This document shows positions 1-64,000 of a stretch of 64,000 bases of DNA, piece by piece. Each line of letters opens with the position of its first letter. Within the stretch, counting starts at the first letter, position 1. The notes below the pieces were generated by a model. That model saw only the letters and a list, made by a program, of their open reading frames with translations. It was not told the origin of the DNA and searched no databases. This DNA is from a bacterium (GTDB lineage Bacteria > Hinthialibacterota > Hinthialibacteria > OLB16): positions 1-64,000 of the forward strand of contig JAJVIK010000005.1 in the NCBI GenBank assembly GCA_022072055.1. The letters are read 5' to 3'. The position numbers and the translations under genes are program-made.

Positions 1-1
1 T

Positions 2-1036
2 CTTCCACTGCACACATGGGGCGCCAACCCCCTTCACAAGGACCTTTGGATGGAGCTGGATTGGATGGCCACGCCGACGAATGTCCCCCCCGGAGCCAAC
101 CCCACACCCACGCCGATCCCGCCGATGCCTCCGAATCCAACCGCCCTCGCCCGCGTTGTCGCCATGTTCAGGGACAGTCCGGTTGAGAACCCTGATGGTC
201 TCAATGGGGTCACATTGCACATCGACGCCGGATCGACACTATCAATGAACTTCAACGCCACTGGAAGCGAATTCCAGGGAGGCCAGCTTCAATCGTTCCA
301 ATACGTCTCTGACCTCGATGACGTTAGAACGACGATCCGCGGGCATTCACCCTGGGCTACTGCGTTCGAAGCCAGGATGAATCTCTTCCGCTATGGTTTC
401 CTAGCGTTTCAACATCTCACTGACCCTGCCTATGGGGGAGAAGCGGAGCGGGGAAGACATCGCTACTTCATCATCACTCAATGGAGGCACCCCGCTAGCG
501 CCATGAGCCAAGCTTCTGGTATCGCTCACGAGTTTGGCCACTGCCTGGGACTTCACCATGGTGGAATTCAGGGGGAAGCTATGAATGGGAAGCTCAACTA
601 TAACAGCATAATGAATTACGCCTATTCGGGGGGCCTGGATGCGGACTGCAACGCATTCGGACCTCTTAACAATTCGCTTAATCCCAACACACCGTATCCT
701 GCTGACTCCGACGATCCCTTTTGTATTGACTATTCTCGAGGAGACAGACTTGACCTCGTCGAGAATCGACTCGATGAAACGGTGGGTGTGTGCGGATGTG
801 ACCATCCCGTGGACTGGAATGAAGATGGATGTGCAGATTATGTATCGGCAATTCGCAACATGTCAGGCCAGAAGGACCCTGTCGAGGCGCTAGTCGACAC
901 AGATGACTGGAATTCGCTCTCCTATCCTTTGGGAGACACCTATGGGTTTGGGCCAGGGAGCAACGAGTCGGGGAAATCAGATGTCGGTGACGAGACCGTG
1001 TTGTGTCCCATAGGCAATCTTGATGGCCGCGAATAG
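2..1036 (+). CDS. Secreted metzincin-type zinc metalloprotease (5' end outside window)
   Basis: The reading frame is open from base 2 with no stop, and the residues before the first in-window Met (base 50) look like coding sequence, so the true start and any signal peptide lie outside the window. The metzincin zinc site HEFGHCLGLHH is encoded at 527-559: three zinc-binding His and the catalytic Glu. About 25 residues later a SIMNY stretch fits the Met-turn. A Pro-rich segment (PTPTPIPPMPP) lies near the visible N-terminus, and the C-terminal part is Cys- and Asp-rich. Family knowledge: metzincins hydrolyse peptide bonds, usually outside the cell. The exact subfamily cannot be named. The next gene starts 10 bases after the stop, so the two are probably co-transcribed. 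Confidence 0.85.
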   Translation, partial: LPLHTWGANPLHKDLWMELDWMATPTNVPPGANPTPTPIPPMPPNPTALARVVAMFRDSPVENPDGLNGVTLHIDAGSTLSMNFNATGSEFQGGQLQSFQYVSDLDDVRTTIRGHSPWATAFEARMNLFRYGFLAFQHLTDPAYGGEAERGRHRYFIITQWRHPASAMSQASGIAHEFGHCLGLHHGGIQGEAMNGKLNYNSIMNYAYSGGLDADCNAFGPLNNSLNPNTPYPADSDDPFCIDYSRGDRLDLVENRLDETVGVCGCDHPVDWNEDGCADYVSAIRNMSGQKDPVEALVDTDDWNSLSYPLGDTYGFGPGSNESGKSDVGDETVLCPIGNLDGRE

Positions 1037-1045
1037 GAGGAAGTG

Positions 1046-2044
1046 ATGTCAACACGAATCATTACGATGGCGATCTTTCTATTCCGCATTGTTCAACCCT
1101 CTCTCGCTCAGCCGGACCTTGTTTGCGATCCACCTTCCCCTCCGACCATTGTTATCTCGGCACCTGGACTTACTGGGTCCTGTGGAGGGGAATCCGCATA
1201 CTTTGAGATCTACAATGCGACCCCTCTCAAGCGAGTCTCCTTTACTATCCTGGACAAGAACGTTGGGTCACTTTCTAACTTCCAGTTGGCGAACGCCGAT
1301 CCGTTGCTCTATTCCCTTCAGGCAACGCCCGTTGGTGACTCAGTTTCGTACCAAGTCGTTGCGCATGGACTGAGCTTTGGACAAGGCAGATTGAACTTGG
1401 AATGGATTTGGCCTGGCTGCAGTTGCGGCACATATCCGCAGTGCAACGAGGCGGGAATGCCCGTCAAACTGGGCGTGGTTTCGGCGATTGATTCTCTTGG
1501 AACAGAGTACCCAACACTTGCGGTGGATGGAGGGTTCCATTCGCATTTTGATGGCGGTGTGACCGTACTCCGTGGGAGAGTGTTCTATTCTGATGGCGTC
1601 ACGTCGGTCGGGCTGAATGGTCTTGTCAGCTTGTTCTCCATCGACGGCATACGCCTTGATGAAAGGTTCAATGAGTCCGAAACTTCCAGTAATGGCATTT
1701 ACGTCGCCGCCTACCCTGGCGCCGATGTTGGATTCACCGCGCCTCCACGGATCGTCATTGCGCGGGCCTGCCTCGGCGATGGTTGCACTGGATGCACAGC
1801 ATACGAAGAGATCGCCTGGGGAGGGCTGGATGATCCCGCGCGCTATGATTTCATCCTCCCTGTAGACCCTCCTCCCCCCGCGGCGACCCCGACGCCGACT
1901 GTCACTGCCACCTCAACGCCCACTGCAACTCCCCGCGCAACCGGCACCCCCACCTACGCCACGGATATCAACCGAGACTCCAAGGTGGATGTTAAAGACC
2001 TGCTGATTCTCATGGAGGACTGGAGGAAAGTGTCGGGACCATGA
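1046..2044 (+). CDS. Secreted protein with Pro/Thr linker and C-terminal dockerin-like calcium loop
   Basis: This is a 332-residue exported protein of unknown function. The start is placed at ATG 1046, five bases after AGGAGG (1035-1040); the GTG at 1043 sits too close to that site. A hydrophobic signal peptide ends near PSLAQP. The body is beta-rich with several Cys residues. Near residue 270 a PPPPAATPTPT...TPT linker begins, then a tail DINRDSKVDVKDLLILMEDW, which fits one calcium loop of a type I dockerin. Full dockerins have two such loops, so this is half of one, or a sorting/anchoring tag. The next gene overlaps by ATGA and is a clear paralogue. Confidence 0.75.
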   Translation: MSTRIITMAIFLFRIVQPSLAQPDLVCDPPSPPTIVISAPGLTGSCGGESAYFEIYNATPLKRVSFTILDKNVGSLSNFQLANADPLLYSLQATPVGDSVSYQVVAHGLSFGQGRLNLEWIWPGCSCGTYPQCNEAGMPVKLGVVSAIDSLGTEYPTLAVDGGFHSHFDGGVTVLRGRVFYSDGVTSVGLNGLVSLFSIDGIRLDERFNESETSSNGIYVAAYPGADVGFTAPPRIVIARACLGDGCTGCTAYEEIAWGGLDDPARYDFILPVDPPPPAATPTPTVTATSTPTATPRATGTPTYATDINRDSKVDVKDLLILMEDWRKVSGP

Positions 2045-3096
2045 GCCGTGGCCAACGATCAATTTTCACAGCCATTACAATCTGGGCCTTCTTGAGCATG
2101 CGCTCCTCCGCCGCGAAAGAAGACTGCGTATCCCCTCCACCACCCGGAGTCTGTGAGGGGAAGGTCATTGTGGCTTTCCCAGGGGCTCTCTTGTCGGAGG
2201 ATCGCAGCACGCTCACAGGTCTGGAAATCTATAACGCCACCGACTTGGCTCGGATCCGTTTTCGCGTCCTTTTCAACGAGATTACCTGGCCCTCGGATCT
2301 TGTCGGTCTCACCTCGAACGACAGCGCCCCGTATGTGTTGGAAACAACGGGAACAAGTGAATACTACGACTGCTCCGTAACCGCGGTCAGCGGAACGTTT
2401 GGGGTGGGACGCTTCGACCTGGACTGGGAGTTCGCACCTACCAGAGGAACACACTTGTTTCCCGGAGAGCCGGTCGAGGCGATGGACCTCTTCGGCAACA
2501 CGGTTGGCTTCGAGATTATCACGGGAGCCGGGTGGAGAGGACAGGATTATTATGAAGTATACATTGAAGGGACCATTTACTATTCCGATGGCATCACGCC
2601 GTTCCCGGGCGCCGTGGCGGACATGGTGCTTCTGGGGGGAGGGCGTTACCCGGAAGAAGAGTCGGACTATTTTGAGTGTGGCCCGGATTACCTCATTTCG
2701 GGAGGTTTCGAGATATCGCCTTTGGGAAATCCGATCCTGAAGATGCTTGTCCGGGCTTGCGCGCCGGGAGAATGTGGACCTTGCACTGATCTTGTGGAGC
2801 TGGACTACATCCTCACCAGCAACTCGCCCACGCACCACGATTTCATCCTCCCCGTCGACCCTCCTCCCCCCGCGGCAACTCCGACGATCACCAACACCCC
2901 GACGATCTCGTATACACCCACCCTCACCGGAACGGCCACCGAGACCTGGACCCCCTCCCCCACTGTGACCCTCGATGAAACCCCATTCGAGACCCCCACC
3001 CCAACCTTCAACTCGGATATCGATGGGGATGGGGAAGTGGATGCAAGCGACCTGCTGGAACTGTTGAGGAATTGGAAGAGAGGGAACGGAACTTGA
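2041..3096 (+). CDS. Paralogue of the preceding secreted dockerin-tailed protein
   Basis: A 351-residue exported protein. Its ATG overlaps the upstream stop (ATGA), which implies translational coupling. It shares with its neighbour the plan signal peptide, beta-rich body with the phrases EIYNAT and YYSDGIT/FYSDGVT, the block DFILPVDPPPPAATPT, a Thr/Pro linker, and a terminal half-dockerin (DIDGDGEVDASDLLELLRNW). The DNA around the proline block is nearly identical in the two genes, so they arose by tandem duplication and then diverged in the body. Function is unknown. A cell-surface or extracellular structural or binding role is inferred from the export signal and tail. Confidence 0.75.
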   Translation: MSRGQRSIFTAITIWAFLSMRSSAAKEDCVSPPPPGVCEGKVIVAFPGALLSEDRSTLTGLEIYNATDLARIRFRVLFNEITWPSDLVGLTSNDSAPYVLETTGTSEYYDCSVTAVSGTFGVGRFDLDWEFAPTRGTHLFPGEPVEAMDLFGNTVGFEIITGAGWRGQDYYEVYIEGTIYYSDGITPFPGAVADMVLLGGGRYPEEESDYFECGPDYLISGGFEISPLGNPILKMLVRACAPGECGPCTDLVELDYILTSNSPTHHDFILPVDPPPPAATPTITNTPTISYTPTLTGTATETWTPSPTVTLDETPFETPTPTFNSDIDGDGEVDASDLLELLRNWKRGNGT

Positions 3097-3200
3097 ACTA
3101 GAGGGGACGGTGGAGCGCTTTTCATCCGGCGCGGAGGTTCGAACTTCCGTACAACTCCCCAGAGGGGGGAGAACAAAGTCTGACCTGTCATCGCCCGCGC

Positions 3201-3233
3201 CGACTGGGGACGCGGGGGGACGCGGGGGGACGC
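3201..3233. repeat. Short GC-rich tandem repeat in the 3097-3351 intergenic gap
   Basis: The unit cgcgggggga occurs twice in a row (3211-3230), preceded by a degenerate copy and followed by a partial one. The same gap holds an 18-base near-palindrome at 3132-3149 and a perfect hairpin at 3268-3287. No coding sequence is evident between 3097 and 3351. Confidence 0.6.
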
Positions 3234-3267
3234 AATGGAATGCGTCCCTCCATCAAAAACCTTGGAG

Positions 3268-3287
3268 GGACCCGCTTCGTCGGGTCC
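3268..3287. terminator. Perfect 7-bp hairpin between convergent genes
   Basis: GGACCCG, a six-base loop and CGGGTCC form a perfect inverted repeat between the convergent genes ending at 3096 and 3352. No U-tract follows on either strand, so an intrinsic terminator is only a possibility. Confidence 0.3.
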
Positions 3288-3351
3288 AAATTGTTCACCC
3301 CTTCGCGGGAATGACAGCGTTGGGCTGTACTAGAGCCGAACGGCAACAGCC

Positions 3352-4842
3352 TCAACGTGTCCCGCGCCGCTCCTGCCTCCAGGTGTACTCCAGGTCGTCG
3401 AAATAGATCAGGTGGTGGTTGCCGTCGATCTGGGTGGTGATGATCCCGAAGCGGTTGAACCGCGCGCCCAAGGCCCGGTTCTGGGGGGTGAGGTCCAACG
3501 AAACCGGCTCGCCATCCAGGGTCACCGTGATTCGCCCGCTCCCCTCGGCGGCCTTCGGATCATAGTCCAGAGTCCAGTCGCGGACCGAGCCATCCGGGTA
3601 AATCCTAGGCCCGGTCGAAGCCCAGCCCTGCTCGCGGGCATGCACACGGTACGCCGGGGTGAAATAGAAACCCTGGCTGCTCGGGCCATCCACTCCGATT
3701 CCGAGGAAGTCTTGAGGCAGGCCACAACAATCGTTCCCATCCTCCAGGCTGTGGGTCGCATGAAAGAAGCCCAATAGGGTCCCCGCGTCCGTGCATCCGA
3801 GGCGAAAGGAGACTTTTCCGGAAGCCTGGAGCGGCCCCTCCAGGCTTAAGTCCTCCAAACGGTCCCCGTAAAAGGCGAGCATCTCCGGATTGCGCCAGTC
3901 CCCCCGGAAGGTCCGTCCCCCCATCTCGCCCGGCTGTCCCCCGGCGAAATCGGTCGGGCTGAAACCGAAGTTGAACCGGGGACGGACAATGCAGTCCTCG
4001 TAGGTCCGACGGTTCCGGTGTCCCTCCCAGCCGGGGTCTGTCGTGAAATCCTCCCTGACCCCGTTGATCGTCAGGTTGTCAAGGTAGACCGTGCCGGGGT
4101 CATCGTTGGATTTCATGATCGGCTGAAGTCCGAAGCGGTCCATGCGCGCGCCATCCGCCTTGTGCCCCTCGCCGAGATTGAGCACGGCGGTCTGATCGCC
4201 CATGGTCGCCATGATGGTTCCGCCCCCTTGGTTGCCCTGAGGGTCATACCGGAAGGACCAGGGGTAAACCCTGCCCCCCACCGGGAAGGGATGTTCGATG
4301 AATCGTTCATTTCCCGGGTTCACACTCCCGAAGGTGTTTTCCCCCGCGCGCCACTTGCCGGTCAAGTACCCGATATAGGCGTAGAAATGGTCCCCACGTC
4401 CGATGATCCGGAGATTGATCGTGTGAGGGGTCCGCCAACCCTGGGCGGCATGATGGAAGAACCCGATCTGAAAATGGCCGCGGGCGTGCTCCTCGGGAAA
4501 GCACAGAGTCCCGGAGGCGGAGAGCGGATCCTCGTAGGTGAGGGTTGGAAGGACCTTACCGTAATAGCACAAGTCAGCGGCGGGCTGGATGTATCCGCCC
4601 ATTTCTCCCGGCGCCCCCCCGGCGTGCGAGCTGTCCGCGCTCCACCCGAAATCCTGGCGCGTGGTCCGGCAGTTGGCGGTCCCGGCCCGATTGTTGTGTT
4701 CATCCCAGCCGGGATCGCTGTCGAAAGACTCCTGTTTCTGAATGGCGATCAGTTCCGCGCGGGCCGGGTCATGGGCGCATGCGCCCATGAGGGCGACCAG
4801 CAGGCAGGCCGCGCGAAGCGCGTGTCTCGAAATGGGCGGCAT
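3352..4842 (-). CDS. Exported two-repeat protein, probable lipoprotein (paralogue of the 7564 gene)
   Basis: A 496-residue protein, ATG at 4842 preceded by GAGGAGG at good spacing. The N-terminus has a signal peptide ending LVALMGAC, compatible with a lipobox and membrane anchoring at the Cys. The mature part is two homologous repeats of about 230 residues, each opening with a DPGW-E-x-x-NR phrase, then DFGWS/NFGFS, GG-x-PGE-M/I-GG, a GFFH phrase, a YDP phrase and a closing RFG...YFDDL strand. The layout suggests two beta-sandwich (jelly-roll-like) modules, perhaps carbohydrate-binding. No enzymatic motif is visible. It is transcribed divergently from the sialidase gene, and a second copy of the architecture lies downstream at 7564, so the cluster is bracketed by paralogues. 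Confidence 0.7.
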   Translation of the reverse strand: MPPISRHALRAACLLVALMGACAHDPARAELIAIQKQESFDSDPGWDEHNNRAGTANCRTTRQDFGWSADSSHAGGAPGEMGGYIQPAADLCYYGKVLPTLTYEDPLSASGTLCFPEEHARGHFQIGFFHHAAQGWRTPHTINLRIIGRGDHFYAYIGYLTGKWRAGENTFGSVNPGNERFIEHPFPVGGRVYPWSFRYDPQGNQGGGTIMATMGDQTAVLNLGEGHKADGARMDRFGLQPIMKSNDDPGTVYLDNLTINGVREDFTTDPGWEGHRNRRTYEDCIVRPRFNFGFSPTDFAGGQPGEMGGRTFRGDWRNPEMLAFYGDRLEDLSLEGPLQASGKVSFRLGCTDAGTLLGFFHATHSLEDGNDCCGLPQDFLGIGVDGPSSQGFYFTPAYRVHAREQGWASTGPRIYPDGSVRDWTLDYDPKAAEGSGRITVTLDGEPVSLDLTPQNRALGARFNRFGIITTQIDGNHHLIYFDDLEYTWRQERRGTR

Positions 4843-4960
4843 CGGTGTTCCTCCTCTCGACCTTTGACACTGTACTCACGCGCCGGGGCGCGTGGTAGCC
4901 TGGATCGCGCGCCATGCCAACGAAGAACGCGGCAATCATCGAAAGAGGAGGCCGTGGACC

Positions 4961-6115
4961 ATGTCATTCAAACTTGCTCGGACCGCTGGAACTGTGGGGT
5001 TTCTTCTCTCCCTCACATCCGCGGCGACTTTAGCGGAGGCGGTCCAGATGGAAACCGGACTTACTCAGACGCCCTTGTTTGAGGCTGGGCAGGGCGGTTA
5101 TCACACCTACCGGATTCCGGCCGTTTCGCTCACCGCGAATGGGACCGTGCTGGCTTTCTGCGAGGGCCGCCGGGAAGGCCAGGCGGATGCCGGGAACATC
5201 GATATCCTGCTGCGCCGAAGCGCGGACCACGGGCGGACCTGGGAGGCTCCGCGCGTGATCGTGGATGATGGGCGCGACACCTGCGGGAACCCCTGCCCGA
5301 TCCTCGATCGGCGGACCGGCGCGCTGCTGCTGCTCTTCTGCAAGAATAAAGGGTCCGAGAATGAGGACAAGATCTTCAGCGGGGAAGCCTCCCCTAGGTC
5401 GGTGTGGCTCACCCGGAGTGACGATGATGGGGTGACATGGAGTCCTCCGGTGGAGATCTCGGAGCAGGTCCGCAAGTCCGGTTGGCGTTGGTACGCCACC
5501 GGTCCGGGGCATGGCATCCAGCTTTCCGATGGAACGCTGGTCGCCCCCTGCAACCACTCGGATGGTCCGGATGATGATTGGATGCACTCGCATGTGATCT
5601 TGAGCGAGGATGGGGGCGCGAGCTGGAAGATTGGAGGGATCGAGGAGAAGCGGACCGACGAATCGACCGTGCTCGAACTCTCCGACGGCTCGCTTTACCA
5701 CAACATGCGCAGCTACCGGGGAAAGAATCGCCGCGCCATTTCGCACAGCCGCGACAAGGGGCAGACCTGGGCGCCGGTGACCGAGGACGAAACCCTCATC
5801 GAGCCGGTCTGCCAGGCGAGCGTGCTGCGCCTCAGCACCGCGACGAGCGGAGGAAAGAACCGAGTCCTGTTTTCAAATCCGGCGAGCAAGAAGCGCGAGA
5901 ACCTCACTGTCCGCCTGAGCTACGATGAGTGCAAGACCTGGCCGGTGGCGAAGGCGCTTTGGCCAGGTCCCTCCGCGTATTCCGACCTCGTGGTTCTGGG
6001 TGACAGGTCCATCGGTTGTCTGTATGAGCGGGGCGCGAGCAACTACCGCGAGAATCTGACCTTCGCGCGCTTCACCCTCGAGTGGCTCACCGACGGGAAA
6101 GACCAGATGGAGTGA
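4961..6115 (+). CDS. Secreted sialidase/neuraminidase (GH33-like)
   Basis: A 384-residue exported exo-sialidase candidate. ATG 4961 is chosen because AGAGGAG lies ten bases upstream and a signal peptide (MSFKLART...LAEA) follows directly. The sialidase signature YRIP (a form of FRIP, holding the catalytic-site Arg) occurs near residue 50, followed by four Asp-box motifs: SADHGRTWE, SDDDGVTW, SEDGGASW and SRDKGQTW. Asp boxes mark the turns of the six-bladed propeller. Length fits a single catalytic domain. Family role: release of terminal sialic acids from glycoconjugates. The next gene follows after 4 bases and is also an exported propeller-like protein, which suggests an operon for scavenging or modifying host or matrix glycans. 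Confidence 0.85.
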   Translation: MSFKLARTAGTVGFLLSLTSAATLAEAVQMETGLTQTPLFEAGQGGYHTYRIPAVSLTANGTVLAFCEGRREGQADAGNIDILLRRSADHGRTWEAPRVIVDDGRDTCGNPCPILDRRTGALLLLFCKNKGSENEDKIFSGEASPRSVWLTRSDDDGVTWSPPVEISEQVRKSGWRWYATGPGHGIQLSDGTLVAPCNHSDGPDDDWMHSHVILSEDGGASWKIGGIEEKRTDESTVLELSDGSLYHNMRSYRGKNRRAISHSRDKGQTWAPVTEDETLIEPVCQASVLRLSTATSGGKNRVLFSNPASKKRENLTVRLSYDECKTWPVAKALWPGPSAYSDLVVLGDRSIGCLYERGASNYRENLTFARFTLEWLTDGKDQME

Positions 6116-6119
6116 GGCA

Positions 6120-7547
6120 ATGAAAAGACTTGTCAGCCTTTGCAGTGTCCTGCTGGGCGCGTTCCTTCCCAGCGCCGCATTCGCCAATCCGGAGGATGCC
6201 TGGAAGAGTGGGCCCTATCTGTTCCTCGACAACGCCTGGATCGCCGCTTCAATCAACCTGGAGCGACGGATCACCCCGCCGGACGTGTTACCCGATCCGA
6301 TTGTGACCGGGCGGAAGGAGGATGGCTCCGGGGACAACTGCTTTCAGCCGTACCTGACAGTCTTGCGTGATCCGGAATCCGGACGTTTCCGGATGTGGTA
6401 TGGGGTCCCTGAAAGCTCCAATCAGTCCCACTTGGCGTACATGGAATCCGAGGATGGAATTCACTGGGTTCGCCCACACCGTGTCCTCGAGGACCCCGCC
6501 CGGATCCAATTCGGATGCGCGGTGGTGGATCGCGGCCCGAAGCACCCGAACCCGGCGGAACGGTTTGCCTATGGTTTTTACGGCGACAAGGATGGCGCGG
6601 GGGGGCTGCGAATCGCGGTCTCGCCGGATGGTCTCGCCTGGAGGATGACCGAAGGTCTCCTGAGGCACAGCCACGACATCACCTGGCTTGGGTGGGATCC
6701 GATCCGAAGCCGCTTTCTGGCCTTTGTGTCGATGATGAAGGAGGGACCGGGTTGGAGTGAAAGCCGCCGGATTCCTCATCAGAGCGTGAGCCGGGACCTA
6801 ATGGACTGGCGAGAACCATGGAAAGTGGTCGAACCGGAGCAAGGCGAGGAAGGAGAAGTCCAATTCTACTGCATGGCGGGGGCCATCGCGCGCGGAGAGA
6901 CCCTGGTCGCGCTGGTGAAGGTGTTGCGGGATGACCTGAACGCGGAGACGGGCGCCTCCGCCAAGGACATGGGCGACGACTCGCGCAAGGCGGCCGGGGT
7001 GGGCTACACCGTGCTCGCCTGGAGCCACGATGGCGAAAGTTGGAGCCGTGACATCGAACCCTTTCTGGACCGTGACCCACGCCCCAGCGAATGGGACCGC
7101 GCGATGGTCTGGGGGGATTGCCAGCTTCCGGTGGGTGACGAGATCTTCATCTATTACGGCGGCTACAAACGCGGGCACAAGGTCAACCGTTTCGTGGAGC
7201 GCCAGATCGGCCTCGCGCGGATGATGCGCGACCGTTATGTCGCTCGCCGCGCGGACCGCGAGCAGGCGACCCTTCGGACCCCCGCGAGGATTCTCCAAGC
7301 GAGCGGACTGACTCTCAACTCCCGAAGTTATAGCCCGCTCCGGGTCCGACTCCTCGATGCTGAGGGTCTTCCCTACCCCGGGTTCGGCTGGGATGACTGC
7401 GAGTCGATTGTCGGCGATTCGGTAGCGCACAGGGTGGTCTGGAGGGGAGACTTGGCGAGCTTGGCGGGGAAGTCGGTTGCCTTGGAGTTTGCCCTGACAA
7501 ACACCGACCTTTGGGCTTTTGATTGGATCGAGTCGAACGAGCTTTGA
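6120..7547 (+). CDS. Secreted beta-propeller glycosidase-like protein
   Basis: A 475-residue exported protein with a clear signal peptide (MKRLVSLCSVLLGAFLPSAAFA). It has repeated propeller-like phrases: SEDGIHW, SPDGLAW, SRDLMDW and SHDGESW, plus RMWYGV, FYGDKDG and IYYGGY. Such blades are typical of five-bladed glycoside hydrolases (GH43/GH32/GH130-like) and of sialidase-related proteins. No catalytic triad can be assigned by eye. The last ~80 residues look like a separate beta domain. It lies 4 bases after the sialidase gene, so co-expression is likely and action on the same glycan class is inferred. Confidence 0.65.
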   Translation: MKRLVSLCSVLLGAFLPSAAFANPEDAWKSGPYLFLDNAWIAASINLERRITPPDVLPDPIVTGRKEDGSGDNCFQPYLTVLRDPESGRFRMWYGVPESSNQSHLAYMESEDGIHWVRPHRVLEDPARIQFGCAVVDRGPKHPNPAERFAYGFYGDKDGAGGLRIAVSPDGLAWRMTEGLLRHSHDITWLGWDPIRSRFLAFVSMMKEGPGWSESRRIPHQSVSRDLMDWREPWKVVEPEQGEEGEVQFYCMAGAIARGETLVALVKVLRDDLNAETGASAKDMGDDSRKAAGVGYTVLAWSHDGESWSRDIEPFLDRDPRPSEWDRAMVWGDCQLPVGDEIFIYYGGYKRGHKVNRFVERQIGLARMMRDRYVARRADREQATLRTPARILQASGLTLNSRSYSPLRVRLLDAEGLPYPGFGWDDCESIVGDSVAHRVVWRGDLASLAGKSVALEFALTNTDLWAFDWIESNEL

Positions 7548-7563
7548 TTGGAGGGGTCGCCCC

Positions 7564-8982
7564 ATGGCTGGAAAATCTGCCCTCAAGCGCGCGCTGGTGG
7601 TTGTGCTTGTGGCCCACGCTTGCGCCACTCATGCCGGGGAGCGCTTTCGGGACTTTTCAAGCGATCCCGGCTGGGAGGGCATCAACAACCGGATCGATCC
7701 CTCGATCACCCACCTTGTCCGGCAGGATTTCGGGTACAGCCGCTCTGATCATTTCGGGAACGGCGCGCCGGGAGAAATCGGCGGCAAAGTGACTCGCTCC
7801 CTTGTCCCCGCGCGATACGCGAAAAGGATCGAGCCGAAGACCCTTAACGATCCCCTTTCCGCCTCAGGGAAGTTCTGTGTTCCCGAGGCGGAGAGCGGGA
7901 GCGCCCTCAATTTCGGGTGGTTCCACTCCTCTTCCACGGGCTGGCGGACTCCCAATTCGTTGGTGTTTCGATTGGATGGGAACGGCGGAAGGTACTGGGT
8001 GTTCTTCGAGTATGGGACCCAGAACTATAGGACCGGTGGAATGGGGTGTTTCGAGGGGGATCGGTACCAGACGACCACCACTCCTCCCGAGCGCGCGGAT
8101 GGGACCGTGCATTCCTGGAGTCTGGATTACAACCCAGATGGAGCGGGGGGCATGGGCGAGATCCGCTTCCAACTGGATGACCGCAAGTATGAGGTCGCGC
8201 CGGCGCCGGGCGACAAGGAGGATGGCGCGGCGTTTGATCGCTTCGGGATCTTCAACATGGAGACCAGCGGGGACGTGATGACCGCTTACTTTGATGATCT
8301 GGTTCTCGATGGCAAGCGCGAGGATTTCTCGGAGGATCCCGGGTGGGAGGGGATCGGCAACCGAACGACCTTCATGGATCGCGCGATACGCCCCCACCAC
8401 GATTTCGGTTTCTCGAACACGAGCATCGCGGGGGGCGCTGTCGGGGAAATCGGCGGCCTGGTCTGGCGGATCGAGGCCAAGTCACCGGAGCAAACCGGGT
8501 CGTACGCCGACATCCTCGGACCGCTCGACCTCAAGAGCGAGCTCAAGGCTGAGGGCAGGATCGCAATGACCAAGGCGGGGGCGGATAGCGCGGTGTTGCT
8601 CGGGTGGTTCAACGCGGAAACCCGCGCGGGGTCGCCTCCTCCGAATCTCGTCGGAGTAATGATCGAGGGACCCAGCCGTGTCGGCCACTACTTCCGCCCG
8701 GTCTTCTCCAACTCGCGGGGTGATTCCGCCTGCGAGGAAGAAGGGCCGCTGCTTCGCCCCGATACGACCACGCACTCCTGGACTCTCCACTATGATCCTG
8801 GCGCGAACGGGGGATTGGGACGGATCATGGCGACCCTGGATGGGGTGAAGTCGGCGCTTGACCTCAAGCCCGGGGCCAAAGAGGGCGGCGCCGAGCTGAA
8901 CCGCTTCGGGCTGCTTTCGTTCCTCCAGGGGGGCCATCATGTGGAGGTCTATTTGGATGATTTGAGGTATACCGCGGAGTAG
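7564..8982 (+). CDS. Exported two-repeat protein (paralogue of the 3352-4842 gene)
   Basis: A 472-residue protein. ATG 7564 is chosen for the signal peptide it starts (MAGKSALKRALVVVLVAHACATHAG) and the GAGGGG sequence upstream. Two repeats of about 220 residues share DPGWEGI-x-NR, DFGYS/DFGFS, G-x-xGEIGG, LSASGK/LKAEGR, GWF and RFG...AYFDDL/VYLDDL with each other and with the gene at 3352-4842. Beta-sandwich binding modules are inferred; function is unknown. It is the third gene of the plus-strand sialidase operon. Unlike its paralogue it shows no convincing lipobox, so one copy may be anchored and the other released. Confidence 0.7.
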   Translation: MAGKSALKRALVVVLVAHACATHAGERFRDFSSDPGWEGINNRIDPSITHLVRQDFGYSRSDHFGNGAPGEIGGKVTRSLVPARYAKRIEPKTLNDPLSASGKFCVPEAESGSALNFGWFHSSSTGWRTPNSLVFRLDGNGGRYWVFFEYGTQNYRTGGMGCFEGDRYQTTTTPPERADGTVHSWSLDYNPDGAGGMGEIRFQLDDRKYEVAPAPGDKEDGAAFDRFGIFNMETSGDVMTAYFDDLVLDGKREDFSEDPGWEGIGNRTTFMDRAIRPHHDFGFSNTSIAGGAVGEIGGLVWRIEAKSPEQTGSYADILGPLDLKSELKAEGRIAMTKAGADSAVLLGWFNAETRAGSPPPNLVGVMIEGPSRVGHYFRPVFSNSRGDSACEEEGPLLRPDTTTHSWTLHYDPGANGGLGRIMATLDGVKSALDLKPGAKEGGAELNRFGLLSFLQGGHHVEVYLDDLRYTAE

Positions 8983-9036
8983 GGGTCTCGAACCAAATCC
9001 AGCCCGAGCGGCCTTCCGTGTGAAACAACCTGTGCC

Positions 9037-10641
9037 CTACCGGGGAGAGAGGGTCACGCTCCGTTCTCCGGCGCGGCGAAGTCGGAGGATCTTTTCCGCG
9101 CCGAGCCAGGGGCCGTGGATCCAGCGGTCCTTTGGAACCTCAACCCCGCCACTTTCAAGACGTGGACTGAAGGGGCACAGGAGCCATTCCTCACCGGTAT
9201 CCGAAACGGTCTCGTAGGTCATGCCCCCATCTTTGTATTCAACTTGCCGCATGGTGTCCGTGGAGCGCAGCAGTCGAACTTGTCCGGGAGCGTTCAGCGA
9301 GGGCAGGAACGCCAGTCCATCCAAGAGGTGCGGCAGGAAGTCGAAATACGAGTCGGAAAACCAGGGGTCGATATACCCGAGGCCGACATAATTGAGCGCT
9401 CGATCCCCAATCGAGTGCTTGCTCCAAGTTGAATAAGTGCAAAGCGCGAATGAGGAGCGCGCTTCCTCGTAAAGGGCGGCGCGACGCTCCGGGTCCAACA
9501 ATCCCCGCTGCTCGCACAACGCCCACCAGCCGGCCACCACGGAGGCGTATCGAGCGGTGTGGCTGCTCATCTCCTCAAAGCAACCGTCCTGTTCCCGAAT
9601 GCTCGTCGCGCCGCGCCGCTTGGTCCTCCCAAAGCGATTTCGGACCCATTCGATCAGCGCGGGAATGTGCTGTGCATACTCGCTTCGGTCATCAAAGCGC
9701 TCAAGCATCCGGCGCGCGGTTTCAAGGGGAATCTGCTGGTTGAGATTGTCTCGGTTGTTTCTCACATCCTCGTAATATCCTGACCAACGTTGGTTGCTGA
9801 TCGGGTAGCGGAGGACCCACTCCCAAAGGGTGTCGCGCGCTGCAAGGCAACGATCCCGCTGGGGGCCGCCGAGGGCGGCCACCTCGTCGAAGAAGATCGA
9901 ACAAAACACCATCCCCGCGGTGTAGGAGTCGAGCACTTCGCCGGACTTGAGGTTGACCCGGAACGGCAGCGGGCTCCGCTCCTCATCCCCCGTGTCCACA
10001 TGGGCGAGCGCGGGCTCCGCGATCCGCTTCGCCGCCTCCACATACTTCTCCTCTCCGGTCATCCGTGCAAAACGCAGGCATGCGATGCCCACCATGCAGA
10101 TCTTGTCCACCTCGGAGGTTTCGTCGTCATAAACCCCATCTGGAGAGTTGTCCTGCGTGCGAGGGACATCCGGCCACTTCCAGTCCGCTGGAGTTCGATA
10201 CTCGAGGACTCGATCGAGGAGGAGACGTATGGGGGCCTGCGCGAGACCATCGCCGGTATAGGGATAGTAACGCCTCAACGTTTCGACCGCGTAATAGGCA
10301 TTGCTCGCCTGGTTGTTCTGATTGCGGCGAAAGGAACCGTCCTCGTTCAGTTTGGAGGTGATGAGAAACCAGGGATCCTGACCATGAACCGTCTGCTCGG
10401 TGGCGCAGTTCTCGATGTAATTCATGCTTCCGACGAGGATGCGCTCATAGGTGGTCCAGGCCATCAGCCGCCCACCCGCATCGAGGACCACTTCGTGGTC
10501 CATGAGGCTCTCGGCGAGCGATGCGGACCGCGTTAGGGTCAGGATGATCAAAGCGAGCCAGGATCTCGTCCTCTTCGTTCCCGGACCCCACGATGAAATA
10601 GCTGGAATCCAACACTGGAGTCGCTTTACGCCGCAGGGCAT
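9037..10641 (-). CDS. Exported helical-barrel protein, six-hairpin glycosidase-like
   Basis: About 534 residues. The frame stays open to 10728, but that overlaps the tRNA gene, so the in-frame ATG at 10641 is taken; the start remains uncertain. A hydrophobic segment (SWLALIILTLTRSASLA) near residues 27-45 looks like a signal peptide. The body is rich in aromatic and helix-forming residues, with phrases such as NAYYAVETLRRYYPY, DEVDKICMVGIACLRFARMTGEEKYVEAA and AGWWALCEQRGLLD. These resemble (alpha/alpha)6-barrel enzymes (uronic acid lyases, unsaturated glycuronyl hydrolases and relatives). The family cannot be fixed and no catalytic residue is assigned. It is convergent with the sialidase operon and may share its glycan theme. 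Confidence 0.5.
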   Translation of the reverse strand: MPCGVKRLQCWIPAISSWGPGTKRTRSWLALIILTLTRSASLAESLMDHEVVLDAGGRLMAWTTYERILVGSMNYIENCATEQTVHGQDPWFLITSKLNEDGSFRRNQNNQASNAYYAVETLRRYYPYTGDGLAQAPIRLLLDRVLEYRTPADWKWPDVPRTQDNSPDGVYDDETSEVDKICMVGIACLRFARMTGEEKYVEAAKRIAEPALAHVDTGDEERSPLPFRVNLKSGEVLDSYTAGMVFCSIFFDEVAALGGPQRDRCLAARDTLWEWVLRYPISNQRWSGYYEDVRNNRDNLNQQIPLETARRMLERFDDRSEYAQHIPALIEWVRNRFGRTKRRGATSIREQDGCFEEMSSHTARYASVVAGWWALCEQRGLLDPERRAALYEEARSSFALCTYSTWSKHSIGDRALNYVGLGYIDPWFSDSYFDFLPHLLDGLAFLPSLNAPGQVRLLRSTDTMRQVEYKDGGMTYETVSDTGEEWLLCPFSPRLESGGVEVPKDRWIHGPWLGAEKILRLRRAGERSVTLSPR

Positions 10642-10684
10642 GTCGACCAATTCCTGTCCGGGCTTGGGCTCTGGAGAATGTGGC

Positions 10685-10761
10685 TGGTCGGGGTGAAAGG
10701 ATTCGAACCTTCGACATCCTGCTCCCAAAGCAGGCGCGCTACCAGGCTGCGCTACACCCCG
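10685..10761 (-). tRNA. tRNA-Pro (anticodon UGG)
   Basis: Read on the minus strand this folds as a complete cloverleaf: acceptor CGGGGTG/CACCCCG, D stem GCGC/GCGC, anticodon stem CCTGC/GCAGG around loop TTTGGGA (anticodon TGG), and T arm with loop TTCGAAT. The discriminator is A and CCA is encoded (10685-10687). All stems pair. A degenerate second copy lies at 28433-28505. Confidence 0.97.
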
Positions 10762-11191
10762 ATGTGCGCAGTATACACGGGAGACCCCTTTGAAACAGGG
10801 GTTTTCAAGGTTGTGGCGGGATCAGCAATCCACTCAGAATCTGGCTTGATTCCGATTGATTCGGGGGTGATTCCAAGATCGCCCTGGCAAGAAAGTGGCA
10901 ACATGTTTCGAGGGGATTCCGGACTCGAATCTGGGTCCCCTCCTTCTTTTCTCCCCGTTCTCTTTGACCTCCGAGTTCGGTCTGTAGGAGCCAAAGGGAT
11001 TCACCCCATCCCCTAAAACTGTGTCCGCCCGGAAAGGCCAAGACTGAAGCAAAGACGCTTCAAGAGGGTCAACGGTTTCCCGGGGCCGAGGAGCCTCTGT
11101 GAGCTACGGGCCGGCGGTAGGTACCGCCATGCGGCGTACTTCTCCGTTACGTGTTCAAATCTCTTGACTTCCCTCAAGTTCAGCAGGGGTC
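10762..11191. other. Intergenic region upstream of the FHA-like gene
   Basis: 430 bases with no convincing gene. It holds a 6-bp hairpin followed by TTTT on the plus strand (ACCCCT/AGGGGT at 10784-10802) and a 7-bp inverted repeat (GGCGGTA/TACCGCC, 11113-11128). TTGACT at 11165 could be part of a promoter for the gene at 11192, but the distance to the start leaves no room for a good -10 element. Confidence 0.4.
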
Positions 11192-12181
11192 ATGCCCGCA
11201 AAAAAACAAACCGCCTCGAACAAAAAGCGGCTTCAAAGGATTTACGGATTGAGACAATATAGACGGGTCATGATGGACCACAAGCCGTTTCAAACAGCTC
11301 CAGTGAATATCTCTGACTCGGTCGCCAAGAAGATCGAAGTCCATCAGCATATCCACCAGGGCGGTGGAAGGGGTGAATTCTGCCCTGTGTGCCGAAAGCG
11401 GCTTTCGCCTGATGCCTTTCTTTGCCTGGGATGCGACCAAGCTGTCGACCTTGGCTGCCTGAACAACATTAGCCGCCTCTGCCTCAATTGTCACGAGGAT
11501 CACTTGCGGCGCAACAACGAACGGCGTCTCCTCCTGGTGATCCAAGGCGGACAAACTGAACGAAAAGCATTCATCTGGCATCAACGTCATTTGGTTTTCG
11601 GACGCGCCAAGAAGAGCGAGAACCCGGATGTGGATCTTACCCTTCGCTACCTCCCGATCAAACCGGAAGGGCTTTTTCCGGAGAATCTTGAGAAGACTCG
11701 GAAGATCCCTCGACGCTTCGGCCATGTATACATTGATGAACGAGTAGTCCTGATTCGCAATCTCCATGCGAAGGCTTGTTTTACACTTGATGGCACGCCG
11801 GTTTGTGAAGGCCAGGAGCGGCGGATCGCATCAAATCGGTTCACGATAGGTTTTGATGGAGGTCTTTCGCTCTTGGGAACCTGTTTCCGATCAGATACCG
11901 GTTTGATCGATGCTTTGCGGCTTTCCCGCATCGGGAACCATGAAGTCCATGATTACTTTGTTGTCCCGCGCCGTCTGCGCATGGACACAGAACCGTTCCT
12001 TTCGGACCCTGCTGTATCATCAACCGAAAGTGGGGCCGAAATCTTCCCCACGGGTTCAGGCTTCATTTTCAAAACCGATGAAGACACAGCTCACGAAGTC
12101 CGCTCTGGTATCGCGCTCTGTTTCAGCGGCATCAACCACCTCCCGATCGAGTGGAGGGAGGAGGAATTCTCAGTGGTTTGA
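11192..12181 (+). CDS. Zinc-finger plus FHA-like domain protein
   Basis: A 329-residue protein with no signal peptide or membrane helix, so probably cytoplasmic. Residues 64-104 hold a Cys/His cluster (C64, C67, C78, C81, C89, C97, C100, H104) typical of a binuclear RING/B-box-like zinc domain. Residues ~110-235 resemble a forkhead-associated (FHA) fold: a LVFGRAK strand (the GR of FHA proteins), a hydrophobic DVDLTLRYLP strand, then RFGHVYIDERVVLIRNL and FTIGFDGG. FHA domains bind phosphothreonine; the conserved Ser and His of the phosphate pocket are not obvious, so binding is uncertain. About 90 C-terminal residues are unassigned. It sits near three Ser/Thr kinase genes, so a phospho-reader role is inferred. 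A transposase remnant follows directly. Confidence 0.55.
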   Translation: MPAKKQTASNKKRLQRIYGLRQYRRVMMDHKPFQTAPVNISDSVAKKIEVHQHIHQGGGRGEFCPVCRKRLSPDAFLCLGCDQAVDLGCLNNISRLCLNCHEDHLRRNNERRLLLVIQGGQTERKAFIWHQRHLVFGRAKKSENPDVDLTLRYLPIKPEGLFPENLEKTRKIPRRFGHVYIDERVVLIRNLHAKACFTLDGTPVCEGQERRIASNRFTIGFDGGLSLLGTCFRSDTGLIDALRLSRIGNHEVHDYFVVPRRLRMDTEPFLSDPAVSSTESGAEIFPTGSGFIFKTDEDTAHEVRSGIALCFSGINHLPIEWREEEFSVV

Positions 12182-12607
12182 GCACCTTCCGACAGGAACG
12201 AGTTCCGCAAAGCTGAGGTTCCCCGCCGTACTTGTTGTACCACAGCCGGATGGCCCGGCACCTCACCAACCAGGCGCTTGTTCTCGACTCGACCCCGGGT
12301 ATCGCTCGTTGTGGCAGCTGTCCTTGTGCGCCCTCGGCTCTTCCCCTCCGATGCACCTGAGGTGCGGTTCAGAGACCCCATCAGCAACGGTCCTTCATCC
12401 GCGGCTTGTCCCGACGGCAGGCCACACCCGCCAACTCACCGCCCTCGTTGATCAGAATCGGCCGGAGGATTTCGGACACGTCGTCCCGGACCCAACGCTT
12501 CAAGCTGCGATTCACAGAACTGTCGTCGCCGAACGCCTTCGGCAGCTGTTTCCACCCTCCAACCGCTCCGCAACCCATCCTGGGGCGGGAACGCTCCGTA
12601 TAAGCCA
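12182..12607 (-). pseudogene. Decayed IS5-family transposase remnant
   Basis: On the minus strand one frame reads GGWKQLPKAFGDDSSVNRSL then KRWVRDDVSEIL, matching the conserved N-terminal block of IS5/IS1031-type transposases (W-x-LPK-xFGD-S-x-V-x-R-x-x-RW). Nearer 12182, in another frame, VESRTSAWLVRCRAIRLWYNKYG matches their C-terminal catalytic block (VERT-x-AWL-x-RCRAIR-x-RY). The central part, including two DDE acidic residues, is missing, and stops and frame changes interrupt the rest. It is an internally deleted, dead insertion sequence. No terminal inverted repeats or target duplication were found by eye. It occupies the whole gap between the FHA-like gene and the kinase gene. Confidence 0.65.
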
Positions 12608-15600
12608 CTATAGATCCCGCAAGACCCTGAATCCAACTCGGCTGTGTGCGTATTCCGGTTTGTCTGTCATCCGACTAGAAGGGCGACAGTACTCTGCGCT
12701 GCTGGTCCACCCACCGCCTCGATAGACATATTTGGCGGAACACCATTCCCACACATTCCCGAGCATGTCATAAATACCCCAAGCGTTTGGAACCTTCTGT
12801 CCCACAGGATGCGTGGTCCCTTGACTATTTGAGGCACACCACGCATATTCGCTTATGTGCCTCTCGTTCATCATTTCCCAGAACTCTGAGGCTTTCCCAG
12901 CGCGACAAACGTATTCCCATTCGGCCTCCCTGGGAAGCCGATGGACTGCCCCATCCAGCAAGGTGAGCCTCCTGCAAAAATCATCCGCGTCTTGCCAAGT
13001 CACACCCTCAACAGGAAAGTCATCTCCCGCAAACGTGGAAGGATTGACTCCCATAACCTCCCTGTATTGCGCTTGAGTAACCTCATATACCCCGATGTAG
13101 AAGGGCCCCCCCAGTTCAGTACGCACACTTTCCGTGTCCCCCGTATTAATTCCGTCTGACTCCTCGGTCACGCCTTCCGAACCATCAGATTCAATCGGAA
13201 CAACAAGGACGAGATCCATACCAATGGAATTCACGATCTTCATAGATGGACCCCGCGAAGGCGAAGGCAAAGGAGTATTCGGAATGTTGCCTGGATTGCT
13301 CCGGTTGGAAGCTGTCGGCCGACCGTTCGGCGTGCCCATGATGCCGAAAAGGAGCATTAGAACCACGCCACTGACTGCAACTAATCCTTTCAAGATAGGA
13401 CGTCGGTCCCTCTGGAAAGGCGCTCTCGCGGACTTTTCCGCAAACTTCCTCATTTCCGCCGGCACAAGGTCCATCTCAATCAGCCGCTGGGCGACATCGC
13501 TGGCGCCGAGGAGGTCGGATGCCACCCATGCATCATAAAGGGTGGAAATATCCGATGAGGCGTGTGTAATCTGCGTGCGTGTGCGGTTGATTTCCGGATC
13601 CAAAGGGGCCAATGCATAGGCTTGGCCGATCAGCGAAGCGGCTTCTGAAACGTTCTTGCGCCCGCGGAATGCATCGATGGCTTGTGCGCAAAGTGACTGG
13701 GCGCGTTCAAAGGCGGTCTTGCTCGCTTCAAGAAGCGAAGCTGCCCGTGGAGTCACAAGTCCAAGCGACGAGAGTTCCACTCCAATTGATCTCACCGCGT
13801 TGTGATCTGATCGCGACGAGGCCGCGTCCAAGCGTGCACACAGTTTTACCGCTTCGCGAAGCGACACTAACGTGGCTACATGTTCAGTGTCCTTGGAGTC
13901 AAGTTCTTGCGCCTCCTCATATGCCTTGACGGCACCGTCAAGGTCCGCATCAAGACGCCTCTGATGACCCAGCTCCCTTAGTTCTTGAGCCATCTTCAGT
14001 ATGTCATAGCTCTCTTTTCCGAGCGCGCGAAGCTCGGCCGAAAGGGCCCCTTTCTCGTGGAGGACCTTTGCGAGCCGGAAAACTTCTCGATGGTCTCGTT
14101 GCCGACTGGCGAGGCGAATCTCAGTTTCAATTGCTGAGACCTCTTGCTGCTGTTCCTCCCTTTGCCTAGCCTCCTCGACCTCAGCTTCCCGCTCAAGGCA
14201 CCATTCGTCCCCAGGTCGGAGTGAAAGGAGCTCTTGCCACTTCGAGCGAGCCGACTTTCCCCTTCCATTGGAAAGATCTTCCTGAATCTCTGTGCGGAGC
14301 TGTTCCACTTTGAGGTCTAATCGTAACACCTCCACTTGCTGCAGCCGCTCTTGAGCCTCCTCGTCGCTGGGAAGAATCTTCAAGAGCAGTTTCCATGCAT
14401 CTTCAGCGTCCTCGGGGTTTCGCCTCTCCAGCGCCATCCTTCCACGAGTCCGATATTGGTCAACGAGGGCTACAGAGTCTTTCCACTGTTGTAGTTGGTC
14501 AGAGAACGACTTTATCAGTGACGACGGAGTGTGTGGTAATAATGTAAATGTCTCGATTGTTGGGGCCAGCGTCTTGATTGCGTCCTCGAGCTCACCCTTT
14601 GTCGCGTATGTTTTGGCCGTTTCGAAAGCAGCCTTGAGGTTTTTCCAACCGAGCAAATCCAACCCGCATCCGCCGCAGAACCGGATTACGTCAAGGCGAC
14701 CCTCGGTCCTGCAAGCGGGGCAAGTTTCGAAATAGTAGGACAAACTCTCGCCACAGTTAACGCAAAACCGAACTTCAGGCTTGTTCAATTCCCCGCATGA
14801 ATGACATTCGAGAGGCGAGGAAACATCTTTGTGTACGGGTCTCTCGACCTGGCGATCCTCGATCGTTTGGCCGACGGCGAGCGCTTCCCTGAATTCCGCA
14901 ACAGTTGAGAAGCGATGCAGTGGATTCTCTTCCAAGGCCTTCAGCAAGAACGGTCGGACAACATCAGGGATTCTCTCCGGACGGATGGCTCGGGGTGGCT
15001 CGCCAACCAACATATGATAGAGCGTAGCGCCCAGCGCATAGATATCAGCCCTTTCATCCACCAGCCGTCCGCTGACAAGCTGCTCGGGCGAGGCATAGAT
15101 TAGGGTTCCCATCTGGGTTCCATGGAGCGTGGTGGCGCCATCAGTCCGGCTCTCAACATGTGCAAGGCCAAAGTCCCCAACTTTGGGGGTGCCACGCTTG
15201 GTCAGGAGGATATTCCCGGGCTTGATATCTCGATGAATGATCCCCTTCTCGTGCGCGGCTTCCACACCCGCGCAGATTTGCTCAAATACGTGTAAACCTT
15301 CCCTCAATTCGTAAGCCCCCGCCCGCTCGATGCGCTTTGCGAGGCTCTCATTCTCGATATACTCCATGAGGATAAACGGGCCGTCTCGGTCGGAGCCGAC
15401 GTCAAAGATCTGGACGACATTGAAATGGTTCACGGCCGCGATCGCTCGAGCCTCGGCAAGAAATCGCTCGCGCGCTCTTTCCGAGGCAGCCAAGTCCGGT
15501 CGAATCCGTTTCATGGCGAGAGTTCGTTTCAAGTACTTGTCGTAAACTTTGAGGACAGTCCCCATTCCTCCTTCACCGATCGGCTCAAGAACCGTATAGC

Positions 15601-15784
15601 GAGCTTGTTTCCCCGGTCCCGAATCAAGGATCCCGGAGCTCGCAAGCACCTCGCCAAATGAGGATGGATCTGTGGGCGATCCACCGCCAACCGTATTAAC
15701 CTCACCGATACTCTTCGAATTCTCCTCGGACGCCGGGGGATTGGAGCGGCCAAAGTCTGTTTGTTCGCCACCAATGGAATCCAT
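12608..15784 (-). CDS. Membrane Ser/Thr kinase with double zinc ribbon and FGE-like domain (kinase 1)
   Basis: A 1058-residue protein. ATG 15784 has GGAGG at good spacing; the TTG five codons earlier does not. Kinase domain ~63-330: glycine loop GEGGMG, HRD catalytic Asp186, DFG Asp204. Residues ~340-395 carry four CxxC pairs (two zinc ribbons: CHSCGE...CVNCGE and CPAC...CGGCG). A long Glu/Ala-rich helical or TPR-like region follows, then one transmembrane helix near 810-830, then a C-terminal FGE-sulfatase/C-type-lectin-like domain (NVWEWC...RGGGW...GFRV). The layout predicts a cytoplasmic kinase with an FGE-like sensor across the membrane. Only one Cys remains where catalytic FGEs have a pair, so enzymatic FGE activity is unlikely. 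It is divergent from the ESCRT-like operon and shares its promoter region. Confidence 0.85.
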   Translation of the reverse strand: MDSIGGEQTDFGRSNPPASEENSKSIGEVNTVGGGSPTDPSSFGEVLASSGILDSGPGKQARYTVLEPIGEGGMGTVLKVYDKYLKRTLAMKRIRPDLAASERARERFLAEARAIAAVNHFNVVQIFDVGSDRDGPFILMEYIENESLAKRIERAGAYELREGLHVFEQICAGVEAAHEKGIIHRDIKPGNILLTKRGTPKVGDFGLAHVESRTDGATTLHGTQMGTLIYASPEQLVSGRLVDERADIYALGATLYHMLVGEPPRAIRPERIPDVVRPFLLKALEENPLHRFSTVAEFREALAVGQTIEDRQVERPVHKDVSSPLECHSCGELNKPEVRFCVNCGESLSYYFETCPACRTEGRLDVIRFCGGCGLDLLGWKNLKAAFETAKTYATKGELEDAIKTLAPTIETFTLLPHTPSSLIKSFSDQLQQWKDSVALVDQYRTRGRMALERRNPEDAEDAWKLLLKILPSDEEAQERLQQVEVLRLDLKVEQLRTEIQEDLSNGRGKSARSKWQELLSLRPGDEWCLEREAEVEEARQREEQQQEVSAIETEIRLASRQRDHREVFRLAKVLHEKGALSAELRALGKESYDILKMAQELRELGHQRRLDADLDGAVKAYEEAQELDSKDTEHVATLVSLREAVKLCARLDAASSRSDHNAVRSIGVELSSLGLVTPRAASLLEASKTAFERAQSLCAQAIDAFRGRKNVSEAASLIGQAYALAPLDPEINRTRTQITHASSDISTLYDAWVASDLLGASDVAQRLIEMDLVPAEMRKFAEKSARAPFQRDRRPILKGLVAVSGVVLMLLFGIMGTPNGRPTASNRSNPGNIPNTPLPSPSRGPSMKIVNSIGMDLVLVVPIESDGSEGVTEESDGINTGDTESVRTELGGPFYIGVYEVTQAQYREVMGVNPSTFAGDDFPVEGVTWQDADDFCRRLTLLDGAVHRLPREAEWEYVCRAGKASEFWEMMNERHISEYAWCASNSQGTTHPVGQKVPNAWGIYDMLGNVWEWCSAKYVYRGGGWTSSAEYCRPSSRMTDKPEYAHSRVGFRVLRDL

Positions 15785-15899
15785 CGAGATCGCCTCCAAC
15801 GGTAGTCTCTCGCTACGGACCTTGCGCGAAGCCAGATGCCGATTGCAACCTAGGTCTGGTCCGGTCCATGCTTCCCACCAGGACCCACAAGAAATTCAA

Positions 15900-15928
15900 A
15901 TCTCAACATGAGCGACCTCAAATGTCAA
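15900..15928 (-). promoter_or_regulatory. Candidate promoter for kinase 1
   Basis: On the minus strand TTGACA (15928-15923) is followed after 17 bases by TGAGAT (15905-15900), a 4/6 match to the -10 consensus, about 115 bases before the start at 15784. The perfect -35 supports it; the -10 is weak. Confidence 0.4.
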
Positions 15929-15956
15929 GAGAATTCCTGACCAGGAAAATCAAACC

Positions 15957-15986
15957 TTGACAAACGAGGATACGATTGTATAAAAT
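15957..15986 (+). promoter_or_regulatory. Near-consensus promoter of the ESCRT-like operon
   Basis: TTGACA at 15957-15962, then TATAAA at 15979 (16-base spacer) or TAAAAT at 15981 (18-base spacer), within an A/T-rich stretch unlike the surrounding GC-rich DNA. It lies about 60 bases before ATG 16045 and is the best promoter match in the window, placed back to back with the kinase 1 promoter. Confidence 0.7.
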
Positions 15987-16044
15987 AAAAAAGAATAAGG
16001 CTCCGGATTCGGTTGAAGTTCACCTGCCGAAAGGACACACGACG

Positions 16045-17316
16045 ATGGAAATCTTTGATGTTGATGAGCTGGCGAGATATCTGAAGCTCAAGCCTGTCAC
16101 GGTGTATAAGTACCTCCGCAAGGGGGTTCTCCCCGGCTTCAGGGTCGGGGGATCTTGGCGGTTTCGCAAAGAAACCATCGATGATTGGATCCGTCGGCAG
16201 GAAGAGAGCGCGTTGGAAGAGGTGGAAGAAAGGGCCGGGCCCTCACCGGGGATTTCGCTTCCGGCCAGCTCACATTGCAGCCTGTGCGGGCGCACTTTGG
16301 AGGCCGGGGGTGGGGGCGGAAACTGCGAAGAAGAGGGATGCCTGGAAGAGATCTGTCCTCGGTGCTGGACCATCCTTGGTCGGCGCCGCTGTGTTCATCA
16401 CAGAAACCCGATTCTGGGAACCCGAAACGCCACGGATTCGGGCAATGGGACACGGGGGACGTCAGGTGGTCCGCCCCCGAAGGACGCCCTCGATGTGGAC
16501 CTCGCGAAATTTCGAGAAACAAACTTCCTCGAACGATTCGAATCCGTCGTCAAACAGATCAAGGCTCTGGCTGGTACCGACCCAAACCTCAAACTTCCCG
16601 TCCGCTCCTTACTCGGTCGTCGCACAACCTCTGATCAACGAGTGGGTCTCCTCCGCCTCCCGGAATGCCGGGTCGACCCCACAGATCTGGATCAACGTTA
16701 CCCTCTCAATCGATCGGTCGCCTTTGAACTCAAGAAGGACGCTAGAAAGCTCCTGGGGGATGAAGGGCCTTTCATGATCGAGGCTCGGGTATGGATTCGA
16801 CTCGAGAGCCTCCTCACACAGGGCTTCGATTACGGTCCCATCACCGATTTGGAATTGATGGCGGCGCTGGGTTCGGTGGTGGACCAAAGCAAGCGCGATG
16901 GGAGGCTGAGGATTGTCGGTTGGTATTCTCCAACTGGATGGACCCCTGAGGCGCTTTCGCTCGTTAAACCGGAAAGCGCGACACCGGTGTCCGCGATTGC
17001 CAGCGCTTACGCGAGCTTCCTGCTTATCGGTCCGGACATTCACCAGCTTTATTTCAACCCTCAAGATGCCCGCGCGAGAATCTTCGCCCCCATGTTCGCC
17101 GGAGAGTTGCCCGGGGAGACCCGGGCCAGATGTGTGCGCGCACTCAAGGAACGGATGACTGGGCTTCGGCATATTACAGTGGCGGAGGCCTCAGAGGCAG
17201 TCGGAGCGAGCGAGTCTTTAATGCGCGAGGCGATGAGGGCCTTGGCCGTTGAGGATCCGGATTATGAGGTCAAAGAGATTCAGGATGTTGGACTCACACT
17301 CATGAGGAGGAATTGA
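16045..17316 (+). CDS. Excisionase-like HTH protein with zinc finger, first gene of ESCRT-like operon
   Basis: A 423-residue cytoplasmic protein. ATG 16045 is chosen: AAAGGA lies upstream, the HTH begins at residue 1, and any earlier start would overlap the -10 element. Residues 1-50 are a MerR/excisionase-type helix-turn-helix (DVDELARYLKLKPVTVYKYL, then FRVGGSWRFRKETIDDWI). Residues 78-119 form a zinc finger: C78, C81, C94, C99, C104, C107, C116, H119, whose spacing matches the finger at the end of the peptidase encoded at 24040. The C-terminal ~250 residues are unrecognised, apart from a helical end that could be a second DNA-binding domain. As first gene behind the promoter it may be the local regulator, but many such HTH domains bind partners other than an operator. 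Confidence 0.6.
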   Translation: MEIFDVDELARYLKLKPVTVYKYLRKGVLPGFRVGGSWRFRKETIDDWIRRQEESALEEVEERAGPSPGISLPASSHCSLCGRTLEAGGGGGNCEEEGCLEEICPRCWTILGRRRCVHHRNPILGTRNATDSGNGTRGTSGGPPPKDALDVDLAKFRETNFLERFESVVKQIKALAGTDPNLKLPVRSLLGRRTTSDQRVGLLRLPECRVDPTDLDQRYPLNRSVAFELKKDARKLLGDEGPFMIEARVWIRLESLLTQGFDYGPITDLELMAALGSVVDQSKRDGRLRIVGWYSPTGWTPEALSLVKPESATPVSAIASAYASFLLIGPDIHQLYFNPQDARARIFAPMFAGELPGETRARCVRALKERMTGLRHITVAEASEAVGASESLMREAMRALAVEDPDYEVKEIQDVGLTLMRRN

Positions 17317-17319
17317 ACA

Positions 17320-17925
17320 ATGGGGCTCTTGGACAGTCTGTTGGGCAAAAAGAAGAAGACCATCAAAGACTTCGATATTCGGCAATTGGATGAGGAGAAG
17401 ATCCGCCTTGAGGAGGAAGAGAAACGCCTCATCAAGAAATTAAACAAGGCCGAAGGCGACAAAGCGGCGCTTTTCAAGGAGGGCTCCGGAAAGGAAGCCA
17501 AGCGGGAAAAGATCATCTTTGCGCGGAAGATCCAAGAGGTGGACGATCAGGCCAAGGAGATCAATTCCCGACTCAGCATGATCTCCAAGCAGCTCCGCAT
17601 TGTTCATCGCCTGCGGACTGTTCGCCAAAACGAACAACGACTCAAGGAAACCGGGATTTGGAGCTCGATCATGTCCATGGACCCTGTCGAGCTCGATGCT
17701 TACATCACCGACCAGAAAACCAAGCAAGCGCATGAGCGTGAGAGGGCCAATAGCATCCTCAGCATATTCACGGATGACGACACCTACGGCGAGGAGCTGG
17801 CTGAGGACCGGGAAACCATGGAACTGGTCCGCTTGATGGAGCAGGCCGGCGAAAGTGGGCATATCGAGGAGAAGTTCTCCGAAGCGGAGGATATCCTCAA
17901 CAAGCCGAGCCGGGAGACGGAGTAA
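17320..17925 (+). CDS. ESCRT-III-like charged coiled-coil protein A
   Basis: A 201-residue protein starting 3 bases after the previous stop, behind a strong GGAGGA site. It opens with a short amphipathic segment and a basic patch (MGLLDSLLGKKKK), like membrane-inserting N-termini of ESCRT-III and PspA/Vipp1 proteins. Residues ~20-130 are almost uninterrupted charged helix, long enough for the antiparallel hairpin alpha1-alpha2 of that fold. The C-terminal third is acidic with shorter helices (TYGEELAEDRETMELVRLM). Family knowledge: ESCRT-III proteins polymerise on membranes and are disassembled by Vps4, often through acidic C-terminal tails. Assignment rests on physical features and on lying immediately before a Vps4-like gene; an unrelated coiled-coil protein is the alternative. 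Confidence 0.55.
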   Translation: MGLLDSLLGKKKKTIKDFDIRQLDEEKIRLEEEEKRLIKKLNKAEGDKAALFKEGSGKEAKREKIIFARKIQEVDDQAKEINSRLSMISKQLRIVHRLRTVRQNEQRLKETGIWSSIMSMDPVELDAYITDQKTKQAHERERANSILSIFTDDDTYGEELAEDRETMELVRLMEQAGESGHIEEKFSEAEDILNKPSRETE

Positions 17926-17930
17926 GCCTC

Positions 17931-19157
17931 ATGGGAATCGACATCAGTGCGGGGTTGCGCGCCCGCTTGGATGACGCCGAACAGAAGGCCCGCAAGCTCT
18001 ACGAGTCCGGCGATCCTCGGCGGGCGGCTGAAGAGTTTCGCCGCTGCGCGGTCCTCATGAAGGAGCTGGTCAAGTCCGCCTCCAGCGCCGAGGCCCAGAA
18101 GATGCGCTTGGAGAAAGCCCGTCAATACCTGGAGCTGGCCAAGGGCATCGAAACCGGCAGTCCGGTCGCGGTGACCGAGTCGGAGCGGCGGGACTGGCGG
18201 GCTCCCGCGCCGGTTGCCCGAAGATCGGAGCGCCCCGAACCCACGAACCGCGACGAGGAGGAGAGCGACTATGCCTCGGCGGCTCGCGAATTCATCCAAA
18301 GCGCCAATGTGTCCTGGGATGAAATCGGAGGTCTGGAGCAGACCAAACGTGAAATCCAGGCGGGCTACGCCATCGCCATGGCCTCAGTCCCCGATGGCGT
18401 CAAGTTGAAGCGGTCCAAGGGGCTGCTCTTTTTCGGTCCGCCGGGGACCGGAAAGACCCTGCTCGCGGCGGCCACCTCGAACGGGCTGGACGCGACCTTT
18501 TTTAATGTGAAGGTGAGCGGCCTGCTTTCGAAGTATTTCGGGGAATCCTCGAAGCTGGTCACGGCGTTGTTCGAGGAGGCGCGTCGTCGCGCGCCCTCGG
18601 TGGTGTTTATTGATGAAATCGATTCGCTCGCTCCCAAACGATCGGCGGGGACAAGCGGCGCCTCGAAGCGTGTGCTTTCCACGCTGCTTGCGGAAATGGA
18701 TGGTCTCGCCACGAAGAACGACGCGCGTTTTCTGCTCACCATAGGCGCGACCAACATCCCCTGGGCGATGGATGACGCCATCCTGTCCCGCTTTGGGAAA
18801 CTCATCCATGTGCCTCTCCCCGACTTGGCTACGCGGAGGAAGATTCTCGAGATTCATCTCACCAAGTCCGGCTATCGGTGCGAAATGGACCTGGATGACC
18901 TCTCGATGAGGTCGGAGGGTTATAGCGGGCGGGATATCGAGAAACTTTGCGCGGATGCGATCGAACAGATGTTGGCGGACGCGAATTCGGATCTTGTGAG
19001 TGATGCCGCCGAACGGGCCTCGGTCCTTCAGGAAAGGACCCTCAGGCTCCGGCCAATTACACGCAATGAAATGGAGCGCGCGCTTTCAAATATCAAGCCC
19101 AAGACCGGACCCGAAGTGGTTGCCAGGTACCGTGAATGGGCTCGGGAAAGGGACTGA
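17931..19157 (+). CDS. Vps4-like AAA ATPase with N-terminal MIT-like domain
   Basis: A 408-residue protein. Residues ~5-76 are a three-helix, Ala/Leu-rich, TPR-like unit (AEQKARKLYESGDPRRAAEE...KARQYLELAKGI) with the length and heptads of a microtubule-interacting-and-trafficking (MIT) domain. After a linker the AAA module begins at ~125 (VSWDEIGGLEQTK). Walker A GPPGTGKT is at 169-176, Walker B VVFIDEID near 224-231, sensor GATNIPWAMDDAILSRF follows, then GYSGRDIEKL and a C-terminal SNIKP...YREWARE helix. The NIPW...RF sensor and YSG-x-DI motifs are hallmarks of the meiotic clade (Vps4, katanin, spastin). Family role: pulling ESCRT-III subunits through a hexamer pore. The gene lies between the two ESCRT-III-like genes with 5-base and 1-base gaps, mirroring eukaryotic and archaeal (CdvC) partnerships. 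Confidence 0.85.
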   Translation: MGIDISAGLRARLDDAEQKARKLYESGDPRRAAEEFRRCAVLMKELVKSASSAEAQKMRLEKARQYLELAKGIETGSPVAVTESERRDWRAPAPVARRSERPEPTNRDEEESDYASAAREFIQSANVSWDEIGGLEQTKREIQAGYAIAMASVPDGVKLKRSKGLLFFGPPGTGKTLLAAATSNGLDATFFNVKVSGLLSKYFGESSKLVTALFEEARRRAPSVVFIDEIDSLAPKRSAGTSGASKRVLSTLLAEMDGLATKNDARFLLTIGATNIPWAMDDAILSRFGKLIHVPLPDLATRRKILEIHLTKSGYRCEMDLDDLSMRSEGYSGRDIEKLCADAIEQMLADANSDLVSDAAERASVLQERTLRLRPITRNEMERALSNIKPKTGPEVVARYREWARERD

Positions 19158-19158
19158 C

Positions 19159-19740
19159 ATGGGACTATTCAAATCCAAGGAAGAGCGCCGCATGGAGCGC
19201 GACCTCCAGGTCCGTAAGGGGCTGACCTCGATCCGTAAGCAAATCAAGGACTTGGAACGTTATGAGAAGGACTACATCGAGAAGGCGCGCCGCGCGAAGC
19301 GGATCAACGCCGCGGATCAACTGGAGTTTCTCAAGAAGGCCATCCGGAGGACCATCGGCCAGCGGATGCTGATGGAGCGCCAGCTGCTCGCCATCGAAAC
19401 AGCCGCCCAGATGAAAGGGCAGGCCGAGTCTTACTCTGCGTTCGCCAAGGCCATGACCGCTGTTTCGAAGTCGATCTCCGAGGTCTTCGGCTCCATGGAC
19501 TTCAGCCGAACGCAGAAGGATTTCGAGAAGGCCATGTCCCGGGCGGAAAACCTCGAACAGCGCATGGATATCTTTCTCGACACAAGCCTGAACACCATGT
19601 TCACCGAAGGCTCTTCGGTGGATGAGGGGATCATTTCGGACGATGAACTGAACGCGCTCCTCGAAGGCCAGGAGAAGCCGGTAACTCATCTGGATCCGCA
19701 GGTGGCGAGGGAACTGGAAGAGTTGGAGAAGCAATTGTGA
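19159..19740 (+). CDS. ESCRT-III-like protein B (CHMP/Vps24-like) with C-terminal MIM1-like helix
   Basis: A 193-residue protein whose ATG follows the ATPase stop by one base. It opens MGLFKSKEERR, closely resembling the MGLFG start of CHMP3/Vps24, then a basic helix (IRKQIKDLERYEKDYIEKARR) and a second long helix (LKKAIRRTIGQRMLMERQLLA). Middle phrases FAKAMTAVSKSISEVF and DFSRTQKDFEKAMSRAENLEQRM parallel the ESCRT-III segment where Met-rich helices 3-4 lie. The tail is acidic, and the last 15 residues (DPQVARELEELEKQL) fit the amphipathic MIT-interacting motif type 1 pattern, offset slightly from the strict consensus. This is the more convincing of the two ESCRT-III candidates. Role inferred: membrane-bound filament remodelled by the neighbouring ATPase. 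Confidence 0.65.
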   Translation: MGLFKSKEERRMERDLQVRKGLTSIRKQIKDLERYEKDYIEKARRAKRINAADQLEFLKKAIRRTIGQRMLMERQLLAIETAAQMKGQAESYSAFAKAMTAVSKSISEVFGSMDFSRTQKDFEKAMSRAENLEQRMDIFLDTSLNTMFTEGSSVDEGIISDDELNALLEGQEKPVTHLDPQVARELEELEKQL

Positions 19741-19755
19741 GCAGAGGTGGCTGAT

Positions 19756-21924
19756 ATGTCTGAAGACCGGGTAAAGCGGCTGCGGGAACTGTTTGTTGCG
19801 GGGGAAATCGAACTGGAAGAGTTCCAGGCGATGAAGGCCCAGTTCGAAGCGGGAGCGGCTGAGATCGCCACCCCCGGAGGCTTGATCTCCGATTCGGTCA
19901 TCAAGGGGAATGTCCAAGTCGGAGATAACATCACGATCCTGCCCAAGGAGGCGATCAAGCAGCAGGCCACGATGACGGGCGAGGTCTGCGGGATCTGCCA
20001 TCGCCCGATGGTCGGGGTGGACTGGTTCAAATGCCCGGACTGCAATCGCAAACTCCATCAGGAGCATCAGACCGGTTTGGGCGGACGTTGCTCGGAATGC
20101 GATCAGAAACAGCGCCTCGCCATCGGCGATGTCCGTGAGGGAGACAGCCTCGGAACCCGCTATCAGGTGAAACGGCGCCTGGGCGAAGGCGGCATGGGGC
20201 GTGTCTTTCTCGCTCTTGATAAGGATCTCGAGCGCGATGTGGCGCTGAAAGTCCTGCCGCGTGAGATCACGCCCAACACATCCGCCTTCGAGGATCTGCG
20301 CAAGGAGGCGCAGCTCGCCACGTCTCTCTCGCATCCGAATCTGTGCCGTCTGTATGACCTGTGCAATGAGAGCGGCATTCGCTTTTTGAAGATGGAGTAT
20401 GTGGACGGCGAGACGCTGGACGAGCGAATCGCCACGAGGAAACGCGAGGGCAAGACCTTCTCGGTTGAAGAAATCCTCACTCTGGCCACAGGGATCTGCA
20501 CCGGCCTGGATTACATCCACAGCCAGAAAGTTGTCCACCGAGACCTCAAGCCCGCCAACATCATGCTGACCAAAGCGGGCGCGGTGAAGATCATGGATTT
20601 CGGGATCTCGCAGGCGATTCGTGACACGATGAGCCGAGTGTCCAACAAGTCCACGACCGGAACGCTGATGTACATGTCGCCGGAGCAGCTCTTGGGGAAG
20701 AAGCTGGATGGCCGGAGTGATCTGTACGCGCTGGGGATTGTGCTCTTTGAACTGGCCGCCGGCCACACTCCCTTCCATACCGGGCCGATCTACGAGCAGC
20801 ATCTGAACGCGCCGGTCCCGGCGGAGGAGCTGCAACATCTCCCGGCGCCGTTGCGGGCCGCCATCCTGCAACTGCTCATGAAGGACGTGAACAACCGCCC
20901 CGCGACGGCCATGGAAGCGTTGAAGCTCTTGAAGTCAGAAACGGTTCAGGCTGGCGCGGCGAAGCCTGCCCAGGAAGCTCGGGAAGCGGCCTTCCAGGTG
21001 GCTGCGGCGGAAGAGGACCGGAAGGTGGATCAGTTACGCGACGCCATCCGATTGGCCATGGCGGATGGCTCCATCAGCGACAGCGAGAAGGCGAGGCTCA
21101 ACCAAATGTGGGAGTGGTTGGGAATTCCGCGAGAAGTTGCTTCGGCGCTGGCCCGTGAGGTGCACAAGGAGATGGGAATCTCTGTAAACACTCCGGCAGC
21201 GGCTTCTCCCAGTTCTCCAAGCACTGCCCGGCCCCAGGACGAAATCATCACCAATTCGATTGGGATGAAGCTGAAGCTGATCCAACCGGGCAGCTTTAGG
21301 ATGGGCTCCGAGAAAGGTGACAACGATGAAAGACCGGTTCACGAGGTCCGCATTACGAAACCATTCTATCTGGGAGTCTACCCGGTAACCCAAGACGAAT
21401 ATGAGGCTGTTATTGGAAACAATCCGTCCCATTTCAAAAGTTCGAGCCGGCCAGTTGAAAGTGTTTCCTGGGATGACGCGATTGATTATTGCCGCAAACT
21501 CTCCGCCAAGGAAGGCGTGCAATATCGGCTGCCCTCGGAGGCGGAATGGGAATACGCCTGCCGGGCGGGGAGTACCACTGAGTATTGCTGCGGGGATGGA
21601 GAATCGAGATTGGGCCAATTTGCTTGGTATTCGGGTAACAGTGGATATAAAACTCATCCTGTCGGACAGAAGCAACCCAATTCCTGGGGTTTGTATGACA
21701 TGCATGGAAACGTCTGGGAGTGGTGCCAGGACTGGTATCACGACAGTTATGTGGGCGCTCCGACAGACGGAAGCGCTTGGAAGTCCGAAGGAGGTCCCTA
21801 TCGGGTGATCCGTGGCGGTGACTGGGGCTACAGCGCCGGGTATTGCCGTTCGGCTGGCCGTGACTGGGACGGCCCGCATGGCAGGATCAACTTCATCGGT
21901 TTTCGCCTCGCCAGGACTATTTGA
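19756..21924 (+). CDS. SHOCT/RING-like/Ser-Thr kinase/TerB-like/FGE-like fusion (kinase 2)
   Basis: A 722-residue protein; ATG 19756 has GAGG 8 bases upstream. Residues ~2-30 match a SHOCT short helical module (RLRELFVAGEIELEEFQAMK). Residues 78-115 hold a RING-like C/H pattern: C78, C81, C93, C96, H101, H104, C112, C115. Kinase ~136-390: K165, HRD Asp263, DFG Asp281. Near residues 405-465 a helical unit (AIRLAMADGSISDSEKARLN) resembles TerB. The C-terminus (~495-722) is FGE-sulfatase/C-lectin-like (YRLPSEAEWEYACRAGS, GNVWEWCQDW, CRSAGR, GFRLA). There is no membrane helix, so the FGE-like part is probably cytoplasmic. It has one Cys where active FGEs have two, so a binding or sensing role is likelier. 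It lies 15 bases after ESCRT-III-like B. Confidence 0.85.
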   Translation: MSEDRVKRLRELFVAGEIELEEFQAMKAQFEAGAAEIATPGGLISDSVIKGNVQVGDNITILPKEAIKQQATMTGEVCGICHRPMVGVDWFKCPDCNRKLHQEHQTGLGGRCSECDQKQRLAIGDVREGDSLGTRYQVKRRLGEGGMGRVFLALDKDLERDVALKVLPREITPNTSAFEDLRKEAQLATSLSHPNLCRLYDLCNESGIRFLKMEYVDGETLDERIATRKREGKTFSVEEILTLATGICTGLDYIHSQKVVHRDLKPANIMLTKAGAVKIMDFGISQAIRDTMSRVSNKSTTGTLMYMSPEQLLGKKLDGRSDLYALGIVLFELAAGHTPFHTGPIYEQHLNAPVPAEELQHLPAPLRAAILQLLMKDVNNRPATAMEALKLLKSETVQAGAAKPAQEAREAAFQVAAAEEDRKVDQLRDAIRLAMADGSISDSEKARLNQMWEWLGIPREVASALAREVHKEMGISVNTPAAASPSSPSTARPQDEIITNSIGMKLKLIQPGSFRMGSEKGDNDERPVHEVRITKPFYLGVYPVTQDEYEAVIGNNPSHFKSSSRPVESVSWDDAIDYCRKLSAKEGVQYRLPSEAEWEYACRAGSTTEYCCGDGESRLGQFAWYSGNSGYKTHPVGQKQPNSWGLYDMHGNVWEWCQDWYHDSYVGAPTDGSAWKSEGGPYRVIRGGDWGYSAGYCRSAGRDWDGPHGRINFIGFRLARTI

Positions 21925-21932
21925 CTCTATGT

Positions 21933-22000
21933 ACTGTTATTCTATTCCCCTTTGCACTGGTTTCTTTTCCGTCCTTTGCGAGCGGAGCGAGCAAAAACGC
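21933..22000 (+). repeat. 3' flank repeat downstream of kinase 2
   Basis: Sequence after the stop, ending tttgcgagcggagcgagc then aaaaacgc, recurs after kinase 3 (27942-28013) with only moderate changes. TTTGC...GCAAA can pair around GA/GA mismatches and a GGA loop, giving a small hairpin. Noncoding conservation beyond both stop codons suggests a duplicated functional element. Confidence 0.6.
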
Positions 22001-22136
22001 GTTAGAAATGAGTCTGGGAGGTTCTGCAATGTCTGAAGAGCTGTCGGTTGTATCGGGACCAAGTCAGCATGGCCTTTGTTTAAAGTGATAAACACGGGTG
22101 GGGCAGGCCCTACCCGACACACAGAGGAGGCAATCA

Positions 22137-23723
22137 ATGTCGATCAATTGGCGGGTTTTCGGTGAAGACACATTCGCGGCGAAGTTGGATAAGGCGGAGT
22201 TTCCGGGGTTTTTCTCAAAGAAGATCACCCTCGGACCGAATGAAGGGGCGGTGGTCTACAAGGACGGCAAGGTCGATTCAGTCCTCACGGAGGGGACCTA
22301 CCACACCGCAAGCCTCTGGGAGAGGGTCAAGGGCTGGTTCGGGGCGCCCACCGAGGTTCAGGTGGTGAGCTTTCGGACCACGCCCTTTACCGGACATGTC
22401 TTTCTGGGGATCAACGAGACGGATAGCGACCGAACGATCAACCGCCAGGCGCTCACCCTCGATGGGGCCAAGCTGATCGCGGAATGCGAATACATCCTCT
22501 CCATCCCCACAACCCCATCAGCCAACCCGGATCGTCTGCTTGGGCAGCATGAGGCGATTGCGACCTGGAGCATCTGTGGGGAGGTCGGCAAACTCCTCTT
22601 TTCCAGAGTCCTGCAACCCAAGATGGCCGCGGTCCGTCTCGATGAGATTCGCGGGAACACGGAACTCATCGCCAAACTGGAAACAGAGGCGCGGATTGCG
22701 GTGGCTCAGCGCTATGCCGAATCGGGACTGCAACTCGACACCCTTCGGATCATCTGGGGGCTTTCCGATGAGGAGGCGGCCGCGCTCAAACAGCGGGAAC
22801 AGAAACTGGCCGAGGATGCCGCCGCCTTCGAGCACCAGCTCAAGCTCAATCAGGAGGAGCGCAATCTCGAACTCGCGCGAACCCGCCTTGTCAACGGGCA
22901 GGAATACAAAGTCCTCCAGGAGAAGGGCGAACAGGAACTCGCGCGCCTGCATCTGGAAGGCGCGATCGAACTTGACGCCCTCAAGCGCGGGCGCGCGATC
23001 GACGTGGCCGAGGTGGATGCCCAAATTCGGCGCATCCAACTCGAAATCGAGAAGCACGAGTCCAATGTCAAGCTCGAAATCCAGCGAGCCGAGCAGAATC
23101 AACGGCTGGATCTGCAAGAGCGCGAATCGAGGCGGCGGCTGGCGGAGGTCGAGGCGAAGCTGAAACTCGAGCAGGGCGAGATGGAGCAAATGGTCAACCT
23201 CCAGATCAAGATGAAGGCGGAGAAGCACCTCCGCGAGATCGAGGCCAAGCGGCTGGAAATCGACGCTGAATTCAACTCCATGCGCCAAATGACGGAGGAG
23301 CGCCTGGAGCAACGGCGCATGAAGCTCGATGAGACCAAGACGCGCATGGCCTCCATCGAAGGCATCATGAAAAACGCCCTTTCTGCCGGGGCGGTGACTC
23401 CGGACGTGATGAAGACCTTCCTCGAGCAGGCCACCGAGCAGGAATACGCCACCAGCTCCGATGAAATGGTCAAAGCGCGTTCCCAGGCAAACGCGGCCAA
23501 ACACAATGTGGAAACTTACCAGGCCGCGCAAGCGGCCGAGCGGGAACACCAGGTCAACATCACTCAACAAGCCGCCAATCTGATGCAGGCGGCCAAACAA
23601 CCGAGCGGCCCGACGATTGTCTCGGCCACGCCGGCTCAGCCCTCGGCCCTGGCCTGCCCGCATTGCGGCGCGCAGGTTAAGGCGCATTGGAAAGCCTGCC
23701 CGGAATGCGGGACAACCCTGTAA
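22137..23723 (+). CDS. SPFH/band-7-like coiled-coil protein with C-terminal zinc ribbon
   Basis: A 528-residue protein; ATG 22137 has a strong GAGGAGG site. Residues ~1-215 look like an SPFH (flotillin/prohibitin) domain: GPNEGAVVYKDGKVDSVLTEGTY, a central strand set, then LETEARIAVAQRYAESGLQL. Residues ~215-480 are a very long charged coiled coil (Glu/Gln/Arg/Lys-rich), as in flotillins. The last 22 residues form a zinc ribbon with C507, C510, C521, C524 (CPHCGAQ...CPECG). No transmembrane helix precedes the SPFH domain, so membrane association, if any, is peripheral. Family knowledge: SPFH proteins form large ring assemblies on membranes. A scaffold for the ESCRT-like machinery is inferred from the operon. 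Confidence 0.75.
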   Translation: MSINWRVFGEDTFAAKLDKAEFPGFFSKKITLGPNEGAVVYKDGKVDSVLTEGTYHTASLWERVKGWFGAPTEVQVVSFRTTPFTGHVFLGINETDSDRTINRQALTLDGAKLIAECEYILSIPTTPSANPDRLLGQHEAIATWSICGEVGKLLFSRVLQPKMAAVRLDEIRGNTELIAKLETEARIAVAQRYAESGLQLDTLRIIWGLSDEEAAALKQREQKLAEDAAAFEHQLKLNQEERNLELARTRLVNGQEYKVLQEKGEQELARLHLEGAIELDALKRGRAIDVAEVDAQIRRIQLEIEKHESNVKLEIQRAEQNQRLDLQERESRRRLAEVEAKLKLEQGEMEQMVNLQIKMKAEKHLREIEAKRLEIDAEFNSMRQMTEERLEQRRMKLDETKTRMASIEGIMKNALSAGAVTPDVMKTFLEQATEQEYATSSDEMVKARSQANAAKHNVETYQAAQAAEREHQVNITQQAANLMQAAKQPSGPTIVSATPAQPSALACPHCGAQVKAHWKACPECGTTL

Positions 23724-23743
23724 TCCACGAGAAGGAGAGCGCG

Positions 23744-24043
23744 ATGGGAACCGAAGGCGCCGCTCATCGGCTGGAAACCCTTTCCGGGTTTCCCAAGTCA
23801 TACATCACTCTCCTCAAGCCTCACTGGATCGAGACCGCGGAGCAATTCCTTTCGGTGTGCTCCACACAGGAAGGGACGCAGGGTGTTCGGCGGCTGCTTG
23901 AGATCGATCAGCGGCGACTTGCGGACATCATCAAACAGCTCCGGGATGTAGTGGGCCAAGAAGCCGCGGATCGCCTCTCCCGCCCTGTTCCGATTAGACC
24001 GCTGGGCCTCACGTTTGGCAAGAAAGGAGAGGAGAAACCATGA
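23744..24043 (+). CDS. Small helical protein resembling the N-terminus of the next protein
   Basis: A 99-residue protein; ATG 23744 has GAAGGAG upstream, and the stop overlaps the next start (ATGA). It is all-helical in character: LKPHWIETAEQFLSVC, VRRLLEIDQRRLADIIKQL. The same succession (L...WVESAEELLSL, DVLGISAENLTRF, VAGLIGEGRARDLQRV) forms the first ~80 residues of the peptidase encoded next. The unit resembles helix-hairpin-helix-like modules of the kind that end LGI. It may act as a stand-alone partner or chaperone of the peptidase. No known family is assigned. Confidence 0.55.
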   Translation: MGTEGAAHRLETLSGFPKSYITLLKPHWIETAEQFLSVCSTQEGTQGVRRLLEIDQRRLADIIKQLRDVVGQEAADRLSRPVPIRPLGLTFGKKGEEKP

Positions 24044-25311
24044 AGATCCCCGGGCATACTTCCCTCGATCGGATCTCATCCCTTTCCGTCGAAGACAAGC
24101 AGAGGCTTGCAGGATTGTGGGTCGAGAGCGCCGAAGAGCTCCTCTCCCTGGCCGCCGCTATCGATGATGCAAAGAGGCGCGATGTTCTCGGCATTTCAGC
24201 TGAAAACCTGACAAGGTTTCGAGGGACTGTCGCCGGCCTGATCGGTGAAGGGCGTGCGCGAGATCTCCAGCGAGTGACTGTGAAAAGGGCTTTAGGGTGT
24301 ATTCTTGACGATGAAACAACGTCAACCCTCAAGGCGGGAAACCCCTTAACACCCGAGCGGAAGAAGGCCCCGTTCGCCTTCGAAAAGGAACTTCCCGGCC
24401 AGGTCCGCCTGCTGCCAGGCTTGGGGCCGGTCAAAGACCAGGGCCAACGTGGCGCCTGTGTCGCCTTTGCCTCAGCAGCCCTGCGGGAATACCTGGAAGG
24501 CGGACAGGAACAGCTCTCGGAGCAATTCCTCTATTGGGCATGCAAGGAGCTTGATGGGGTTCCATCGGAGGGAACCACTCTGCACACGGCCATGGCGGCT
24601 CTGGCCGAGTACGGAGTCTGTCGGGCTCTGACATGGCCCTATAACCCCGTGCCTGATATGTGGAATGAAGGACAGGGCCCGCCGCCGATGTCAGCCCTTT
24701 CCGAGGCAAAGGAATATCAACTGCATGATTGCCGCCCTGTGGAATCGACCCTTGTTGATCATTACAAACACATGCTTGCCGGTGAGGATGGCCAGCCGGG
24801 CATGCCCGTGGTGTTTGGAATCCCTGTTTACCATGAATCCTTCTTCAATGCCGAAACTGAGAGAACCGGAAAGATTTTCGTCCCACTGCCCGGATTCAGT
24901 CTTATCGGCGGACATGCGATGTGCGCTGTCGGCTATGTCGATGATAAAGAAGTCCCCGGCGGCGGTTATTTCATAGTCCGGAACAGTTGGGGGCCTGATT
25001 GGGCCGCGGAAAACCCCGAGGCCCCGGGGCACGGCTTGCTCCCGTACGTCTATCTCGCTCAATTCGGGATCGAAGCCTTCACGGGTCCCACCTCCCACCA
25101 ACAGTTGACCGGGTCAGGGCCTCGAATCGCCGAGTCGCTGTCGGAGATATGCGCCGCCTGCGGCAAACCCTTCGTCACCGTGATTGATCGGATCGGAGTG
25201 TGTATGGAGGAAGGATGCGCGAAGGATATCTGCAACAATTGTTGGACTGTCAAGAAGGTTCATCGCTGTCGGGCGCACCAACGGAACCGCAAGGCAATTC
25301 ATAAGGACTGA
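24040..25311 (+). CDS. Papain-like (C1) cysteine peptidase with N-terminal helical module and C-terminal zinc finger
   Basis: A 423-residue protein without signal peptide, unusual because most C1 peptidases are exported or lysosomal. Residues 1-85 repeat the helical module of the upstream gene. The C1 core spans ~105-345: oxyanion Gln124 and nucleophile Cys130 (VKDQGQRGACVAFASA), His282 (GGHAMCAVGY), Asn305 (FIVRNSWG), so all catalytic residues are present. Residues 361-403 carry the finger C361, C364, C378, C383, C388, C391, C400, H403, nearly identical in spacing and wording (C-x-EEGC, IC-x-x-CW) to that of the HTH protein at 16045. A regulated cytoplasmic protease acting on a component or client of the locus is inferred. 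Confidence 0.8.
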   Translation: MKIPGHTSLDRISSLSVEDKQRLAGLWVESAEELLSLAAAIDDAKRRDVLGISAENLTRFRGTVAGLIGEGRARDLQRVTVKRALGCILDDETTSTLKAGNPLTPERKKAPFAFEKELPGQVRLLPGLGPVKDQGQRGACVAFASAALREYLEGGQEQLSEQFLYWACKELDGVPSEGTTLHTAMAALAEYGVCRALTWPYNPVPDMWNEGQGPPPMSALSEAKEYQLHDCRPVESTLVDHYKHMLAGEDGQPGMPVVFGIPVYHESFFNAETERTGKIFVPLPGFSLIGGHAMCAVGYVDDKEVPGGGYFIVRNSWGPDWAAENPEAPGHGLLPYVYLAQFGIEAFTGPTSHQQLTGSGPRIAESLSEICAACGKPFVTVIDRIGVCMEEGCAKDICNNCWTVKKVHRCRAHQRNRKAIHKD

Positions 25312-25327
25312 AAGGAAGCGTGCTCCC

Positions 25328-26176
25328 ATGGGATTGATTTCAAAAAGCGTCTCATTGCTGCTCAACCCACGAGCGACTGTTCCACTCCTGATTGTTGCGA
25401 CAGGTTGGGGAGTGTTCCACTATCTTTTGCCCGAAAAGAAGGAACTGGATGAGAGCCGGCGGGAGTTGGCGCTCGATACGGTGAACAAGATCACATCGGA
25501 ACTGCCGCGAACCGACGGAATGGAAAAAGCGCTTGTCCTTCCGTTGGAGAATGATCCGACCGGCGAGGTCACCGGGATGCTCCGTTCGAGTCTGGATTCC
25601 ACCGGGATGTACCAAGTTCTCGACCGCCCGACTCTGGACCGGATTCTCAATGATCTTCACTTGCCGGAACGCCGCGCCGCCAGTCTGGAAGAGGCAAGGA
25701 AAATGGGGGAAACGGGGCAGGCACGATTTGTCTTCTCCGGCGAGGTCCGGGAGCTATCGAATCTGCAGGATCGGCGTCGCTGCGAGATCGCCCTGGCGGT
25801 GATCGATACCACCACATCCGGACTCGCTCTCCGTCGCACATGGACCTCTGAGGCTGGGACATTAGCCGCGCTCGGAGGCGGGTCGAGCGGCGGCGTGAAG
25901 GTCTTTCTCCTCAAGACTCTCCTTCTCTTCTTTTTCGTGATCGCCTTGCCGGTCATTACCTTCAAACTGGTACAGATTGTTGTGGCTCAGGAATCAAATG
26001 CGGTGAACCTGTTCATGCTGATCGGCTATACCGTTGCCGATCTTCTATTCGCTTTCTTCTTGATGGGATTTGACGCATCTTCGGCGAGTCGCCAGACCGC
26101 GCTGGCCCTCGTCGTTATTGCGGCCTTCTGGCTGAACTACAAGATCTGTGATCGGATCGAGGCTTTGGGGCGTTGA
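25328..26176 (+). CDS. Four-helix membrane protein with CsgG/LpoB-like domain
   Basis: A 282-residue protein. ATG 25328 is chosen; GAAAGGAAG lies upstream. One N-terminal membrane helix (TVPLLIVATGWGVFHYLL, ~17-35) is followed by a soluble domain (~45-185) of the type seen in CsgG, FlgO and LpoB: MEKALVLPLENDPTGEVTGM, then LRSSLDSTGMYQVLDRPTLD, RFVFSGEV and CEIALAVIDTTTSGL. Three more hydrophobic helices follow (LLLFFFVIALPVITFKLVQIV; LFMLIGYTVADLLFAFFLM; ALALVVIAAFWLNY). If helix 1 is an uncleaved anchor, the soluble domain would face the outside. It may be the membrane receptor or anchor of the system. Its stop is 13 bases before kinase 3. Confidence 0.6.
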   Translation: MGLISKSVSLLLNPRATVPLLIVATGWGVFHYLLPEKKELDESRRELALDTVNKITSELPRTDGMEKALVLPLENDPTGEVTGMLRSSLDSTGMYQVLDRPTLDRILNDLHLPERRAASLEEARKMGETGQARFVFSGEVRELSNLQDRRRCEIALAVIDTTTSGLALRRTWTSEAGTLAALGGGSSGGVKVFLLKTLLLFFFVIALPVITFKLVQIVVAQESNAVNLFMLIGYTVADLLFAFFLMGFDASSASRQTALALVVIAAFWLNYKICDRIEALGR

Positions 26177-26189
26177 AGGTTCTCCAACA

Positions 26190-27935
26190 ATGGCTGGCTT
26201 AGCAACCGGTTCCAACATCGGCCCTTATCAAATCCGCCGCCTCCTTGGGCGGGGCGGGATGGGTGAAGTCTATCTGGCGGAGAACCGGCATACCGGCTGG
26301 AAGCGGGCGCTCAAGGTCTTGCCGCAAGAGCTCTCCACCAAGTCTGATTTCATCCTTCGGTTCAAGCGCGAGGCTGCGGTCCTCGATCAGTTGGAGCACC
26401 CCGGGATTGTCCGGGTGCGCGAAATGGGGGAAGACCAGGGGCGCTTTTATCTGGTGATGGATTACATCGACGGTCCCGAAGGTAAGCCCATGACCTTGGC
26501 GGACCATGCCACTCAATCGGGGGGCCCCCTTGATCCTGTGAAACTCGGCAAGATCCTCATCGAAGTCTGCGAAGCGCTATCTTATGCGCACGGCAAAGGG
26601 GTCATCCACCGCGACCTCAAGCCCTCCAACATCCTCCTCAACCACGAAGGCCGGGCCATCGTCAGTGACTTCGGCTTGGCGCGAGTGGTAGGCCGGGAGT
26701 TTCTCCAGAGCCGGATTGAGGAATCCATCTCGCGGTCGATGTCCATTGGCCAAGGGAAAACGATGTTCGCTCCCACGCCGGTCGATCCGAGCATTGGACA
26801 GGAAGCGACCGGCGACGCGCTGGGTAGTTCATCCCGGTCCATCTTGGGAACTTGGGACTATATGGCCCCGGAGGTGAAGGACGGAGAAGAGGCGACCGAA
26901 AAGAGTGACATCTATGCGGTGGGAGTGATTCTGTACCGGCTGCTGACAGGCGTCCATCAGATCGGTTTCGAGATGCCGAGCGAGCTGGTGGATGGACTGG
27001 ATGAGGAATGGGACCGGGTTTATCGGACTGCGGCTGCGACGCGACCAGAGAGACGTTACGCCAAATGCCTCGACCTGATAGAGACGGTTCGCCGCCAGCT
27101 GTCCACACCATCATCGCCACGGGCCAAACAGACAGCCATCCAGGTCACTGCGGCGGAAGAGGACCGGAAGGTGGATCAGCTGAAGGAGATGGGAATCCCT
27201 GTCAAAGCTCCTCCAGCTGGTACTCCCCGTTCTCCAAGCGGCCAATCGCTCCAAGATATCATCACCAATTCGATTGGGATGAAACTGAAGCTGATCCAAC
27301 CGGGCAGCTTTAGGATGGGGTCCGAGAAAGGCGGTTCAGACGAGGAGCCGGTCCACGAAGTTCGCATCGAGGAGCCCTTCTACATGGGCGTCCACGAGGT
27401 GACGCAGGGGCAGTGGAAGGCGGTGATCGGATCAAACTTCAAGGGAGATGACAGCCTCCCTGTGGAGCAAGTCTCGTGGGACGAATGCCAGGAGTTCTTG
27501 AAGAAGCTCTCGCAGAAAGAGGGGGAATCCTATCGCCTGCCGAGTGAGGCTGAATGGGAGTACGCCTGCCGCGCAGGGAGCAAGACGGAATACTGCTACG
27601 GAGATGACGCGGATAGGCTGAGGGAGTTCGCGTGGTACATCCAAAACAGCGGCGGAAGGACGCACCCCGTGGGTCAGAAGCGACCAAACGCTTGGGGGTT
27701 GTACGACATGCACGGAAACGTGTGGGAGTGGTGCCAAGACTGGTACCACGACAATTATGTGGGCGCGCCGACGGATGGGAGTGCCTGGGAATCTGGTGAA
27801 TGGTCTTCCTATCGGGTGCGCCGTGGCGGCGGCTGGGACAACTTTCCCGAGTATTGTCGTTCCGCGGATCGCCGCAGGGGCGACCCGGCGTATCGGTTCA
27901 ACGACATAGGCTTCCGTCTTGCCAGGACCTCGTAA
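26190..27935 (+). CDS. Ser/Thr kinase fused to FGE-like domain (kinase 3)
   Basis: A 581-residue protein; ATG 26190 has GAAGGT at 9 bases. Kinase ~13-300: glycine loop GRGGMG, K42, HRD Asp142, DFG Asp160. The activation segment is unusually long: about 55 residues rich in Ser/Thr lie between DFG and the APE motif. After a linker the FGE-sulfatase/C-lectin-like domain (~360-581) follows. The linker phrase AAEEDRKVDQL equals that of kinase 2, but the ~43-residue TerB-like piece present there is missing here, an in-frame deletion. FGE catalytic Cys pair is not present (one Cys in YCRSADR). Last gene of the operon; no membrane helix seen. Confidence 0.85.
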   Translation: MAGLATGSNIGPYQIRRLLGRGGMGEVYLAENRHTGWKRALKVLPQELSTKSDFILRFKREAAVLDQLEHPGIVRVREMGEDQGRFYLVMDYIDGPEGKPMTLADHATQSGGPLDPVKLGKILIEVCEALSYAHGKGVIHRDLKPSNILLNHEGRAIVSDFGLARVVGREFLQSRIEESISRSMSIGQGKTMFAPTPVDPSIGQEATGDALGSSSRSILGTWDYMAPEVKDGEEATEKSDIYAVGVILYRLLTGVHQIGFEMPSELVDGLDEEWDRVYRTAAATRPERRYAKCLDLIETVRRQLSTPSSPRAKQTAIQVTAAEEDRKVDQLKEMGIPVKAPPAGTPRSPSGQSLQDIITNSIGMKLKLIQPGSFRMGSEKGGSDEEPVHEVRIEEPFYMGVHEVTQGQWKAVIGSNFKGDDSLPVEQVSWDECQEFLKKLSQKEGESYRLPSEAEWEYACRAGSKTEYCYGDDADRLREFAWYIQNSGGRTHPVGQKRPNAWGLYDMHGNVWEWCQDWYHDNYVGAPTDGSAWESGEWSSYRVRRGGGWDNFPEYCRSADRRRGDPAYRFNDIGFRLARTS

Positions 27936-27941
27936 TGCAAT

Positions 27942-28013
27942 TTACTTTTACACTCTTACCCTGTGCACTTGGTTTCTTTACACTTCATTGCGAGCGGAAC
28001 GAGCAAAAACGCT
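27942..28013 (+). repeat. 3' flank repeat downstream of kinase 3
   Basis: Second copy of the noncoding flank found after kinase 2 at 21933-22000: a tgcact/tggtttctt block, then attgcgagcggaacgagc and aaaaacgc. The best matching part is the last 25 bases. The shared flank means the duplication that produced the two kinase genes extends beyond their coding ends. Confidence 0.6.
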
Positions 28014-28432
28014 GAGCTTGAATCCTGGAGGGAGTGGAAGAGGCTGGAAAGAAAACAGGTGCGCGGGAGCATCTGCCTGCTTCAAAGAAATCCCGGATTG
28101 CCGCAACTTAGTGCCGCCATGGCTGAGTCCATCCAACTTCAACCATCGCCGTCGTAATCCTTTACCCGTCTGAAGCATCTTCGCTTCAGTATTGCCCCCA
28201 CCAGGCCGACAGCGTTGTGGGGGATGGGGGGAACAGCGCAACTCGAACAAGCGGAACTCGGTGGCATCAACCTCTTGCGGCTCGGTCGTGAAGAGGCCGA
28301 GTCGTAGTGCTCCCCTCAAATCAACTTGCCGGAATCTTGTCAATCGGGACCTGGAATCAAGCCGCTTATCTGAACGAAAATGAGAGGTGAGGATTCGAGA
28401 AAACGCCCGTAAACATAGGCTGAAACGCTCCT
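28014..28432. other. Gene-free stretch with one hairpin
   Basis: No credible gene between the kinase 3 flank and the tRNA-like sequence. A perfect 7-bp hairpin (CTGAAGC/GCTTCAG with six-base loop, 28170-28189) is the only structure noticed; it has no U-tract. Confidence 0.4.
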
Positions 28433-28505
28433 CGGGGTGAAAAGATTCGAACCTTCGACACCCTGCTCCCAAAGCATGCCCGCTACCAAGCTGCGCTACA
28501 CCCCG
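28433..28505 (-). pseudogene. Degenerate tRNA-Pro (UGG) copy
   Basis: Nearly the same sequence as the intact tRNA-Pro at 10685-10761 and with the same loop TTTGGGA, but the D stem has a G-G mismatch (GCGC/GCGG), the anticodon stem an A-G mismatch (CATGC/GCAGG), the T stem an extra G-T pair, and CCA is not encoded (GGA follows the discriminator A). It is best read as a decaying duplicate, though a weakly functional tRNA cannot be excluded. Confidence 0.7.
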
Positions 28506-28588
28506 ATGCGTCCTCAATCTATCGCAACAACGGACCACGCGGGGAGTGGTGTTGCCCGATCTCTCCTTTTCGGGCTAGATTCCGGGTC

Positions 28589-29431
28589 ATGTCTCACCCC
28601 TTTGAACTCCACAACGCCTCGGGAGACACCATCCGGGGTGATCTCCACCTTCCCAAGCGACCGGGCAGATCCCCACTCCCCGTGGTCGTGATTTGCCATG
28701 GTTTCAAAGGTTTTAAGGACTGGGGGTTCTTCCCGTTCGTGGCCGAGAGGCTGGCCAATGAGGGACTTGCCGCGGTTCGTTTCAATTTCTCCCACAACGG
28801 CATCGCGGAGGATCTTCAGAATTTCACCCGGCTCGACCTTTTCGCGATCAACACCTTCGCCAAGGAGCTCGAAGACCTTCGAGCGGTCCTGGACGCGATC
28901 CGGGCCGGGGGTCTGCCGGACCAGGGTCGCCTGGACAAGGAGCGGGTGGGGCTACTCGGTCACAGCCGGGGTGCGGCGGCGGTGATCCTGGAGGGAACCA
29001 AGCACGCAAATGTCCGGGCGTTGACCACCTGGGCTGGAATCGCCACGGTCAACCGCTGGCCTGAGGAGGTCTTGCGGGAGTGGCGCGCTCTGGGCCATCT
29101 GCCGATGGTCAACGCGCGAACCGGGCAGGAGATGCCGATTTCGGTGAAGGTCTTGGAGGATATCGAGTCCCACCAGAAGGAGTATGACATCGAGGAGACG
29201 GTTGCCCGCCTCCAGATTCCCTACCTTGTTGTCCACGGGGACGAGGATGAGACCGTTCCTTTCGAGGAGGCGCTCGCCCTTCACGACAACACTCCAAGGG
29301 GGCTGCGAAAACTTCAGATCATCCCCGGGGCTGGACACACTTTTGGAACCGGACACCCCTTTTCAGGCCCCACGGAAGAACTGGATCAGGCCCTCCAGGC
29401 AACCATCGACTGGTTTGCAGCCAAATGCTGA
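28589..29431 (+). CDS. Alpha/beta-hydrolase (esterase/dienelactone hydrolase-like)
   Basis: A 280-residue cytoplasmic protein with an alpha/beta-hydrolase core: oxyanion region HGFKGFKDWG near residue 37, nucleophile elbow GHSRG (Ser near 125), acid in VVHGDEDETVP, and catalytic His in GAGHTFG. All three triad elements are in order, so it should be active on an ester or related bond. The substrate cannot be deduced. It is a single gene; the neighbours are functionally unrelated. Confidence 0.8.
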   Translation: MSHPFELHNASGDTIRGDLHLPKRPGRSPLPVVVICHGFKGFKDWGFFPFVAERLANEGLAAVRFNFSHNGIAEDLQNFTRLDLFAINTFAKELEDLRAVLDAIRAGGLPDQGRLDKERVGLLGHSRGAAAVILEGTKHANVRALTTWAGIATVNRWPEEVLREWRALGHLPMVNARTGQEMPISVKVLEDIESHQKEYDIEETVARLQIPYLVVHGDEDETVPFEEALALHDNTPRGLRKLQIIPGAGHTFGTGHPFSGPTEELDQALQATIDWFAAKC

Positions 29432-29601
29432 GCCGCTTCTTGGCGAATAAAACTGGTATTCAAGATATTTAATTGACTCATCTGCTTCCCCTGCCTTAAT
29501 GTCAGGCCTTCGGTCCGCGCTCCGCGTTCCTTTGCGAGGCCGGGCTGCTCTGATGGTCGTTCCCACGACGCATTCATTCTCATGGCTAGGAGGAGCCGAA
29601 C

Positions 29602-30513
29602 ATGATTCGGAGGTGTTGTGTTTTTTTGTGGGTGTGTGGATCTGTGGTCTGTTGCGCCACCGGATGGGGGCTCGAGGAGGCGAGGGCCCTGGAGCCGATG
29701 GGTGAGACGGTCCAGGGTGACTTCACCCGGGAGTTCGCTAGACCGGTCACCAACCTGAATTTCAACCATCCCTTTATTTGGAATGAGTTTCGCCCGGTTT
29801 TCATCCATCAGGAGTTTCCGGACAATTCGGCGCTTGCCGGAGGGAATGCCCGCATCTATGCCGCCCAAATCTGGCTTAAATTGACCGACCGCCTCCAGCT
29901 CATCGCGGATAAGGATGGTTTCGTGGACCTCAACCCCGACGCCCTTCCCGATGAGACCGGTTGGGCGGACCTCGCCACGGGTCTCAAGTACAATCTGGTC
30001 TCCGATCCCCTCACCAAATTTGCCCTTTCGGTGGGTGGGATCTATGAGTGGACCCAGGGAAGCTCCCGTGTTTTCCAGGGCGATGGGGATGGGATTTGGG
30101 ATGTGTTCCTGACCGCTGCCAAGGGATGTGGCAACACTCACCTGATCGCCACCGCGGGCTTCGAGATCCCCCAGGACAGTTCGGAGGACACCCGGGCGTT
30201 CCACTACCATATCCACCTGGATCATCGCCTGCACCCATGCTTCATCCCCTTGGTGGAACTGAATGGCTACCATTACATGAGCAACGCGGACCGCAACGCC
30301 GACCTCGGCGCTCCGCTTGATTTTGAGGGTTTCGATCTGACCAGTTTTGGGTCCTCGGATGTGAAGGGAAATGATGTGGTCACCACCGCGGTGGGTTTCC
30401 GTTCGGAGATCAACTCTCACATGAGTTTGGGTGTCGCCTACGAATGGTCCCTCACCGAGCGTGAGGACCTTTTTGACGAGCGAGTCACCTGCGATATCAG
30501 CTATCGATTCTGA
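29602..30513 (+). CDS. Exported beta-barrel-like outer-membrane protein
   Basis: A 303-residue protein behind GGAGGAG. The N-terminus is hydrophobic with clustered Cys (MIRRCCVFLWVCGSVVCC...) and probably a signal sequence. The rest alternates polar and hydrophobic residues in strand-length stretches (ARIYAAQIWLKLTDRLQLIAD, LATGLKYNLV, VTTAVGFRSEINSHMSLGVAYEWSL) and ends in SYRF with a terminal Phe, as many outer-membrane barrels do. This implies a didermic envelope, in line with the other exported proteins. Ligand or transport function is unknown. Confidence 0.6.
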   Translation: MIRRCCVFLWVCGSVVCCATGWGLEEARALEPMGETVQGDFTREFARPVTNLNFNHPFIWNEFRPVFIHQEFPDNSALAGGNARIYAAQIWLKLTDRLQLIADKDGFVDLNPDALPDETGWADLATGLKYNLVSDPLTKFALSVGGIYEWTQGSSRVFQGDGDGIWDVFLTAAKGCGNTHLIATAGFEIPQDSSEDTRAFHYHIHLDHRLHPCFIPLVELNGYHYMSNADRNADLGAPLDFEGFDLTSFGSSDVKGNDVVTTAVGFRSEINSHMSLGVAYEWSLTEREDLFDERVTCDISYRF

Positions 30514-30522
30514 AACCGGAGT

Positions 30523-30554
30523 CCCCCTGGGGGAGGGAGATCTTCTCCAGGGGG
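30523..30554 (+). terminator. GC-rich hairpin after the outer-membrane protein gene
   Basis: CCCCCTGG (30523-30530) pairs perfectly with CCAGGGGG (30547-30554), ten bases after the stop codon. No U-tract follows. It may act as a terminator or mRNA-stabilising hairpin. Confidence 0.45.
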
Positions 30555-30697
30555 CGACCCGAGGTCATACCGTCCTCAGGTCCAATCCCGGCGAGAGACA
30601 GTCACCCTGATACGCCTTGCCCACGACCCGCTTTTCCCTGAAACTCGGAGCAAGGAGCCCGCGTGGGATGCTCCGCCCATTCTGAAGGAGTGTGATT

Positions 30698-32089
30698 GTG
30701 TCATCCGATTCCCTTGCCGCTGATTTGAAGGCCTTGATTTCCGGGGAAGTCCTGGATAGCGAGGAGGAGCTGCTTGCCGCATCCGAGGATTTCGGACGCT
30801 TGATCCATCGGCATCCGAGGGTTGTGGTTCGTCCCACCTCGGCGGCGGAGGTTGCCAAGGTCCTCCAATACGCGAACAAACAGGATGTTCCTGTCGCCAC
30901 TCGCGGAGAGGCTCATTCCCAAACCGGCCAGAGCCTGGTCGAGGGGGGGATTGTGCTCAGCACTCGCGCGCTGGCAGGGGAGATCATCCTGGATGAGGCC
31001 GCTGAAACGGTCACCACCGGTGCGGGGACCATCTGGGGGGAGGTGGTCAAGGCCATCGATCCGCGGGGCTGGGTCCCACGTGTCCTCACCAACAACCTGA
31101 ATGTCTCGATGGGCGGAACCCTCTCCGTGGCGGGTTTGGGGGTGGCTTCTTTTCGCTATGGAACCCAGGGGGACAACGCCGAGGAACTCCAGTTTGTGAC
31201 CGGGACTGGGGAGATTGTCGAGTGCCGCGCCGAGGACAACCGGGAGATCTATGACCTTGCGCGCTCAGGGCTTGGACAGTTTGGAGTGATCACGCGGGCC
31301 AAGGTCAAGGTGCGGAAGCGGCAGCCCCAGAATCGGACCTACATGTTGCTGTATGACAACCTGGAAGGGGTCCTCGCGGACTCAAAGAAGATGATGAGTG
31401 ATGGGCGCTTCGATTTCGTGGAGTCCTGGTGCGTCCCGCTTCCGGTCGGGTTCAAGAGCGACGAGGGCCGTAAGAGGGTGTTTGGGGAGTGGTTCTATCC
31501 GCTCCATGTGACCAAGGAGTTCGAGCCGGGCAAGGCCCCGGTCGAGAGCGAGCTGCTATCCGGTCTTCAGGCCTATCGGAAATCTCATGTGGAGGATCGA
31601 ACCTCGCTGGAGTTCGCCTTCCGGCTCGAACCCTTGTTCGAGCTTTGGAAGCGCGGACCTTACTGGGGCTCCACCCATCCCTGGATGGAGGCGATTCTCC
31701 CCTGGGAGACCTCGACTTTTTATGTGAAGACTGTCCTTGAGAAGCTCCCCCCGCCGATGCTCGGGGGAGGTCACATCCTCCTTTGGCCCTGCACGGGCGG
31801 CACCTCGCATGTTCCGCTCTTCAAGCGCCCAGCCGGGGAGTTTGTCCTCGGCTTCGGGATCCTCCCCGGGATTCCAAAGCAGCTGGTGGAGCCGGTGCTG
31901 GAGGCGCTCGACCGGGCCAGCGCCGGGGTGATGATGGTGGGTGGAAAGCGCTATCTTTCGGGGTGGATCCGGTTCAACCGCGAACAGTGGAAGCAGCACT
32001 GGGGAGACGACTGGAACCGTCTGGGCGAGGCCAAGCGGAAGCATGATCCCAAGCGACTCTTGAATCCGGGATTCATCGACTTTGAATGA
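30698..32089 (+). CDS. FAD-linked oxidoreductase, cytokinin-dehydrogenase-like
   Basis: A 463-residue flavoprotein. GTG 30698 is chosen because GAAGGAG ends seven bases before it; the GTG at 30692 is too close. The N-terminal half is a PCMH-type FAD-binding domain: HPRVVVRPTSAAEVAKVLQY, then TRGEAHSQTGQS, SVAGLGVASFRYG and GLGQFGVITRA. The His in GEAHS is where covalently bound FAD attaches in cytokinin dehydrogenases and relatives. The C-terminal half fits the substrate-binding domain of that group, ending KRLLNPGF. Substrate is unknown. The next gene overlaps by ATGA. Confidence 0.75.
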   Translation: MSSDSLAADLKALISGEVLDSEEELLAASEDFGRLIHRHPRVVVRPTSAAEVAKVLQYANKQDVPVATRGEAHSQTGQSLVEGGIVLSTRALAGEIILDEAAETVTTGAGTIWGEVVKAIDPRGWVPRVLTNNLNVSMGGTLSVAGLGVASFRYGTQGDNAEELQFVTGTGEIVECRAEDNREIYDLARSGLGQFGVITRAKVKVRKRQPQNRTYMLLYDNLEGVLADSKKMMSDGRFDFVESWCVPLPVGFKSDEGRKRVFGEWFYPLHVTKEFEPGKAPVESELLSGLQAYRKSHVEDRTSLEFAFRLEPLFELWKRGPYWGSTHPWMEAILPWETSTFYVKTVLEKLPPPMLGGGHILLWPCTGGTSHVPLFKRPAGEFVLGFGILPGIPKQLVEPVLEALDRASAGVMMVGGKRYLSGWIRFNREQWKQHWGDDWNRLGEAKRKHDPKRLLNPGFIDFE

Positions 32090-33180
32090 TGTTCAGGCGT
32101 CTATCGGGCAGAGCGCGCATCGGTTCGCAGTTTGGGCTGACCACCTCGGGGTGGTTCTTTTTCCTGCTGATGGCGCTGATTATCGGCGCGGCGGTTTCCA
32201 GCGGGCACAACCTGCTCTATCTGACCGTATGCTTGTTCTTCGGCGTTTTCATCGTGATGGGGAATGTCGCAGTCACGAACTTGCGGGGGCTGGAGGTCGA
32301 GCGCAAGGACCCCACTTACATCTTCGCGGATACCCCTTGCCCGGTGGAGGTCCGAGTCCGGAACCGACGCCGGATCATGGACTCCTTCTCGCTGGAAATC
32401 CGGGAGCTGTCCACGCGCGCGGGGAAGAGCTTGGGAAAGGCATTCTTCCCGTTGGTTGAAAAAGGAAAGGAGTCGCATCGGTCCTATCCGTTACTAGCCC
32501 CCCGTCGCGGCTGGTTCGACCTGTATGGGCTGGAAATTGTCACCCGCTTCCCTTTTGGTTTTTGGGAGCGTTCCCGTGGGGTGGCGATGCCCAAACGGCT
32601 GCTTGTGTTTCCGAGGGTTTTTGAAACCTGGCCTGAGGAGCCGGCGAATCTGGCGGTGGATGGGGAGTACATCGGGAAACGCCTTGGGACTGGCGATGAC
32701 CTGCTCAACTTTCGGAATTTCCAGCCGGGAGACCCGGTCCGCTGGATTCATTGGAAGAATTCCGCGAAGACCGATAAGTTGACCGTGGCGGTTTTTCATC
32801 ACCCGGAGAACCGTCAGGTCACGGTGTGTCTGCGAACCTTCTACCCCGACAAGCGCAACAAGACCCTTGGGGACCATTTTGAGGAGGCGGTGAGCTGGGC
32901 CGCCACGGCGGTGTGCAAGTTGATCCAGGCCGGAGTGGCGGTGGGATACATGGATGAGGCCGCGCGAATCCCGCCGGGACTCGGAGAGGGACAGCAGGTC
33001 CAGATCCTCACACGCCTCGCCCTCCTGGAGATCGCGTGGGAGCGTAAGAGCGGGCTGGTGTTTCCGACCGAGCCCACCGCCTCGGGGAACGATTCGATTT
33101 CGATCGAGGCGACCTCCACGGGGGTGCGGATGCTGACCGGCGCCCACAAGCATCTCTTCGAGGAGGCGGCTCATGGCTGA
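32086..33180 (+). CDS. DUF58 membrane protein
   Basis: A 364-residue protein overlapping the previous stop (ATGATG; either ATG could start). Two hydrophobic helices lie at ~20-60. A soluble beta region follows, then the DUF58 signature (GTGDDLLNFRNFQPGDPVRWIHWK, with the typical RNF and W-K residues) and a von Willebrand-like C-terminal part. Family knowledge: DUF58 proteins usually sit between a MoxR AAA ATPase and a TgpA transglutaminase. The transglutaminase follows here with an 8-base overlap, but no MoxR gene is present, and an FAD oxidase occupies the upstream slot. Confidence 0.85.
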   Translation: MMFRRLSGRARIGSQFGLTTSGWFFFLLMALIIGAAVSSGHNLLYLTVCLFFGVFIVMGNVAVTNLRGLEVERKDPTYIFADTPCPVEVRVRNRRRIMDSFSLEIRELSTRAGKSLGKAFFPLVEKGKESHRSYPLLAPRRGWFDLYGLEIVTRFPFGFWERSRGVAMPKRLLVFPRVFETWPEEPANLAVDGEYIGKRLGTGDDLLNFRNFQPGDPVRWIHWKNSAKTDKLTVAVFHHPENRQVTVCLRTFYPDKRNKTLGDHFEEAVSWAATAVCKLIQAGVAVGYMDEAARIPPGLGEGQQVQILTRLALLEIAWERKSGLVFPTEPTASGNDSISIEATSTGVRMLTGAHKHLFEEAAHG

Positions 33181-35353
33181 GGCGGTCCCCTTGATACAGG
33201 TTCTTCCGGAGGACCTGGCGGCCCCGTTCAGACGTCAGGTTTATCTGGGAATCCTCGCCACCTCGCTCGCCGGAGTGTTTCATCCGCTGGCCGGTCTCGC
33301 GGCGCTGCTTGTCTTCCTGATGGTCAGCCAAAGCCCGATTCAACGTCACTTTCGCGAGGCCTCGAACGGGGTGCTGATCCTGTTCGTGGCGTTGTTCCTG
33401 TTCAGTCCCTCATTCTTGGTGTTGGTCCTGTTCACAATCTATTTTCAGGCGGTTTATTACTGGGGTGCCAAGAAGCTCCAGCATTTTCTCTGGATCACCG
33501 CGGTGGGGTTTGTCCACCTCGCGGTCGTGGCCACAATCATGTCTTCCGTGCTCTTCCCGCTGGTCTTCATAGGGTATGTGGTAGTGCTGACCCAAGCGCT
33601 TCTGGCCGCCAACTTCCTGGGTGGGATCACCGACGAAACCGGAAACCTTGAGCGCCGGGAGTTGGGCCGCTGGGAGCGGCGAATCGGTCGTCGAATTCGT
33701 GGGATCGGTTATTGGATCGCGGGGATTTCGCTTGTGATCGCGATGGCCTTCTTCCCGGTTCTTCCGCGGATCCAGGCCCTCTCGTATCAGCCGACTCAAC
33801 TCAGCCAGGAGAGTGTCAGTGGTTTCGCTGATGAAGTGACCCTGGGCGAGATCGGCGCGATTCATTCCGACAACCGAGTGGCGCTTCGGATCATCTTCCC
33901 GAACAAGGAGATCGCAAGAAGGGTGTGGCGATGGAGAGGGGCCACGCTCGAAAACTGGCGGTTTGAGAGCCAGAAATGGACCTCGTATGACAAGCGGGAC
34001 CATCTTGAAATCTTGGGAGGGCGTGAGATCGCCTTCTACACCGGGGAGGGGGCTCCCTCCACCAACCAGGGTTTGGGGATGAGAGTCAATGTCTCCTCGA
34101 TGGGCGATCCGCGAGTGTTTCTGCCGGAGGTGGATGGACGCATGCCCTGGCAAGTGCAGTCCATTCGCGGGGAATTCACCGAGGTGATCTTCGACCCCAC
34201 CGGCTGGACCTGTCAGCCGCGCGGCGACCTACGATTCCGGGGATTCGAATACCAAGCGACCTTGATGGACGACACGGAGCGTGAGCGATTCATGCCGCCC
34301 CGCGATCAGCTCGATCCGGAGACCGAGGAGCAGTGCCTGAGTCTCGGTTCGATTCCGGAGGGCCTACTGGAGCAACTGAACCGTCGCGCCGAGGAGCTGG
34401 TCCCCGGATTCCTGTCCAGGACTCTGGAACCCGAGTATGTGGCCCAACGAATCAACGCGGGACTGCAAGCCTCGCAGCCCTACACCATGGATTTCAGCGC
34501 GCCGGAAAGCGCCAAGAACTTGGGGGACTTCATCACCGAGAAGAAGGCTGGGAATTGCGAATACTTCGCCACCGCGATGGCGCTCATGCTGCGCCTCCAC
34601 GGGATTCCGTGCCGTCTGGTCACCGGCTTCCAATCCGGGCGCGAGAACCTGGTGGCGAGCTACCAGATGGTCCGTCAGAGCGACGCCCATTCCTGGGTGG
34701 AGGCCTTTCATCCCGGGCGCGGATGGGTCACCTATGACCCCACCCCCTCGGCGAGGATTCCGCCGGGCTGGTTGCTTGAGAACCTCGCCATCGCGCTGGA
34801 CGCCTATGACTATCTGCAATTGCAGTGGAACCAGTACATTCTGGACTTCACGCAGAGCGATCAGAAGGACCTGTTCGCCTCCTTCGCGCGCTCCTCGCAT
34901 GTCCTGCTTGAGCCGATCTTCATCACCGGCGAAATCCTGATCGCCGCGCGACGAATGATCGCGGCGATCCTGTTTGTGGTTTTCCTGATCTGGCTGTGCC
35001 GCGAAGTGGCGCCTGATCTGAGTCCTTTCTTTCAGAGCTGGTCGCTCAATCTCCCGGCTTTTTCCTGGTTCGCCTGGAGACGTAAGAGCGACCATTTGGC
35101 CACCCGGTTCTTTCTGCGCCTGGAGAAGGAATGGTCCAAGCGCGGGGTTTCACGCTCCTCCAGTGAGACCCCGGGGGCCTACTTTAACCGAGTGAGCAAG
35201 AAGTTCCCCGGGGCGGCCCCTCGGATCGAGGAGTTCTCGGCGCTTTACCACACGGCGCGATTCGGTCCCTTTCTCATGGACTCCAACTGGCTGCGCTCGG
35301 TCCGCGCGGCGAGCGCCGACATTGTGGCTGAGCTACGAAGGGTCTCCAAATGA
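33173..35353 (+). CDS. TgpA-like membrane transglutaminase
   Basis: A 726-residue protein with five or six N-terminal membrane helices (~20-200), a long extracytoplasmic region, the transglutaminase core, one more membrane helix near 590-610, and a C-terminal DUF4129-like tail. The catalytic Cys is in KAGNCEYFATAMALMLRLHG, the His in DAHSWVEAF and the Asp in YDPTP, so the papain-like triad is complete. It overlaps the DUF58 gene upstream and the phosphatase gene downstream (ATGA). Family knowledge: cross-linking or proteolysis of envelope proteins is suspected; substrates are mostly unknown. Confidence 0.85.
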   Translation: MAEAVPLIQVLPEDLAAPFRRQVYLGILATSLAGVFHPLAGLAALLVFLMVSQSPIQRHFREASNGVLILFVALFLFSPSFLVLVLFTIYFQAVYYWGAKKLQHFLWITAVGFVHLAVVATIMSSVLFPLVFIGYVVVLTQALLAANFLGGITDETGNLERRELGRWERRIGRRIRGIGYWIAGISLVIAMAFFPVLPRIQALSYQPTQLSQESVSGFADEVTLGEIGAIHSDNRVALRIIFPNKEIARRVWRWRGATLENWRFESQKWTSYDKRDHLEILGGREIAFYTGEGAPSTNQGLGMRVNVSSMGDPRVFLPEVDGRMPWQVQSIRGEFTEVIFDPTGWTCQPRGDLRFRGFEYQATLMDDTERERFMPPRDQLDPETEEQCLSLGSIPEGLLEQLNRRAEELVPGFLSRTLEPEYVAQRINAGLQASQPYTMDFSAPESAKNLGDFITEKKAGNCEYFATAMALMLRLHGIPCRLVTGFQSGRENLVASYQMVRQSDAHSWVEAFHPGRGWVTYDPTPSARIPPGWLLENLAIALDAYDYLQLQWNQYILDFTQSDQKDLFASFARSSHVLLEPIFITGEILIAARRMIAAILFVVFLIWLCREVAPDLSPFFQSWSLNLPAFSWFAWRRKSDHLATRFFLRLEKEWSKRGVSRSSSETPGAYFNRVSKKFPGAAPRIEEFSALYHTARFGPFLMDSNWLRSVRAASADIVAELRRVSK

Positions 35354-36018
35354 AATTGGTCGTGTTTGACCTCGATGGCACGCTGGTCGATTCCTTCGCC
35401 GACATCGCGGCGGCGGTTAACCATGTGCTGGCCCTTTTGGGGCGACCCGCGCTGGCCACGGAGCGTGTGAGGCAGAGCGTGGGACGAGGCTTGGAGAACT
35501 TGCTGCGGGAAATCCTCCCGGAGGATCTGCAAGCGGAGCACCCCCGCGCGGTCGCGGAGATGAAGAGTTTTTATATGGACCATCCCGTGGACCGTTCGAC
35601 TCTATATCATGGGGTGAACGAGGTCCTGGACGCACTTGGCGAAAAGGGGGTCATTCGCGCGGTATTGAGCAACAAAGCGGATCCCGTCGTGGGCAGGATT
35701 TGCGATTTGCTGGGGCTTTCGGAGCGCCTGGAGCTTGCCCTGGGGCACCAGCCGGGAGTGGGCCTCAAACCCGATCCGGCCCCGCTCCTGGGTATCCTCG
35801 AACGGTTTGGCCTTCCTCCCTCGGAGTGCCTGGTGGTCGGGGATGGTCTCCCGGACTGGGAGCTCGCGGGAGCGGCGGGGTCTCCCTTTTGCGCGGTCAG
35901 CTATGGCATCGTTCCGCGCGAGCGATGGGAGAGTCTGGGGGTCAGCCGAATTGTGGACACGCTCCCGGACCTGCTCGACATCGGGATTTGGAATGGTCGG
36001 GGGCCTCGAGCTTCATAG
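35350..36018 (+). CDS. HAD phosphatase, phosphoglycolate-phosphatase-like
   Basis: A 222-residue protein with the full HAD order: motif I VVFDLDGTLVDS at the N-terminus, a helical cap, motif II VLSNKAD, Lys in GLKPDPAP and motif III VVGDGLPDWELAGAAG. Length and cap type fit the Gph/PGP group, which dephosphorylates 2-phosphoglycolate. Specificity is not provable from sequence. The start overlaps the transglutaminase stop. The zwf-pgl pair follows after about 55 bases, so it may share their transcript. Confidence 0.8.
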   Translation: MKLVVFDLDGTLVDSFADIAAAVNHVLALLGRPALATERVRQSVGRGLENLLREILPEDLQAEHPRAVAEMKSFYMDHPVDRSTLYHGVNEVLDALGEKGVIRAVLSNKADPVVGRICDLLGLSERLELALGHQPGVGLKPDPAPLLGILERFGLPPSECLVVGDGLPDWELAGAAGSPFCAVSYGIVPRERWESLGVSRIVDTLPDLLDIGIWNGRGPRAS

Positions 36019-36073
36019 TTCGGCTTGGAAAGTGTTTCGGTCAATCACCATTCAGGGGGAGGGAGAGTTCTCC

Positions 36074-37570
36074 ATGCACGCCGAAGGCGCATCACACAAG
36101 CCCAAGTGTCCGGAAGGTCCAGTTTCGATCCTCATACTGGGCGCATCCGGCGATCTGGCCAAGCGCAAGATCATTCCTGCCCTCTTCGCGCTGTACTGCC
36201 AGAACCTCCTGCCCGAGAAGTTCCAGGTGGTCGGCTTTGCGCGGAGCCGGATGAGCGACGAGGAGTTCCGCGGGATGGCAACCGAGAACTTGACCTGCCG
36301 TTACGCGCCCGGTAATTCCTGCGGGGAGCTCATGGAGCAATTCCTCGCCCGCTGTTTTTACTTCCAGGGGCAGTATAACTCGCCAGAGTCCTTCCGGCTG
36401 CTTCGGGAGCGACTTCTCCCCCTGGAGGGCAACGAGCCCACAAACCGGGTGTTCTACATGGCGATTCCCCCCTCGGTTTTCCTGGATGTCGCGCGCTCGC
36501 TCAAGCAGGCGGGCTTGGTGACTGATGGGGGCGCGAGCCCCTGGTCTCGCGCGGTGATTGAAAAGCCCTTCGGGTCGGATCGGAGCTCCTCCGACGAGAT
36601 GGTTCGGAACATGGCCGAGGTCTTCGAGGAGAATCAGACCTACCGGATCGACCATTATCTGGGCAAGGAGGTGATTCAGAACCTCCTCGTGCTGCGCTTC
36701 GCCAATCTGATCTTTGACCCGATCTGGAACCGCGCCCACATCGAGAATGTGCAGATTTCCTGGAAGGAGGATCTTTCGGTCGAGGGGCGCGCGGGTTACT
36801 TCGATGGCTACGGGATCATCCGGGATGTGATTCAGAATCACCTCCTTCAGATCCTGGCTCTCATCGCGATGGAGGAGCCGGTCAGCCTCCATGCCAAGGA
36901 TATCCGGGATGAAAAGGTGAAACTGCTGCGTTCCATCCCGCAGGTGGAATTACGCCATGTGGTGGTGGGGCAATACGCCGAGGGGGTCTGGAAGGGGGTT
37001 CGGAAGGCGGGCTACCTCGAGGAAGAGGGGGTCCCCAAGGGATCGGTCACGCCGACCTACGCCGCGGCGGTCCTGCATGTCGCCAACCGGCGCTGGGAGG
37101 GGGTCCCGTTCCTGATCCGCGCGGGCAAGGGTCTCAATGATCGCATGACTGAGATCCGGATTGTGTTCCGGGAGACCCCGGGGAAGCTATATGACGATGC
37201 CTTGCACGAGCCGGTCCGCAACGAGCTGGTTATCCGAGTCCAGCCGGATGAGGCGATTGTCTTTCGGATCATGAACAAGACTCCGGGGCTTGAGATGAAG
37301 CTGGGGATCAGCGAGCTCAACCTGCGCTATCAGGCCGCCTACCGTGTCGAGATTCCCGATGCGTACGAATGCCTCTTGCTCGATGTGCTGGAGGGAGATG
37401 AGAGTTTATTCATTCGCTCGGATGAGCTTGCGGCGGCTTGGGACATTTTCACGCCGGTATTGCACCGTCTGGAGGAGGAAAGGGTCCAGCCGGAGCCGTA
37501 CGCCTTCGGCGCCGAAGGCCCCTTGGCCGCCGCGGGACTTGCGGGTCGTTTCGGAACGGGCTGGCGCTGA
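36074..37570 (+). CDS. zwf: Glucose-6-phosphate 1-dehydrogenase
   Basis: A 498-residue enzyme that oxidises glucose 6-phosphate to 6-phosphogluconolactone with NADP+, the entry to the oxidative pentose phosphate pathway. ATG 36074 lies behind GGGGGAGGGAGAG; the frame is open further upstream, but that stretch overlaps the phosphatase gene in another frame. Evidence: coenzyme fingerprint GASGDLAKRKIIPAL near residue 23, substrate/catalytic motif RIDHYLGKE with the catalytic His, and full typical length. The next gene encodes the next enzyme of the pathway, 14 bases downstream. Confidence 0.95.
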   Translation: MHAEGASHKPKCPEGPVSILILGASGDLAKRKIIPALFALYCQNLLPEKFQVVGFARSRMSDEEFRGMATENLTCRYAPGNSCGELMEQFLARCFYFQGQYNSPESFRLLRERLLPLEGNEPTNRVFYMAIPPSVFLDVARSLKQAGLVTDGGASPWSRAVIEKPFGSDRSSSDEMVRNMAEVFEENQTYRIDHYLGKEVIQNLLVLRFANLIFDPIWNRAHIENVQISWKEDLSVEGRAGYFDGYGIIRDVIQNHLLQILALIAMEEPVSLHAKDIRDEKVKLLRSIPQVELRHVVVGQYAEGVWKGVRKAGYLEEEGVPKGSVTPTYAAAVLHVANRRWEGVPFLIRAGKGLNDRMTEIRIVFRETPGKLYDDALHEPVRNELVIRVQPDEAIVFRIMNKTPGLEMKLGISELNLRYQAAYRVEIPDAYECLLLDVLEGDESLFIRSDELAAAWDIFTPVLHRLEEERVQPEPYAFGAEGPLAAAGLAGRFGTGWR

Positions 37571-37584
37571 AGCAGGGAGAACCG

Positions 37585-38253
37585 ATGGAAGTCCTCCGTT
37601 TTGAGAACCAGGGTCGCCTGACCGAATCACTGGCCCGTCTCCTCCGCGAGACCATGGAAGCGGGTTGCGATGCTCCTTTCGCTATTATGCTCTCGGGCGG
37701 CTCCACACCCCTTCCGGCCTATGCGCTCTTGGGCGCGGAGCCGCCGAAAATCGCCCCTGGACTTCACCTATTCTTCAGCGACGAGCGCCATGTCCCGACA
37801 AGTTCCGATCAAAGCAACCTTGGCGCGATCCGCCCGATGATTCGAGGCTTGGCGCTTCCCGAGGAAAGGGTGCTTCGAGTCTGGACCGAACTTCCCTTGG
37901 AGGCGGCGACCCTGGACTACGACGCGCGCCTGGCCGGGTTTCTCAACCGAGGCGGCTCCATCCCGCTGGGGTTGCTGGGGCTGGGGACGGATGGCCACAC
38001 GGCCTCGCTCTTCACCCTGGATGACATCGAACGCGCCAGACGCGGACTGGCGGTCGCCGTGCCTCGCCCCCAACCTCCCGATCGTGTGTCCGTGACCCCG
38101 AACCTGCTTGAGAAGATCGAGCGGGTGGTCTTTGCCCTTTGTGGCGAAGGCAAGATGGAAATTCTCGAAACACTGCTCAAGTCCCCACGCTCGATTCCCG
38201 CTGGTCGCGCGGTGGAAAACTGCGCCCGAGTCGAGGTCTGGGTTTCCCCCTGA
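37585..38253 (+). CDS. pgl: 6-phosphogluconolactonase
   Basis: A 222-residue DevB-type lactonase that hydrolyses 6-phosphoglucono-lactone to 6-phosphogluconate. ATG 37585 follows CAGGGAGA at good spacing. Family motifs in order: MLSGGSTP (phosphate loop), FSDERHVP, SNLG, and GLGTDGHTASLF with the catalytic His. It is directly downstream of zwf, so the two steps are co-expressed. The third step (6-phosphogluconate dehydrogenase) is not in the window. Confidence 0.93.
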   Translation: MEVLRFENQGRLTESLARLLRETMEAGCDAPFAIMLSGGSTPLPAYALLGAEPPKIAPGLHLFFSDERHVPTSSDQSNLGAIRPMIRGLALPEERVLRVWTELPLEAATLDYDARLAGFLNRGGSIPLGLLGLGTDGHTASLFTLDDIERARRGLAVAVPRPQPPDRVSVTPNLLEKIERVVFALCGEGKMEILETLLKSPRSIPAGRAVENCARVEVWVSP

Positions 38254-38284
38254 AGGACCCGCCGCGCCGATCCACAAGGGTTCC

Positions 38285-38313
38285 TTGACAGGCGCGGAGG
38301 CCCTTAATACAGT
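38285..38313 (+). promoter_or_regulatory. Promoter upstream of pheT
   Basis: TTGACA (38285-38290), 17-base spacer, TACAGT (38308-38313). Perfect -35, 4/6 -10 and ideal spacing, about 145 bases before the pheT start. It explains how pheT is transcribed apart from zwf-pgl. Confidence 0.6.
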
Positions 38314-38457
38314 ATCGAATCCAAGAAAACGGAAGTTGTTGGACAAGACCTGGGATTTCCAAGGTTAAGTCCAGTAATGTGAGCCGCTTAGGCTCGAATG
38401 ACTCCGCGAGGGTTCGGTTCACCCAAACCCCCGCCGAAAATGGGCCGCAGAGCAGGG

Positions 38458-40875
38458 ATGCTTGTCAATTTCCAGCACCTCCGGAAGTATGTCGATTGGC
38501 AGGGCTCTGTCGAAGAGCTCTGTGATTTATTGACCCAGCTTGGAATCGAGGTGGAAGGGGTCCAGGCCCCTGCCCCCGAGTGCGTGGGCTTGGTGGTCGG
38601 AGAGGTCCTCGCGAGGGACCCCCATCCGAACGCGGACCGCTTGACCCTTTGCCAAGTGGAGGTTGGCGAGGAGGCGCCCCGACAGATTGTGTGCGGCGCG
38701 ACCAACCATTCGGTCGGGTCCAAGGTGGTGGTGGCCCTTCCGGGGCAGGAACTCGCGGGGGGCATGCGGATCGAGAAGCGCGCGGTTCGCGGAATCGCGA
38801 GCGAGGGGATGATGTGCTCGGCCCGAGAAATCGGACTTGGGGAGGAGCACGAGGGGATTCTACTCCTCCCGGAAGACTCCGTGGTCGGCGCTCCGGCCTT
38901 CCCGCTTTTGTGCGTGGTGGAATTGAGCATCACCCCCAATCGCCCGGACTTGCTCGGTTGGATCGGCCTTGCGAGGGAGATCGCCGCGGCCACCGGGGCG
39001 GAGATTCGGGCCCCATTGTCGCATTTCAACTCTTCAGCCGAGGACCGTGTCCCCATCCGGCTGGAGGACCGCAAGGGCTGCCCGCGCTATCTGGGCCGAG
39101 TGGTTCGGGATGTTCAGGTCGCTCCCTCGCCTCAGTGGCTGCGCAAGGCGGTCGCCGATCTGGGGCTTTCCTCGGTGAACAACGTGGTGGATGTGACCAA
39201 TTTTGTGCTCATGGAGTGGGGGCAACCGCTGCACGCCTTCGACTTGGATCGGTTGAGGGGACCGGAGATTTGTGTCCGCGAGGCCGCCCCTGGTGAAAGC
39301 TTCGTCGCAATCAATCATGAGACCTATACGCTAGAGGCGGATCACCTGGTGATCGCGGACAAGGGTGGCGCGGTCGCGCTGGCGGGGATCATGGGCGGCG
39401 AGGGGACCGAAATCACGAACCACACCCGGAACCTGTTCATCGAGTGCGCCTATTTTGACCCGCCTCGCATCCGGCGCGGTTCCAAGTCGCTTGGGCTGTC
39501 GAGCGATTCCAGCTTCCGATTTGAGCGTGGGGTCGATCCCGAGGCGCTTGAGCCGGTCATCAACCGCTGCGTGGCCCTGATTCTCGAGGTTGCCGGAGGA
39601 AGAGCGACCAGCGGCATCCTGGAGGCCTGCGCCCCGGAACACCTCCCCAAGCCCAGAAAGGTCGCCGTGCGCGGCGCGCGCTCCACGGAAGTCATCGGCG
39701 CGCACCTCTCCGAGTCGACCCAGGCGGACATCCTGCGACGTCTTGGGTGCGAGGTCGAGGAGGCCGAGAGCGGAACGATCGAGGCGACAGTCCCATCGTA
39801 TCGCTCCGATCTCACCAAGGAAATCGATCTGATCGAGGAAATCGCTCGGCACTGGGGTTACACGAATATCCCCTATACCCCGCCCGAAATGTCCACGAGA
39901 GTCACCGAGGTCCACCCGGTTTTCGTCCTCAATAAGCGAATCCGGGAGTTTCTGGCCCCGCGTGGATGGGCTGAAACCAAGTCCTACAGCTTCGCCCATT
40001 CGGATTGCTCGGACCGATTGCTCTTGTGCGCGAGTAGCCCCTTTCGTCAGGGCATTAGAGTCCAAAACCCGATCAGCGCCGAGACCGAGACCTTACGAAC
40101 CACGCTTCTCGGAAGCCTCCTGGACACCCTGGAGGTGAACACGCGGCGCGGCGAGCGTTCGTTGCGGGTCTTTGAGTTCGGCAAGGTCTATCCTCGTGGC
40201 GTGGAGGGCCTGCTGGGCGCTGAACGGCATGCGCTGGGGTTGGCCTGGTTGGGGCAGGCGCCGATTCATTGGGAGTCACGGGGTAAGGTTTTTGATTTCT
40301 TCGACGCCAAAGGGACCTGCGAGGCGCTCTTCCAGGCTTTGGGCGTGCTGGAATTCCAGATCGAGCCGTTCGAGGTCGAGTTCCTTCATCCGGGGCAATC
40401 GGGGAGATGGTTGGCGGGTGACCGAGTGCTGGGCGTGGTCGGCAGGGTCCATCCCCGCGTGGCAAAGAATTATGATCTTCCCAGCGACCCGATTCTTGTC
40501 GAGATGGACCTGAGCGCGTTACATGGCGCCATCTCCCCGGCCGACCGCCAAGTCCGGGTCCCGTCGCCGTTCCCACCGATCCGCCGCGACATCGCGCTGG
40601 AGGTTCCCCTTTCGACATCGGCACGGGAGGTTCTTGCGCACATCGAGGGAAGCGATGCCCCGTTCCTGGAGGCGGTGGAGCTGTTCGACCGGTATCTCGG
40701 AGAACAGGTGGGGCCGGATCACCAGAGTCTCGCCTTCCGTCTCACCTACCGTTCGGAGGACCGCACGCTCACCGAGGAGGAGGTCGGCGCGACGCACGCC
40801 GATTTGTTGGCCAAGCTTCGGGAAAAGGTTGGAGCGCGCCAGCGAGGCCAGGAGTCGGAAGGGGGCAAACCGTGA
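38458..40875 (+). CDS. pheT: Phenylalanine--tRNA ligase beta subunit
   Basis: 805 residues, normal for PheT. ATG 38458 is chosen because MLVNFQHLRKYVDW matches the usual N-terminus. Order: N-terminal part, tRNA-binding OB fold (VGEVLARDPHPNADRLTLCQV, ~45-155), B3/B4 editing region (ITPNRPDLLGWIGLAREIAA; LFIECAYFDPPRIRR), B5 domain, catalytic-like core (ETKSYSFAHSDCSDRL) and C-terminal ferredoxin-fold anticodon-binding domain (PFPPIRRDIALEVPL). With PheS it forms the alpha2beta2 synthetase. pheS is not adjacent here, in contrast to the frequent pheST operon. The next gene overlaps by GTGA. Confidence 0.95.
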   Translation: MLVNFQHLRKYVDWQGSVEELCDLLTQLGIEVEGVQAPAPECVGLVVGEVLARDPHPNADRLTLCQVEVGEEAPRQIVCGATNHSVGSKVVVALPGQELAGGMRIEKRAVRGIASEGMMCSAREIGLGEEHEGILLLPEDSVVGAPAFPLLCVVELSITPNRPDLLGWIGLAREIAAATGAEIRAPLSHFNSSAEDRVPIRLEDRKGCPRYLGRVVRDVQVAPSPQWLRKAVADLGLSSVNNVVDVTNFVLMEWGQPLHAFDLDRLRGPEICVREAAPGESFVAINHETYTLEADHLVIADKGGAVALAGIMGGEGTEITNHTRNLFIECAYFDPPRIRRGSKSLGLSSDSSFRFERGVDPEALEPVINRCVALILEVAGGRATSGILEACAPEHLPKPRKVAVRGARSTEVIGAHLSESTQADILRRLGCEVEEAESGTIEATVPSYRSDLTKEIDLIEEIARHWGYTNIPYTPPEMSTRVTEVHPVFVLNKRIREFLAPRGWAETKSYSFAHSDCSDRLLLCASSPFRQGIRVQNPISAETETLRTTLLGSLLDTLEVNTRRGERSLRVFEFGKVYPRGVEGLLGAERHALGLAWLGQAPIHWESRGKVFDFFDAKGTCEALFQALGVLEFQIEPFEVEFLHPGQSGRWLAGDRVLGVVGRVHPRVAKNYDLPSDPILVEMDLSALHGAISPADRQVRVPSPFPPIRRDIALEVPLSTSAREVLAHIEGSDAPFLEAVELFDRYLGEQVGPDHQSLAFRLTYRSEDRTLTEEEVGATHADLLAKLREKVGARQRGQESEGGKP

Positions 40876-41204
40876 CCGCGCCGGAGAATCTGCATCGCAA
40901 ACTGGAGCGTCTGGAGACTCTGATTGACGCCCTCATCGAGGAGCGCCGCGGGCTGCGGGAGGATCTCCGCAAGATCGAGGCGCGCTTGAAGAAGATGGGC
41001 GAGGAGAGCAGCGCCGCGCGTCCGGGCGAGGATTTCATGAAGACCCTCGATGACCTCCGCCGCAAGGTGGCCGAGTCCGAGGCCCTCAATCAGAAGATGC
41101 AGCGGGACCGAAATCATGTCAAGGAAAGATTGACCGCCGTGCTCGGACGCCTGGACATGATCGAGGCCAAGCTCTTGGAACAGAGGTCCCTTGCGGCACA
41201 ATAA
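40872..41204 (+). CDS. Small coiled-coil protein between pheT and zapA
   Basis: A 110-residue, highly charged, all-helical protein (HRKLERLETLIDALIEERRGL, MKTLDDLRRKVAESEALNQKM, RLDMIEAKLLEQ), starting at a GTG that overlaps the pheT stop. The size, heptads and position just before zapA recall small coiled-coil division proteins such as ZapB, but no specific signature is present. Cytoplasmic; function unknown. Confidence 0.6.
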   Translation: MTAPENLHRKLERLETLIDALIEERRGLREDLRKIEARLKKMGEESSAARPGEDFMKTLDDLRRKVAESEALNQKMQRDRNHVKERLTAVLGRLDMIEAKLLEQRSLAAQ

Positions 41205-41247
41205 TATTGGGGGCGTCCGGAGCGCCCGACCCTTGGGAGACACTTGA

Positions 41248-41538
41248 ATGCCTGAACAGCAACATGTCACGGTCACCATCATGGGGCGGAACTATACGCT
41301 CCGGGCGGAGGAGGATCCGCAGTATGTGCGCATGATCGCGGCGTATGTGGACGACAAGCTTCAGGAGATCGCCAAGGTCTCCCCGCGCATGTCGACCACG
41401 CGGCTTGCGATTCTCGCCGCCATCAACATTGCCGATGAGCTTCACAAGCTCGAACGTGGCCTCCAGGCCGGAGGAAACCGCGAGGCGGAGTCCACCGTGG
41501 ACCGGATACTGAACAAGGTGGAGGCCGCCAAGGGATGA
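41248..41538 (+). CDS. zapA: Cell division protein ZapA
   Basis: A 96-residue protein with the ZapA pattern: VTVTIMGRNYTLRAEEDPQYV, RMIAAYVDDKLQEIAK, then a helix containing RLAILAAINIADEL and a C-terminal coiled coil. ZapA binds and cross-links FtsZ filaments at the Z-ring. The stop overlaps the next start (ATGA), so the racemase-like gene may be translationally coupled. pheT-zapA linkage is common in bacteria. Confidence 0.88.
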   Translation: MPEQQHVTVTIMGRNYTLRAEEDPQYVRMIAAYVDDKLQEIAKVSPRMSTTRLAILAAINIADELHKLERGLQAGGNREAESTVDRILNKVEAAKG

Positions 41539-42833
41539 CCGTGGAGCGAGTGGAGATCGCTTACGGCAAGGGCTTTGTCCCGGTCGATATCCCTTCCGAG
41601 AATCTGCTCAAGGTTCTGCGCGTGAAACCGTGGGCGGCTCTGGCCCGCCCGCGAGTCGAGATTGAAAGAGCGCTCGCGTTCCCCATCGGATCCCCTTCCC
41701 TGTCGTCACTTGCGTCCGGACGTCGCAACGCGGTGATTGTCATCTCGGACATCACCCGTCCGGTTCCAAACTCCACGCTTCTCCCACCCATCCTGGAAAC
41801 CCTCGAAACCTCCGGCATCCCGCGAGAAAGGATCCTTATCCTGATCGGCACCGGGATGCATCGCTCCAATCTAGGGCCGGAATTGGTTGAGCTGGTGGGA
41901 CCGGCCATCGCCGGTAAGTATCGGGTGGAAAACCACGAGGGCCTTAATCTGGAATCGCATGTCGACCTCGGGGTCTCCGAGGAGGGGGTCCCCCTTCTGG
42001 TGGATCGTCGCTATATGGAGGCCGATCTCAAGATAGTCACGGGCCTGATCGAGCCGCACCTCATGGCCGGTTACTCCGGCGGGCGCAAGGGGGTCCTACC
42101 AGGAGTCTGTTCGCTGGAAACCATGAAGGTCATGCACGGCTACCGGATGATCCAGCATGAGAGGACCACGGTCGGGCGTTTGGATGACAACCCATTCCAT
42201 CTCGCGGCCCTTAAGCTCGCGCGGCGGGTCGGAGTCGATTTCCTGGTCAATGTAACCGTGAACGAGCAGCGCGAGATCACGGGCGTCTTCGCCGGAGACC
42301 TCGATCGGGCTCACCGGGCGGGAGTCGCGGCGCTGGAGGAGTATGTGGTGGACAGACTGGATAAACCGGCGGACATCGTGGTGACCTCGGGAGGCGGATA
42401 TCCCCTGGACCAGACCTTCTACCAATGCCTCAAGGGAGTCATCGCCACCAAAGAGATTCTGAAGCCGGGGGGAACCATCGTCTTCGCGGCCCATCTGGGG
42501 GAGGGGTTGGGCAGCGCCTCTTTCCAGGACCTGATGGGCCGTCTCACGACCCCCGAAGCGTTCCTGGAGGAAATCGCGGGCCCTGATTACCTTCAGGTAG
42601 ATCAGTGGATGGTCCAGGACCACTGCAACATGCTTCTGCTCGCGGGTGAAATCCTGATCTATACCGAGAATCTGTCGGCGAATTGGCTCCGTTCGGTCCT
42701 AGTTCACCCCATTCCATCCTTGAACGCCGGGTTGAAGCGCGCGTTTGAGGCTCATGGACCCCGCGCGCGCGTGGCCGTCCTGCCGCATGGCCCCTATGTG
42801 ATCGCCAAGTTGTCCGATGCCGTTCCCGCATAG
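41535..42833 (+). CDS. LarA-family nickel-pincer racemase
   Basis: A 432-residue protein of the LarA (DUF2088) family, which uses a nickel-pincer nucleotide for hydride-transfer racemisation of 2-hydroxy acids. Motifs seen: SDITRPVPN, IGTGMHR, VENHEGL (catalytic-type His), IEPHLMAGYSGGRKGVLPG (second His and the cofactor-linking Lys), and MHGYRM (third His). All key residues are present. The cofactor genes larB, larC and larE are not in the window. Substrate could be lactate or another hydroxy acid. It is coupled to zapA upstream and overlaps the next gene by 17 bases. Confidence 0.85.
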   Translation: MTVERVEIAYGKGFVPVDIPSENLLKVLRVKPWAALARPRVEIERALAFPIGSPSLSSLASGRRNAVIVISDITRPVPNSTLLPPILETLETSGIPRERILILIGTGMHRSNLGPELVELVGPAIAGKYRVENHEGLNLESHVDLGVSEEGVPLLVDRRYMEADLKIVTGLIEPHLMAGYSGGRKGVLPGVCSLETMKVMHGYRMIQHERTTVGRLDDNPFHLAALKLARRVGVDFLVNVTVNEQREITGVFAGDLDRAHRAGVAALEEYVVDRLDKPADIVVTSGGGYPLDQTFYQCLKGVIATKEILKPGGTIVFAAHLGEGLGSASFQDLMGRLTTPEAFLEEIAGPDYLQVDQWMVQDHCNMLLLAGEILIYTENLSANWLRSVLVHPIPSLNAGLKRAFEAHGPRARVAVLPHGPYVIAKLSDAVPA

Positions 42834-43752
42834 ATTCGGAATCCGTGATTGCCTGGCCGGGGTTGTGGCCCTTTGCCTGGCTTCCTCGGTCTTGCCGGCC
42901 GCCTCCGACCTGTATGTCCGAGGGGAGGAGGTCCTCGCCTACGCCGAGCCTTGGCGAAACGCGGCCGACTACGCCTGGAGCCGAGAGAGCGCCACTCGCG
43001 TCGAAGGGGATAAAGAGCCCTCCCTCCGGATTCAGGATGTGGGGAGATTTCGAGTGGAGTTCGTGAAGTTTGAGGAAGACTCGGCGATCTTCAACGTGTG
43101 GGTCCTTCAATACAAGTATGAAACCCAGCTGCTCGGGAAACCGGCGAAGCGCGAAACTTCCCCGCTTGAGGGCAAGAAATTGCCGATGACTTGGCTCCAT
43201 TGGGCGCTGGGGTTTTCCTCAGGGACAGTTCCCGGACAGGAGGCGGAGAGGATTGACAGCCAACAGGCCAGCCAAGTCCTGGAGCTTGTCGACTTCCGCG
43301 GTTTTGTGCCGAGGAAGATCCCCAAGCCCAGGGAGGAATGGCCCTTCAAGGTAACTCCCGACCGGGGGCAGGAATACGCGGTCAAGGAGGAATTGGAGCG
43401 CAAGTTTCGTTGCGATGCGGTGGATGAGCTGGGGAAGGTTTCCAAGTGTAAGGTGGCGTTCACGGAGACGCTCAAGATCACTCCGCAAAAGCCGGGGAGG
43501 TCCTGGCAGGTGGATGAGCGCGAAGGGGTGTTTTGGGTAACCCTACCCGAGGGACTGATCGAGGCCGCCGAATGGAAGATGGTTTCGACCGAGTCCATTC
43601 CGCGCTTTAGCGTCCGGTCGAAGATCCAAACGGAGACCAAGGTCACGCTCACCCGAGTCGAGAAATCGGAGGACAAGAAGGCTCCCCAGCGCGCCGAAAA
43701 GCGCCAAAGCGGAAAACCGACGAAGGATGATCCGCCTCTCCCCCCGAGGTGA
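42817..43752 (+). CDS. Exported protein of unknown function
   Basis: A 311-residue protein with a signal peptide (RDCLAGVVALCLASSVLPAASD) whose start lies inside the end of the LarA-like gene. The mature part is beta-rich and hydrophilic, without recognised motifs, and ends in a charged Lys/Pro tail (EKRQSGKPTKDDPPLPPR) that looks disordered. No family is assigned. The overlap suggests co-translation with the upstream gene, but the roles need not be linked. Confidence 0.65.
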   Translation: MPFPHRFGIRDCLAGVVALCLASSVLPAASDLYVRGEEVLAYAEPWRNAADYAWSRESATRVEGDKEPSLRIQDVGRFRVEFVKFEEDSAIFNVWVLQYKYETQLLGKPAKRETSPLEGKKLPMTWLHWALGFSSGTVPGQEAERIDSQQASQVLELVDFRGFVPRKIPKPREEWPFKVTPDRGQEYAVKEELERKFRCDAVDELGKVSKCKVAFTETLKITPQKPGRSWQVDEREGVFWVTLPEGLIEAAEWKMVSTESIPRFSVRSKIQTETKVTLTRVEKSEDKKAPQRAEKRQSGKPTKDDPPLPPR

Positions 43753-43796
43753 GTCCCGGACCGGACCTCGCCGCCATTCAACGGAGGGACTCGGTT

Positions 43797-43812
43797 CAAC
43801 CCGGTTGGGTTG
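43797..43812. repeat. Small inverted repeat in the gap before the patatin gene
   Basis: CAACCC and GGGTTG pair perfectly around GGTT. It lies 45 bases after the upstream stop and has no U-tract. Confidence 0.3.
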
Positions 43813-43894
43813 TGCTTGAGAACGGAGCCAAATCGAGGAAGCGCCGCTTAACCGGACATTTAGTAGCGCGGGCAAGGGGTTTGCGGTACGATCC

Positions 43895-46072
43895 GTGGCC
43901 GTGATCGGACTGCTCCGAAATGTTTCAGTCTTCCAGGACGCTCCCGAGGAGCTGCTGCGGGAGGTGGTCGAGGCTCTTGAACCCCGGCAGGTGAGCCGAG
44001 GGCAGCTCATCTGCCGCCGCGGCGAGCCGGGAAGCTGTCTCCACATCATCCGACGGGGCCAAGTGAGGGTTTCGCTCACGAGTCCGGAGGGGGTCGAGGA
44101 GACGCTGGGCTACCTCGGACCCGGGGACTGTTTCGGCGAGATGTCCCTCCTGACCGAGGAGCCGGTCTCGGCCAATGTCACCGCGACTGTTCCCACCGAG
44201 CTCCTGTCGCTCAAGGGGGACCGCTTCACGAACCTCTGCGAGGGGTATCCGATTCTCTACCGCGGGATCAGTCGAACCCTGTCACGGCGGCTGCGAGACA
44301 CGAACCTCAAGCGATTTGTGTCACGGCTTGGGAGGGTGACTCGATTTGTGTCTGACCTGGGCCCCCAAGACCGTGACGGCCTGATCCGTCAGGTGGTGAA
44401 CCTTGCGGAAACTCTTGGGGAGATCATTCAAGGTTCAACCCTGATCTTCATCCCAACCGATCCGGCGAGCTGGGAGGCGGAGGCCGTCCTGGGAGGTTGG
44501 GGGCTTGACCGGTTGCATGCGGGAGAATCGGAGGGCGCGCGGGATTGCCCGCGGCGGGAGCTGGATCTGACCCTCGCCGACATGGAGCCGGACTACCCGG
44601 GTCACGTCTATCGCCTGGGTTCGCTTCGCCCCCGGTTGGATGCGCTCCTGTGGGGTTCTCCCTGGGGGGACCGTCCCTGGGAATGCGAAAGAACTCTCAA
44701 TGAGATCCTGACCCGTCTCAAACCGCTCTACCCCCAGATCTTCGTGGTGCAATTCCGATGGTCATGGGACCGATTTCTTGCGCAGCTTCCGCCGGATGAT
44801 CACGTGGCCTGTTTTGTGGATCTGACCCAACCGGACTGTCAGCAGCCCGCGCGAGACGAGGATTACGAAATCCACGTTCCGGAGCCGAAGCGCTATCCAC
44901 CCAAACGCGGGGAGCGGTACTGGGTTCTGACCCCCACGACCCTGGAGCGACTGAGGAATCTCGGATCGTTGCTCGAGAAGACCCTTCCGGGGACCCGCCG
45001 TTTCCACCTCTTGCTGCGTCACCGGATCGACCGTCCGGTCCTCGACTATTCGAGCGTCCGGAGGATGTTTCCGGATTCCCAGACCCATCTCCTCCCGATT
45101 GGCCAAAGCGTGGATGCCTCAACCAACGGGAGAGGCCAGAGCACGGCGCTCTATTGGGGCAAACGTCCCGACACGGCGCGCGGGCGGATTGTGCGCGACC
45201 TTGCGGGCATCCAGGTGGGGCTTGCGCTGGGTGGGGGCGGGGCGCGAGGTCTGGCCCACATCGGAGTCATTAAGGTCCTTGAGGAGGAGGGCATCCCGGT
45301 TGACCTCCTGGCCGGATCGAGCTTCGGCGCGGTGGTCGCGGCGGCCTACGGTGTGGGACGCGGCGCACAGCGGTTGGTCGATGACATGCGCCACCATTGG
45401 AAGCCGATGGGGAACTTCCTCTTGGATGTCCTGGATTACAATTTCCCGCGCACTTCCCTGCTGCGCGGCAGGAAGATTCGGCGGATGATCGAGTTGGCGA
45501 TGCGGGAGGTGGCCATCGAGGAGTGCCATATTCCCGTGTATGTGGTCTGCACCGATCTGATCACCGGGAAGGAGGTGGTGTTGGACCGAGGCCCGCTGGG
45601 GAAGGCGATTTTCGCGAGCGGCTCCCTGCCCGGGATCTTTCGCCCGGTGGAGTGGGGGGAGTATCTCCTTGTGGATGGAGCGGTGTTAAACAAGGTGCCC
45701 GCCCGGGTTCTGCGCGAGCGGGGGGCGAGCGTGATCCTGGCGGTCAATGTCACCCCTGAAAAGGACCTGGGGCTGGAGCAACCCGAACCTGGGGAGCTCT
45801 CCATGCGTCGCCGAGTGCTCCGGAGCCTGCCCGTGTTTCGGGGACTGGCCTCCGGTCCGAACATCCTCCGGATCATCTCCCGCTCACTCACCGTCTCGGG
45901 CCTGCACCAATCGCGGATTCACAGCGATGTCATCGATGTGGAAATCAAGCCGCGCATCGAGCACTTCGACTTTCTGCGATTCGACCAATACGACCAAGTG
46001 GTGGCGGCGGGGGAAGAAGCCGCGCGACGCGCCCTGCCCGAAATCCGGGAGGCGCTGGCGCGGCGGGCGTAA
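43895..46072 (+). CDS. Cyclic-nucleotide-binding domain fused to patatin-like phospholipase (NTE type)
   Basis: A 725-residue protein (GTG 43895; a second GTG at 43901 is equally possible). Residues ~1-130 are a cNMP-binding barrel (LICRRGEPGSCLHIIRRGQV, GPGDCFGEMSLLTEEP). The middle ~300 residues are a linker region as in NTE-like proteins. The patatin domain follows: oxyanion loop GGGGARGLAHIGVIKVL, nucleophile elbow GSSFG and catalytic Asp in DGAVLNKVPARVL. The Ser-Asp dyad is complete. Family role: hydrolysis of phospholipid or lysophospholipid acyl chains, probably tuned by cyclic nucleotide binding. No membrane helix or signal peptide is seen. Confidence 0.88.
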   Translation: MAVIGLLRNVSVFQDAPEELLREVVEALEPRQVSRGQLICRRGEPGSCLHIIRRGQVRVSLTSPEGVEETLGYLGPGDCFGEMSLLTEEPVSANVTATVPTELLSLKGDRFTNLCEGYPILYRGISRTLSRRLRDTNLKRFVSRLGRVTRFVSDLGPQDRDGLIRQVVNLAETLGEIIQGSTLIFIPTDPASWEAEAVLGGWGLDRLHAGESEGARDCPRRELDLTLADMEPDYPGHVYRLGSLRPRLDALLWGSPWGDRPWECERTLNEILTRLKPLYPQIFVVQFRWSWDRFLAQLPPDDHVACFVDLTQPDCQQPARDEDYEIHVPEPKRYPPKRGERYWVLTPTTLERLRNLGSLLEKTLPGTRRFHLLLRHRIDRPVLDYSSVRRMFPDSQTHLLPIGQSVDASTNGRGQSTALYWGKRPDTARGRIVRDLAGIQVGLALGGGGARGLAHIGVIKVLEEEGIPVDLLAGSSFGAVVAAAYGVGRGAQRLVDDMRHHWKPMGNFLLDVLDYNFPRTSLLRGRKIRRMIELAMREVAIEECHIPVYVVCTDLITGKEVVLDRGPLGKAIFASGSLPGIFRPVEWGEYLLVDGAVLNKVPARVLRERGASVILAVNVTPEKDLGLEQPEPGELSMRRRVLRSLPVFRGLASGPNILRIISRSLTVSGLHQSRIHSDVIDVEIKPRIEHFDFLRFDQYDQVVAAGEEAARRALPEIREALARRA

Positions 46073-46077
46073 GCCGT

Positions 46078-47430
46078 CTATCGCTCCTTATTCGACGACT
46101 GTCGCCATTGAGTGTTCAAGCGGAAGAGGTCCTCGAAATCGGTCCTTCCATTCCGGTCGAGGTCGGCGGATTTCGCCCCGGGGCTTGCCGGATTACCCGA
46201 GAACTGCCGGAGGAACTCATCCAGGTCATGGGCATCCACGAGGCTGTCTCCGTTCAGGTCGGCGGAAACCTCCAATAGACGGTAGAGCCCGCCGGGCGCG
46301 GAAACTCCATGATCCACGATGTACAGCTCGCCAAAGTCATCCTCTCCGAAGCTGCTGATGCTGAACGGAGTGTCCGCCACTAGAAAGTGCTCCCAATCTC
46401 CGGGAGAAGTCTCCTTGAGGGCGTAGATTCGACCCGAGGCATAGTCGGCGCAGAGGTACAGTCCAAAGAGGCGCGGGAACTTCGAGCCTCGGTAGACATA
46501 GCCCCCGGTGAGCGCGGTGGCCTCACCGCGCCCAAACTCATCGATGGGAAGGGTCAGACCGGTCATGTTGCAGCCCTGATTCTGAGGGAAGCAGTGGGCC
46601 CCTTCCATGATGTTCCAACCGAAGTTGTCCCCCTTTTCGACCAGGTTCACCTCCTCGAAGGACTCCTGACCCACATCCGCGACAAACAGGCGGCCATCCA
46701 TGCGGTCGAAGGAAAAACGCCAGGGATTGCGAAAGCCGTGCGCGAAGATTTCATCCCGGCCAGGAGCCCCGCCCGCGAAGGGATTGTCACCGGGGATGCC
46801 ATAGGGGGAGGTGGAGCGGGGAGAGATGCGGAGAAGTGAGCCAAGCAGAGTGTTGATGTTCTGCCCGTTTCCGAATGGATCACCGCCAAATCCCCCATCC
46901 CCAAGGGCGATGTACAGAAATCCATCCGGACCAAAGGCAAGCTGACCGCCATTGTGGTTTGCGGCGGGCTGCTCGACCACGAGCAACGGGCGTTCTTGGG
47001 TGGAGGCGACACTGGGACTGAACGCCTCCACATGGTATTCGGCGATGACCGAGGCGCTATCCGACTTGCGCGTGTAGTGAACGTAGAAGTATCCGCTGTC
47101 GTAGAAGTCCGGATGGAAAGCCAACCCGAGAAGTCCGCGCTCATCGAAGACATTGTCGGGTCCGCCGACTCGATCCACGCCGGTCGGCCCGATGTTGAGA
47201 AAGGGGGTGGCGAGCAAGTACCCCGCCTGGTCCACCACCCGAATCACCCCCGCCTGCTCGACAATGTAGCGTCGGTGAACCGGGTCGTTGGACCCGGTCA
47301 TGTAAACGGGGCGACTGAGGCCGGTTGCAATCGGCTCCCAGTCCAGGACGACCGAGCCCGAGAGGGACCCCGCGCGGGTTGGGGGAAGATTGGAGGCGAC
47401 AAGCAGGATTGTCAGGCACGCAATACGCAC
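46078..47430 (-). CDS. Secreted glucose/sorbosone dehydrogenase-like propeller with dockerin
   Basis: A 450-residue exported protein. GTG 47430 is chosen: AGAAGGGGAG lies ahead of it and a signal peptide (MRIACLTILLVASNLPPTRAG) follows; the frame is open to a GTG at 47481. The body matches the PQQ-type glucose/sorbosone dehydrogenase (GSDH) propeller: ERGLLGLAFHPDF, ANHNGGQLAFGPDGFLYIALGDGG, GFRNPWRFSFD, ADVGQESFEEVNL and GGYVYRG. The C-terminal ~60 residues hold two calcium loops (DLNGDSLVDAHDLDEFL and DLDRNGRTDFEDLFRL), a complete type I dockerin, unlike the single loops elsewhere in the window. Oxidation of an aldose at the surface is inferred. Confidence 0.8.
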   Translation of the reverse strand: MRIACLTILLVASNLPPTRAGSLSGSVVLDWEPIATGLSRPVYMTGSNDPVHRRYIVEQAGVIRVVDQAGYLLATPFLNIGPTGVDRVGGPDNVFDERGLLGLAFHPDFYDSGYFYVHYTRKSDSASVIAEYHVEAFSPSVASTQERPLLVVEQPAANHNGGQLAFGPDGFLYIALGDGGFGGDPFGNGQNINTLLGSLLRISPRSTSPYGIPGDNPFAGGAPGRDEIFAHGFRNPWRFSFDRMDGRLFVADVGQESFEEVNLVEKGDNFGWNIMEGAHCFPQNQGCNMTGLTLPIDEFGRGEATALTGGYVYRGSKFPRLFGLYLCADYASGRIYALKETSPGDWEHFLVADTPFSISSFGEDDFGELYIVDHGVSAPGGLYRLLEVSADLNGDSLVDAHDLDEFLRQFSGNPASPGAKSADLDRNGRTDFEDLFRLNTQWRQSSNKER

Positions 47431-47484
47431 GGGAAGAACTCCCCTTCTCGTCTGAGGATGGGCGAAAGTTAAGCCAATCACCCA

Positions 47485-48456
47485 CTAGGAGAATAGCCCA
47501 TGACCACCGGTGGCATCACCCATTAAGCCATGGATGCGTTCGCTCAGCTCGTTGGCGGTTCTCTCGGGCGACCGGGAGGGGCTCAGGGAAAGCCATTTGA
47601 TCGAGCGGTTGGGGCGGAACCAGGACATCTGACGGCGCGCGAACCGCCGAGTCCTCTGTTTGATTAGGGCCTCGGCCTCATCAAGGGAGGAGCGACCCTC
47701 CAGGTGGTCGAGGACCTCCTTGTATCCCAGCGCCTGCATGGCGGTGTGACGGCAACCGCAGCCGCTTGCGATCAGGTCTCTCACCTCATCAAGCAACCCT
47801 TTGGCGAACATATCCTCCACGCGAAGGTCGATTCGGCGGTCCAGGTCCCCCCAGGCGCGTCGCAGTCCGAACCAGAGCACGCTTTCTTTCCAGGGGGGAG
47901 ATTCCTGCCTGGATTCGAAGTCGGTCTTCGAGAGGCCGGTTGCGTGGTGGATTTCCAGTGCGCGAATGATTCGCTTGCGGTCGTGGGGATGAATCTTCGC
48001 GGCGGAGCTAGGATCGAGACGAGTGAGCATGGCATGGAGCGGTCCGGTTCCCTCTTGGTCCGCCCTCGCCTCCAATTCGGCGCGGAATTCAAGGTCGGGA
48101 GGCGGGGCCTCGGCGAGACCCTCAACGAGAGCTTTGAAGTAGAGTCCCGTGCCCCCGCACAGAATCAACGGGCGCTCCTTGCTGAAAAACTCCTCCAGGA
48201 TGGGACGAGATATCGCCAAGTAGTCCGCGACCGAAAAAAATTCTCGGGGGTCGGCCACATCGATGCCATGGTGGGGGATTCTGGAACGTTCCGTGGGGGT
48301 CGGCTTGGCCGTGCCGATGTCCATACCGGTGTAGACTTGCATCGAGTCCACGGAGAGGATTTCGGCTTGGAGGCGCTCAGCCAGCGAAAGGGCGAACGAG
48401 GTCTTGCCGGAGGCGGTGGGACCAACCAGGGCGATGAGGGCCGGAGAGTGGGCCAT
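47485..48456 (-). CDS. miaA: tRNA dimethylallyltransferase
   Basis: 323 residues, normal for MiaA, which adds a dimethylallyl group to A37 of tRNAs reading UNN codons. Motifs: P-loop GPTASGKTSFAL at the N-terminus, SVDSMQVYTGMDIGTAKP (catalytic/substrate Asp), HHGIDVADPREFFSVADY, CGGTGLYFKAL, and C-terminal ALGYKEVL and KQRTRRFARRQMSWFR. It stands first after the sugar dehydrogenase gene on the same strand and just downstream of panD (10-base gap), so it probably belongs to the mcsA-mcsB-panD-miaA transcript. Confidence 0.95.
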   Translation of the reverse strand: MAHSPALIALVGPTASGKTSFALSLAERLQAEILSVDSMQVYTGMDIGTAKPTPTERSRIPHHGIDVADPREFFSVADYLAISRPILEEFFSKERPLILCGGTGLYFKALVEGLAEAPPPDLEFRAELEARADQEGTGPLHAMLTRLDPSSAAKIHPHDRKRIIRALEIHHATGLSKTDFESRQESPPWKESVLWFGLRRAWGDLDRRIDLRVEDMFAKGLLDEVRDLIASGCGCRHTAMQALGYKEVLDHLEGRSSLDEAEALIKQRTRRFARRQMSWFRPNRSIKWLSLSPSRSPERTANELSERIHGLMGDATGGHGLFS

Positions 48457-48465
48457 GCAGGCAAA

Positions 48466-48849
48466 TCAGAAGACTTGGGCGTGCTCTTCCCTAAGTGGGC
48501 CGGGAACGGGATTGTTGTCCTCGTCCACAAACACCAGGCGCGGATAGTGGTCGGGGACCTCGGATTCGGCCAGCTGACAGTAGGAAAAGATGATGACCTT
48601 GTGCCCCTTGGTGATCCGTAGGGCGGCGGCGCCATTGATTCCGATGGTGCGGCTTCCACGTTCGGCGCGGATCACATAGGTGGTGAGACGTTCGCCGTTG
48701 ACCAAATCCGCCACATCCACCTGTTCGTATTCGCAAAGCCCGGCGAGCTCCATCAATTCTTCATCGATGGAGACCGAACCGACATAGTCAACCTCCGCCT
48801 CGGTGACCGTGGCGCGGTGAATCTTGGAGCGCAGGAAAGTTCTTAGCAC
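48466..48849 (-). CDS. panD: Aspartate 1-decarboxylase
   Basis: 127 residues. It decarboxylates aspartate to beta-alanine for pantothenate/CoA synthesis. GTG 48849 is behind AAGGGGG and yields the usual N-terminus (MLRTFLRSKIHRATVT). The self-cleavage site Gly24-Ser25 (DYVGSVSID) that creates the pyruvoyl group is intact, as are Lys9 and Tyr/Thr residues near YVI. The gene overlaps the end of mcsB by 7 bases. Other pantothenate genes are not in the window. Confidence 0.95.
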   Translation of the reverse strand: MLRTFLRSKIHRATVTEAEVDYVGSVSIDEELMELAGLCEYEQVDVADLVNGERLTTYVIRAERGSRTIGINGAAALRITKGHKVIIFSYCQLAESEVPDHYPRLVFVDEDNNPVPGPLREEHAQVF

Positions 48850-49901
48850 GTCGCCCCCTTCAACCTTTCCTTGATAAACTGGGCGCGAACAATGTCGCGC
48901 TCCTTGGAGTCCAGGGGTTTTCCGGCGCGCTTTTGCAGGTGGGCCGGACGAGTGCACAGGAAGATCTCGTTCAGCGTGTCGAGCGACACTTCCTTGAGCA
49001 CCCCGCTGGTGACCCCGAAGCGCAACGGGCTGAGTAGCTCCAGAGTCTCCTTGCTGGTCAACTTGCGTGCCGAGGAGAGGATGCCGAATGCGCGCCAGAC
49101 CCGATCTTGGATCTCCTCCTCCGCCTCTTCGATCGTTTGGGCCGCGGCCTTCTTCTCGCTGTCCACAATCTGCTCGGTGATGTGATAAAGCTTCTCGATC
49201 GTTTCGAGCTCGGAAACCCCCAGGGTCACCTGATTGGAGATCTGAAACAGATTCCCCTTGATCTCCGATCCTTCTCCATGCGGTCCGCGGATGGTCATTC
49301 CGAGCTGCGCCACGGCGTTGATCATCTTTTGGATCTGGCGCGTCATGACCAGTGCGGGGAGATGAATCATGACCGAGCAGCGCATCCCGGTTCCCACATT
49401 GGTCGGGCAGGCGGTGAGGAAACCGAGCCGTTCGGAGTAGGCGTAGTTGAGCTGGTTGGCGAGCTCTTCGTCCAGCTCGCTCAGAATGTGCCAAGCCTCA
49501 TGGAGATTCAGCCCGGGAAGCAGGACCTGGAGGCGGATGTGATCCTCCTCGGCCACCATCGCGCCCAAAGTCTGAGTGGACTGAACGAAGACCGAGCGCT
49601 GGGTTTGGCCGTGGGCCATCTCCTGGCTGATCTGGTGACGCTCCATGAGGAAGGAGAGATCCAGCGCGGCGCGGGTCTCCAGTTGAATCTCCTCGCTTCC
49701 CGAGAGCAGGCGACAGTTGCGGAGGGCGTTGGAGCAGATGCTGACCACCTTGGCGAGCTCGCCGGTCGAGGCCCAATGTGAAAACGGGAAACCCGCCACG
49801 TTCCGCGCGAGGCGTATCCGCGAGGAGAGAACATGGCTGCACAACGGTCCGGGGCGGGACAGCCACTGGCAGGTTGTAAAGCCCGGATCATCCAGAATCA
49901 T
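48843..49901 (-). CDS. mcsB: Protein arginine kinase
   Basis: 352 residues with the guanidino-kinase fold of McsB: SSRIRLARNVAGFPF (substrate/phosphagen loop), a Glu-rich centre (RLQVLLPGLNLHEAW), and the nucleotide-binding stretch CPTNVGTGMRCSVMIHLP. In Bacillus, McsB phosphorylates arginines and so marks proteins for ClpCP. The gene overlaps mcsA upstream (ATGA) as in the ctsR-mcsA-mcsB-clpC operon, but ctsR and clpC are absent here and panD follows instead. Protein-arginine phosphorylation is therefore predicted, with the partner protease encoded elsewhere. Confidence 0.92.
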   Translation of the reverse strand: MILDDPGFTTCQWLSRPGPLCSHVLSSRIRLARNVAGFPFSHWASTGELAKVVSICSNALRNCRLLSGSEEIQLETRAALDLSFLMERHQISQEMAHGQTQRSVFVQSTQTLGAMVAEEDHIRLQVLLPGLNLHEAWHILSELDEELANQLNYAYSERLGFLTACPTNVGTGMRCSVMIHLPALVMTRQIQKMINAVAQLGMTIRGPHGEGSEIKGNLFQISNQVTLGVSELETIEKLYHITEQIVDSEKKAAAQTIEEAEEEIQDRVWRAFGILSSARKLTSKETLELLSPLRFGVTSGVLKEVSLDTLNEIFLCTRPAHLQKRAGKPLDSKERDIVRAQFIKERLKGATC

Positions 49902-50506
49902 GAGGCCAGGCGCCCCTCCAAGTTCCTGATTTCGTCGCGTAGGCGGGCCGCGGTCTCGAAGTCCTCCTCGGACACCGCGAGCCGGAGTTTCTCGCGCATT
50001 GCCTCGATCCGGGGGGTGCTATCCCTCGGTTCCGGAACCGACTCCCGACGGGGCGTCTTTCCAATATGCCGAACACCGCCCTGAACCTTGCGAAGGAGCG
50101 GCTCAAGCTCCTCGGCAAAGGTGTCGTAGCACCGACAGCACCCCAGCCGGCCGGACTCCCGAAACCCGCGGTAGGTCTGGCCGCACGAAGGGCAGGTTTT
50201 AACCTCCTCCACGGCTCCAGGCCGGGCCGCTTCCTCTCCTGGAATCCCTCCCCCCAAGAATTCCGGGGTGAACACCGGCTTCATCTCGGGGCCGCTGACG
50301 TTGTTCTCCCGGGCGCATTCCTGACAAATGTGAAACTCATGGACCTGACCCTGGTGGATCTGGGTGATGTGGATCTTCGCGACCTTCTGCTGGCACACCT
50401 GACAAATCTTGCCGTTCATGGGTCCTGGTCCATTCGATCCGACCGCGGCTTTCTCCGGTTGGAGGCTTGCGAGCCCGGGAGGCGGTTCGCCTCGTTTCAG
50501 GCTCAT
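49898..50506 (-). CDS. mcsA: McsA-like zinc-finger activator of McsB
   Basis: Up to 202 residues. The first 29 residues are not typical of McsA, and Met30 (50419) starts the family-like CQVCQQKVAKIHITQI, so the true start may be 50419; neither site has a strong ribosome-binding sequence. Four CxxC zinc pairs are visible: CQVC and CQEC near the start, CPSC and CCRC in the middle. A C-terminal UVR motif (LRLAVSEEDFETAARLRDEIRNL) ends the protein. McsA binds zinc and activates McsB. It overlaps mcsB by ATGA. Divergent from the helicase gene. Confidence 0.88.
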   Translation of the reverse strand: MSLKRGEPPPGLASLQPEKAAVGSNGPGPMNGKICQVCQQKVAKIHITQIHQGQVHEFHICQECARENNVSGPEMKPVFTPEFLGGGIPGEEAARPGAVEEVKTCPSCGQTYRGFRESGRLGCCRCYDTFAEELEPLLRKVQGGVRHIGKTPRRESVPEPRDSTPRIEAMREKLRLAVSEEDFETAARLRDEIRNLEGRLAS

Positions 50507-50624
50507 TCCAACTTTATATCAGCGAAGCTTCGGTCGCAACGCCGGTGGCCTTCCCTTCATCGGAGGCGCCGATCCTGGTATGGTACCCCACGTCAAGCCA
50601 ACTTCTTAACTCCAAGTGAGAACC

Positions 50625-52079
50625 ATGGATACAAGCGAGTTTTCAAGCAGCGAAGCAGCTCCCCCAGAAGACCGGTCCCTTCCGGAAATGACCCTCGCCG
50701 AGCTTCCCGCAACCCTCCAGTCCGCCGTGGACCGGGCGGGCTGGAAGGCGCTGATGCCGGTTCAAGCCAAGGCGATACCCTACATGCTCGCCGAACGGGA
50801 CCTGATGGTTCAGTCCCGAACCGGAAGTGGAAAGACCGGGGCTTTCATTTTGCCGATCCTGATGCGAGTCAATCCCTCGCTCGCGCGCTGCCAGGCGCTT
50901 GTCTTGGTTCCCACCCGCGAGCTCGCGCTTCAAGTGTCTCGGGAAGCGGAGATGTTGGGGGAAGGCACAGGGGTCCGCACCGTGGTGGTTTACGGTGGAG
51001 TGGGGTATGGGAATCAGATCGAGGGGTTCCGGAAGGGAGCCCATCTGGTGGTGGGGACCCCGGGCCGGATTCTCGATCACTTGCTCAAGGGTTCCCTTTC
51101 GTTGGATGACGTGTCGATTCTTGTTTTCGATGAAGCCGACCGGATGATGTCGATGGGGTTTTACCCGGACATGGAGCAGATCCGCCGCTTTCTGCCGAGA
51201 GAGCGGAGCGGGTTCATGTTTTCGGCCACCTATCCGGCGTCGGTTCGACGGCTGGCGTTGCATTTCCTCCGGAATCCGGAATTCCTGAGTCTGAGCGAGG
51301 GAGCGGTGCATGTCCCGCAGACTCGTCACGCCTTCTATGTCGCCCCAGCCATGGACAAAGACCGTGTGTTGGTGCGGATCATCGAGGCGGAGAATCCCTC
51401 CTCGGCGATTATCTTCTGCAACACCAAGGCGAAGGTGGGATATGTGACGCAAGTGTTGCAGCGGTTCGGGTACGACGCCGATCAGCTCACCTCGGACCTG
51501 GCCCAACGCGCGCGGGAGAATGTGCTTCAGAGGCTCTACAAAGGAACGCTGCGGTTTCTGGTGGCCACGGATGTGGCCGCGCGAGGCATCGACGTGGCGA
51601 ACCTGTCGCATGTCTTTTTGTACGACTTCCCTGAGGACCAGGAGTCGTACATCCATCGCGCGGGCAGAACCGGAAGGGCTGGGGCCGCCGGAGTGGCGAT
51701 CTCGATTGTGGACCTGATGGAAAAGACCGAGCTCGGGCGGCTGGCGAAGCGTTACAGCATCGAGATGGAGGCGCGGGAGGCACCCACCGAGGAATCCATC
51801 CAGACGGTGGTGTCCGAGCGGGTGGTGGCGCTCCTGGAGGCCAAGCTCCGGAATCGGGATCGGATCCAGATGGAGCGGATGCGCCGATTCATCCCGCTCG
51901 CCAAGAGCCTTGGGGAAAGCGATGACGAGCTCGCGATCATCGCGATGCTGATTGATGATTATTATCAGGAGACCCTTCACGCGCCGCCACCGGAGCCGCC
52001 CGCGGAAGCCGGGGCGCCCCGTGAGGAATCCCCCGACGGCGGAGGTCGCCGAAGGCGATCGGGACGGAGACGCGGCTGA
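50625..52079 (+). CDS. DEAD-box ATP-dependent RNA helicase
   Basis: 484 residues from ATG 50625 (a GTG at 50616 is possible). Helicase motifs in order: Q-motif region PVQAKAIPYML, motif I SRTGSGKT, Ia PTRELALQ, Ib TPGRILDH, motif II DEAD, motif III SAT, IV IIFCNT, V ATDVAARGIDV, VI HRAGRTGRAG. The last ~45 residues are Pro/Glu-rich and end in an Arg/Gly-rich basic tail (GGGRRRRSGRRRG), a typical RNA-binding extension. Likely role: unwinding in ribosome assembly or mRNA decay; the specific paralogue cannot be named. Confidence 0.93.
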   Translation: MDTSEFSSSEAAPPEDRSLPEMTLAELPATLQSAVDRAGWKALMPVQAKAIPYMLAERDLMVQSRTGSGKTGAFILPILMRVNPSLARCQALVLVPTRELALQVSREAEMLGEGTGVRTVVVYGGVGYGNQIEGFRKGAHLVVGTPGRILDHLLKGSLSLDDVSILVFDEADRMMSMGFYPDMEQIRRFLPRERSGFMFSATYPASVRRLALHFLRNPEFLSLSEGAVHVPQTRHAFYVAPAMDKDRVLVRIIEAENPSSAIIFCNTKAKVGYVTQVLQRFGYDADQLTSDLAQRARENVLQRLYKGTLRFLVATDVAARGIDVANLSHVFLYDFPEDQESYIHRAGRTGRAGAAGVAISIVDLMEKTELGRLAKRYSIEMEAREAPTEESIQTVVSERVVALLEAKLRNRDRIQMERMRRFIPLAKSLGESDDELAIIAMLIDDYYQETLHAPPPEPPAEAGAPREESPDGGGRRRRSGRRRG

Positions 52080-52082
52080 GCT

Positions 52083-53258
52083 TTACCGTGTCCAGGCGTG
52101 AATGAGCACCCCTGTGTTGAGCGGAATCTGAACCGGGACGGAGACTTGCGCCGTACCCCCTCCTGTGGCGTCAATCGTCGCCGGGAAAATCTCGCGAGTT
52201 CCGTTTTCCGGGGTCACGACCACATCAATGTCCACCATTCCCTCGAAGTCCGTGGCTTGAACCACGACATTCTGGGAGGGGTTGGTTCCGAAGGGGAGCG
52301 TGATCGAAACCGGCCCCGAACCAAGGGGGATGTTCTGTCCGGCCACCTGGATGATGTCCAACCGGGGGTTCACATCCGGGATGGCCACCATGAAGGACCC
52401 AACCGTGCCCGACACGGGCGGATCAAAGGTCACGCCCAAGTTGGTTCGATCCAAGGTGTCGATGCGCCCGCGTCCGAGGCCGCCATCCCCACCAAAGCCC
52501 GGACCATAGAGCTGGATGAATCCATTTCCCTCCACCACCGGTGCGACAAGTCGAACCGCGCCCCCCGAACCGCCATTTCCAAAGTTTCCGGTTCCCCCGT
52601 TGGCGAGGATTCCACGTCCGGACGCAACGGAGATTTTGGTGTTGGAGGCGATCAGGAGCGCGCCCCCGCCACCGCCTCCACCCGATGGATTGCCTCCGAC
52701 ATTGTCCGTGCCGCCGCCGCCCGACCCGCCGATCAGCGGGATCAGAAGCGGGCTACCGTAAATGTCGCCATCTTGAACGTTCGAGTTCTGGGAGGGCTTG
52801 GTACCGTAGGCCGCGCCGCCGGCTGCTGTCGTTAGGTTGACGCTCCGATCCCCCGGCAGGCCGGCGCCCGGTCCATATCCGGCGCCGGGAGGGACCCCCT
52901 CGGCGCCCGGGGACCCGCCGTTGAACCCGCCCGGTCCGCCCAAGCCGCCTGTCGAAGTGTTTCCGTTTCCTCCGCTGAGGAAGATAAAACCGTTGATGTT
53001 CACATCCCCCGTGGCCAGGATAATCACGGGTGTGTTGAGGGCGTTTCGGTTGAAAGCCAGAGTGTGGCTATTCGCGATGGATACGGTGGTTGCACGGATG
53101 ATCCCATCCGCCGGAAGGTTCAGGACCAGCGGGGTCGGATCACTGGCCGAGACCACCAGGGGGCCGTAGCTCCCGTCGCTCCCGGAATCAAACTGGGCAG
53201 AGGCCACCCCCGGGATAAGAACGAGCGTGAAAATGAGAACCTTATTGAGGCGCAACAT
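52083..53258 (-). CDS. Secreted glycine-rich protein
   Basis: A 391-residue exported protein. ATG 53258 has GGAGG at 7 bases (a second ATG lies one codon upstream); the signal peptide MLRLNKVLIFTLVLIPGVASAQ follows. Residues ~90-250 are extremely Gly-rich with GG-x-GG repeats (GGNGNTSTGGLGGPGGFNGG; NPSGGGGGGGALL), interspersed with hydrophobic strands (VIILATGDVNING, ALLIASNTKISV). That is the look of a right-handed beta-helix or an adhesive polymer. The C-terminal ~140 residues look Ig-like. No catalytic motif. It lies 26 bases after the giant protein gene on the same strand, so the two are probably co-expressed. Confidence 0.6.
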   Translation of the reverse strand: MLRLNKVLIFTLVLIPGVASAQFDSGSDGSYGPLVVSASDPTPLVLNLPADGIIRATTVSIANSHTLAFNRNALNTPVIILATGDVNINGFIFLSGGNGNTSTGGLGGPGGFNGGSPGAEGVPPGAGYGPGAGLPGDRSVNLTTAAGGAAYGTKPSQNSNVQDGDIYGSPLLIPLIGGSGGGGTDNVGGNPSGGGGGGGALLIASNTKISVASGRGILANGGTGNFGNGGSGGAVRLVAPVVEGNGFIQLYGPGFGGDGGLGRGRIDTLDRTNLGVTFDPPVSGTVGSFMVAIPDVNPRLDIIQVAGQNIPLGSGPVSITLPFGTNPSQNVVVQATDFEGMVDIDVVVTPENGTREIFPATIDATGGGTAQVSVPVQIPLNTGVLIHAWTR

Positions 53259-53283
53259 CATTTTTCCTCCCAATCAACCCATC

Positions 53284-56200
53284 TTAGGGCTGGCTTTCTA
53301 TCTCCACATCCACGGGCGGGTTGGCGATCACGGTCCCACTCGAGATGATCCCATCCTGCCCCATGAGCGAAACCGTCACCGGCGGGCGCGCCAGCACCAC
53401 GCCCGTTGCGAGGAACCCGTCGTTCCCACCCACCGAAACACTGACCGGGGGACGGGCGATCACAATTCCTGTTGAAATCTCCCCGTCGTTCCCACCCACC
53501 GAAACGGACACCGGCGGACGAGCCACGACAGTTCCCGCGGGAACCACGCCGTTGTTCCCTCCCAAGGAGAGGCTGACGGGAGGTCGCGCGGCAACTTGAA
53601 GGAAGGGGGTGGAACCGGGGTTGAGGGGATCGCTTCCCGCGGTCACTTCGGTTTCGTCGTTCCAGTCGTCGCCGTCCGTGTCGGCGATGAGGGGACCGGT
53701 TCCTTGCTCAAACTCGCGACGATTGACCAAGCCATCGAGATCGGGGTCTTCATCTCCATCCAGCACCCCATCGTCGTCCGAATCGTTGTCAGCCGGGTCG
53801 GTCCCAAGCACCAGAATCTCTTGGGAATTGGTGACCCCGTCGGAATCGTTGTCCTCGTCTCCGTCCAGGATTCCATCCCCATCCGTGTCCGCCAGGGAGG
53901 AATTCAACCCGAGCCCCGCCTCCAGTTCGTCGGGCAGACCATCTCCATCGTTGTCGGTGAAATCGAATGACCGGAATGTGGAGGTGAAGGCATCGGTCAT
54001 CGCGTTTCCCGCAAGGTCCTTGACCGACGGACCGATTACGATTTGGTAGTTGCCGGGAGAGAGAGGCGCGGCGAAGGTGAGAGTGGCCCTGAAGATATTC
54101 TCGTCGTACGTAAGAGTCCCGCCGGGCGCCGCGAGGTCATCCACTGAGCCGTGCATCCCATCCATCCCCGCCTCGAAAAGCTGAAAGGCGGCGGGAACGA
54201 CGGTTGTGGGGTCGAGGGCTTCGCTGAAGCGCGCGCTCACCACCGAGGTTTGGCCCACTAAAGCCCCACGCCTTGGGGTTACAGAGCGGACTCGAGGCGG
54301 ACTCATGTCGGTCCCGATGGTGATTTCGCGCGTTTCGGAAAGAACAAAGTTCCCTCCCGTGTCACTGGCGCGGACTTGGAGTGTAAGAGTTGGCTGATCA
54401 ACCAGGCGTGGCGCGATCAGCGAAACCTCAAAGGGGAAATTCCCATCAGTGGCCTGTTTGTTCCCATCGACATGAAACTCGACATTGCGGACCTGGATGT
54501 CATCGGTGACATTCACGGAGACCCGGTAGGGCATGCCCTCCTCGACCAAGCTTGGGGCATCCAGGAGTTGAATCACGGGAGGTTGGCCCTGGGAGTCGTA
54601 GGGGATGTAATTGATCACCTGCATGCCGTTGTTGTGGTCCGCGGCATAGGCCAGGCCGTTGTAAATGGAGACCGCGCGCGCGATTCCAGGGGTTTCGAAG
54701 GTGGTGAGGAACTGGTTGGTCTGGGTCGGACTGCTCACATCATAAATGGAGATGTTATGTGGGCCATCGAAGGAGAAATTGTTGCCGACCGCGGCCACAC
54801 CGATGCCTGAGCCATTGTCCACAATCTGCTTCCAGCCGAACTCAGGATTATTGGAGGTCGCGAGTGGGGTTGGGTTTTGCGGATCGACCAAGCTGAAGGT
54901 GTTGTACCCTTTCCCGTGGGTGGTGTAGGCGAAGTTGCCGCCCACGAAGAGCCGGGTGTTGGGGGTTGCAACAAATGGGGACGCGGCGGAATTCAACGGC
55001 GGCATGGATTCGGCGAAACGGTCCAGGGCGTAGAGCCTGTCATTGGTGAGGGCGTAGAGGTAGTCCCCCTGAACCGCGAGGTCTTGGATGGCTCCGGACA
55101 GCCGTGTGCGTCCCACTTCTTCAGCCGAAAGGATGTCCACCCAAACCACGTCGCCGTTGGAGAGACCCGCGTAGGCGGCGCCCCCGGCGGCGGCGACCGC
55201 TTGGACAACGCCACTGAGAACGATCTGATCCGTGATTTCGGAAGAGGGGGGGTCGGAGAGGTCGATCACCGCGAGACCGGCGTTCCCATCCGCCACCACG
55301 GCTGTATTCCCGGAGATGGCTACCCGCTGGGCTGTGCCGGGCGTGTTCACTTGAGCGATGACCACCGGGTTCATGCCGTTGAACACATTGAAGACAGCGA
55401 CCCCCGCCTGGGAGTCGGCGATGACCACCAAGTCGTTCCCGGTGGCGACATCCACCGCCGTACCGGGCGTATCTGCGGTGGCGATGATGCCGGTGATGGT
55501 GGGAAGACCATCGAGGGGATTGGTTCCCTGTTGAACCTCCGCGCCATCCGGGACACCGTCGCCATCCGTGTCGGGATTGCCGGTTTCGGTTCCAAGGACC
55601 ACCTCCGCCGAATCCATGAGCTGGTCTTGATCGGTGTCTTCGGCGGGGTGTGGCGAGGCGTCCAACTCCGCGCGCGTGGCAAACGCCATCCTTGGGAGGG
55701 AATAGGGGCTTGCGTTTCCAAAGTTGGGGACCATCGGACTGACGGCATCCGTTATCGGATCGTAGAATATCAGGTGTACAAGTTCCCCATCAGCCGGTTT
55801 GAAGATTTCATACTGCCCGAATGGTTTCGTTTTCCCGCGCAGATAAAGAACTCCGGCCGGGCGAGCGATCTCGGCCATGTAGTAAACCGGGTATGGCCGC
55901 TCGGCAATGGCGTTTCCACCCTCAAGATAGAACGGGGAGGCGGCAAATGCGTTCTCAATCTGGGTCTTGGCGCTGTCCAGGTATGCGAGCGCATCGCCGC
56001 CCGCGATCGAATCCATTTGAGCGATCAGGTTGTTGACCAGGGAGACGGTTTGAGGGGGGATGTGGGTGGCGCCCCCGGCCAGGAAATCAACCGCAAGAGG
56101 GTGGAGTGCGTCCACGACTCCATGAAAGGTCATATTCAACTGGGTGAGTGTGGGGTCACTCAAGGCCCCTTTTGTTAGGTCTGAATCCCCCTTCTGGCCT

Positions 56201-57903
56201 CCCTTTTTGGGATCGGGCTTCGGCTTGCCGTTCATATACATAAGCCACATTATGAGCATCATCAAGGCGGCGAAGGCGGCCGCTCCCCCCCACGTCTTTT
56301 CACTTTCATCCGGTTTCGGATCATTCCCCTTGGGAAACCCCTGCTTCCAGAGGCTGATGAATTGGTGCTCGTAGCCCGCTTTGAGGTCCATCAGATAGGC
56401 GAGTTGGAAGTCGGAAACCGAAACGATCTCGGCGCCCGCTATCCCTTTCCCATCGTTGGGTGTGGGGTTGTCCGGAGGGCTTGGACAGGGCGGTGGCGGA
56501 TCATCCGGTGGGGGCGGCGCAAAGTGCCAGCCGGGAGCCAGGATCCCAACTCCCGGGTCGGTGCAAACCATCGTGCCGTCCTGGCTGACCGTCATGGACC
56601 CCACATTCTCGAATTCCCCGATATCGTGATTGAAAGAGAACAGGGCGCGCTTGGAGCCTGGCGCGGCGGGTTGCCCTGTCTGGGGGTCCGGCAGGTTCGG
56701 GAGACAGAGCGGAAGCGGGGTGTCGAAGTTTGTCCCGCCATCCGTCTGCACGGTGATCAAGATGGGAGGCATCATGAAGTCCGGCAAGGATCCCGGCATG
56801 CGGTCCGGGGGCACGGGGGCAATGCCGACCATGCCGCCACGGGTCCCATCGTCGGCATAAAGGGAATCCGGCGGGACAATCACTTGAGCGCCCGCGAACT
56901 CCGGATGTTCGGCCAGAACCTGATCTGGGAATGGAATCATGGTTTCCTGGGTCGCGCTCACCGGGCGGAGCGTTCCGGGAATCACCAACGGGAGGTAAAC
57001 GTTCCCAATGTTTGCCTCGCGGCCCGGAAGCGAGTCCCAGGCCTTGCCCACAAAGGGGTAGTAATAGCCTTCGGGGTAGGAGGTGGTGATCGTCACGCCA
57101 TCGATCAGCGCCCCGGTGACTGTGCGCCCATCAATATGGACAAAGAACTTCCCGGCCGGGGCAGGTTCCAGACGGAAGTTGCCGAGGGCATCCGTGTCGG
57201 CAAAGAGGGTATTCTCCATCCCATCCACGCTGATCCGCACCCCTTCGAGGGGGATGTTCAGCGGATTGGTTGCCCCTTTGGGAGTGGCCAATTCGGAGGC
57301 AAAAACTCGACCACACACCGCCGTGCCCGGTAGCGTGGTCAAGGTCAATGTGTCGAAGTCGATGAATTCAACTCCGCCGGGGAACCCATCCCGGTCCACA
57401 TCCACCAAAAGGCCCCGCTCGTTCTTGAGTTTGCCCCCATCCACCTTCACTCGAATGCGAGCGCTCGGAGGCAGCGGATCGTTATAGAATAGGGTGACCG
57501 TCTGCTTGTCAGGGGAAACATGCAGCCGTGTTCCGAGGAGCGCGCCGCCAAACTCGGCAAAGACCGAGTCTCCGTTCACAGTGGACATGTCCAGCGGACC
57601 ACTGAAGCGGAGGATGGTTTCGCGGGTGATGGCGATGTCCGTCTCGTTCTTGAGGGGCGAGGTTGAGTCCATGCGGGTCACCAGACCCCGCCAGCTGAGG
57701 CTGAGAAGGAACAGGTCAATGTATGTCGTCTCCTGGTCACCGTCCAAGTCACCGACAGACAAGCCCTGGTGGCCCTCGATCACTTGAATCACGGCATCGG
57801 CGCCGATGTTTTGTGCGCGGGCAGGGAGCGGCAAGATAAGGAGGGTAAGGATGAGAACCCTCGACACACAGCGGTAAAGGGGGACGCGGGCGGCGCGGTT
57901 CAT
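53284..57903 (-). CDS. Giant secreted multidomain protein with TSP3-like, LVIVD-like and Ig-like parts
   Basis: A 1539-residue exported protein with signal peptide (VLILTLLILPLPARAQ). Near residue 50 is one dockerin-like loop (DLDGDQETTYIDLFLLSLSW), placed N-terminally for once. Next come a Big-5/Ig-like unit (RETILRFSGPLDMSTV) and a carboxypeptidase-regulatory-like unit (GVRISVDGMENTLFADTDALGNFRLE). A hydrophobic helix at ~540-560 (FAALMMLIMWLMYM) followed by Lys/Pro could span a membrane. Then come TSP3 calcium loops, about six LVIVD-like propeller strands (VAISGNTAVVADGNAGLAVIDL), further Ig-like and TSP3 parts (DTDGDGILDGDEDNDSDG), and a C-terminal 22-residue repeat array. An adhesive or structural surface role is inferred. 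Confidence 0.7.
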   Translation of the reverse strand: MNRAARVPLYRCVSRVLILTLLILPLPARAQNIGADAVIQVIEGHQGLSVGDLDGDQETTYIDLFLLSLSWRGLVTRMDSTSPLKNETDIAITRETILRFSGPLDMSTVNGDSVFAEFGGALLGTRLHVSPDKQTVTLFYNDPLPPSARIRVKVDGGKLKNERGLLVDVDRDGFPGGVEFIDFDTLTLTTLPGTAVCGRVFASELATPKGATNPLNIPLEGVRISVDGMENTLFADTDALGNFRLEPAPAGKFFVHIDGRTVTGALIDGVTITTSYPEGYYYPFVGKAWDSLPGREANIGNVYLPLVIPGTLRPVSATQETMIPFPDQVLAEHPEFAGAQVIVPPDSLYADDGTRGGMVGIAPVPPDRMPGSLPDFMMPPILITVQTDGGTNFDTPLPLCLPNLPDPQTGQPAAPGSKRALFSFNHDIGEFENVGSMTVSQDGTMVCTDPGVGILAPGWHFAPPPPDDPPPPCPSPPDNPTPNDGKGIAGAEIVSVSDFQLAYLMDLKAGYEHQFISLWKQGFPKGNDPKPDESEKTWGGAAAFAALMMLIMWLMYMNGKPKPDPKKGGQKGDSDLTKGALSDPTLTQLNMTFHGVVDALHPLAVDFLAGGATHIPPQTVSLVNNLIAQMDSIAGGDALAYLDSAKTQIENAFAASPFYLEGGNAIAERPYPVYYMAEIARPAGVLYLRGKTKPFGQYEIFKPADGELVHLIFYDPITDAVSPMVPNFGNASPYSLPRMAFATRAELDASPHPAEDTDQDQLMDSAEVVLGTETGNPDTDGDGVPDGAEVQQGTNPLDGLPTITGIIATADTPGTAVDVATGNDLVVIADSQAGVAVFNVFNGMNPVVIAQVNTPGTAQRVAISGNTAVVADGNAGLAVIDLSDPPSSEITDQIVLSGVVQAVAAAGGAAYAGLSNGDVVWVDILSAEEVGRTRLSGAIQDLAVQGDYLYALTNDRLYALDRFAESMPPLNSAASPFVATPNTRLFVGGNFAYTTHGKGYNTFSLVDPQNPTPLATSNNPEFGWKQIVDNGSGIGVAAVGNNFSFDGPHNISIYDVSSPTQTNQFLTTFETPGIARAVSIYNGLAYAADHNNGMQVINYIPYDSQGQPPVIQLLDAPSLVEEGMPYRVSVNVTDDIQVRNVEFHVDGNKQATDGNFPFEVSLIAPRLVDQPTLTLQVRASDTGGNFVLSETREITIGTDMSPPRVRSVTPRRGALVGQTSVVSARFSEALDPTTVVPAAFQLFEAGMDGMHGSVDDLAAPGGTLTYDENIFRATLTFAAPLSPGNYQIVIGPSVKDLAGNAMTDAFTSTFRSFDFTDNDGDGLPDELEAGLGLNSSLADTDGDGILDGDEDNDSDGVTNSQEILVLGTDPADNDSDDDGVLDGDEDPDLDGLVNRREFEQGTGPLIADTDGDDWNDETEVTAGSDPLNPGSTPFLQVAARPPVSLSLGGNNGVVPAGTVVARPPVSVSVGGNDGEISTGIVIARPPVSVSVGGNDGFLATGVVLARPPVTVSLMGQDGIISSGTVIANPPVDVEIESQP
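53287..53589 (-). repeat. 22-residue repeat array at the C-terminus of the giant protein
   Basis: Four tandem units of 22 residues of the form ARPPVSVSVGGNDG-x5-G-x-V-x plus a partial fifth (ANPPVDVEIE), that is about 66-bp DNA repeats. Units 2 and 3 are nearly identical in protein, which suggests recent expansion. Confidence 0.8.
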
Positions 57904-57938
57904 GGGGCGGGGAGCGGATCAGAATCTGGTGGAGAAAG

Positions 57939-57965
57939 GGGTGAGGAGGATTCCCCTCCCCACCC
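57939..57965 (-). terminator. Hairpin between the FG-GAP gene and the giant gene
   Basis: GGGTGAGGAGG (57939-57949) pairs with CCTCCCCACCC (57955-57965) with one mismatch. On the minus strand it lies about 80 bases after the FG-GAP gene stop and is followed by CCTTTCT; on the plus strand it is followed by TTTT. It may end the FG-GAP transcript before the giant gene starts at 57903. Confidence 0.4.
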
Positions 57966-58047
57966 TTTTCAGACATCTATTTCAACCTCCAGGAACCATC
58001 AGAACACCCAAAGCACGGGAGAAATACTACTCCCTGTCCCAAGGCTG

Positions 58048-60039
58048 TCAATCATTTTTTTCGGTCGTGAACCGGTCAAGAAGGATCAGAAGGTCCTTGG
58101 CGTCGATGACCCCATCCTCGTTGAGATCCGCGGAGATCGTGGCGGTGGGGGTGGCGGAGCCCGTGGGCGTGGGGGCAATGGTCGGGGTCTCGGTGATGGA
58201 AGGCGTGAGCGTGACCGAGAACGTGGGGCTGGGAGTGGCCGTCGAGGTCGGCGTGCCGGTATCCATCAGCGTGGCCGATTCGGTCGGGGTCGGGGTGATG
58301 GTCGAGGTCTCGGTGATCGTGGGTGTTTCGGTGATAGTCGGCGTTTGACTAATGGTCGGCGAGAGGGTGAAGGAAGGGGCCAGCGAAGCCAGCAGCGCGC
58401 CGCTCACCACATAGGCGTCACCCGCGGTGGCATACTGGTTCTGAAAACCGTCTCCGTTCATCCCATTCGGCATGGGATCGGCATGTCCATCCATGTCCCA
58501 ATCGCCAATCGCCATGGAATAGGCGAGGATGTCGCCCCTTTCCGGGCCGATGAAGTACATCGTGCGGACCGTGGATGGAATCGAGTTCAAGGTCATCACC
58601 GGCGGGAAAAGCTCCGGGGATCCGAAGAACACATCCACGCGCCCGATGTCCGGCGTGTCCACCGGGGAGATGGTGTAGTTCGGACTCCCCACGAGGAGAT
58701 CGAGGAAGCCATCCTGGTCGATATCGCCCGCAAGGATGGTGTCGGCGGTGATGGCTCCCGATTGGTTTCCACGAATTCGAGTGAAACGGACATCCATGGG
58801 GGGGGAAAGGAGATCAATCACTCGGTTTTCCAGGTTCTTTCCACCTGAGAGAACATACGCGTTGCCCGCCAGGCTCCGCGCGGGAAACGCGCCGATGATC
58901 CACTCATCCGCGCCATCGCTGTCCAGGTCCGCGCCGATGATCTCCTCCCCGCAGTAGTCGCTGGAGACCTCGCCGAAGGCCATTGTCATCGAAACCGAGA
59001 CGGGCGGCGCGGCGGCATCCACCACGGAAGGCCAAGCCCCTTCCGGGGGCTGGAAGAAGACATAGGTTTCCCCGCAGTTCTGCCGGGAGTTCCCTGGACC
59101 ATCTCCACCCCCCGCCGCGGGACCGCCGCCAAGAGCGGCTCCCGCGCGATTGAAGCCCGCGCTGATCAGGGCATCCATGCGCCCATCCCCGTTGATGTCC
59201 GCCACCGAGGTCGTGGCCCCCATCCGGTCGGATGGGTCCACGCCATGAAACAAGACGGACCCCGTTGGAGGCGTGGCCATGTCGATCACGGAATCCCAGG
59301 TTGTGGAACCGAAGAGGATATACGCGCTGCCACAGTTGGTTTTCGAATTGGAGGGGCCATCCGCGCCATCGGCGCCGACCAGGATGTCGTCAATCTGATC
59401 GCCATTCAGGTCGCCAGACCGAACCCAGATGCCCAGGCGGTCCTCCACCTCGGCGCCATGGATTTGAGTGACTCCGGGCGGAGGGGCAAGCAGGTCGATG
59501 CTCGCGCCACGCAGGGAAGCGCTCCCAAAGATGATGTAAAGGGACCCCGCGCGGTTTCTGCCGGAGCCGCCGGGTCCATCGGAGTCCTGCGCGCAAAGGA
59601 GGATGTCGTCGAGCTGGTCCCCGTTGACATCCCCAGCCCAGACCTCATCCCCGGTATGGTCCCCCGCGCGAGCGCCAAGGATGACCGCCGAATGGGGAGG
59701 CCGATTGGCCATATCCACAAAGCCTGAGATCGTCCCATCGCCAAACACCACATAGGCCAGCCCGGCATCCTGACGGTCCACCCCGTTCAGGCTTACGCGC
59801 GCGCGCATCGGGGTGGCGACCAGGTCGAGAAAGCCATCCCCATCAAAATCCCCAGTGGCCACCGGAAGTCCGGCGAGTCCGCCGCCGGGTGATGCGCCGT
59901 ACAGGGTGAACTGGCCCTCGATGGGGGGATCGCCGAGGTGGAGCGAGGCCGAGTGGGCGATTGAATGGCTCATCAACGAGAATGCGCTCATGGCCAGGAC
60001 CACGGTGATCCTGCCCCGGGCTCGTGGAAGTCGCGCCAT
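58048..60039 (-). CDS. Secreted FG-GAP propeller protein with Thr/Pro linker and dockerin-like tail
   Basis: A 663-residue exported protein from ATG 60039, which starts the signal peptide (RITVVLAMSAFSLMSHSIAHS); an ATG at 60063 would overlap the toxin gene. Seven or so integrin-alpha-like FG-GAP blades carry calcium loops of the form D-x-DGDG-x-xD (GDFDGDGFLDLV, GDVNGDQLDDILL, GDLNGDQIDDILVG, ADINGDGRMDAL, GDIDQDGFLDLLVG). A ~100-residue TPT/TET linker follows and the last 20 residues are a half-dockerin (DLNEDGVIDAKDLLILLDRF). Probably a surface adhesion protein. Its tail is the same type as those of the genes at 1046 and 2041. Confidence 0.8.
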   Translation of the reverse strand: MARLPRARGRITVVLAMSAFSLMSHSIAHSASLHLGDPPIEGQFTLYGASPGGGLAGLPVATGDFDGDGFLDLVATPMRARVSLNGVDRQDAGLAYVVFGDGTISGFVDMANRPPHSAVILGARAGDHTGDEVWAGDVNGDQLDDILLCAQDSDGPGGSGRNRAGSLYIIFGSASLRGASIDLLAPPPGVTQIHGAEVEDRLGIWVRSGDLNGDQIDDILVGADGADGPSNSKTNCGSAYILFGSTTWDSVIDMATPPTGSVLFHGVDPSDRMGATTSVADINGDGRMDALISAGFNRAGAALGGGPAAGGGDGPGNSRQNCGETYVFFQPPEGAWPSVVDAAAPPVSVSMTMAFGEVSSDYCGEEIIGADLDSDGADEWIIGAFPARSLAGNAYVLSGGKNLENRVIDLLSPPMDVRFTRIRGNQSGAITADTILAGDIDQDGFLDLLVGSPNYTISPVDTPDIGRVDVFFGSPELFPPVMTLNSIPSTVRTMYFIGPERGDILAYSMAIGDWDMDGHADPMPNGMNGDGFQNQYATAGDAYVVSGALLASLAPSFTLSPTISQTPTITETPTITETSTITPTPTESATLMDTGTPTSTATPSPTFSVTLTPSITETPTIAPTPTGSATPTATISADLNEDGVIDAKDLLILLDRFTTEKND

Positions 60040-60041
60040 TT

Positions 60042-60452
60042 CTACCGCACCCCGGACAAGCATTCCATCGGAGACTTCTTCCCACGGGGAGTCCGTGCGA
60101 AATCTCCATCAAAACTCACCAGAGTGAGGCCATGTTTGTCCGCGGCCACATATTGGTAAGCGTCGTCGTAATCCAGATTGTACAGACGAATGGCGGAGAG
60201 AATCTCACCGGTATCGAAGGGATAGAGATGGAGAAGCGTTACTCCAGACTCACCAAAGACTTCCCGGACAAATACGAGAAGTGAATCCACCTTACCCAGA
60301 CGAATCATTACCAGGCAGAGAGAGTGGAACGAGAAGTCGGTGATGAAGAGCTCGGTTGAGGGTATCCCGCCGAAAAAAGCCCCCGCCTCATCGGAACGCT
60401 CCTGATCCAGCAATCGCTCCAACCAGACATTGGTGTCCACGAGATACGACAT
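60042..60452 (-). CDS. PIN-domain toxin (VapC-like)
   Basis: 136 residues; ATG 60452 overlaps the upstream antitoxin stop (ATGA) and gives the typical PIN start MSYLVDTNVWLERLL with the first catalytic Asp. Further acidic sites fit PIN order: Glu in TELFITD, Asp in LDYDDAYQYVAA and Asp in LVSFDGDFAR. PIN toxins are Mg-dependent RNases, often cutting tRNA. Downstream of its partner, the usual type II order. Confidence 0.85.
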   Translation of the reverse strand: MSYLVDTNVWLERLLDQERSDEAGAFFGGIPSTELFITDFSFHSLCLVMIRLGKVDSLLVFVREVFGESGVTLLHLYPFDTGEILSAIRLYNLDYDDAYQYVAADKHGLTLVSFDGDFARTPRGKKSPMECLSGVR

Positions 60453-60670
60453 CAATCCCCCCGCCACTCAAGAGCGCGCTTTTGAAGTTCCCCGGAAGTG
60501 TAGCGGCCCCTGAAGTCGCGCAAGGCCCCCGCCCAGCTCTGTTTCATGAAGAGTTGGTTGGGCGCCTCCTGCCTCTCAAGCAGGGTCTTCGCGAAAGACA
60601 GAAGTTCCTCCGCCTGAGGGGGGGCCAAGTGGTCCACAATTTCCGCGATGGTCTCTTTCAGGTCGGGCAT
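60452..60670 (-). CDS. Antitoxin partner of the PIN toxin
   Basis: A 72-residue protein translated just before the toxin with overlapping stop and start codons. It is mainly helical (ETIAEIVDHLAPPQAEELLSFAKTLL) and ends with GRYTSGELQKRALEWRG, a basic/aromatic tail of the kind that wraps the toxin. No clear DNA-binding fold is seen in the first half. Antitoxin role is inferred from size, coupling and position. Confidence 0.7.
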   Translation of the reverse strand: MPDLKETIAEIVDHLAPPQAEELLSFAKTLLERQEAPNQLFMKQSWAGALRDFRGRYTSGELQKRALEWRGD

Positions 60671-60680
60671 GCCGGTGACC

Positions 60681-63563
60681 TCACTTATTCCTCACATACA
60701 GCGGCTTCTTCCCTTTTTGTTTGGCTTGACGGCGGCGCTGGGCGCGGTTCACGGGCGGGGGACCGGAGGGGGCGGAAGTCGGCGGAGCGTGATGCTGAAG
60801 CTGCATCTGACGCGGACGCTGATGGCGGGGACGCTCGCCCTCGGCCACAATCTCCACGCGGAACATGCGTGACACAATCTCCCGCTCAAGGCTCAGGTAC
60901 ATCAGCTCGAAGAGCTCGAAACCTTCCCGTTGGTACTCCTGTTGAGGGTCCTTGCCGGCGTAGCCACGCAGCCCGATGGAATCCTTAAGGTGGTCCATGG
61001 TCAGCAAATGGTCCATCCACTTGCCATCCACGTTCTTCAGCATGATGAAGCGCATGAGGTAGAGCCAATACTCCTCGGAGGGAGCGGCCGCCTTGCGCTG
61101 TCGATACCAGTGCTGAATCTGGTCCCAGAGATCCCTCTGGAGTGTCTCAATCGCGCTATCGAGACTCCCCTCCGAGGGGATCTCGACCCGAGGTTTGAGG
61201 TTGAAGGAGTTGAACAGGGCGTTGTTGAAACCCTCCATGTCCCAGTCCTCGGGGGGAGTCTTGGGATCGAGGTACCCCTCGCAGACCCCTTCAAACACAT
61301 TGAACGCCATCCCAAGAAAGGCTTCCTCGGGGTTTTCTCCCTCCAAGAGGTCGTTCCGGAGACCGTAGATGACCTCGCGCTGGCGGTTCATGACATCGTC
61401 ATATTTGATGACATACTTGCGAATCTCGAAGTTGCGGTCCTCGACCTTCTTCTGAGCCTTGCGGATGGAGCGGGTCACCAGCTTGGCCTCGATGACCTCT
61501 CCGTCCTCCATCCCGAAACGGTTGGCGACGCGCTGGATTCGCTCGCCGCCAAACAGGCGCATCAGGTCATCCTCCAGCGAGAGGAAGAAGCGAGAGAGGC
61601 CAGGGTCCCCTTGACGGCCGCAGCGACCGCGGAGCTGATTGTCGATGCGACGGCTCTCATGTCGTTCCGTGCCGATGATCATCAGGCCGCCCGCGGTCAG
61701 CACCTTCTGACGTCCCTCCTCGCATTCGCGCCGAATCCGCTCCGCGAGCTCCTTGCGCTGGGTTTCGGTGACCTCCTCGGAGAGTTTGGCGAAGCCGGCG
61801 TCGATCAACTTGTCCGGGTTGCCGCCCAAGATGATGTCGGTGCCGCGACCGGCCATATTGGTGGCGATGGTGATCGCCCCGGGGCGACCCGCCTGGGCCA
61901 CGATCGCGGCCTCTTGGGCGTGGTACTTGGCGTTGAGCACATTGAAGGGAAGCTCCTTTTGCACTTCCTCAAGGGTTTCCAGGGTCTCCGCCAAGCGACG
62001 GCAGTAATAGGCGAGACGCTCATCTCCCGACTTCTCGATCGTGTCCGCGAGAGCATCCGCCTCCTCCACCGTGGGGGGCTGCTTGCGACCTAAGAGGGCG
62101 TTCGCTTCCCCCGCGAGATCGCTCGATATCTTGGAGCTCGGAATGGCATCCTTCACCTTCTTAATCCAATCCTGAACCCGCTTGCGCCAATATCCGCGAT
62201 TGCGCAACAGGTCCGCGAGGACCTCCGATTTCTCAATGGAGATCGTGCCCACCAATGCGGGTTGGTCCTTCTTCCGGCACTCAATGATTTGCGCGACGAT
62301 GGCCTCGAATTTCTCGGCCTCGGTCCGATAGACCTGGTCCGGCAGATCGATTCGGATGCAGGGGCGGTTGGTGGGGATAACCGCCACATCGAGGTTGTAG
62401 ATCTCGCGGAACTCCGCGGCCTCGGTGTCGGCGGTTCCGGTCATGCCCGCGAGGCGCTTGTACATTCGGAAATAGTTCTGGAAGGTGATCGTGGCGAGGG
62501 TTTGATTCTCGCGCTCGATCTTGACTCCCTCCTTGGCCTCCACCGCCTGATGCAGCCCATCGCTCCATCGTCTTCCCGGCATGAGCCGTCCCGTGAATTC
62601 ATCGACGATGACCACTTGGCCATCCTGAACCACATAGTGGACATCCTTGTTGAAGAGATGGTGCGCGCGAAGGGCCTGATCGAGGTGGTGAACAATTTCG
62701 AGGTTCTCCTCGGAGAACATGTTGTCCAGGCCGAGGAGCTGTTGAGCGCGCTCCATGCCCTCCTCGGTGAGGAGGATATGGCGCTCCTTCTCATCGACCT
62801 TGAAATCCTCATCCTTTCGCAGGCTCGGGATGATCTTGTTGACCCTGTAATAGGTGTCCGGGGAGAGGTCGGCGGGGCCTGAGATGATCAGCGGAGTCCG
62901 CGCTTCGTCGATCAGAATGGAGTCCACCTCATCCACAATGGCGTAGTGGAGACCGCGTTGCGGACGATCCTCCGGGGCGACCGCGAGATTACTGCGGAGG
63001 TAATCAAAACCGAACTCGTTATTGGTGCCATAGGTGATGTCGGCCTGGTACGCCACAATCTTGTCTTGGGGATCCTGATCGTGCTGGATGGCCCCCACGG
63101 TAAGGCCCAGGAACTGGTGGATCGGGCCCATCCATTCCATGTCGCGCTTGGCGAGATAATCGTTGACCGTGACAATGTGGACCCCCTTCCCCTCGAGCGC
63201 GATCAGGTAGGACGGCAGCGTGGCGACAAGGGTTTTCCCCTCGCCGGTGGCCATTTCCGCGATCTTGCCCTCGTAAAGGGCGATGCCGCCCATGAGCTGG
63301 GAGTCGAAGTGGCGCATGCCGATCACCCGCTTGGCCGCCTCGCGGACTGTGGCGAAGGCTTCGGGTAGGAGCGCATCGAGGGATTCGCCCAGTCCCAGGC
63401 GGCGCTTGAACTTGTCGGTCTGAGCGCGGAGTTGGTCGTCGTCCATTCGCGCCATTTCAGGCTCCAACGCGCTGATGCGCTCAACGATCGGCAGCAGGCG
63501 CTTCCGGTCGCGCTCGCTCTTACTCCCGAAAATCTTGGTCAGAATGGCGTTCAGAAACGACAC
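60681..63563 (-). CDS. secA: Preprotein translocase ATPase SecA
   Basis: 960 residues. GTG 63563 has AAGGAG at 9 bases and gives the usual start (MSFLNAILTKIFGSKSERD); the frame runs open to 63629. Motifs: Q-box region GMRHFDSQLMGG, Walker A MATGEGKT, NDYLAKRD, DEVDSILIDEARTPLIISG, the PPXD region TNRPCIRIDLPD, NMAGRGTDIILGG and QLRGRCGRQGDPG. SecA drives secretion through SecYEG. The C-terminal tail is Pro/His/Gln-rich and ends in a basic KKPLYVRNK, without the usual Cys-Cys-His zinc tail that binds SecB. It fits the secretory load of the neighbouring exported proteins. Confidence 0.96.
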   Translation of the reverse strand: MSFLNAILTKIFGSKSERDRKRLLPIVERISALEPEMARMDDDQLRAQTDKFKRRLGLGESLDALLPEAFATVREAAKRVIGMRHFDSQLMGGIALYEGKIAEMATGEGKTLVATLPSYLIALEGKGVHIVTVNDYLAKRDMEWMGPIHQFLGLTVGAIQHDQDPQDKIVAYQADITYGTNNEFGFDYLRSNLAVAPEDRPQRGLHYAIVDEVDSILIDEARTPLIISGPADLSPDTYYRVNKIIPSLRKDEDFKVDEKERHILLTEEGMERAQQLLGLDNMFSEENLEIVHHLDQALRAHHLFNKDVHYVVQDGQVVIVDEFTGRLMPGRRWSDGLHQAVEAKEGVKIERENQTLATITFQNYFRMYKRLAGMTGTADTEAAEFREIYNLDVAVIPTNRPCIRIDLPDQVYRTEAEKFEAIVAQIIECRKKDQPALVGTISIEKSEVLADLLRNRGYWRKRVQDWIKKVKDAIPSSKISSDLAGEANALLGRKQPPTVEEADALADTIEKSGDERLAYYCRRLAETLETLEEVQKELPFNVLNAKYHAQEAAIVAQAGRPGAITIATNMAGRGTDIILGGNPDKLIDAGFAKLSEEVTETQRKELAERIRRECEEGRQKVLTAGGLMIIGTERHESRRIDNQLRGRCGRQGDPGLSRFFLSLEDDLMRLFGGERIQRVANRFGMEDGEVIEAKLVTRSIRKAQKKVEDRNFEIRKYVIKYDDVMNRQREVIYGLRNDLLEGENPEEAFLGMAFNVFEGVCEGYLDPKTPPEDWDMEGFNNALFNSFNLKPRVEIPSEGSLDSAIETLQRDLWDQIQHWYRQRKAAAPSEEYWLYLMRFIMLKNVDGKWMDHLLTMDHLKDSIGLRGYAGKDPQQEYQREGFELFELMYLSLEREIVSRMFRVEIVAEGERPRHQRPRQMQLQHHAPPTSAPSGPPPVNRAQRRRQAKQKGKKPLYVRNK

Positions 63564-63696
63564 TGGGAAAGACTCCTTCAAGGCGAAAACGGCGACTCCT
63601 TCGGAGGGGGAATAGCATGGCCCTCGCAAGCCGTTAGAATGTGAATCTCTCTTTCACTAGTTTCAAGGATAACGATCCGTCGAGAGGTAAGAAAGG

Positions 63697-64000
63697 GTGG
63701 AGACCTTGATCGTCGAGTCCCTCTTTGGGGTGGCCGTGGCGGCGACTTGCCTTGGGGCGTTCCTACTCCCCCTTGCGGCGGTAAGCCAGGGGTGTTCTCG
63801 AATGCCGGACAGCGTGGCCAAGGCCGGGCTGGAAACGGGTCTCTACACGGTGGCGGGATTGGGCCCGCTCGTTGTGGTCTGGCTCGCCTGGGTTTGGGGC
63901 TTGCGGCTGTTTGAGTGGGAAGGGGGCCGACCGGTCATCCCGTGGGCGACATTCTGGTACCTCCTGGCGGGACAGGTCTCTTTTGTCTTGCATACCGCCG
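63697..64000 (+). CDS. Multi-helix membrane protein (3' end outside window)
   Basis: Open frame from GTG 63697 (GAGAGG upstream) to the right edge without a stop, 101 residues so far. It is strongly hydrophobic with about three membrane helices: LFGVAVAATCLGAFLLPLAAV, VAGLGPLVVVWLAWVWGL and TFWYLLAGQVSFVLHT. No family is recognisable from this part. It is divergent from secA. Confidence 0.55.
   Translation, partial: METLIVESLFGVAVAATCLGAFLLPLAAVSQGCSRMPDSVAKAGLETGLYTVAGLGPLVVVWLAWVWGLRLFEWEGGRPVIPWATFWYLLAGQVSFVLHTA

Follow-up and report, generated by a model that had tools for sequence, protein, structure and literature searches.

A probable bacterial operon of the ESCRT-III/Vps4 type related to that of euryarchaea

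Whether a bacterium can encode an ESCRT-III filament protein together with its own Vps4-type disassembly ATPase is the question raised by a compact gene cassette in the stretch of bacterial DNA analyzed here (64,000 nucleotides, hereafter called the window). PspA and Vipp1 are the recognized bacterial relatives of ESCRT-III, and a sequence-only reading of the cassette had proposed something different, namely an MIT-bearing ATPase of the Vps4 clade encoded between two ESCRT-III-like proteins, A and B. Its premise, which assigned Vps4-MIT partnerships to eukaryotes and archaea, is in keeping with published work, where the pairing of ESCRT filament and Vps4 motor is so far given to these groups only (PMC10936438); no report of a bacterial Snf7-Vps4 operon of this type was found in the open-access literature that we searched. 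Our analysis indicates, with a probability of about 0.8, that the cassette represents, in a bacterium, an ESCRT-III/Vps4 operon of the 'Main' type known from euryarchaea, for which a membrane-remodeling mechanism is proposed. The Snf7 nature of protein B and the Vps4 clade of the ATPase, as originally read, were borne out, whereas the homology of protein A to ESCRT-III and the identity of the MIT domain are unproven.

The three genes are adjacent, with the gaps of 5 bases (A to ATPase) and 1 base (ATPase to B) previously reported (table 1). The tight co-directional run is wider than the cassette first described, for the upstream gene ends 3 bases before that of protein A and a kinase gene starts 6 bases downstream of that of protein B. 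A longer frame for protein B with a GTG start (19000-19740) also exists; the ATG at 19159 yields the start MG[LI]FKSKEERR that is common to most relatives of the protein.

Table 1. Features of the ESCRT-III/Vps4-type locus and bacterial marker genes in the window
Feature	Position	Strand	Remarks
Upstream operon gene	15976..17316	+	446 aa; TTG start uncertain
Protein A gene	17320..17925	+	201 aa
Vps4-type AAA ATPase gene	17931..19157	+	408 aa; MIT-like three-helix N-terminus (~residues 1-75), linker, AAA (~116-350), Vps4_C-like C-terminal helix
Walker A, GPPGTGKT	18435..18458	+	residues 169-176 of the translation; invariant in six relatives
Protein B gene	19159..19740	+	193 aa counted from ATG
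Ser/Thr protein kinase	19747..21924	+	SHOCT-like N-terminus, FGE-sulfatase-type C-terminal domain (Pfam)
Coiled-coil protein, C-terminal zinc ribbon	22098..23723	+	541 aa; zinc ribbon only in Pfam
Papain-like (C1) peptidase	24040..25311	+	Peptidase_C1, E 5e-11
Second Ser/Thr kinase	26148..27935	+	FGE-sulfatase-type domain (Pfam)
Bacterial-type PheT	38398..40875		
SecA	60681..63629		

By its sequence, protein B is a member of the ESCRT-III (Snf7) family. Its own Pfam match to Snf7 (27.8 bits) is barely above the cut-off of 27.3, but the family is matched by all five of the relatives first collected and is the top or sole one in eight of ten further planctomycete relatives (E 1e-5 to 3e-3). When a profile of 23 relatives was compared with 177,635 PDB sequences, the first nine places were taken by CHMP3 (E 1.5e-4), Snf7 and CHMP1B, in line with the likeness to CHMP3 noticed earlier. 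AF2 models, built from 5-6 sequences each, predict a long alpha1-alpha2 hairpin in both small proteins, as had been anticipated; in protein B the predicted helices span residues 7-48, 52-110, 114-150 and 180-191, the hairpin being followed by shorter helices, and the top Foldseek match is CdvB of S. islandicus (prob 0.96-0.97, E 0.085), the E-values of such matches exceeding 0.05 for both models. The basic N-terminus is conserved, as is the C-terminal helix LDPQVARELEEL, in which positions 182 and 186 are conserved at 90% or more and the spacing resembles that of MIM1, without the usual basic residue. Neither A nor B matches PspA_IM30 in Pfam. Two other Snf7 matches among 386 bacteria look false, one lying in an MlaD/mce-type protein, the other in a ribosomal S2 frame.

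The ATPase gives 129 bits with the Pfam AAA model, and the core motifs first recognized in it are present: like Walker A, the Walker B pair D228/E229, N275 (of NIPW) and R287 (of SRF) are invariant in six full-length relatives. The C-terminal helix characteristic of the Vps4 clade is clear in the relatives, four of the six matching Vps4_C (best E 1.7e-6), but the window protein itself remains below the cut-off (14.9 vs 21.3 bits). In a tree of AAA domains, constructed without eukaryotic or Asgard Vps4, the protein forms one clade with euryarchaeal Vps4 (support 100/99), apart from ordinary bacterial AAA families as the proposed placement had implied; CdvC and MIT/TPR-AAA proteins widen this clade (96/96), with Cdc48, PAN and FtsH falling outside. 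Full-length Vps4 relatives are also separated from other AAA proteins by their bit scores (346-645 vs at most 244).

The N-terminus of the ATPase is likely an MIT domain. Although Pfam MIT gives no match to this region, a profile of 28 rows aligned along nearly its whole length with the MIT domains of Vps4B (positions 6-83, E 0.012) and MITD1 (E 0.064) in the PDB, matches that are weak, whereas those to TPR proteins were short. With hhalign the value was 48% for CdvC MIT and just 3% for genuine TPR-AAA proteins from sister genomes, which argues against the TPR fold considered as the alternative. The TPR-AAA genes, which lie in a separate clade of the tree, are thus ruled out as orthologues of the ATPase.

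Protein A appears ESCRT-III-like in its architecture and operon position, its sequence homology to ESCRT-III being unproven. An amphipathic stretch, MGLLDSLLGKKKK, lies at its N-terminus, and AF2 predicts helices at residues 20-56, 61-111 and 122-150 (mean pLDDT 74), the first two forming the hairpin at pLDDT ~80-94. The helical hairpin of the initial description is therefore found in the model, but the sequence match is not: protein A has no Pfam family, and neither it nor its close relatives match Snf7. Its homologues include proteins whose genes adjoin Vps4 in Methanococci and Thermococcus; in BLASTP, Vps4-adjacent relatives from Anaerolineae and Methanococci gave values of 3.7e-22 to 9e-15.

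The upstream protein consists of an N-terminal HTH_17 (E 2.3e-15), a zinc-binding Cys/His region, a central domain with the motif SPTGW and a C-terminal region. It was aligned with its counterparts at loci L047, L048 and L065, and is homologous to the protein that in Chloroflexota, Methanococci and Thermococcus adjoins the genes for Vps4 and A-like proteins (BLASTP 2.6e-36 for L217 and 3e-10 for Methanococci; a 607-aa protein of T. peptonophilus was recovered by our A4 model at 1e-23). Judging from the description in PMC10936438, it is probably the counterpart of archaeal arCOG09748, an ESCRT-II-like winged-helix protein.

The cassette belongs to a family distributed across three bacterial phyla and is not a single oddity. 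Full-length Vps4 relatives were found in 44 of 294 genomes of Planctomycetota (about one in seven) and in two of 350 of Chloroflexota. Protein B is present in 43 of the 44 planctomycete genomes carrying Vps4 (Fisher p 4.5e-40 over the 294 genomes), and in 40 of those 43 the two genes share a contig at a median gap of 140 bases, B usually being the neighbor gene of Vps4. A-like and B-like genes repeatedly occur in one locus with Vps4, and since the operon recurs across phyla, the cassette is not a chance arrangement. A plasmid of Thermococcus peptonophilus unites the upstream protein, two A-like proteins, a kinase, Vps4, a phosphatase and a Snf7-like B. Searches of viral contigs gave nothing but AAA-domain matches with model A1 and no match with model A6, and B was unmatched in phages, so a viral origin was discarded.

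Could the likeness of B to Snf7 be a compositional false positive, both being charged helical coiled coils? The identity of B to ESCRT-III is low, and the Snf7 model reaches 21-24 bits on unrelated bacterial coiled coils. However, a reversed-sequence profile of the same composition retrieved no ESCRT-III from the PDB, whereas the forward profile of eight rows gave only ESCRT-III matches below E 1, aligned over profile positions 13-168; chance similarity is rejected because of this negative control, and with B further tied to a Vps4-clade ATPase we regard the explanation as very improbable. For protein A the matter stands differently. It may be a separate scaffold, for instance a coiled-coil nucleator like CdvA or arCOG08707, leaving B as the sole substrate of Vps4, and we give this arrangement a sizeable chance that stays short of even odds. 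The A profile finds no ESCRT-III in the PDB and compares with B at just 47% in hhalign; yet the helix order of its model is ESCRT-III-like, with several ESCRT-III entries among the top 50 folds, none significant, and in Chloroflexota L047 and Methanococci A-like genes lie beside Vps4 with no B-like gene beside it, which leaves A as the sole candidate for a filament protein at these loci.

A broader alternative takes the ATPase as a Vps4-derived unfoldase, and A and B as soluble coiled-coil adaptors or substrates of a phospho-regulated complex that does not remodel membranes. Kinase, FHA or phosphatase genes indeed dominate the neighborhoods of related loci, A is without ESCRT-III sequence similarity, and the core cassette has no apparent transmembrane anchor; nevertheless, B combines its ESCRT-III membership with the conserved basic N-terminus and hairpin, the defining membrane-polymer feature of the family, and an SPFH (Band_7) protein accompanies one planctomycete locus. 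We consider this alternative unlikely. Archaeal contamination or mis-binning, by which the contig would be non-bacterial, could be suspected from the absence of A, B and the full-length ATPase in every other genome of the phylum among 14 (single-sequence searches, no second copy). It is rejected, as hardly credible, on the presence of SecA and bacterial-type PheT in the same window and on base composition, the cassette having 58.0% GC vs 60.4% elsewhere and a GC3 within the range of its neighbors; relatives also occur in many planctomycete genomes and on a complete Chloroflexota plasmid.

Among known systems, the closest is the euryarchaeal 'Main'-clade ESCRT, which comprises Vps4, ESCRT-III, arCOG09748, arCOG08177 and a kinase/phosphatase (PMC10936438). 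The window locus shares with it the Vps4 subfamily, homologous A-like and upstream proteins and the kinase association, in addition to the Snf7-like B seen in Thermococcus. It differs in its bacterial host, in having one A-like gene instead of two, in the HTH_17 and zinc region of the upstream protein and in the FGE-sulfatase-type domains of its kinases; neither an arCOG08177-like gene nor a PP2C phosphatase was found in 15976-27935, and no member of the candidate archaeal cluster for arCOG08177 (c23) occurs in the part of the window that was examined. The CdvB/CdvC division system of TACK archaea likewise combines an ESCRT-III filament protein and a Vps4 ATPase, of MIT type there and MIT-like here, in one operon, with AAA domains of the same larger clade, but the ATPase subclade differs, no CdvA gene was identified at the window locus and the genome is bacterial. 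PspA/Vipp1 (IM30) have in common with the locus the ESCRT-III superfamily, the helical hairpin and proposed membrane remodeling, whereas B matches Snf7 and has a dedicated Vps4-type ATPase as neighbor. Finally, bacterial VPS4-like AAA proteins without snf7 are known in a TPR/6TM context, and their transfer from archaea has been reported only where snf7 was displaced (PMC11237479). Genes fitting this description, present in two further genomes of the phylum, encode the TPR-AAA proteins discussed above; they share a Vps4-related AAA domain in bacteria, but no ESCRT-III gene was seen adjoining them.

On the reading of the locus as an ESCRT-III/Vps4 operon, B and probably A would use their N-termini, which are basic and amphipathic, to bind the cytoplasmic face of a membrane, and would polymerize into ESCRT-III-like filaments, on whose C-terminal tails the MIT-like domain of the ATPase would dock. 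The AAA hexamer would then pull subunits through its pore, the resulting filament turnover bending, cutting or sealing the membrane. Nucleation or recruitment of the filament may fall to the HTH/winged-helix-type upstream protein. The first kinase lies in the same operon and would probably regulate the system by phosphorylation; kinases recur next to Vps4 in related loci. We infer membrane repair or scission as the process served and, in planctomycetes, the shaping of endomembranes.

We would venture, as a rather doubtful extension, that the bacterial Vps4/ESCRT-III branch is old, sister of the euryarchaeal one and diversified in the phylum of the window, Planctomycetota and Chloroflexota as a scission machine for internal or cytoplasmic membranes. 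If true, the dedicated pair of filament and disassembly ATPase would be no specialty of archaea and eukaryotes. Planctomycetota are a phylum noted for internal membranes, and with a Snf7-Vps4 operon common among them they would offer bacteria in which ESCRT function is open to deletion and imaging. The machine may have spread between domains by transfer or may be older than archaea; transfer comes into question because relatives are carried by plasmids in Chloroflexota, Thermococcus and haloarchaea.

Further genes downstream may also belong to the locus. Archaeal ESCRT loci contain an SPFH-coiled-coil-zinc-ribbon protein, of which the coiled-coil protein with a zinc ribbon is possibly the analogue; in the latter Pfam detected no SPFH domain, and BLAST no match to the Band_7 protein of the planctomycete locus. 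The second kinase is another possible member, as is the papain-like peptidase, whose C-terminal zinc-binding region is common to the upstream protein, the match of the A4 model being limited to the Cys/His region.

The tight run of co-directional genes comprises five members, because an upstream gene and a Ser/Thr kinase gene closely adjoin the cassette of protein A, AAA ATPase and protein B, whose three adjoining genes and narrow gaps, as described in the sequence-only reading, were found as described.

Coordinates of the five-gene run and of other genes in the window
Feature	Position	Strand	Remark
Upstream gene (15976 protein)	15976-17316	+	ends 3 bases before A
Protein A gene	17320-17925	+	ORF
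AAA ATPase gene	17931-19157	+	ORF, 5 bases after A
Protein B gene	19159-19740	+	ORF, 1 base after ATPase
Ser/Thr kinase gene	19747-21924	+	starts 6 bases after B; FGE-sulfatase domain
Ser/Thr kinase gene	12608-15799		FGE-sulfatase domain
Papain-like peptidase gene	24040-25311	+	Cys/His region
Ser/Thr kinase gene	26148-27935		FGE-sulfatase domain

Beyond the operon kinase, on the same strand, come genes for a coiled-coil/zinc-ribbon protein, a papain-like peptidase and another kinase, in this order. The source genome (5.86 Mb, 32 contigs, 96.6% complete) belongs to a small bacterial phylum, and A, B and the full-length ATPase are absent from all other 13 of its 14 genomes compared. Given that SecA and a bacterial-type phenylalanyl-tRNA synthetase beta chain are encoded in the same 64-kb window, and that GC content is 58.0% in the cassette vs 60.4% in the window outside 15976-27935, the cassette is bacterial and shows no sign of recent acquisition.

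By its sequence profile, protein B is an ESCRT-III protein. Since its margin over the Pfam Snf7 cut-off is thin (27.8 vs 27.3 bits) and unrelated coiled coils score up to 21-24 bits with this model, B was tested beyond Pfam. Snf7 is matched in all five of its first relatives and is the top or only family in 8/10 planctomycete relatives. With most planctomycete relatives B has 46-49% identity, and these have the start MG[IL]FKSKEERR in common with it. A 23-row B profile searched against all PDB sequences ranked CHMP3 (1.5e-4), Snf7 (2.2e-4) and CHMP1B first, while an 8-row forward profile retrieved ESCRT-III matches only and reversed rows of the same kind, as control, retrieved none; the CHMP3-like character proposed earlier is thus borne out. 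AlphaFold2 (five sequences) predicted a long helical hairpin (7-48, 52-110) followed by helices 114-150 and 180-191, with CdvB as the best PDB fold match (E 0.085). The latter, C-terminal helix is conserved, with MIM1-like spacing at positions 182 and 186, and is a candidate for the site at which the MIT-like domain of the ATPase docks.

The phylogeny of its AAA domain identifies the ATPase as Vps4 type. Five full-length relatives came out of a scan of the genome collection: three from Anaerolineae, one from Methanothermococcus and one from a Planctomycetaceae bacterium. A profile built from these and the window protein gives full-length relatives 346-645 bits and no other AAA protein more than 244. 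In a tree of 54 AAA domains, the window family forms one clade with Vps4 of Methanococci and Thermococcus (100/99), within a group (96/96) that contains CdvC, the second MIT-like AAA proteins and the TPR-AAA proteins (ATPases with true TPR N-termini) and excludes Cdc48, PAN and FtsH. The bacterial members come together at 91/46, an unsure grouping, and therefore the tree does not fix the direction of transfer. The N-terminus is likely, though not proven, to be the MIT domain that had been claimed: its 85 residues find their best near-full-length natural PDB matches in the MIT domains of Vps4B and MITD1, but at E values of only 0.012-0.064, and hhalign gives 48% to CdvC MIT vs 3% to true TPR-AAA. 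PDB matches to TPR span a single repeat.

At several loci in planctomycetes and at one in Anaerolineae (L201, L202, L206, L207, L208, L218), a second AAA ATPase is encoded near B, and its MIT-like N-terminus is related (hhalign 97%); these proteins fall into a clade of their own close to the TPR-AAA proteins. Within the window's phylum, TPR-AAA ATPases occur in two further genomes (loci L013 and L014; genomes G011 and G007), and at L013 the gene adjoins one whose TPR product has apparent membrane helices, resembling the snf7-less VPS4-like proteins of PMC11237479.

Protein A had also been called ESCRT-III-like. AlphaFold2 does predict a long hairpin (helices 20-56 and 61-111), but Pfam gives no family, a 19-row profile has no ESCRT-III match in the PDB search and the fold search of the model returns no significant match. 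Clear homologues of protein A are encoded immediately ahead of Vps4 in Anaerolineae and Methanococci, and two more in an operon on a Thermococcus peptonophilus plasmid. Several loci with A-like and Vps4 genes have no B-like gene nearby, which leaves the A-like proteins as their sole candidates for the filament. At one Anaerolineae locus, a fusion joins an A-like segment to a C-terminal part resembling a thermonuclease-type domain (L049, 10749-11675, minus strand).

The operon is conserved. Full-length Vps4 relatives are present in 44/294 Planctomycetota, 2/350 Chloroflexota and 13/36 genomes of the Methanococci phylum; B occurs in 54/294 Planctomycetota genomes, including 43 of the 44 with Vps4 (Fisher p 4.5e-40). 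The two genes share a contig in 40 Planctomycetota genomes, 39 times within 1.5 kb (median gap 140 bases). The T. peptonophilus plasmid carries, in order, a small protein, a 607-aa homologue of the 15976 protein, two A-like proteins, a kinase, Vps4, a PP2C phosphatase and a Snf7-like B, an arrangement that agrees with the euryarchaeal 'Main' ESCRT clade as described in PMC10936438; the 607-aa protein would correspond to arCOG09748. Candidatus Chlorohelix allophototropha carries one of the Chloroflexota copies on a plasmid of 375 kb, whose annotation calls the genes no more than hypothetical or ATP-binding. PMC11237479 notes VPS4-like proteins of bacteria in which snf7 has been displaced, as well as some Snf7/PspA genes that adjoin other AAA proteins. 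A bacterial Snf7 and Vps4 operon of this kind is unreported in the open-access literature searched, a scope that leaves aside preprints and most subscription papers.

Plasmid-borne members of the Vps4 family were seen in a phototrophic member of the Chloroflexota, T. peptonophilus and haloarchaea (L244, NZ_CP128401.1; L245, NZ_CP014751.1; L246, NZ_CP084091.1), and their location on plasmids in these hosts suggests that the family is mobile between domains of life.

ESCRT-III subunits assemble into polymers on membranes and are taken off again by Vps4 hexamers, which thread them. The genes conserved in the operon fit this scheme, and the most likely mode of action follows from it: protein(s) with basic N-termini would form a polymer on the membrane, the MIT-like domain of the ATPase may dock on the C-terminal helix of B, and the ATPase would then take filament subunits off by threading, with a recruiting protein and kinases as further putative parts. 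Polymerisation, docking and regulation, as well as the process served, are what we infer.

Three Ser/Thr kinases with FGE-sulfatase (formylglycine-generating-enzyme-like) C-terminal domains flank the ESCRT locus and sit within it. The papain-like peptidase and the HTH/winged-helix-type 15976 protein have in common a Cys/His zinc-binding region of the pattern C-x2-C ... C-x4-C-x3-IC-x2-C ... RC-x2-H, which is also present in the Anaerolineae homologues at L047 and L048.
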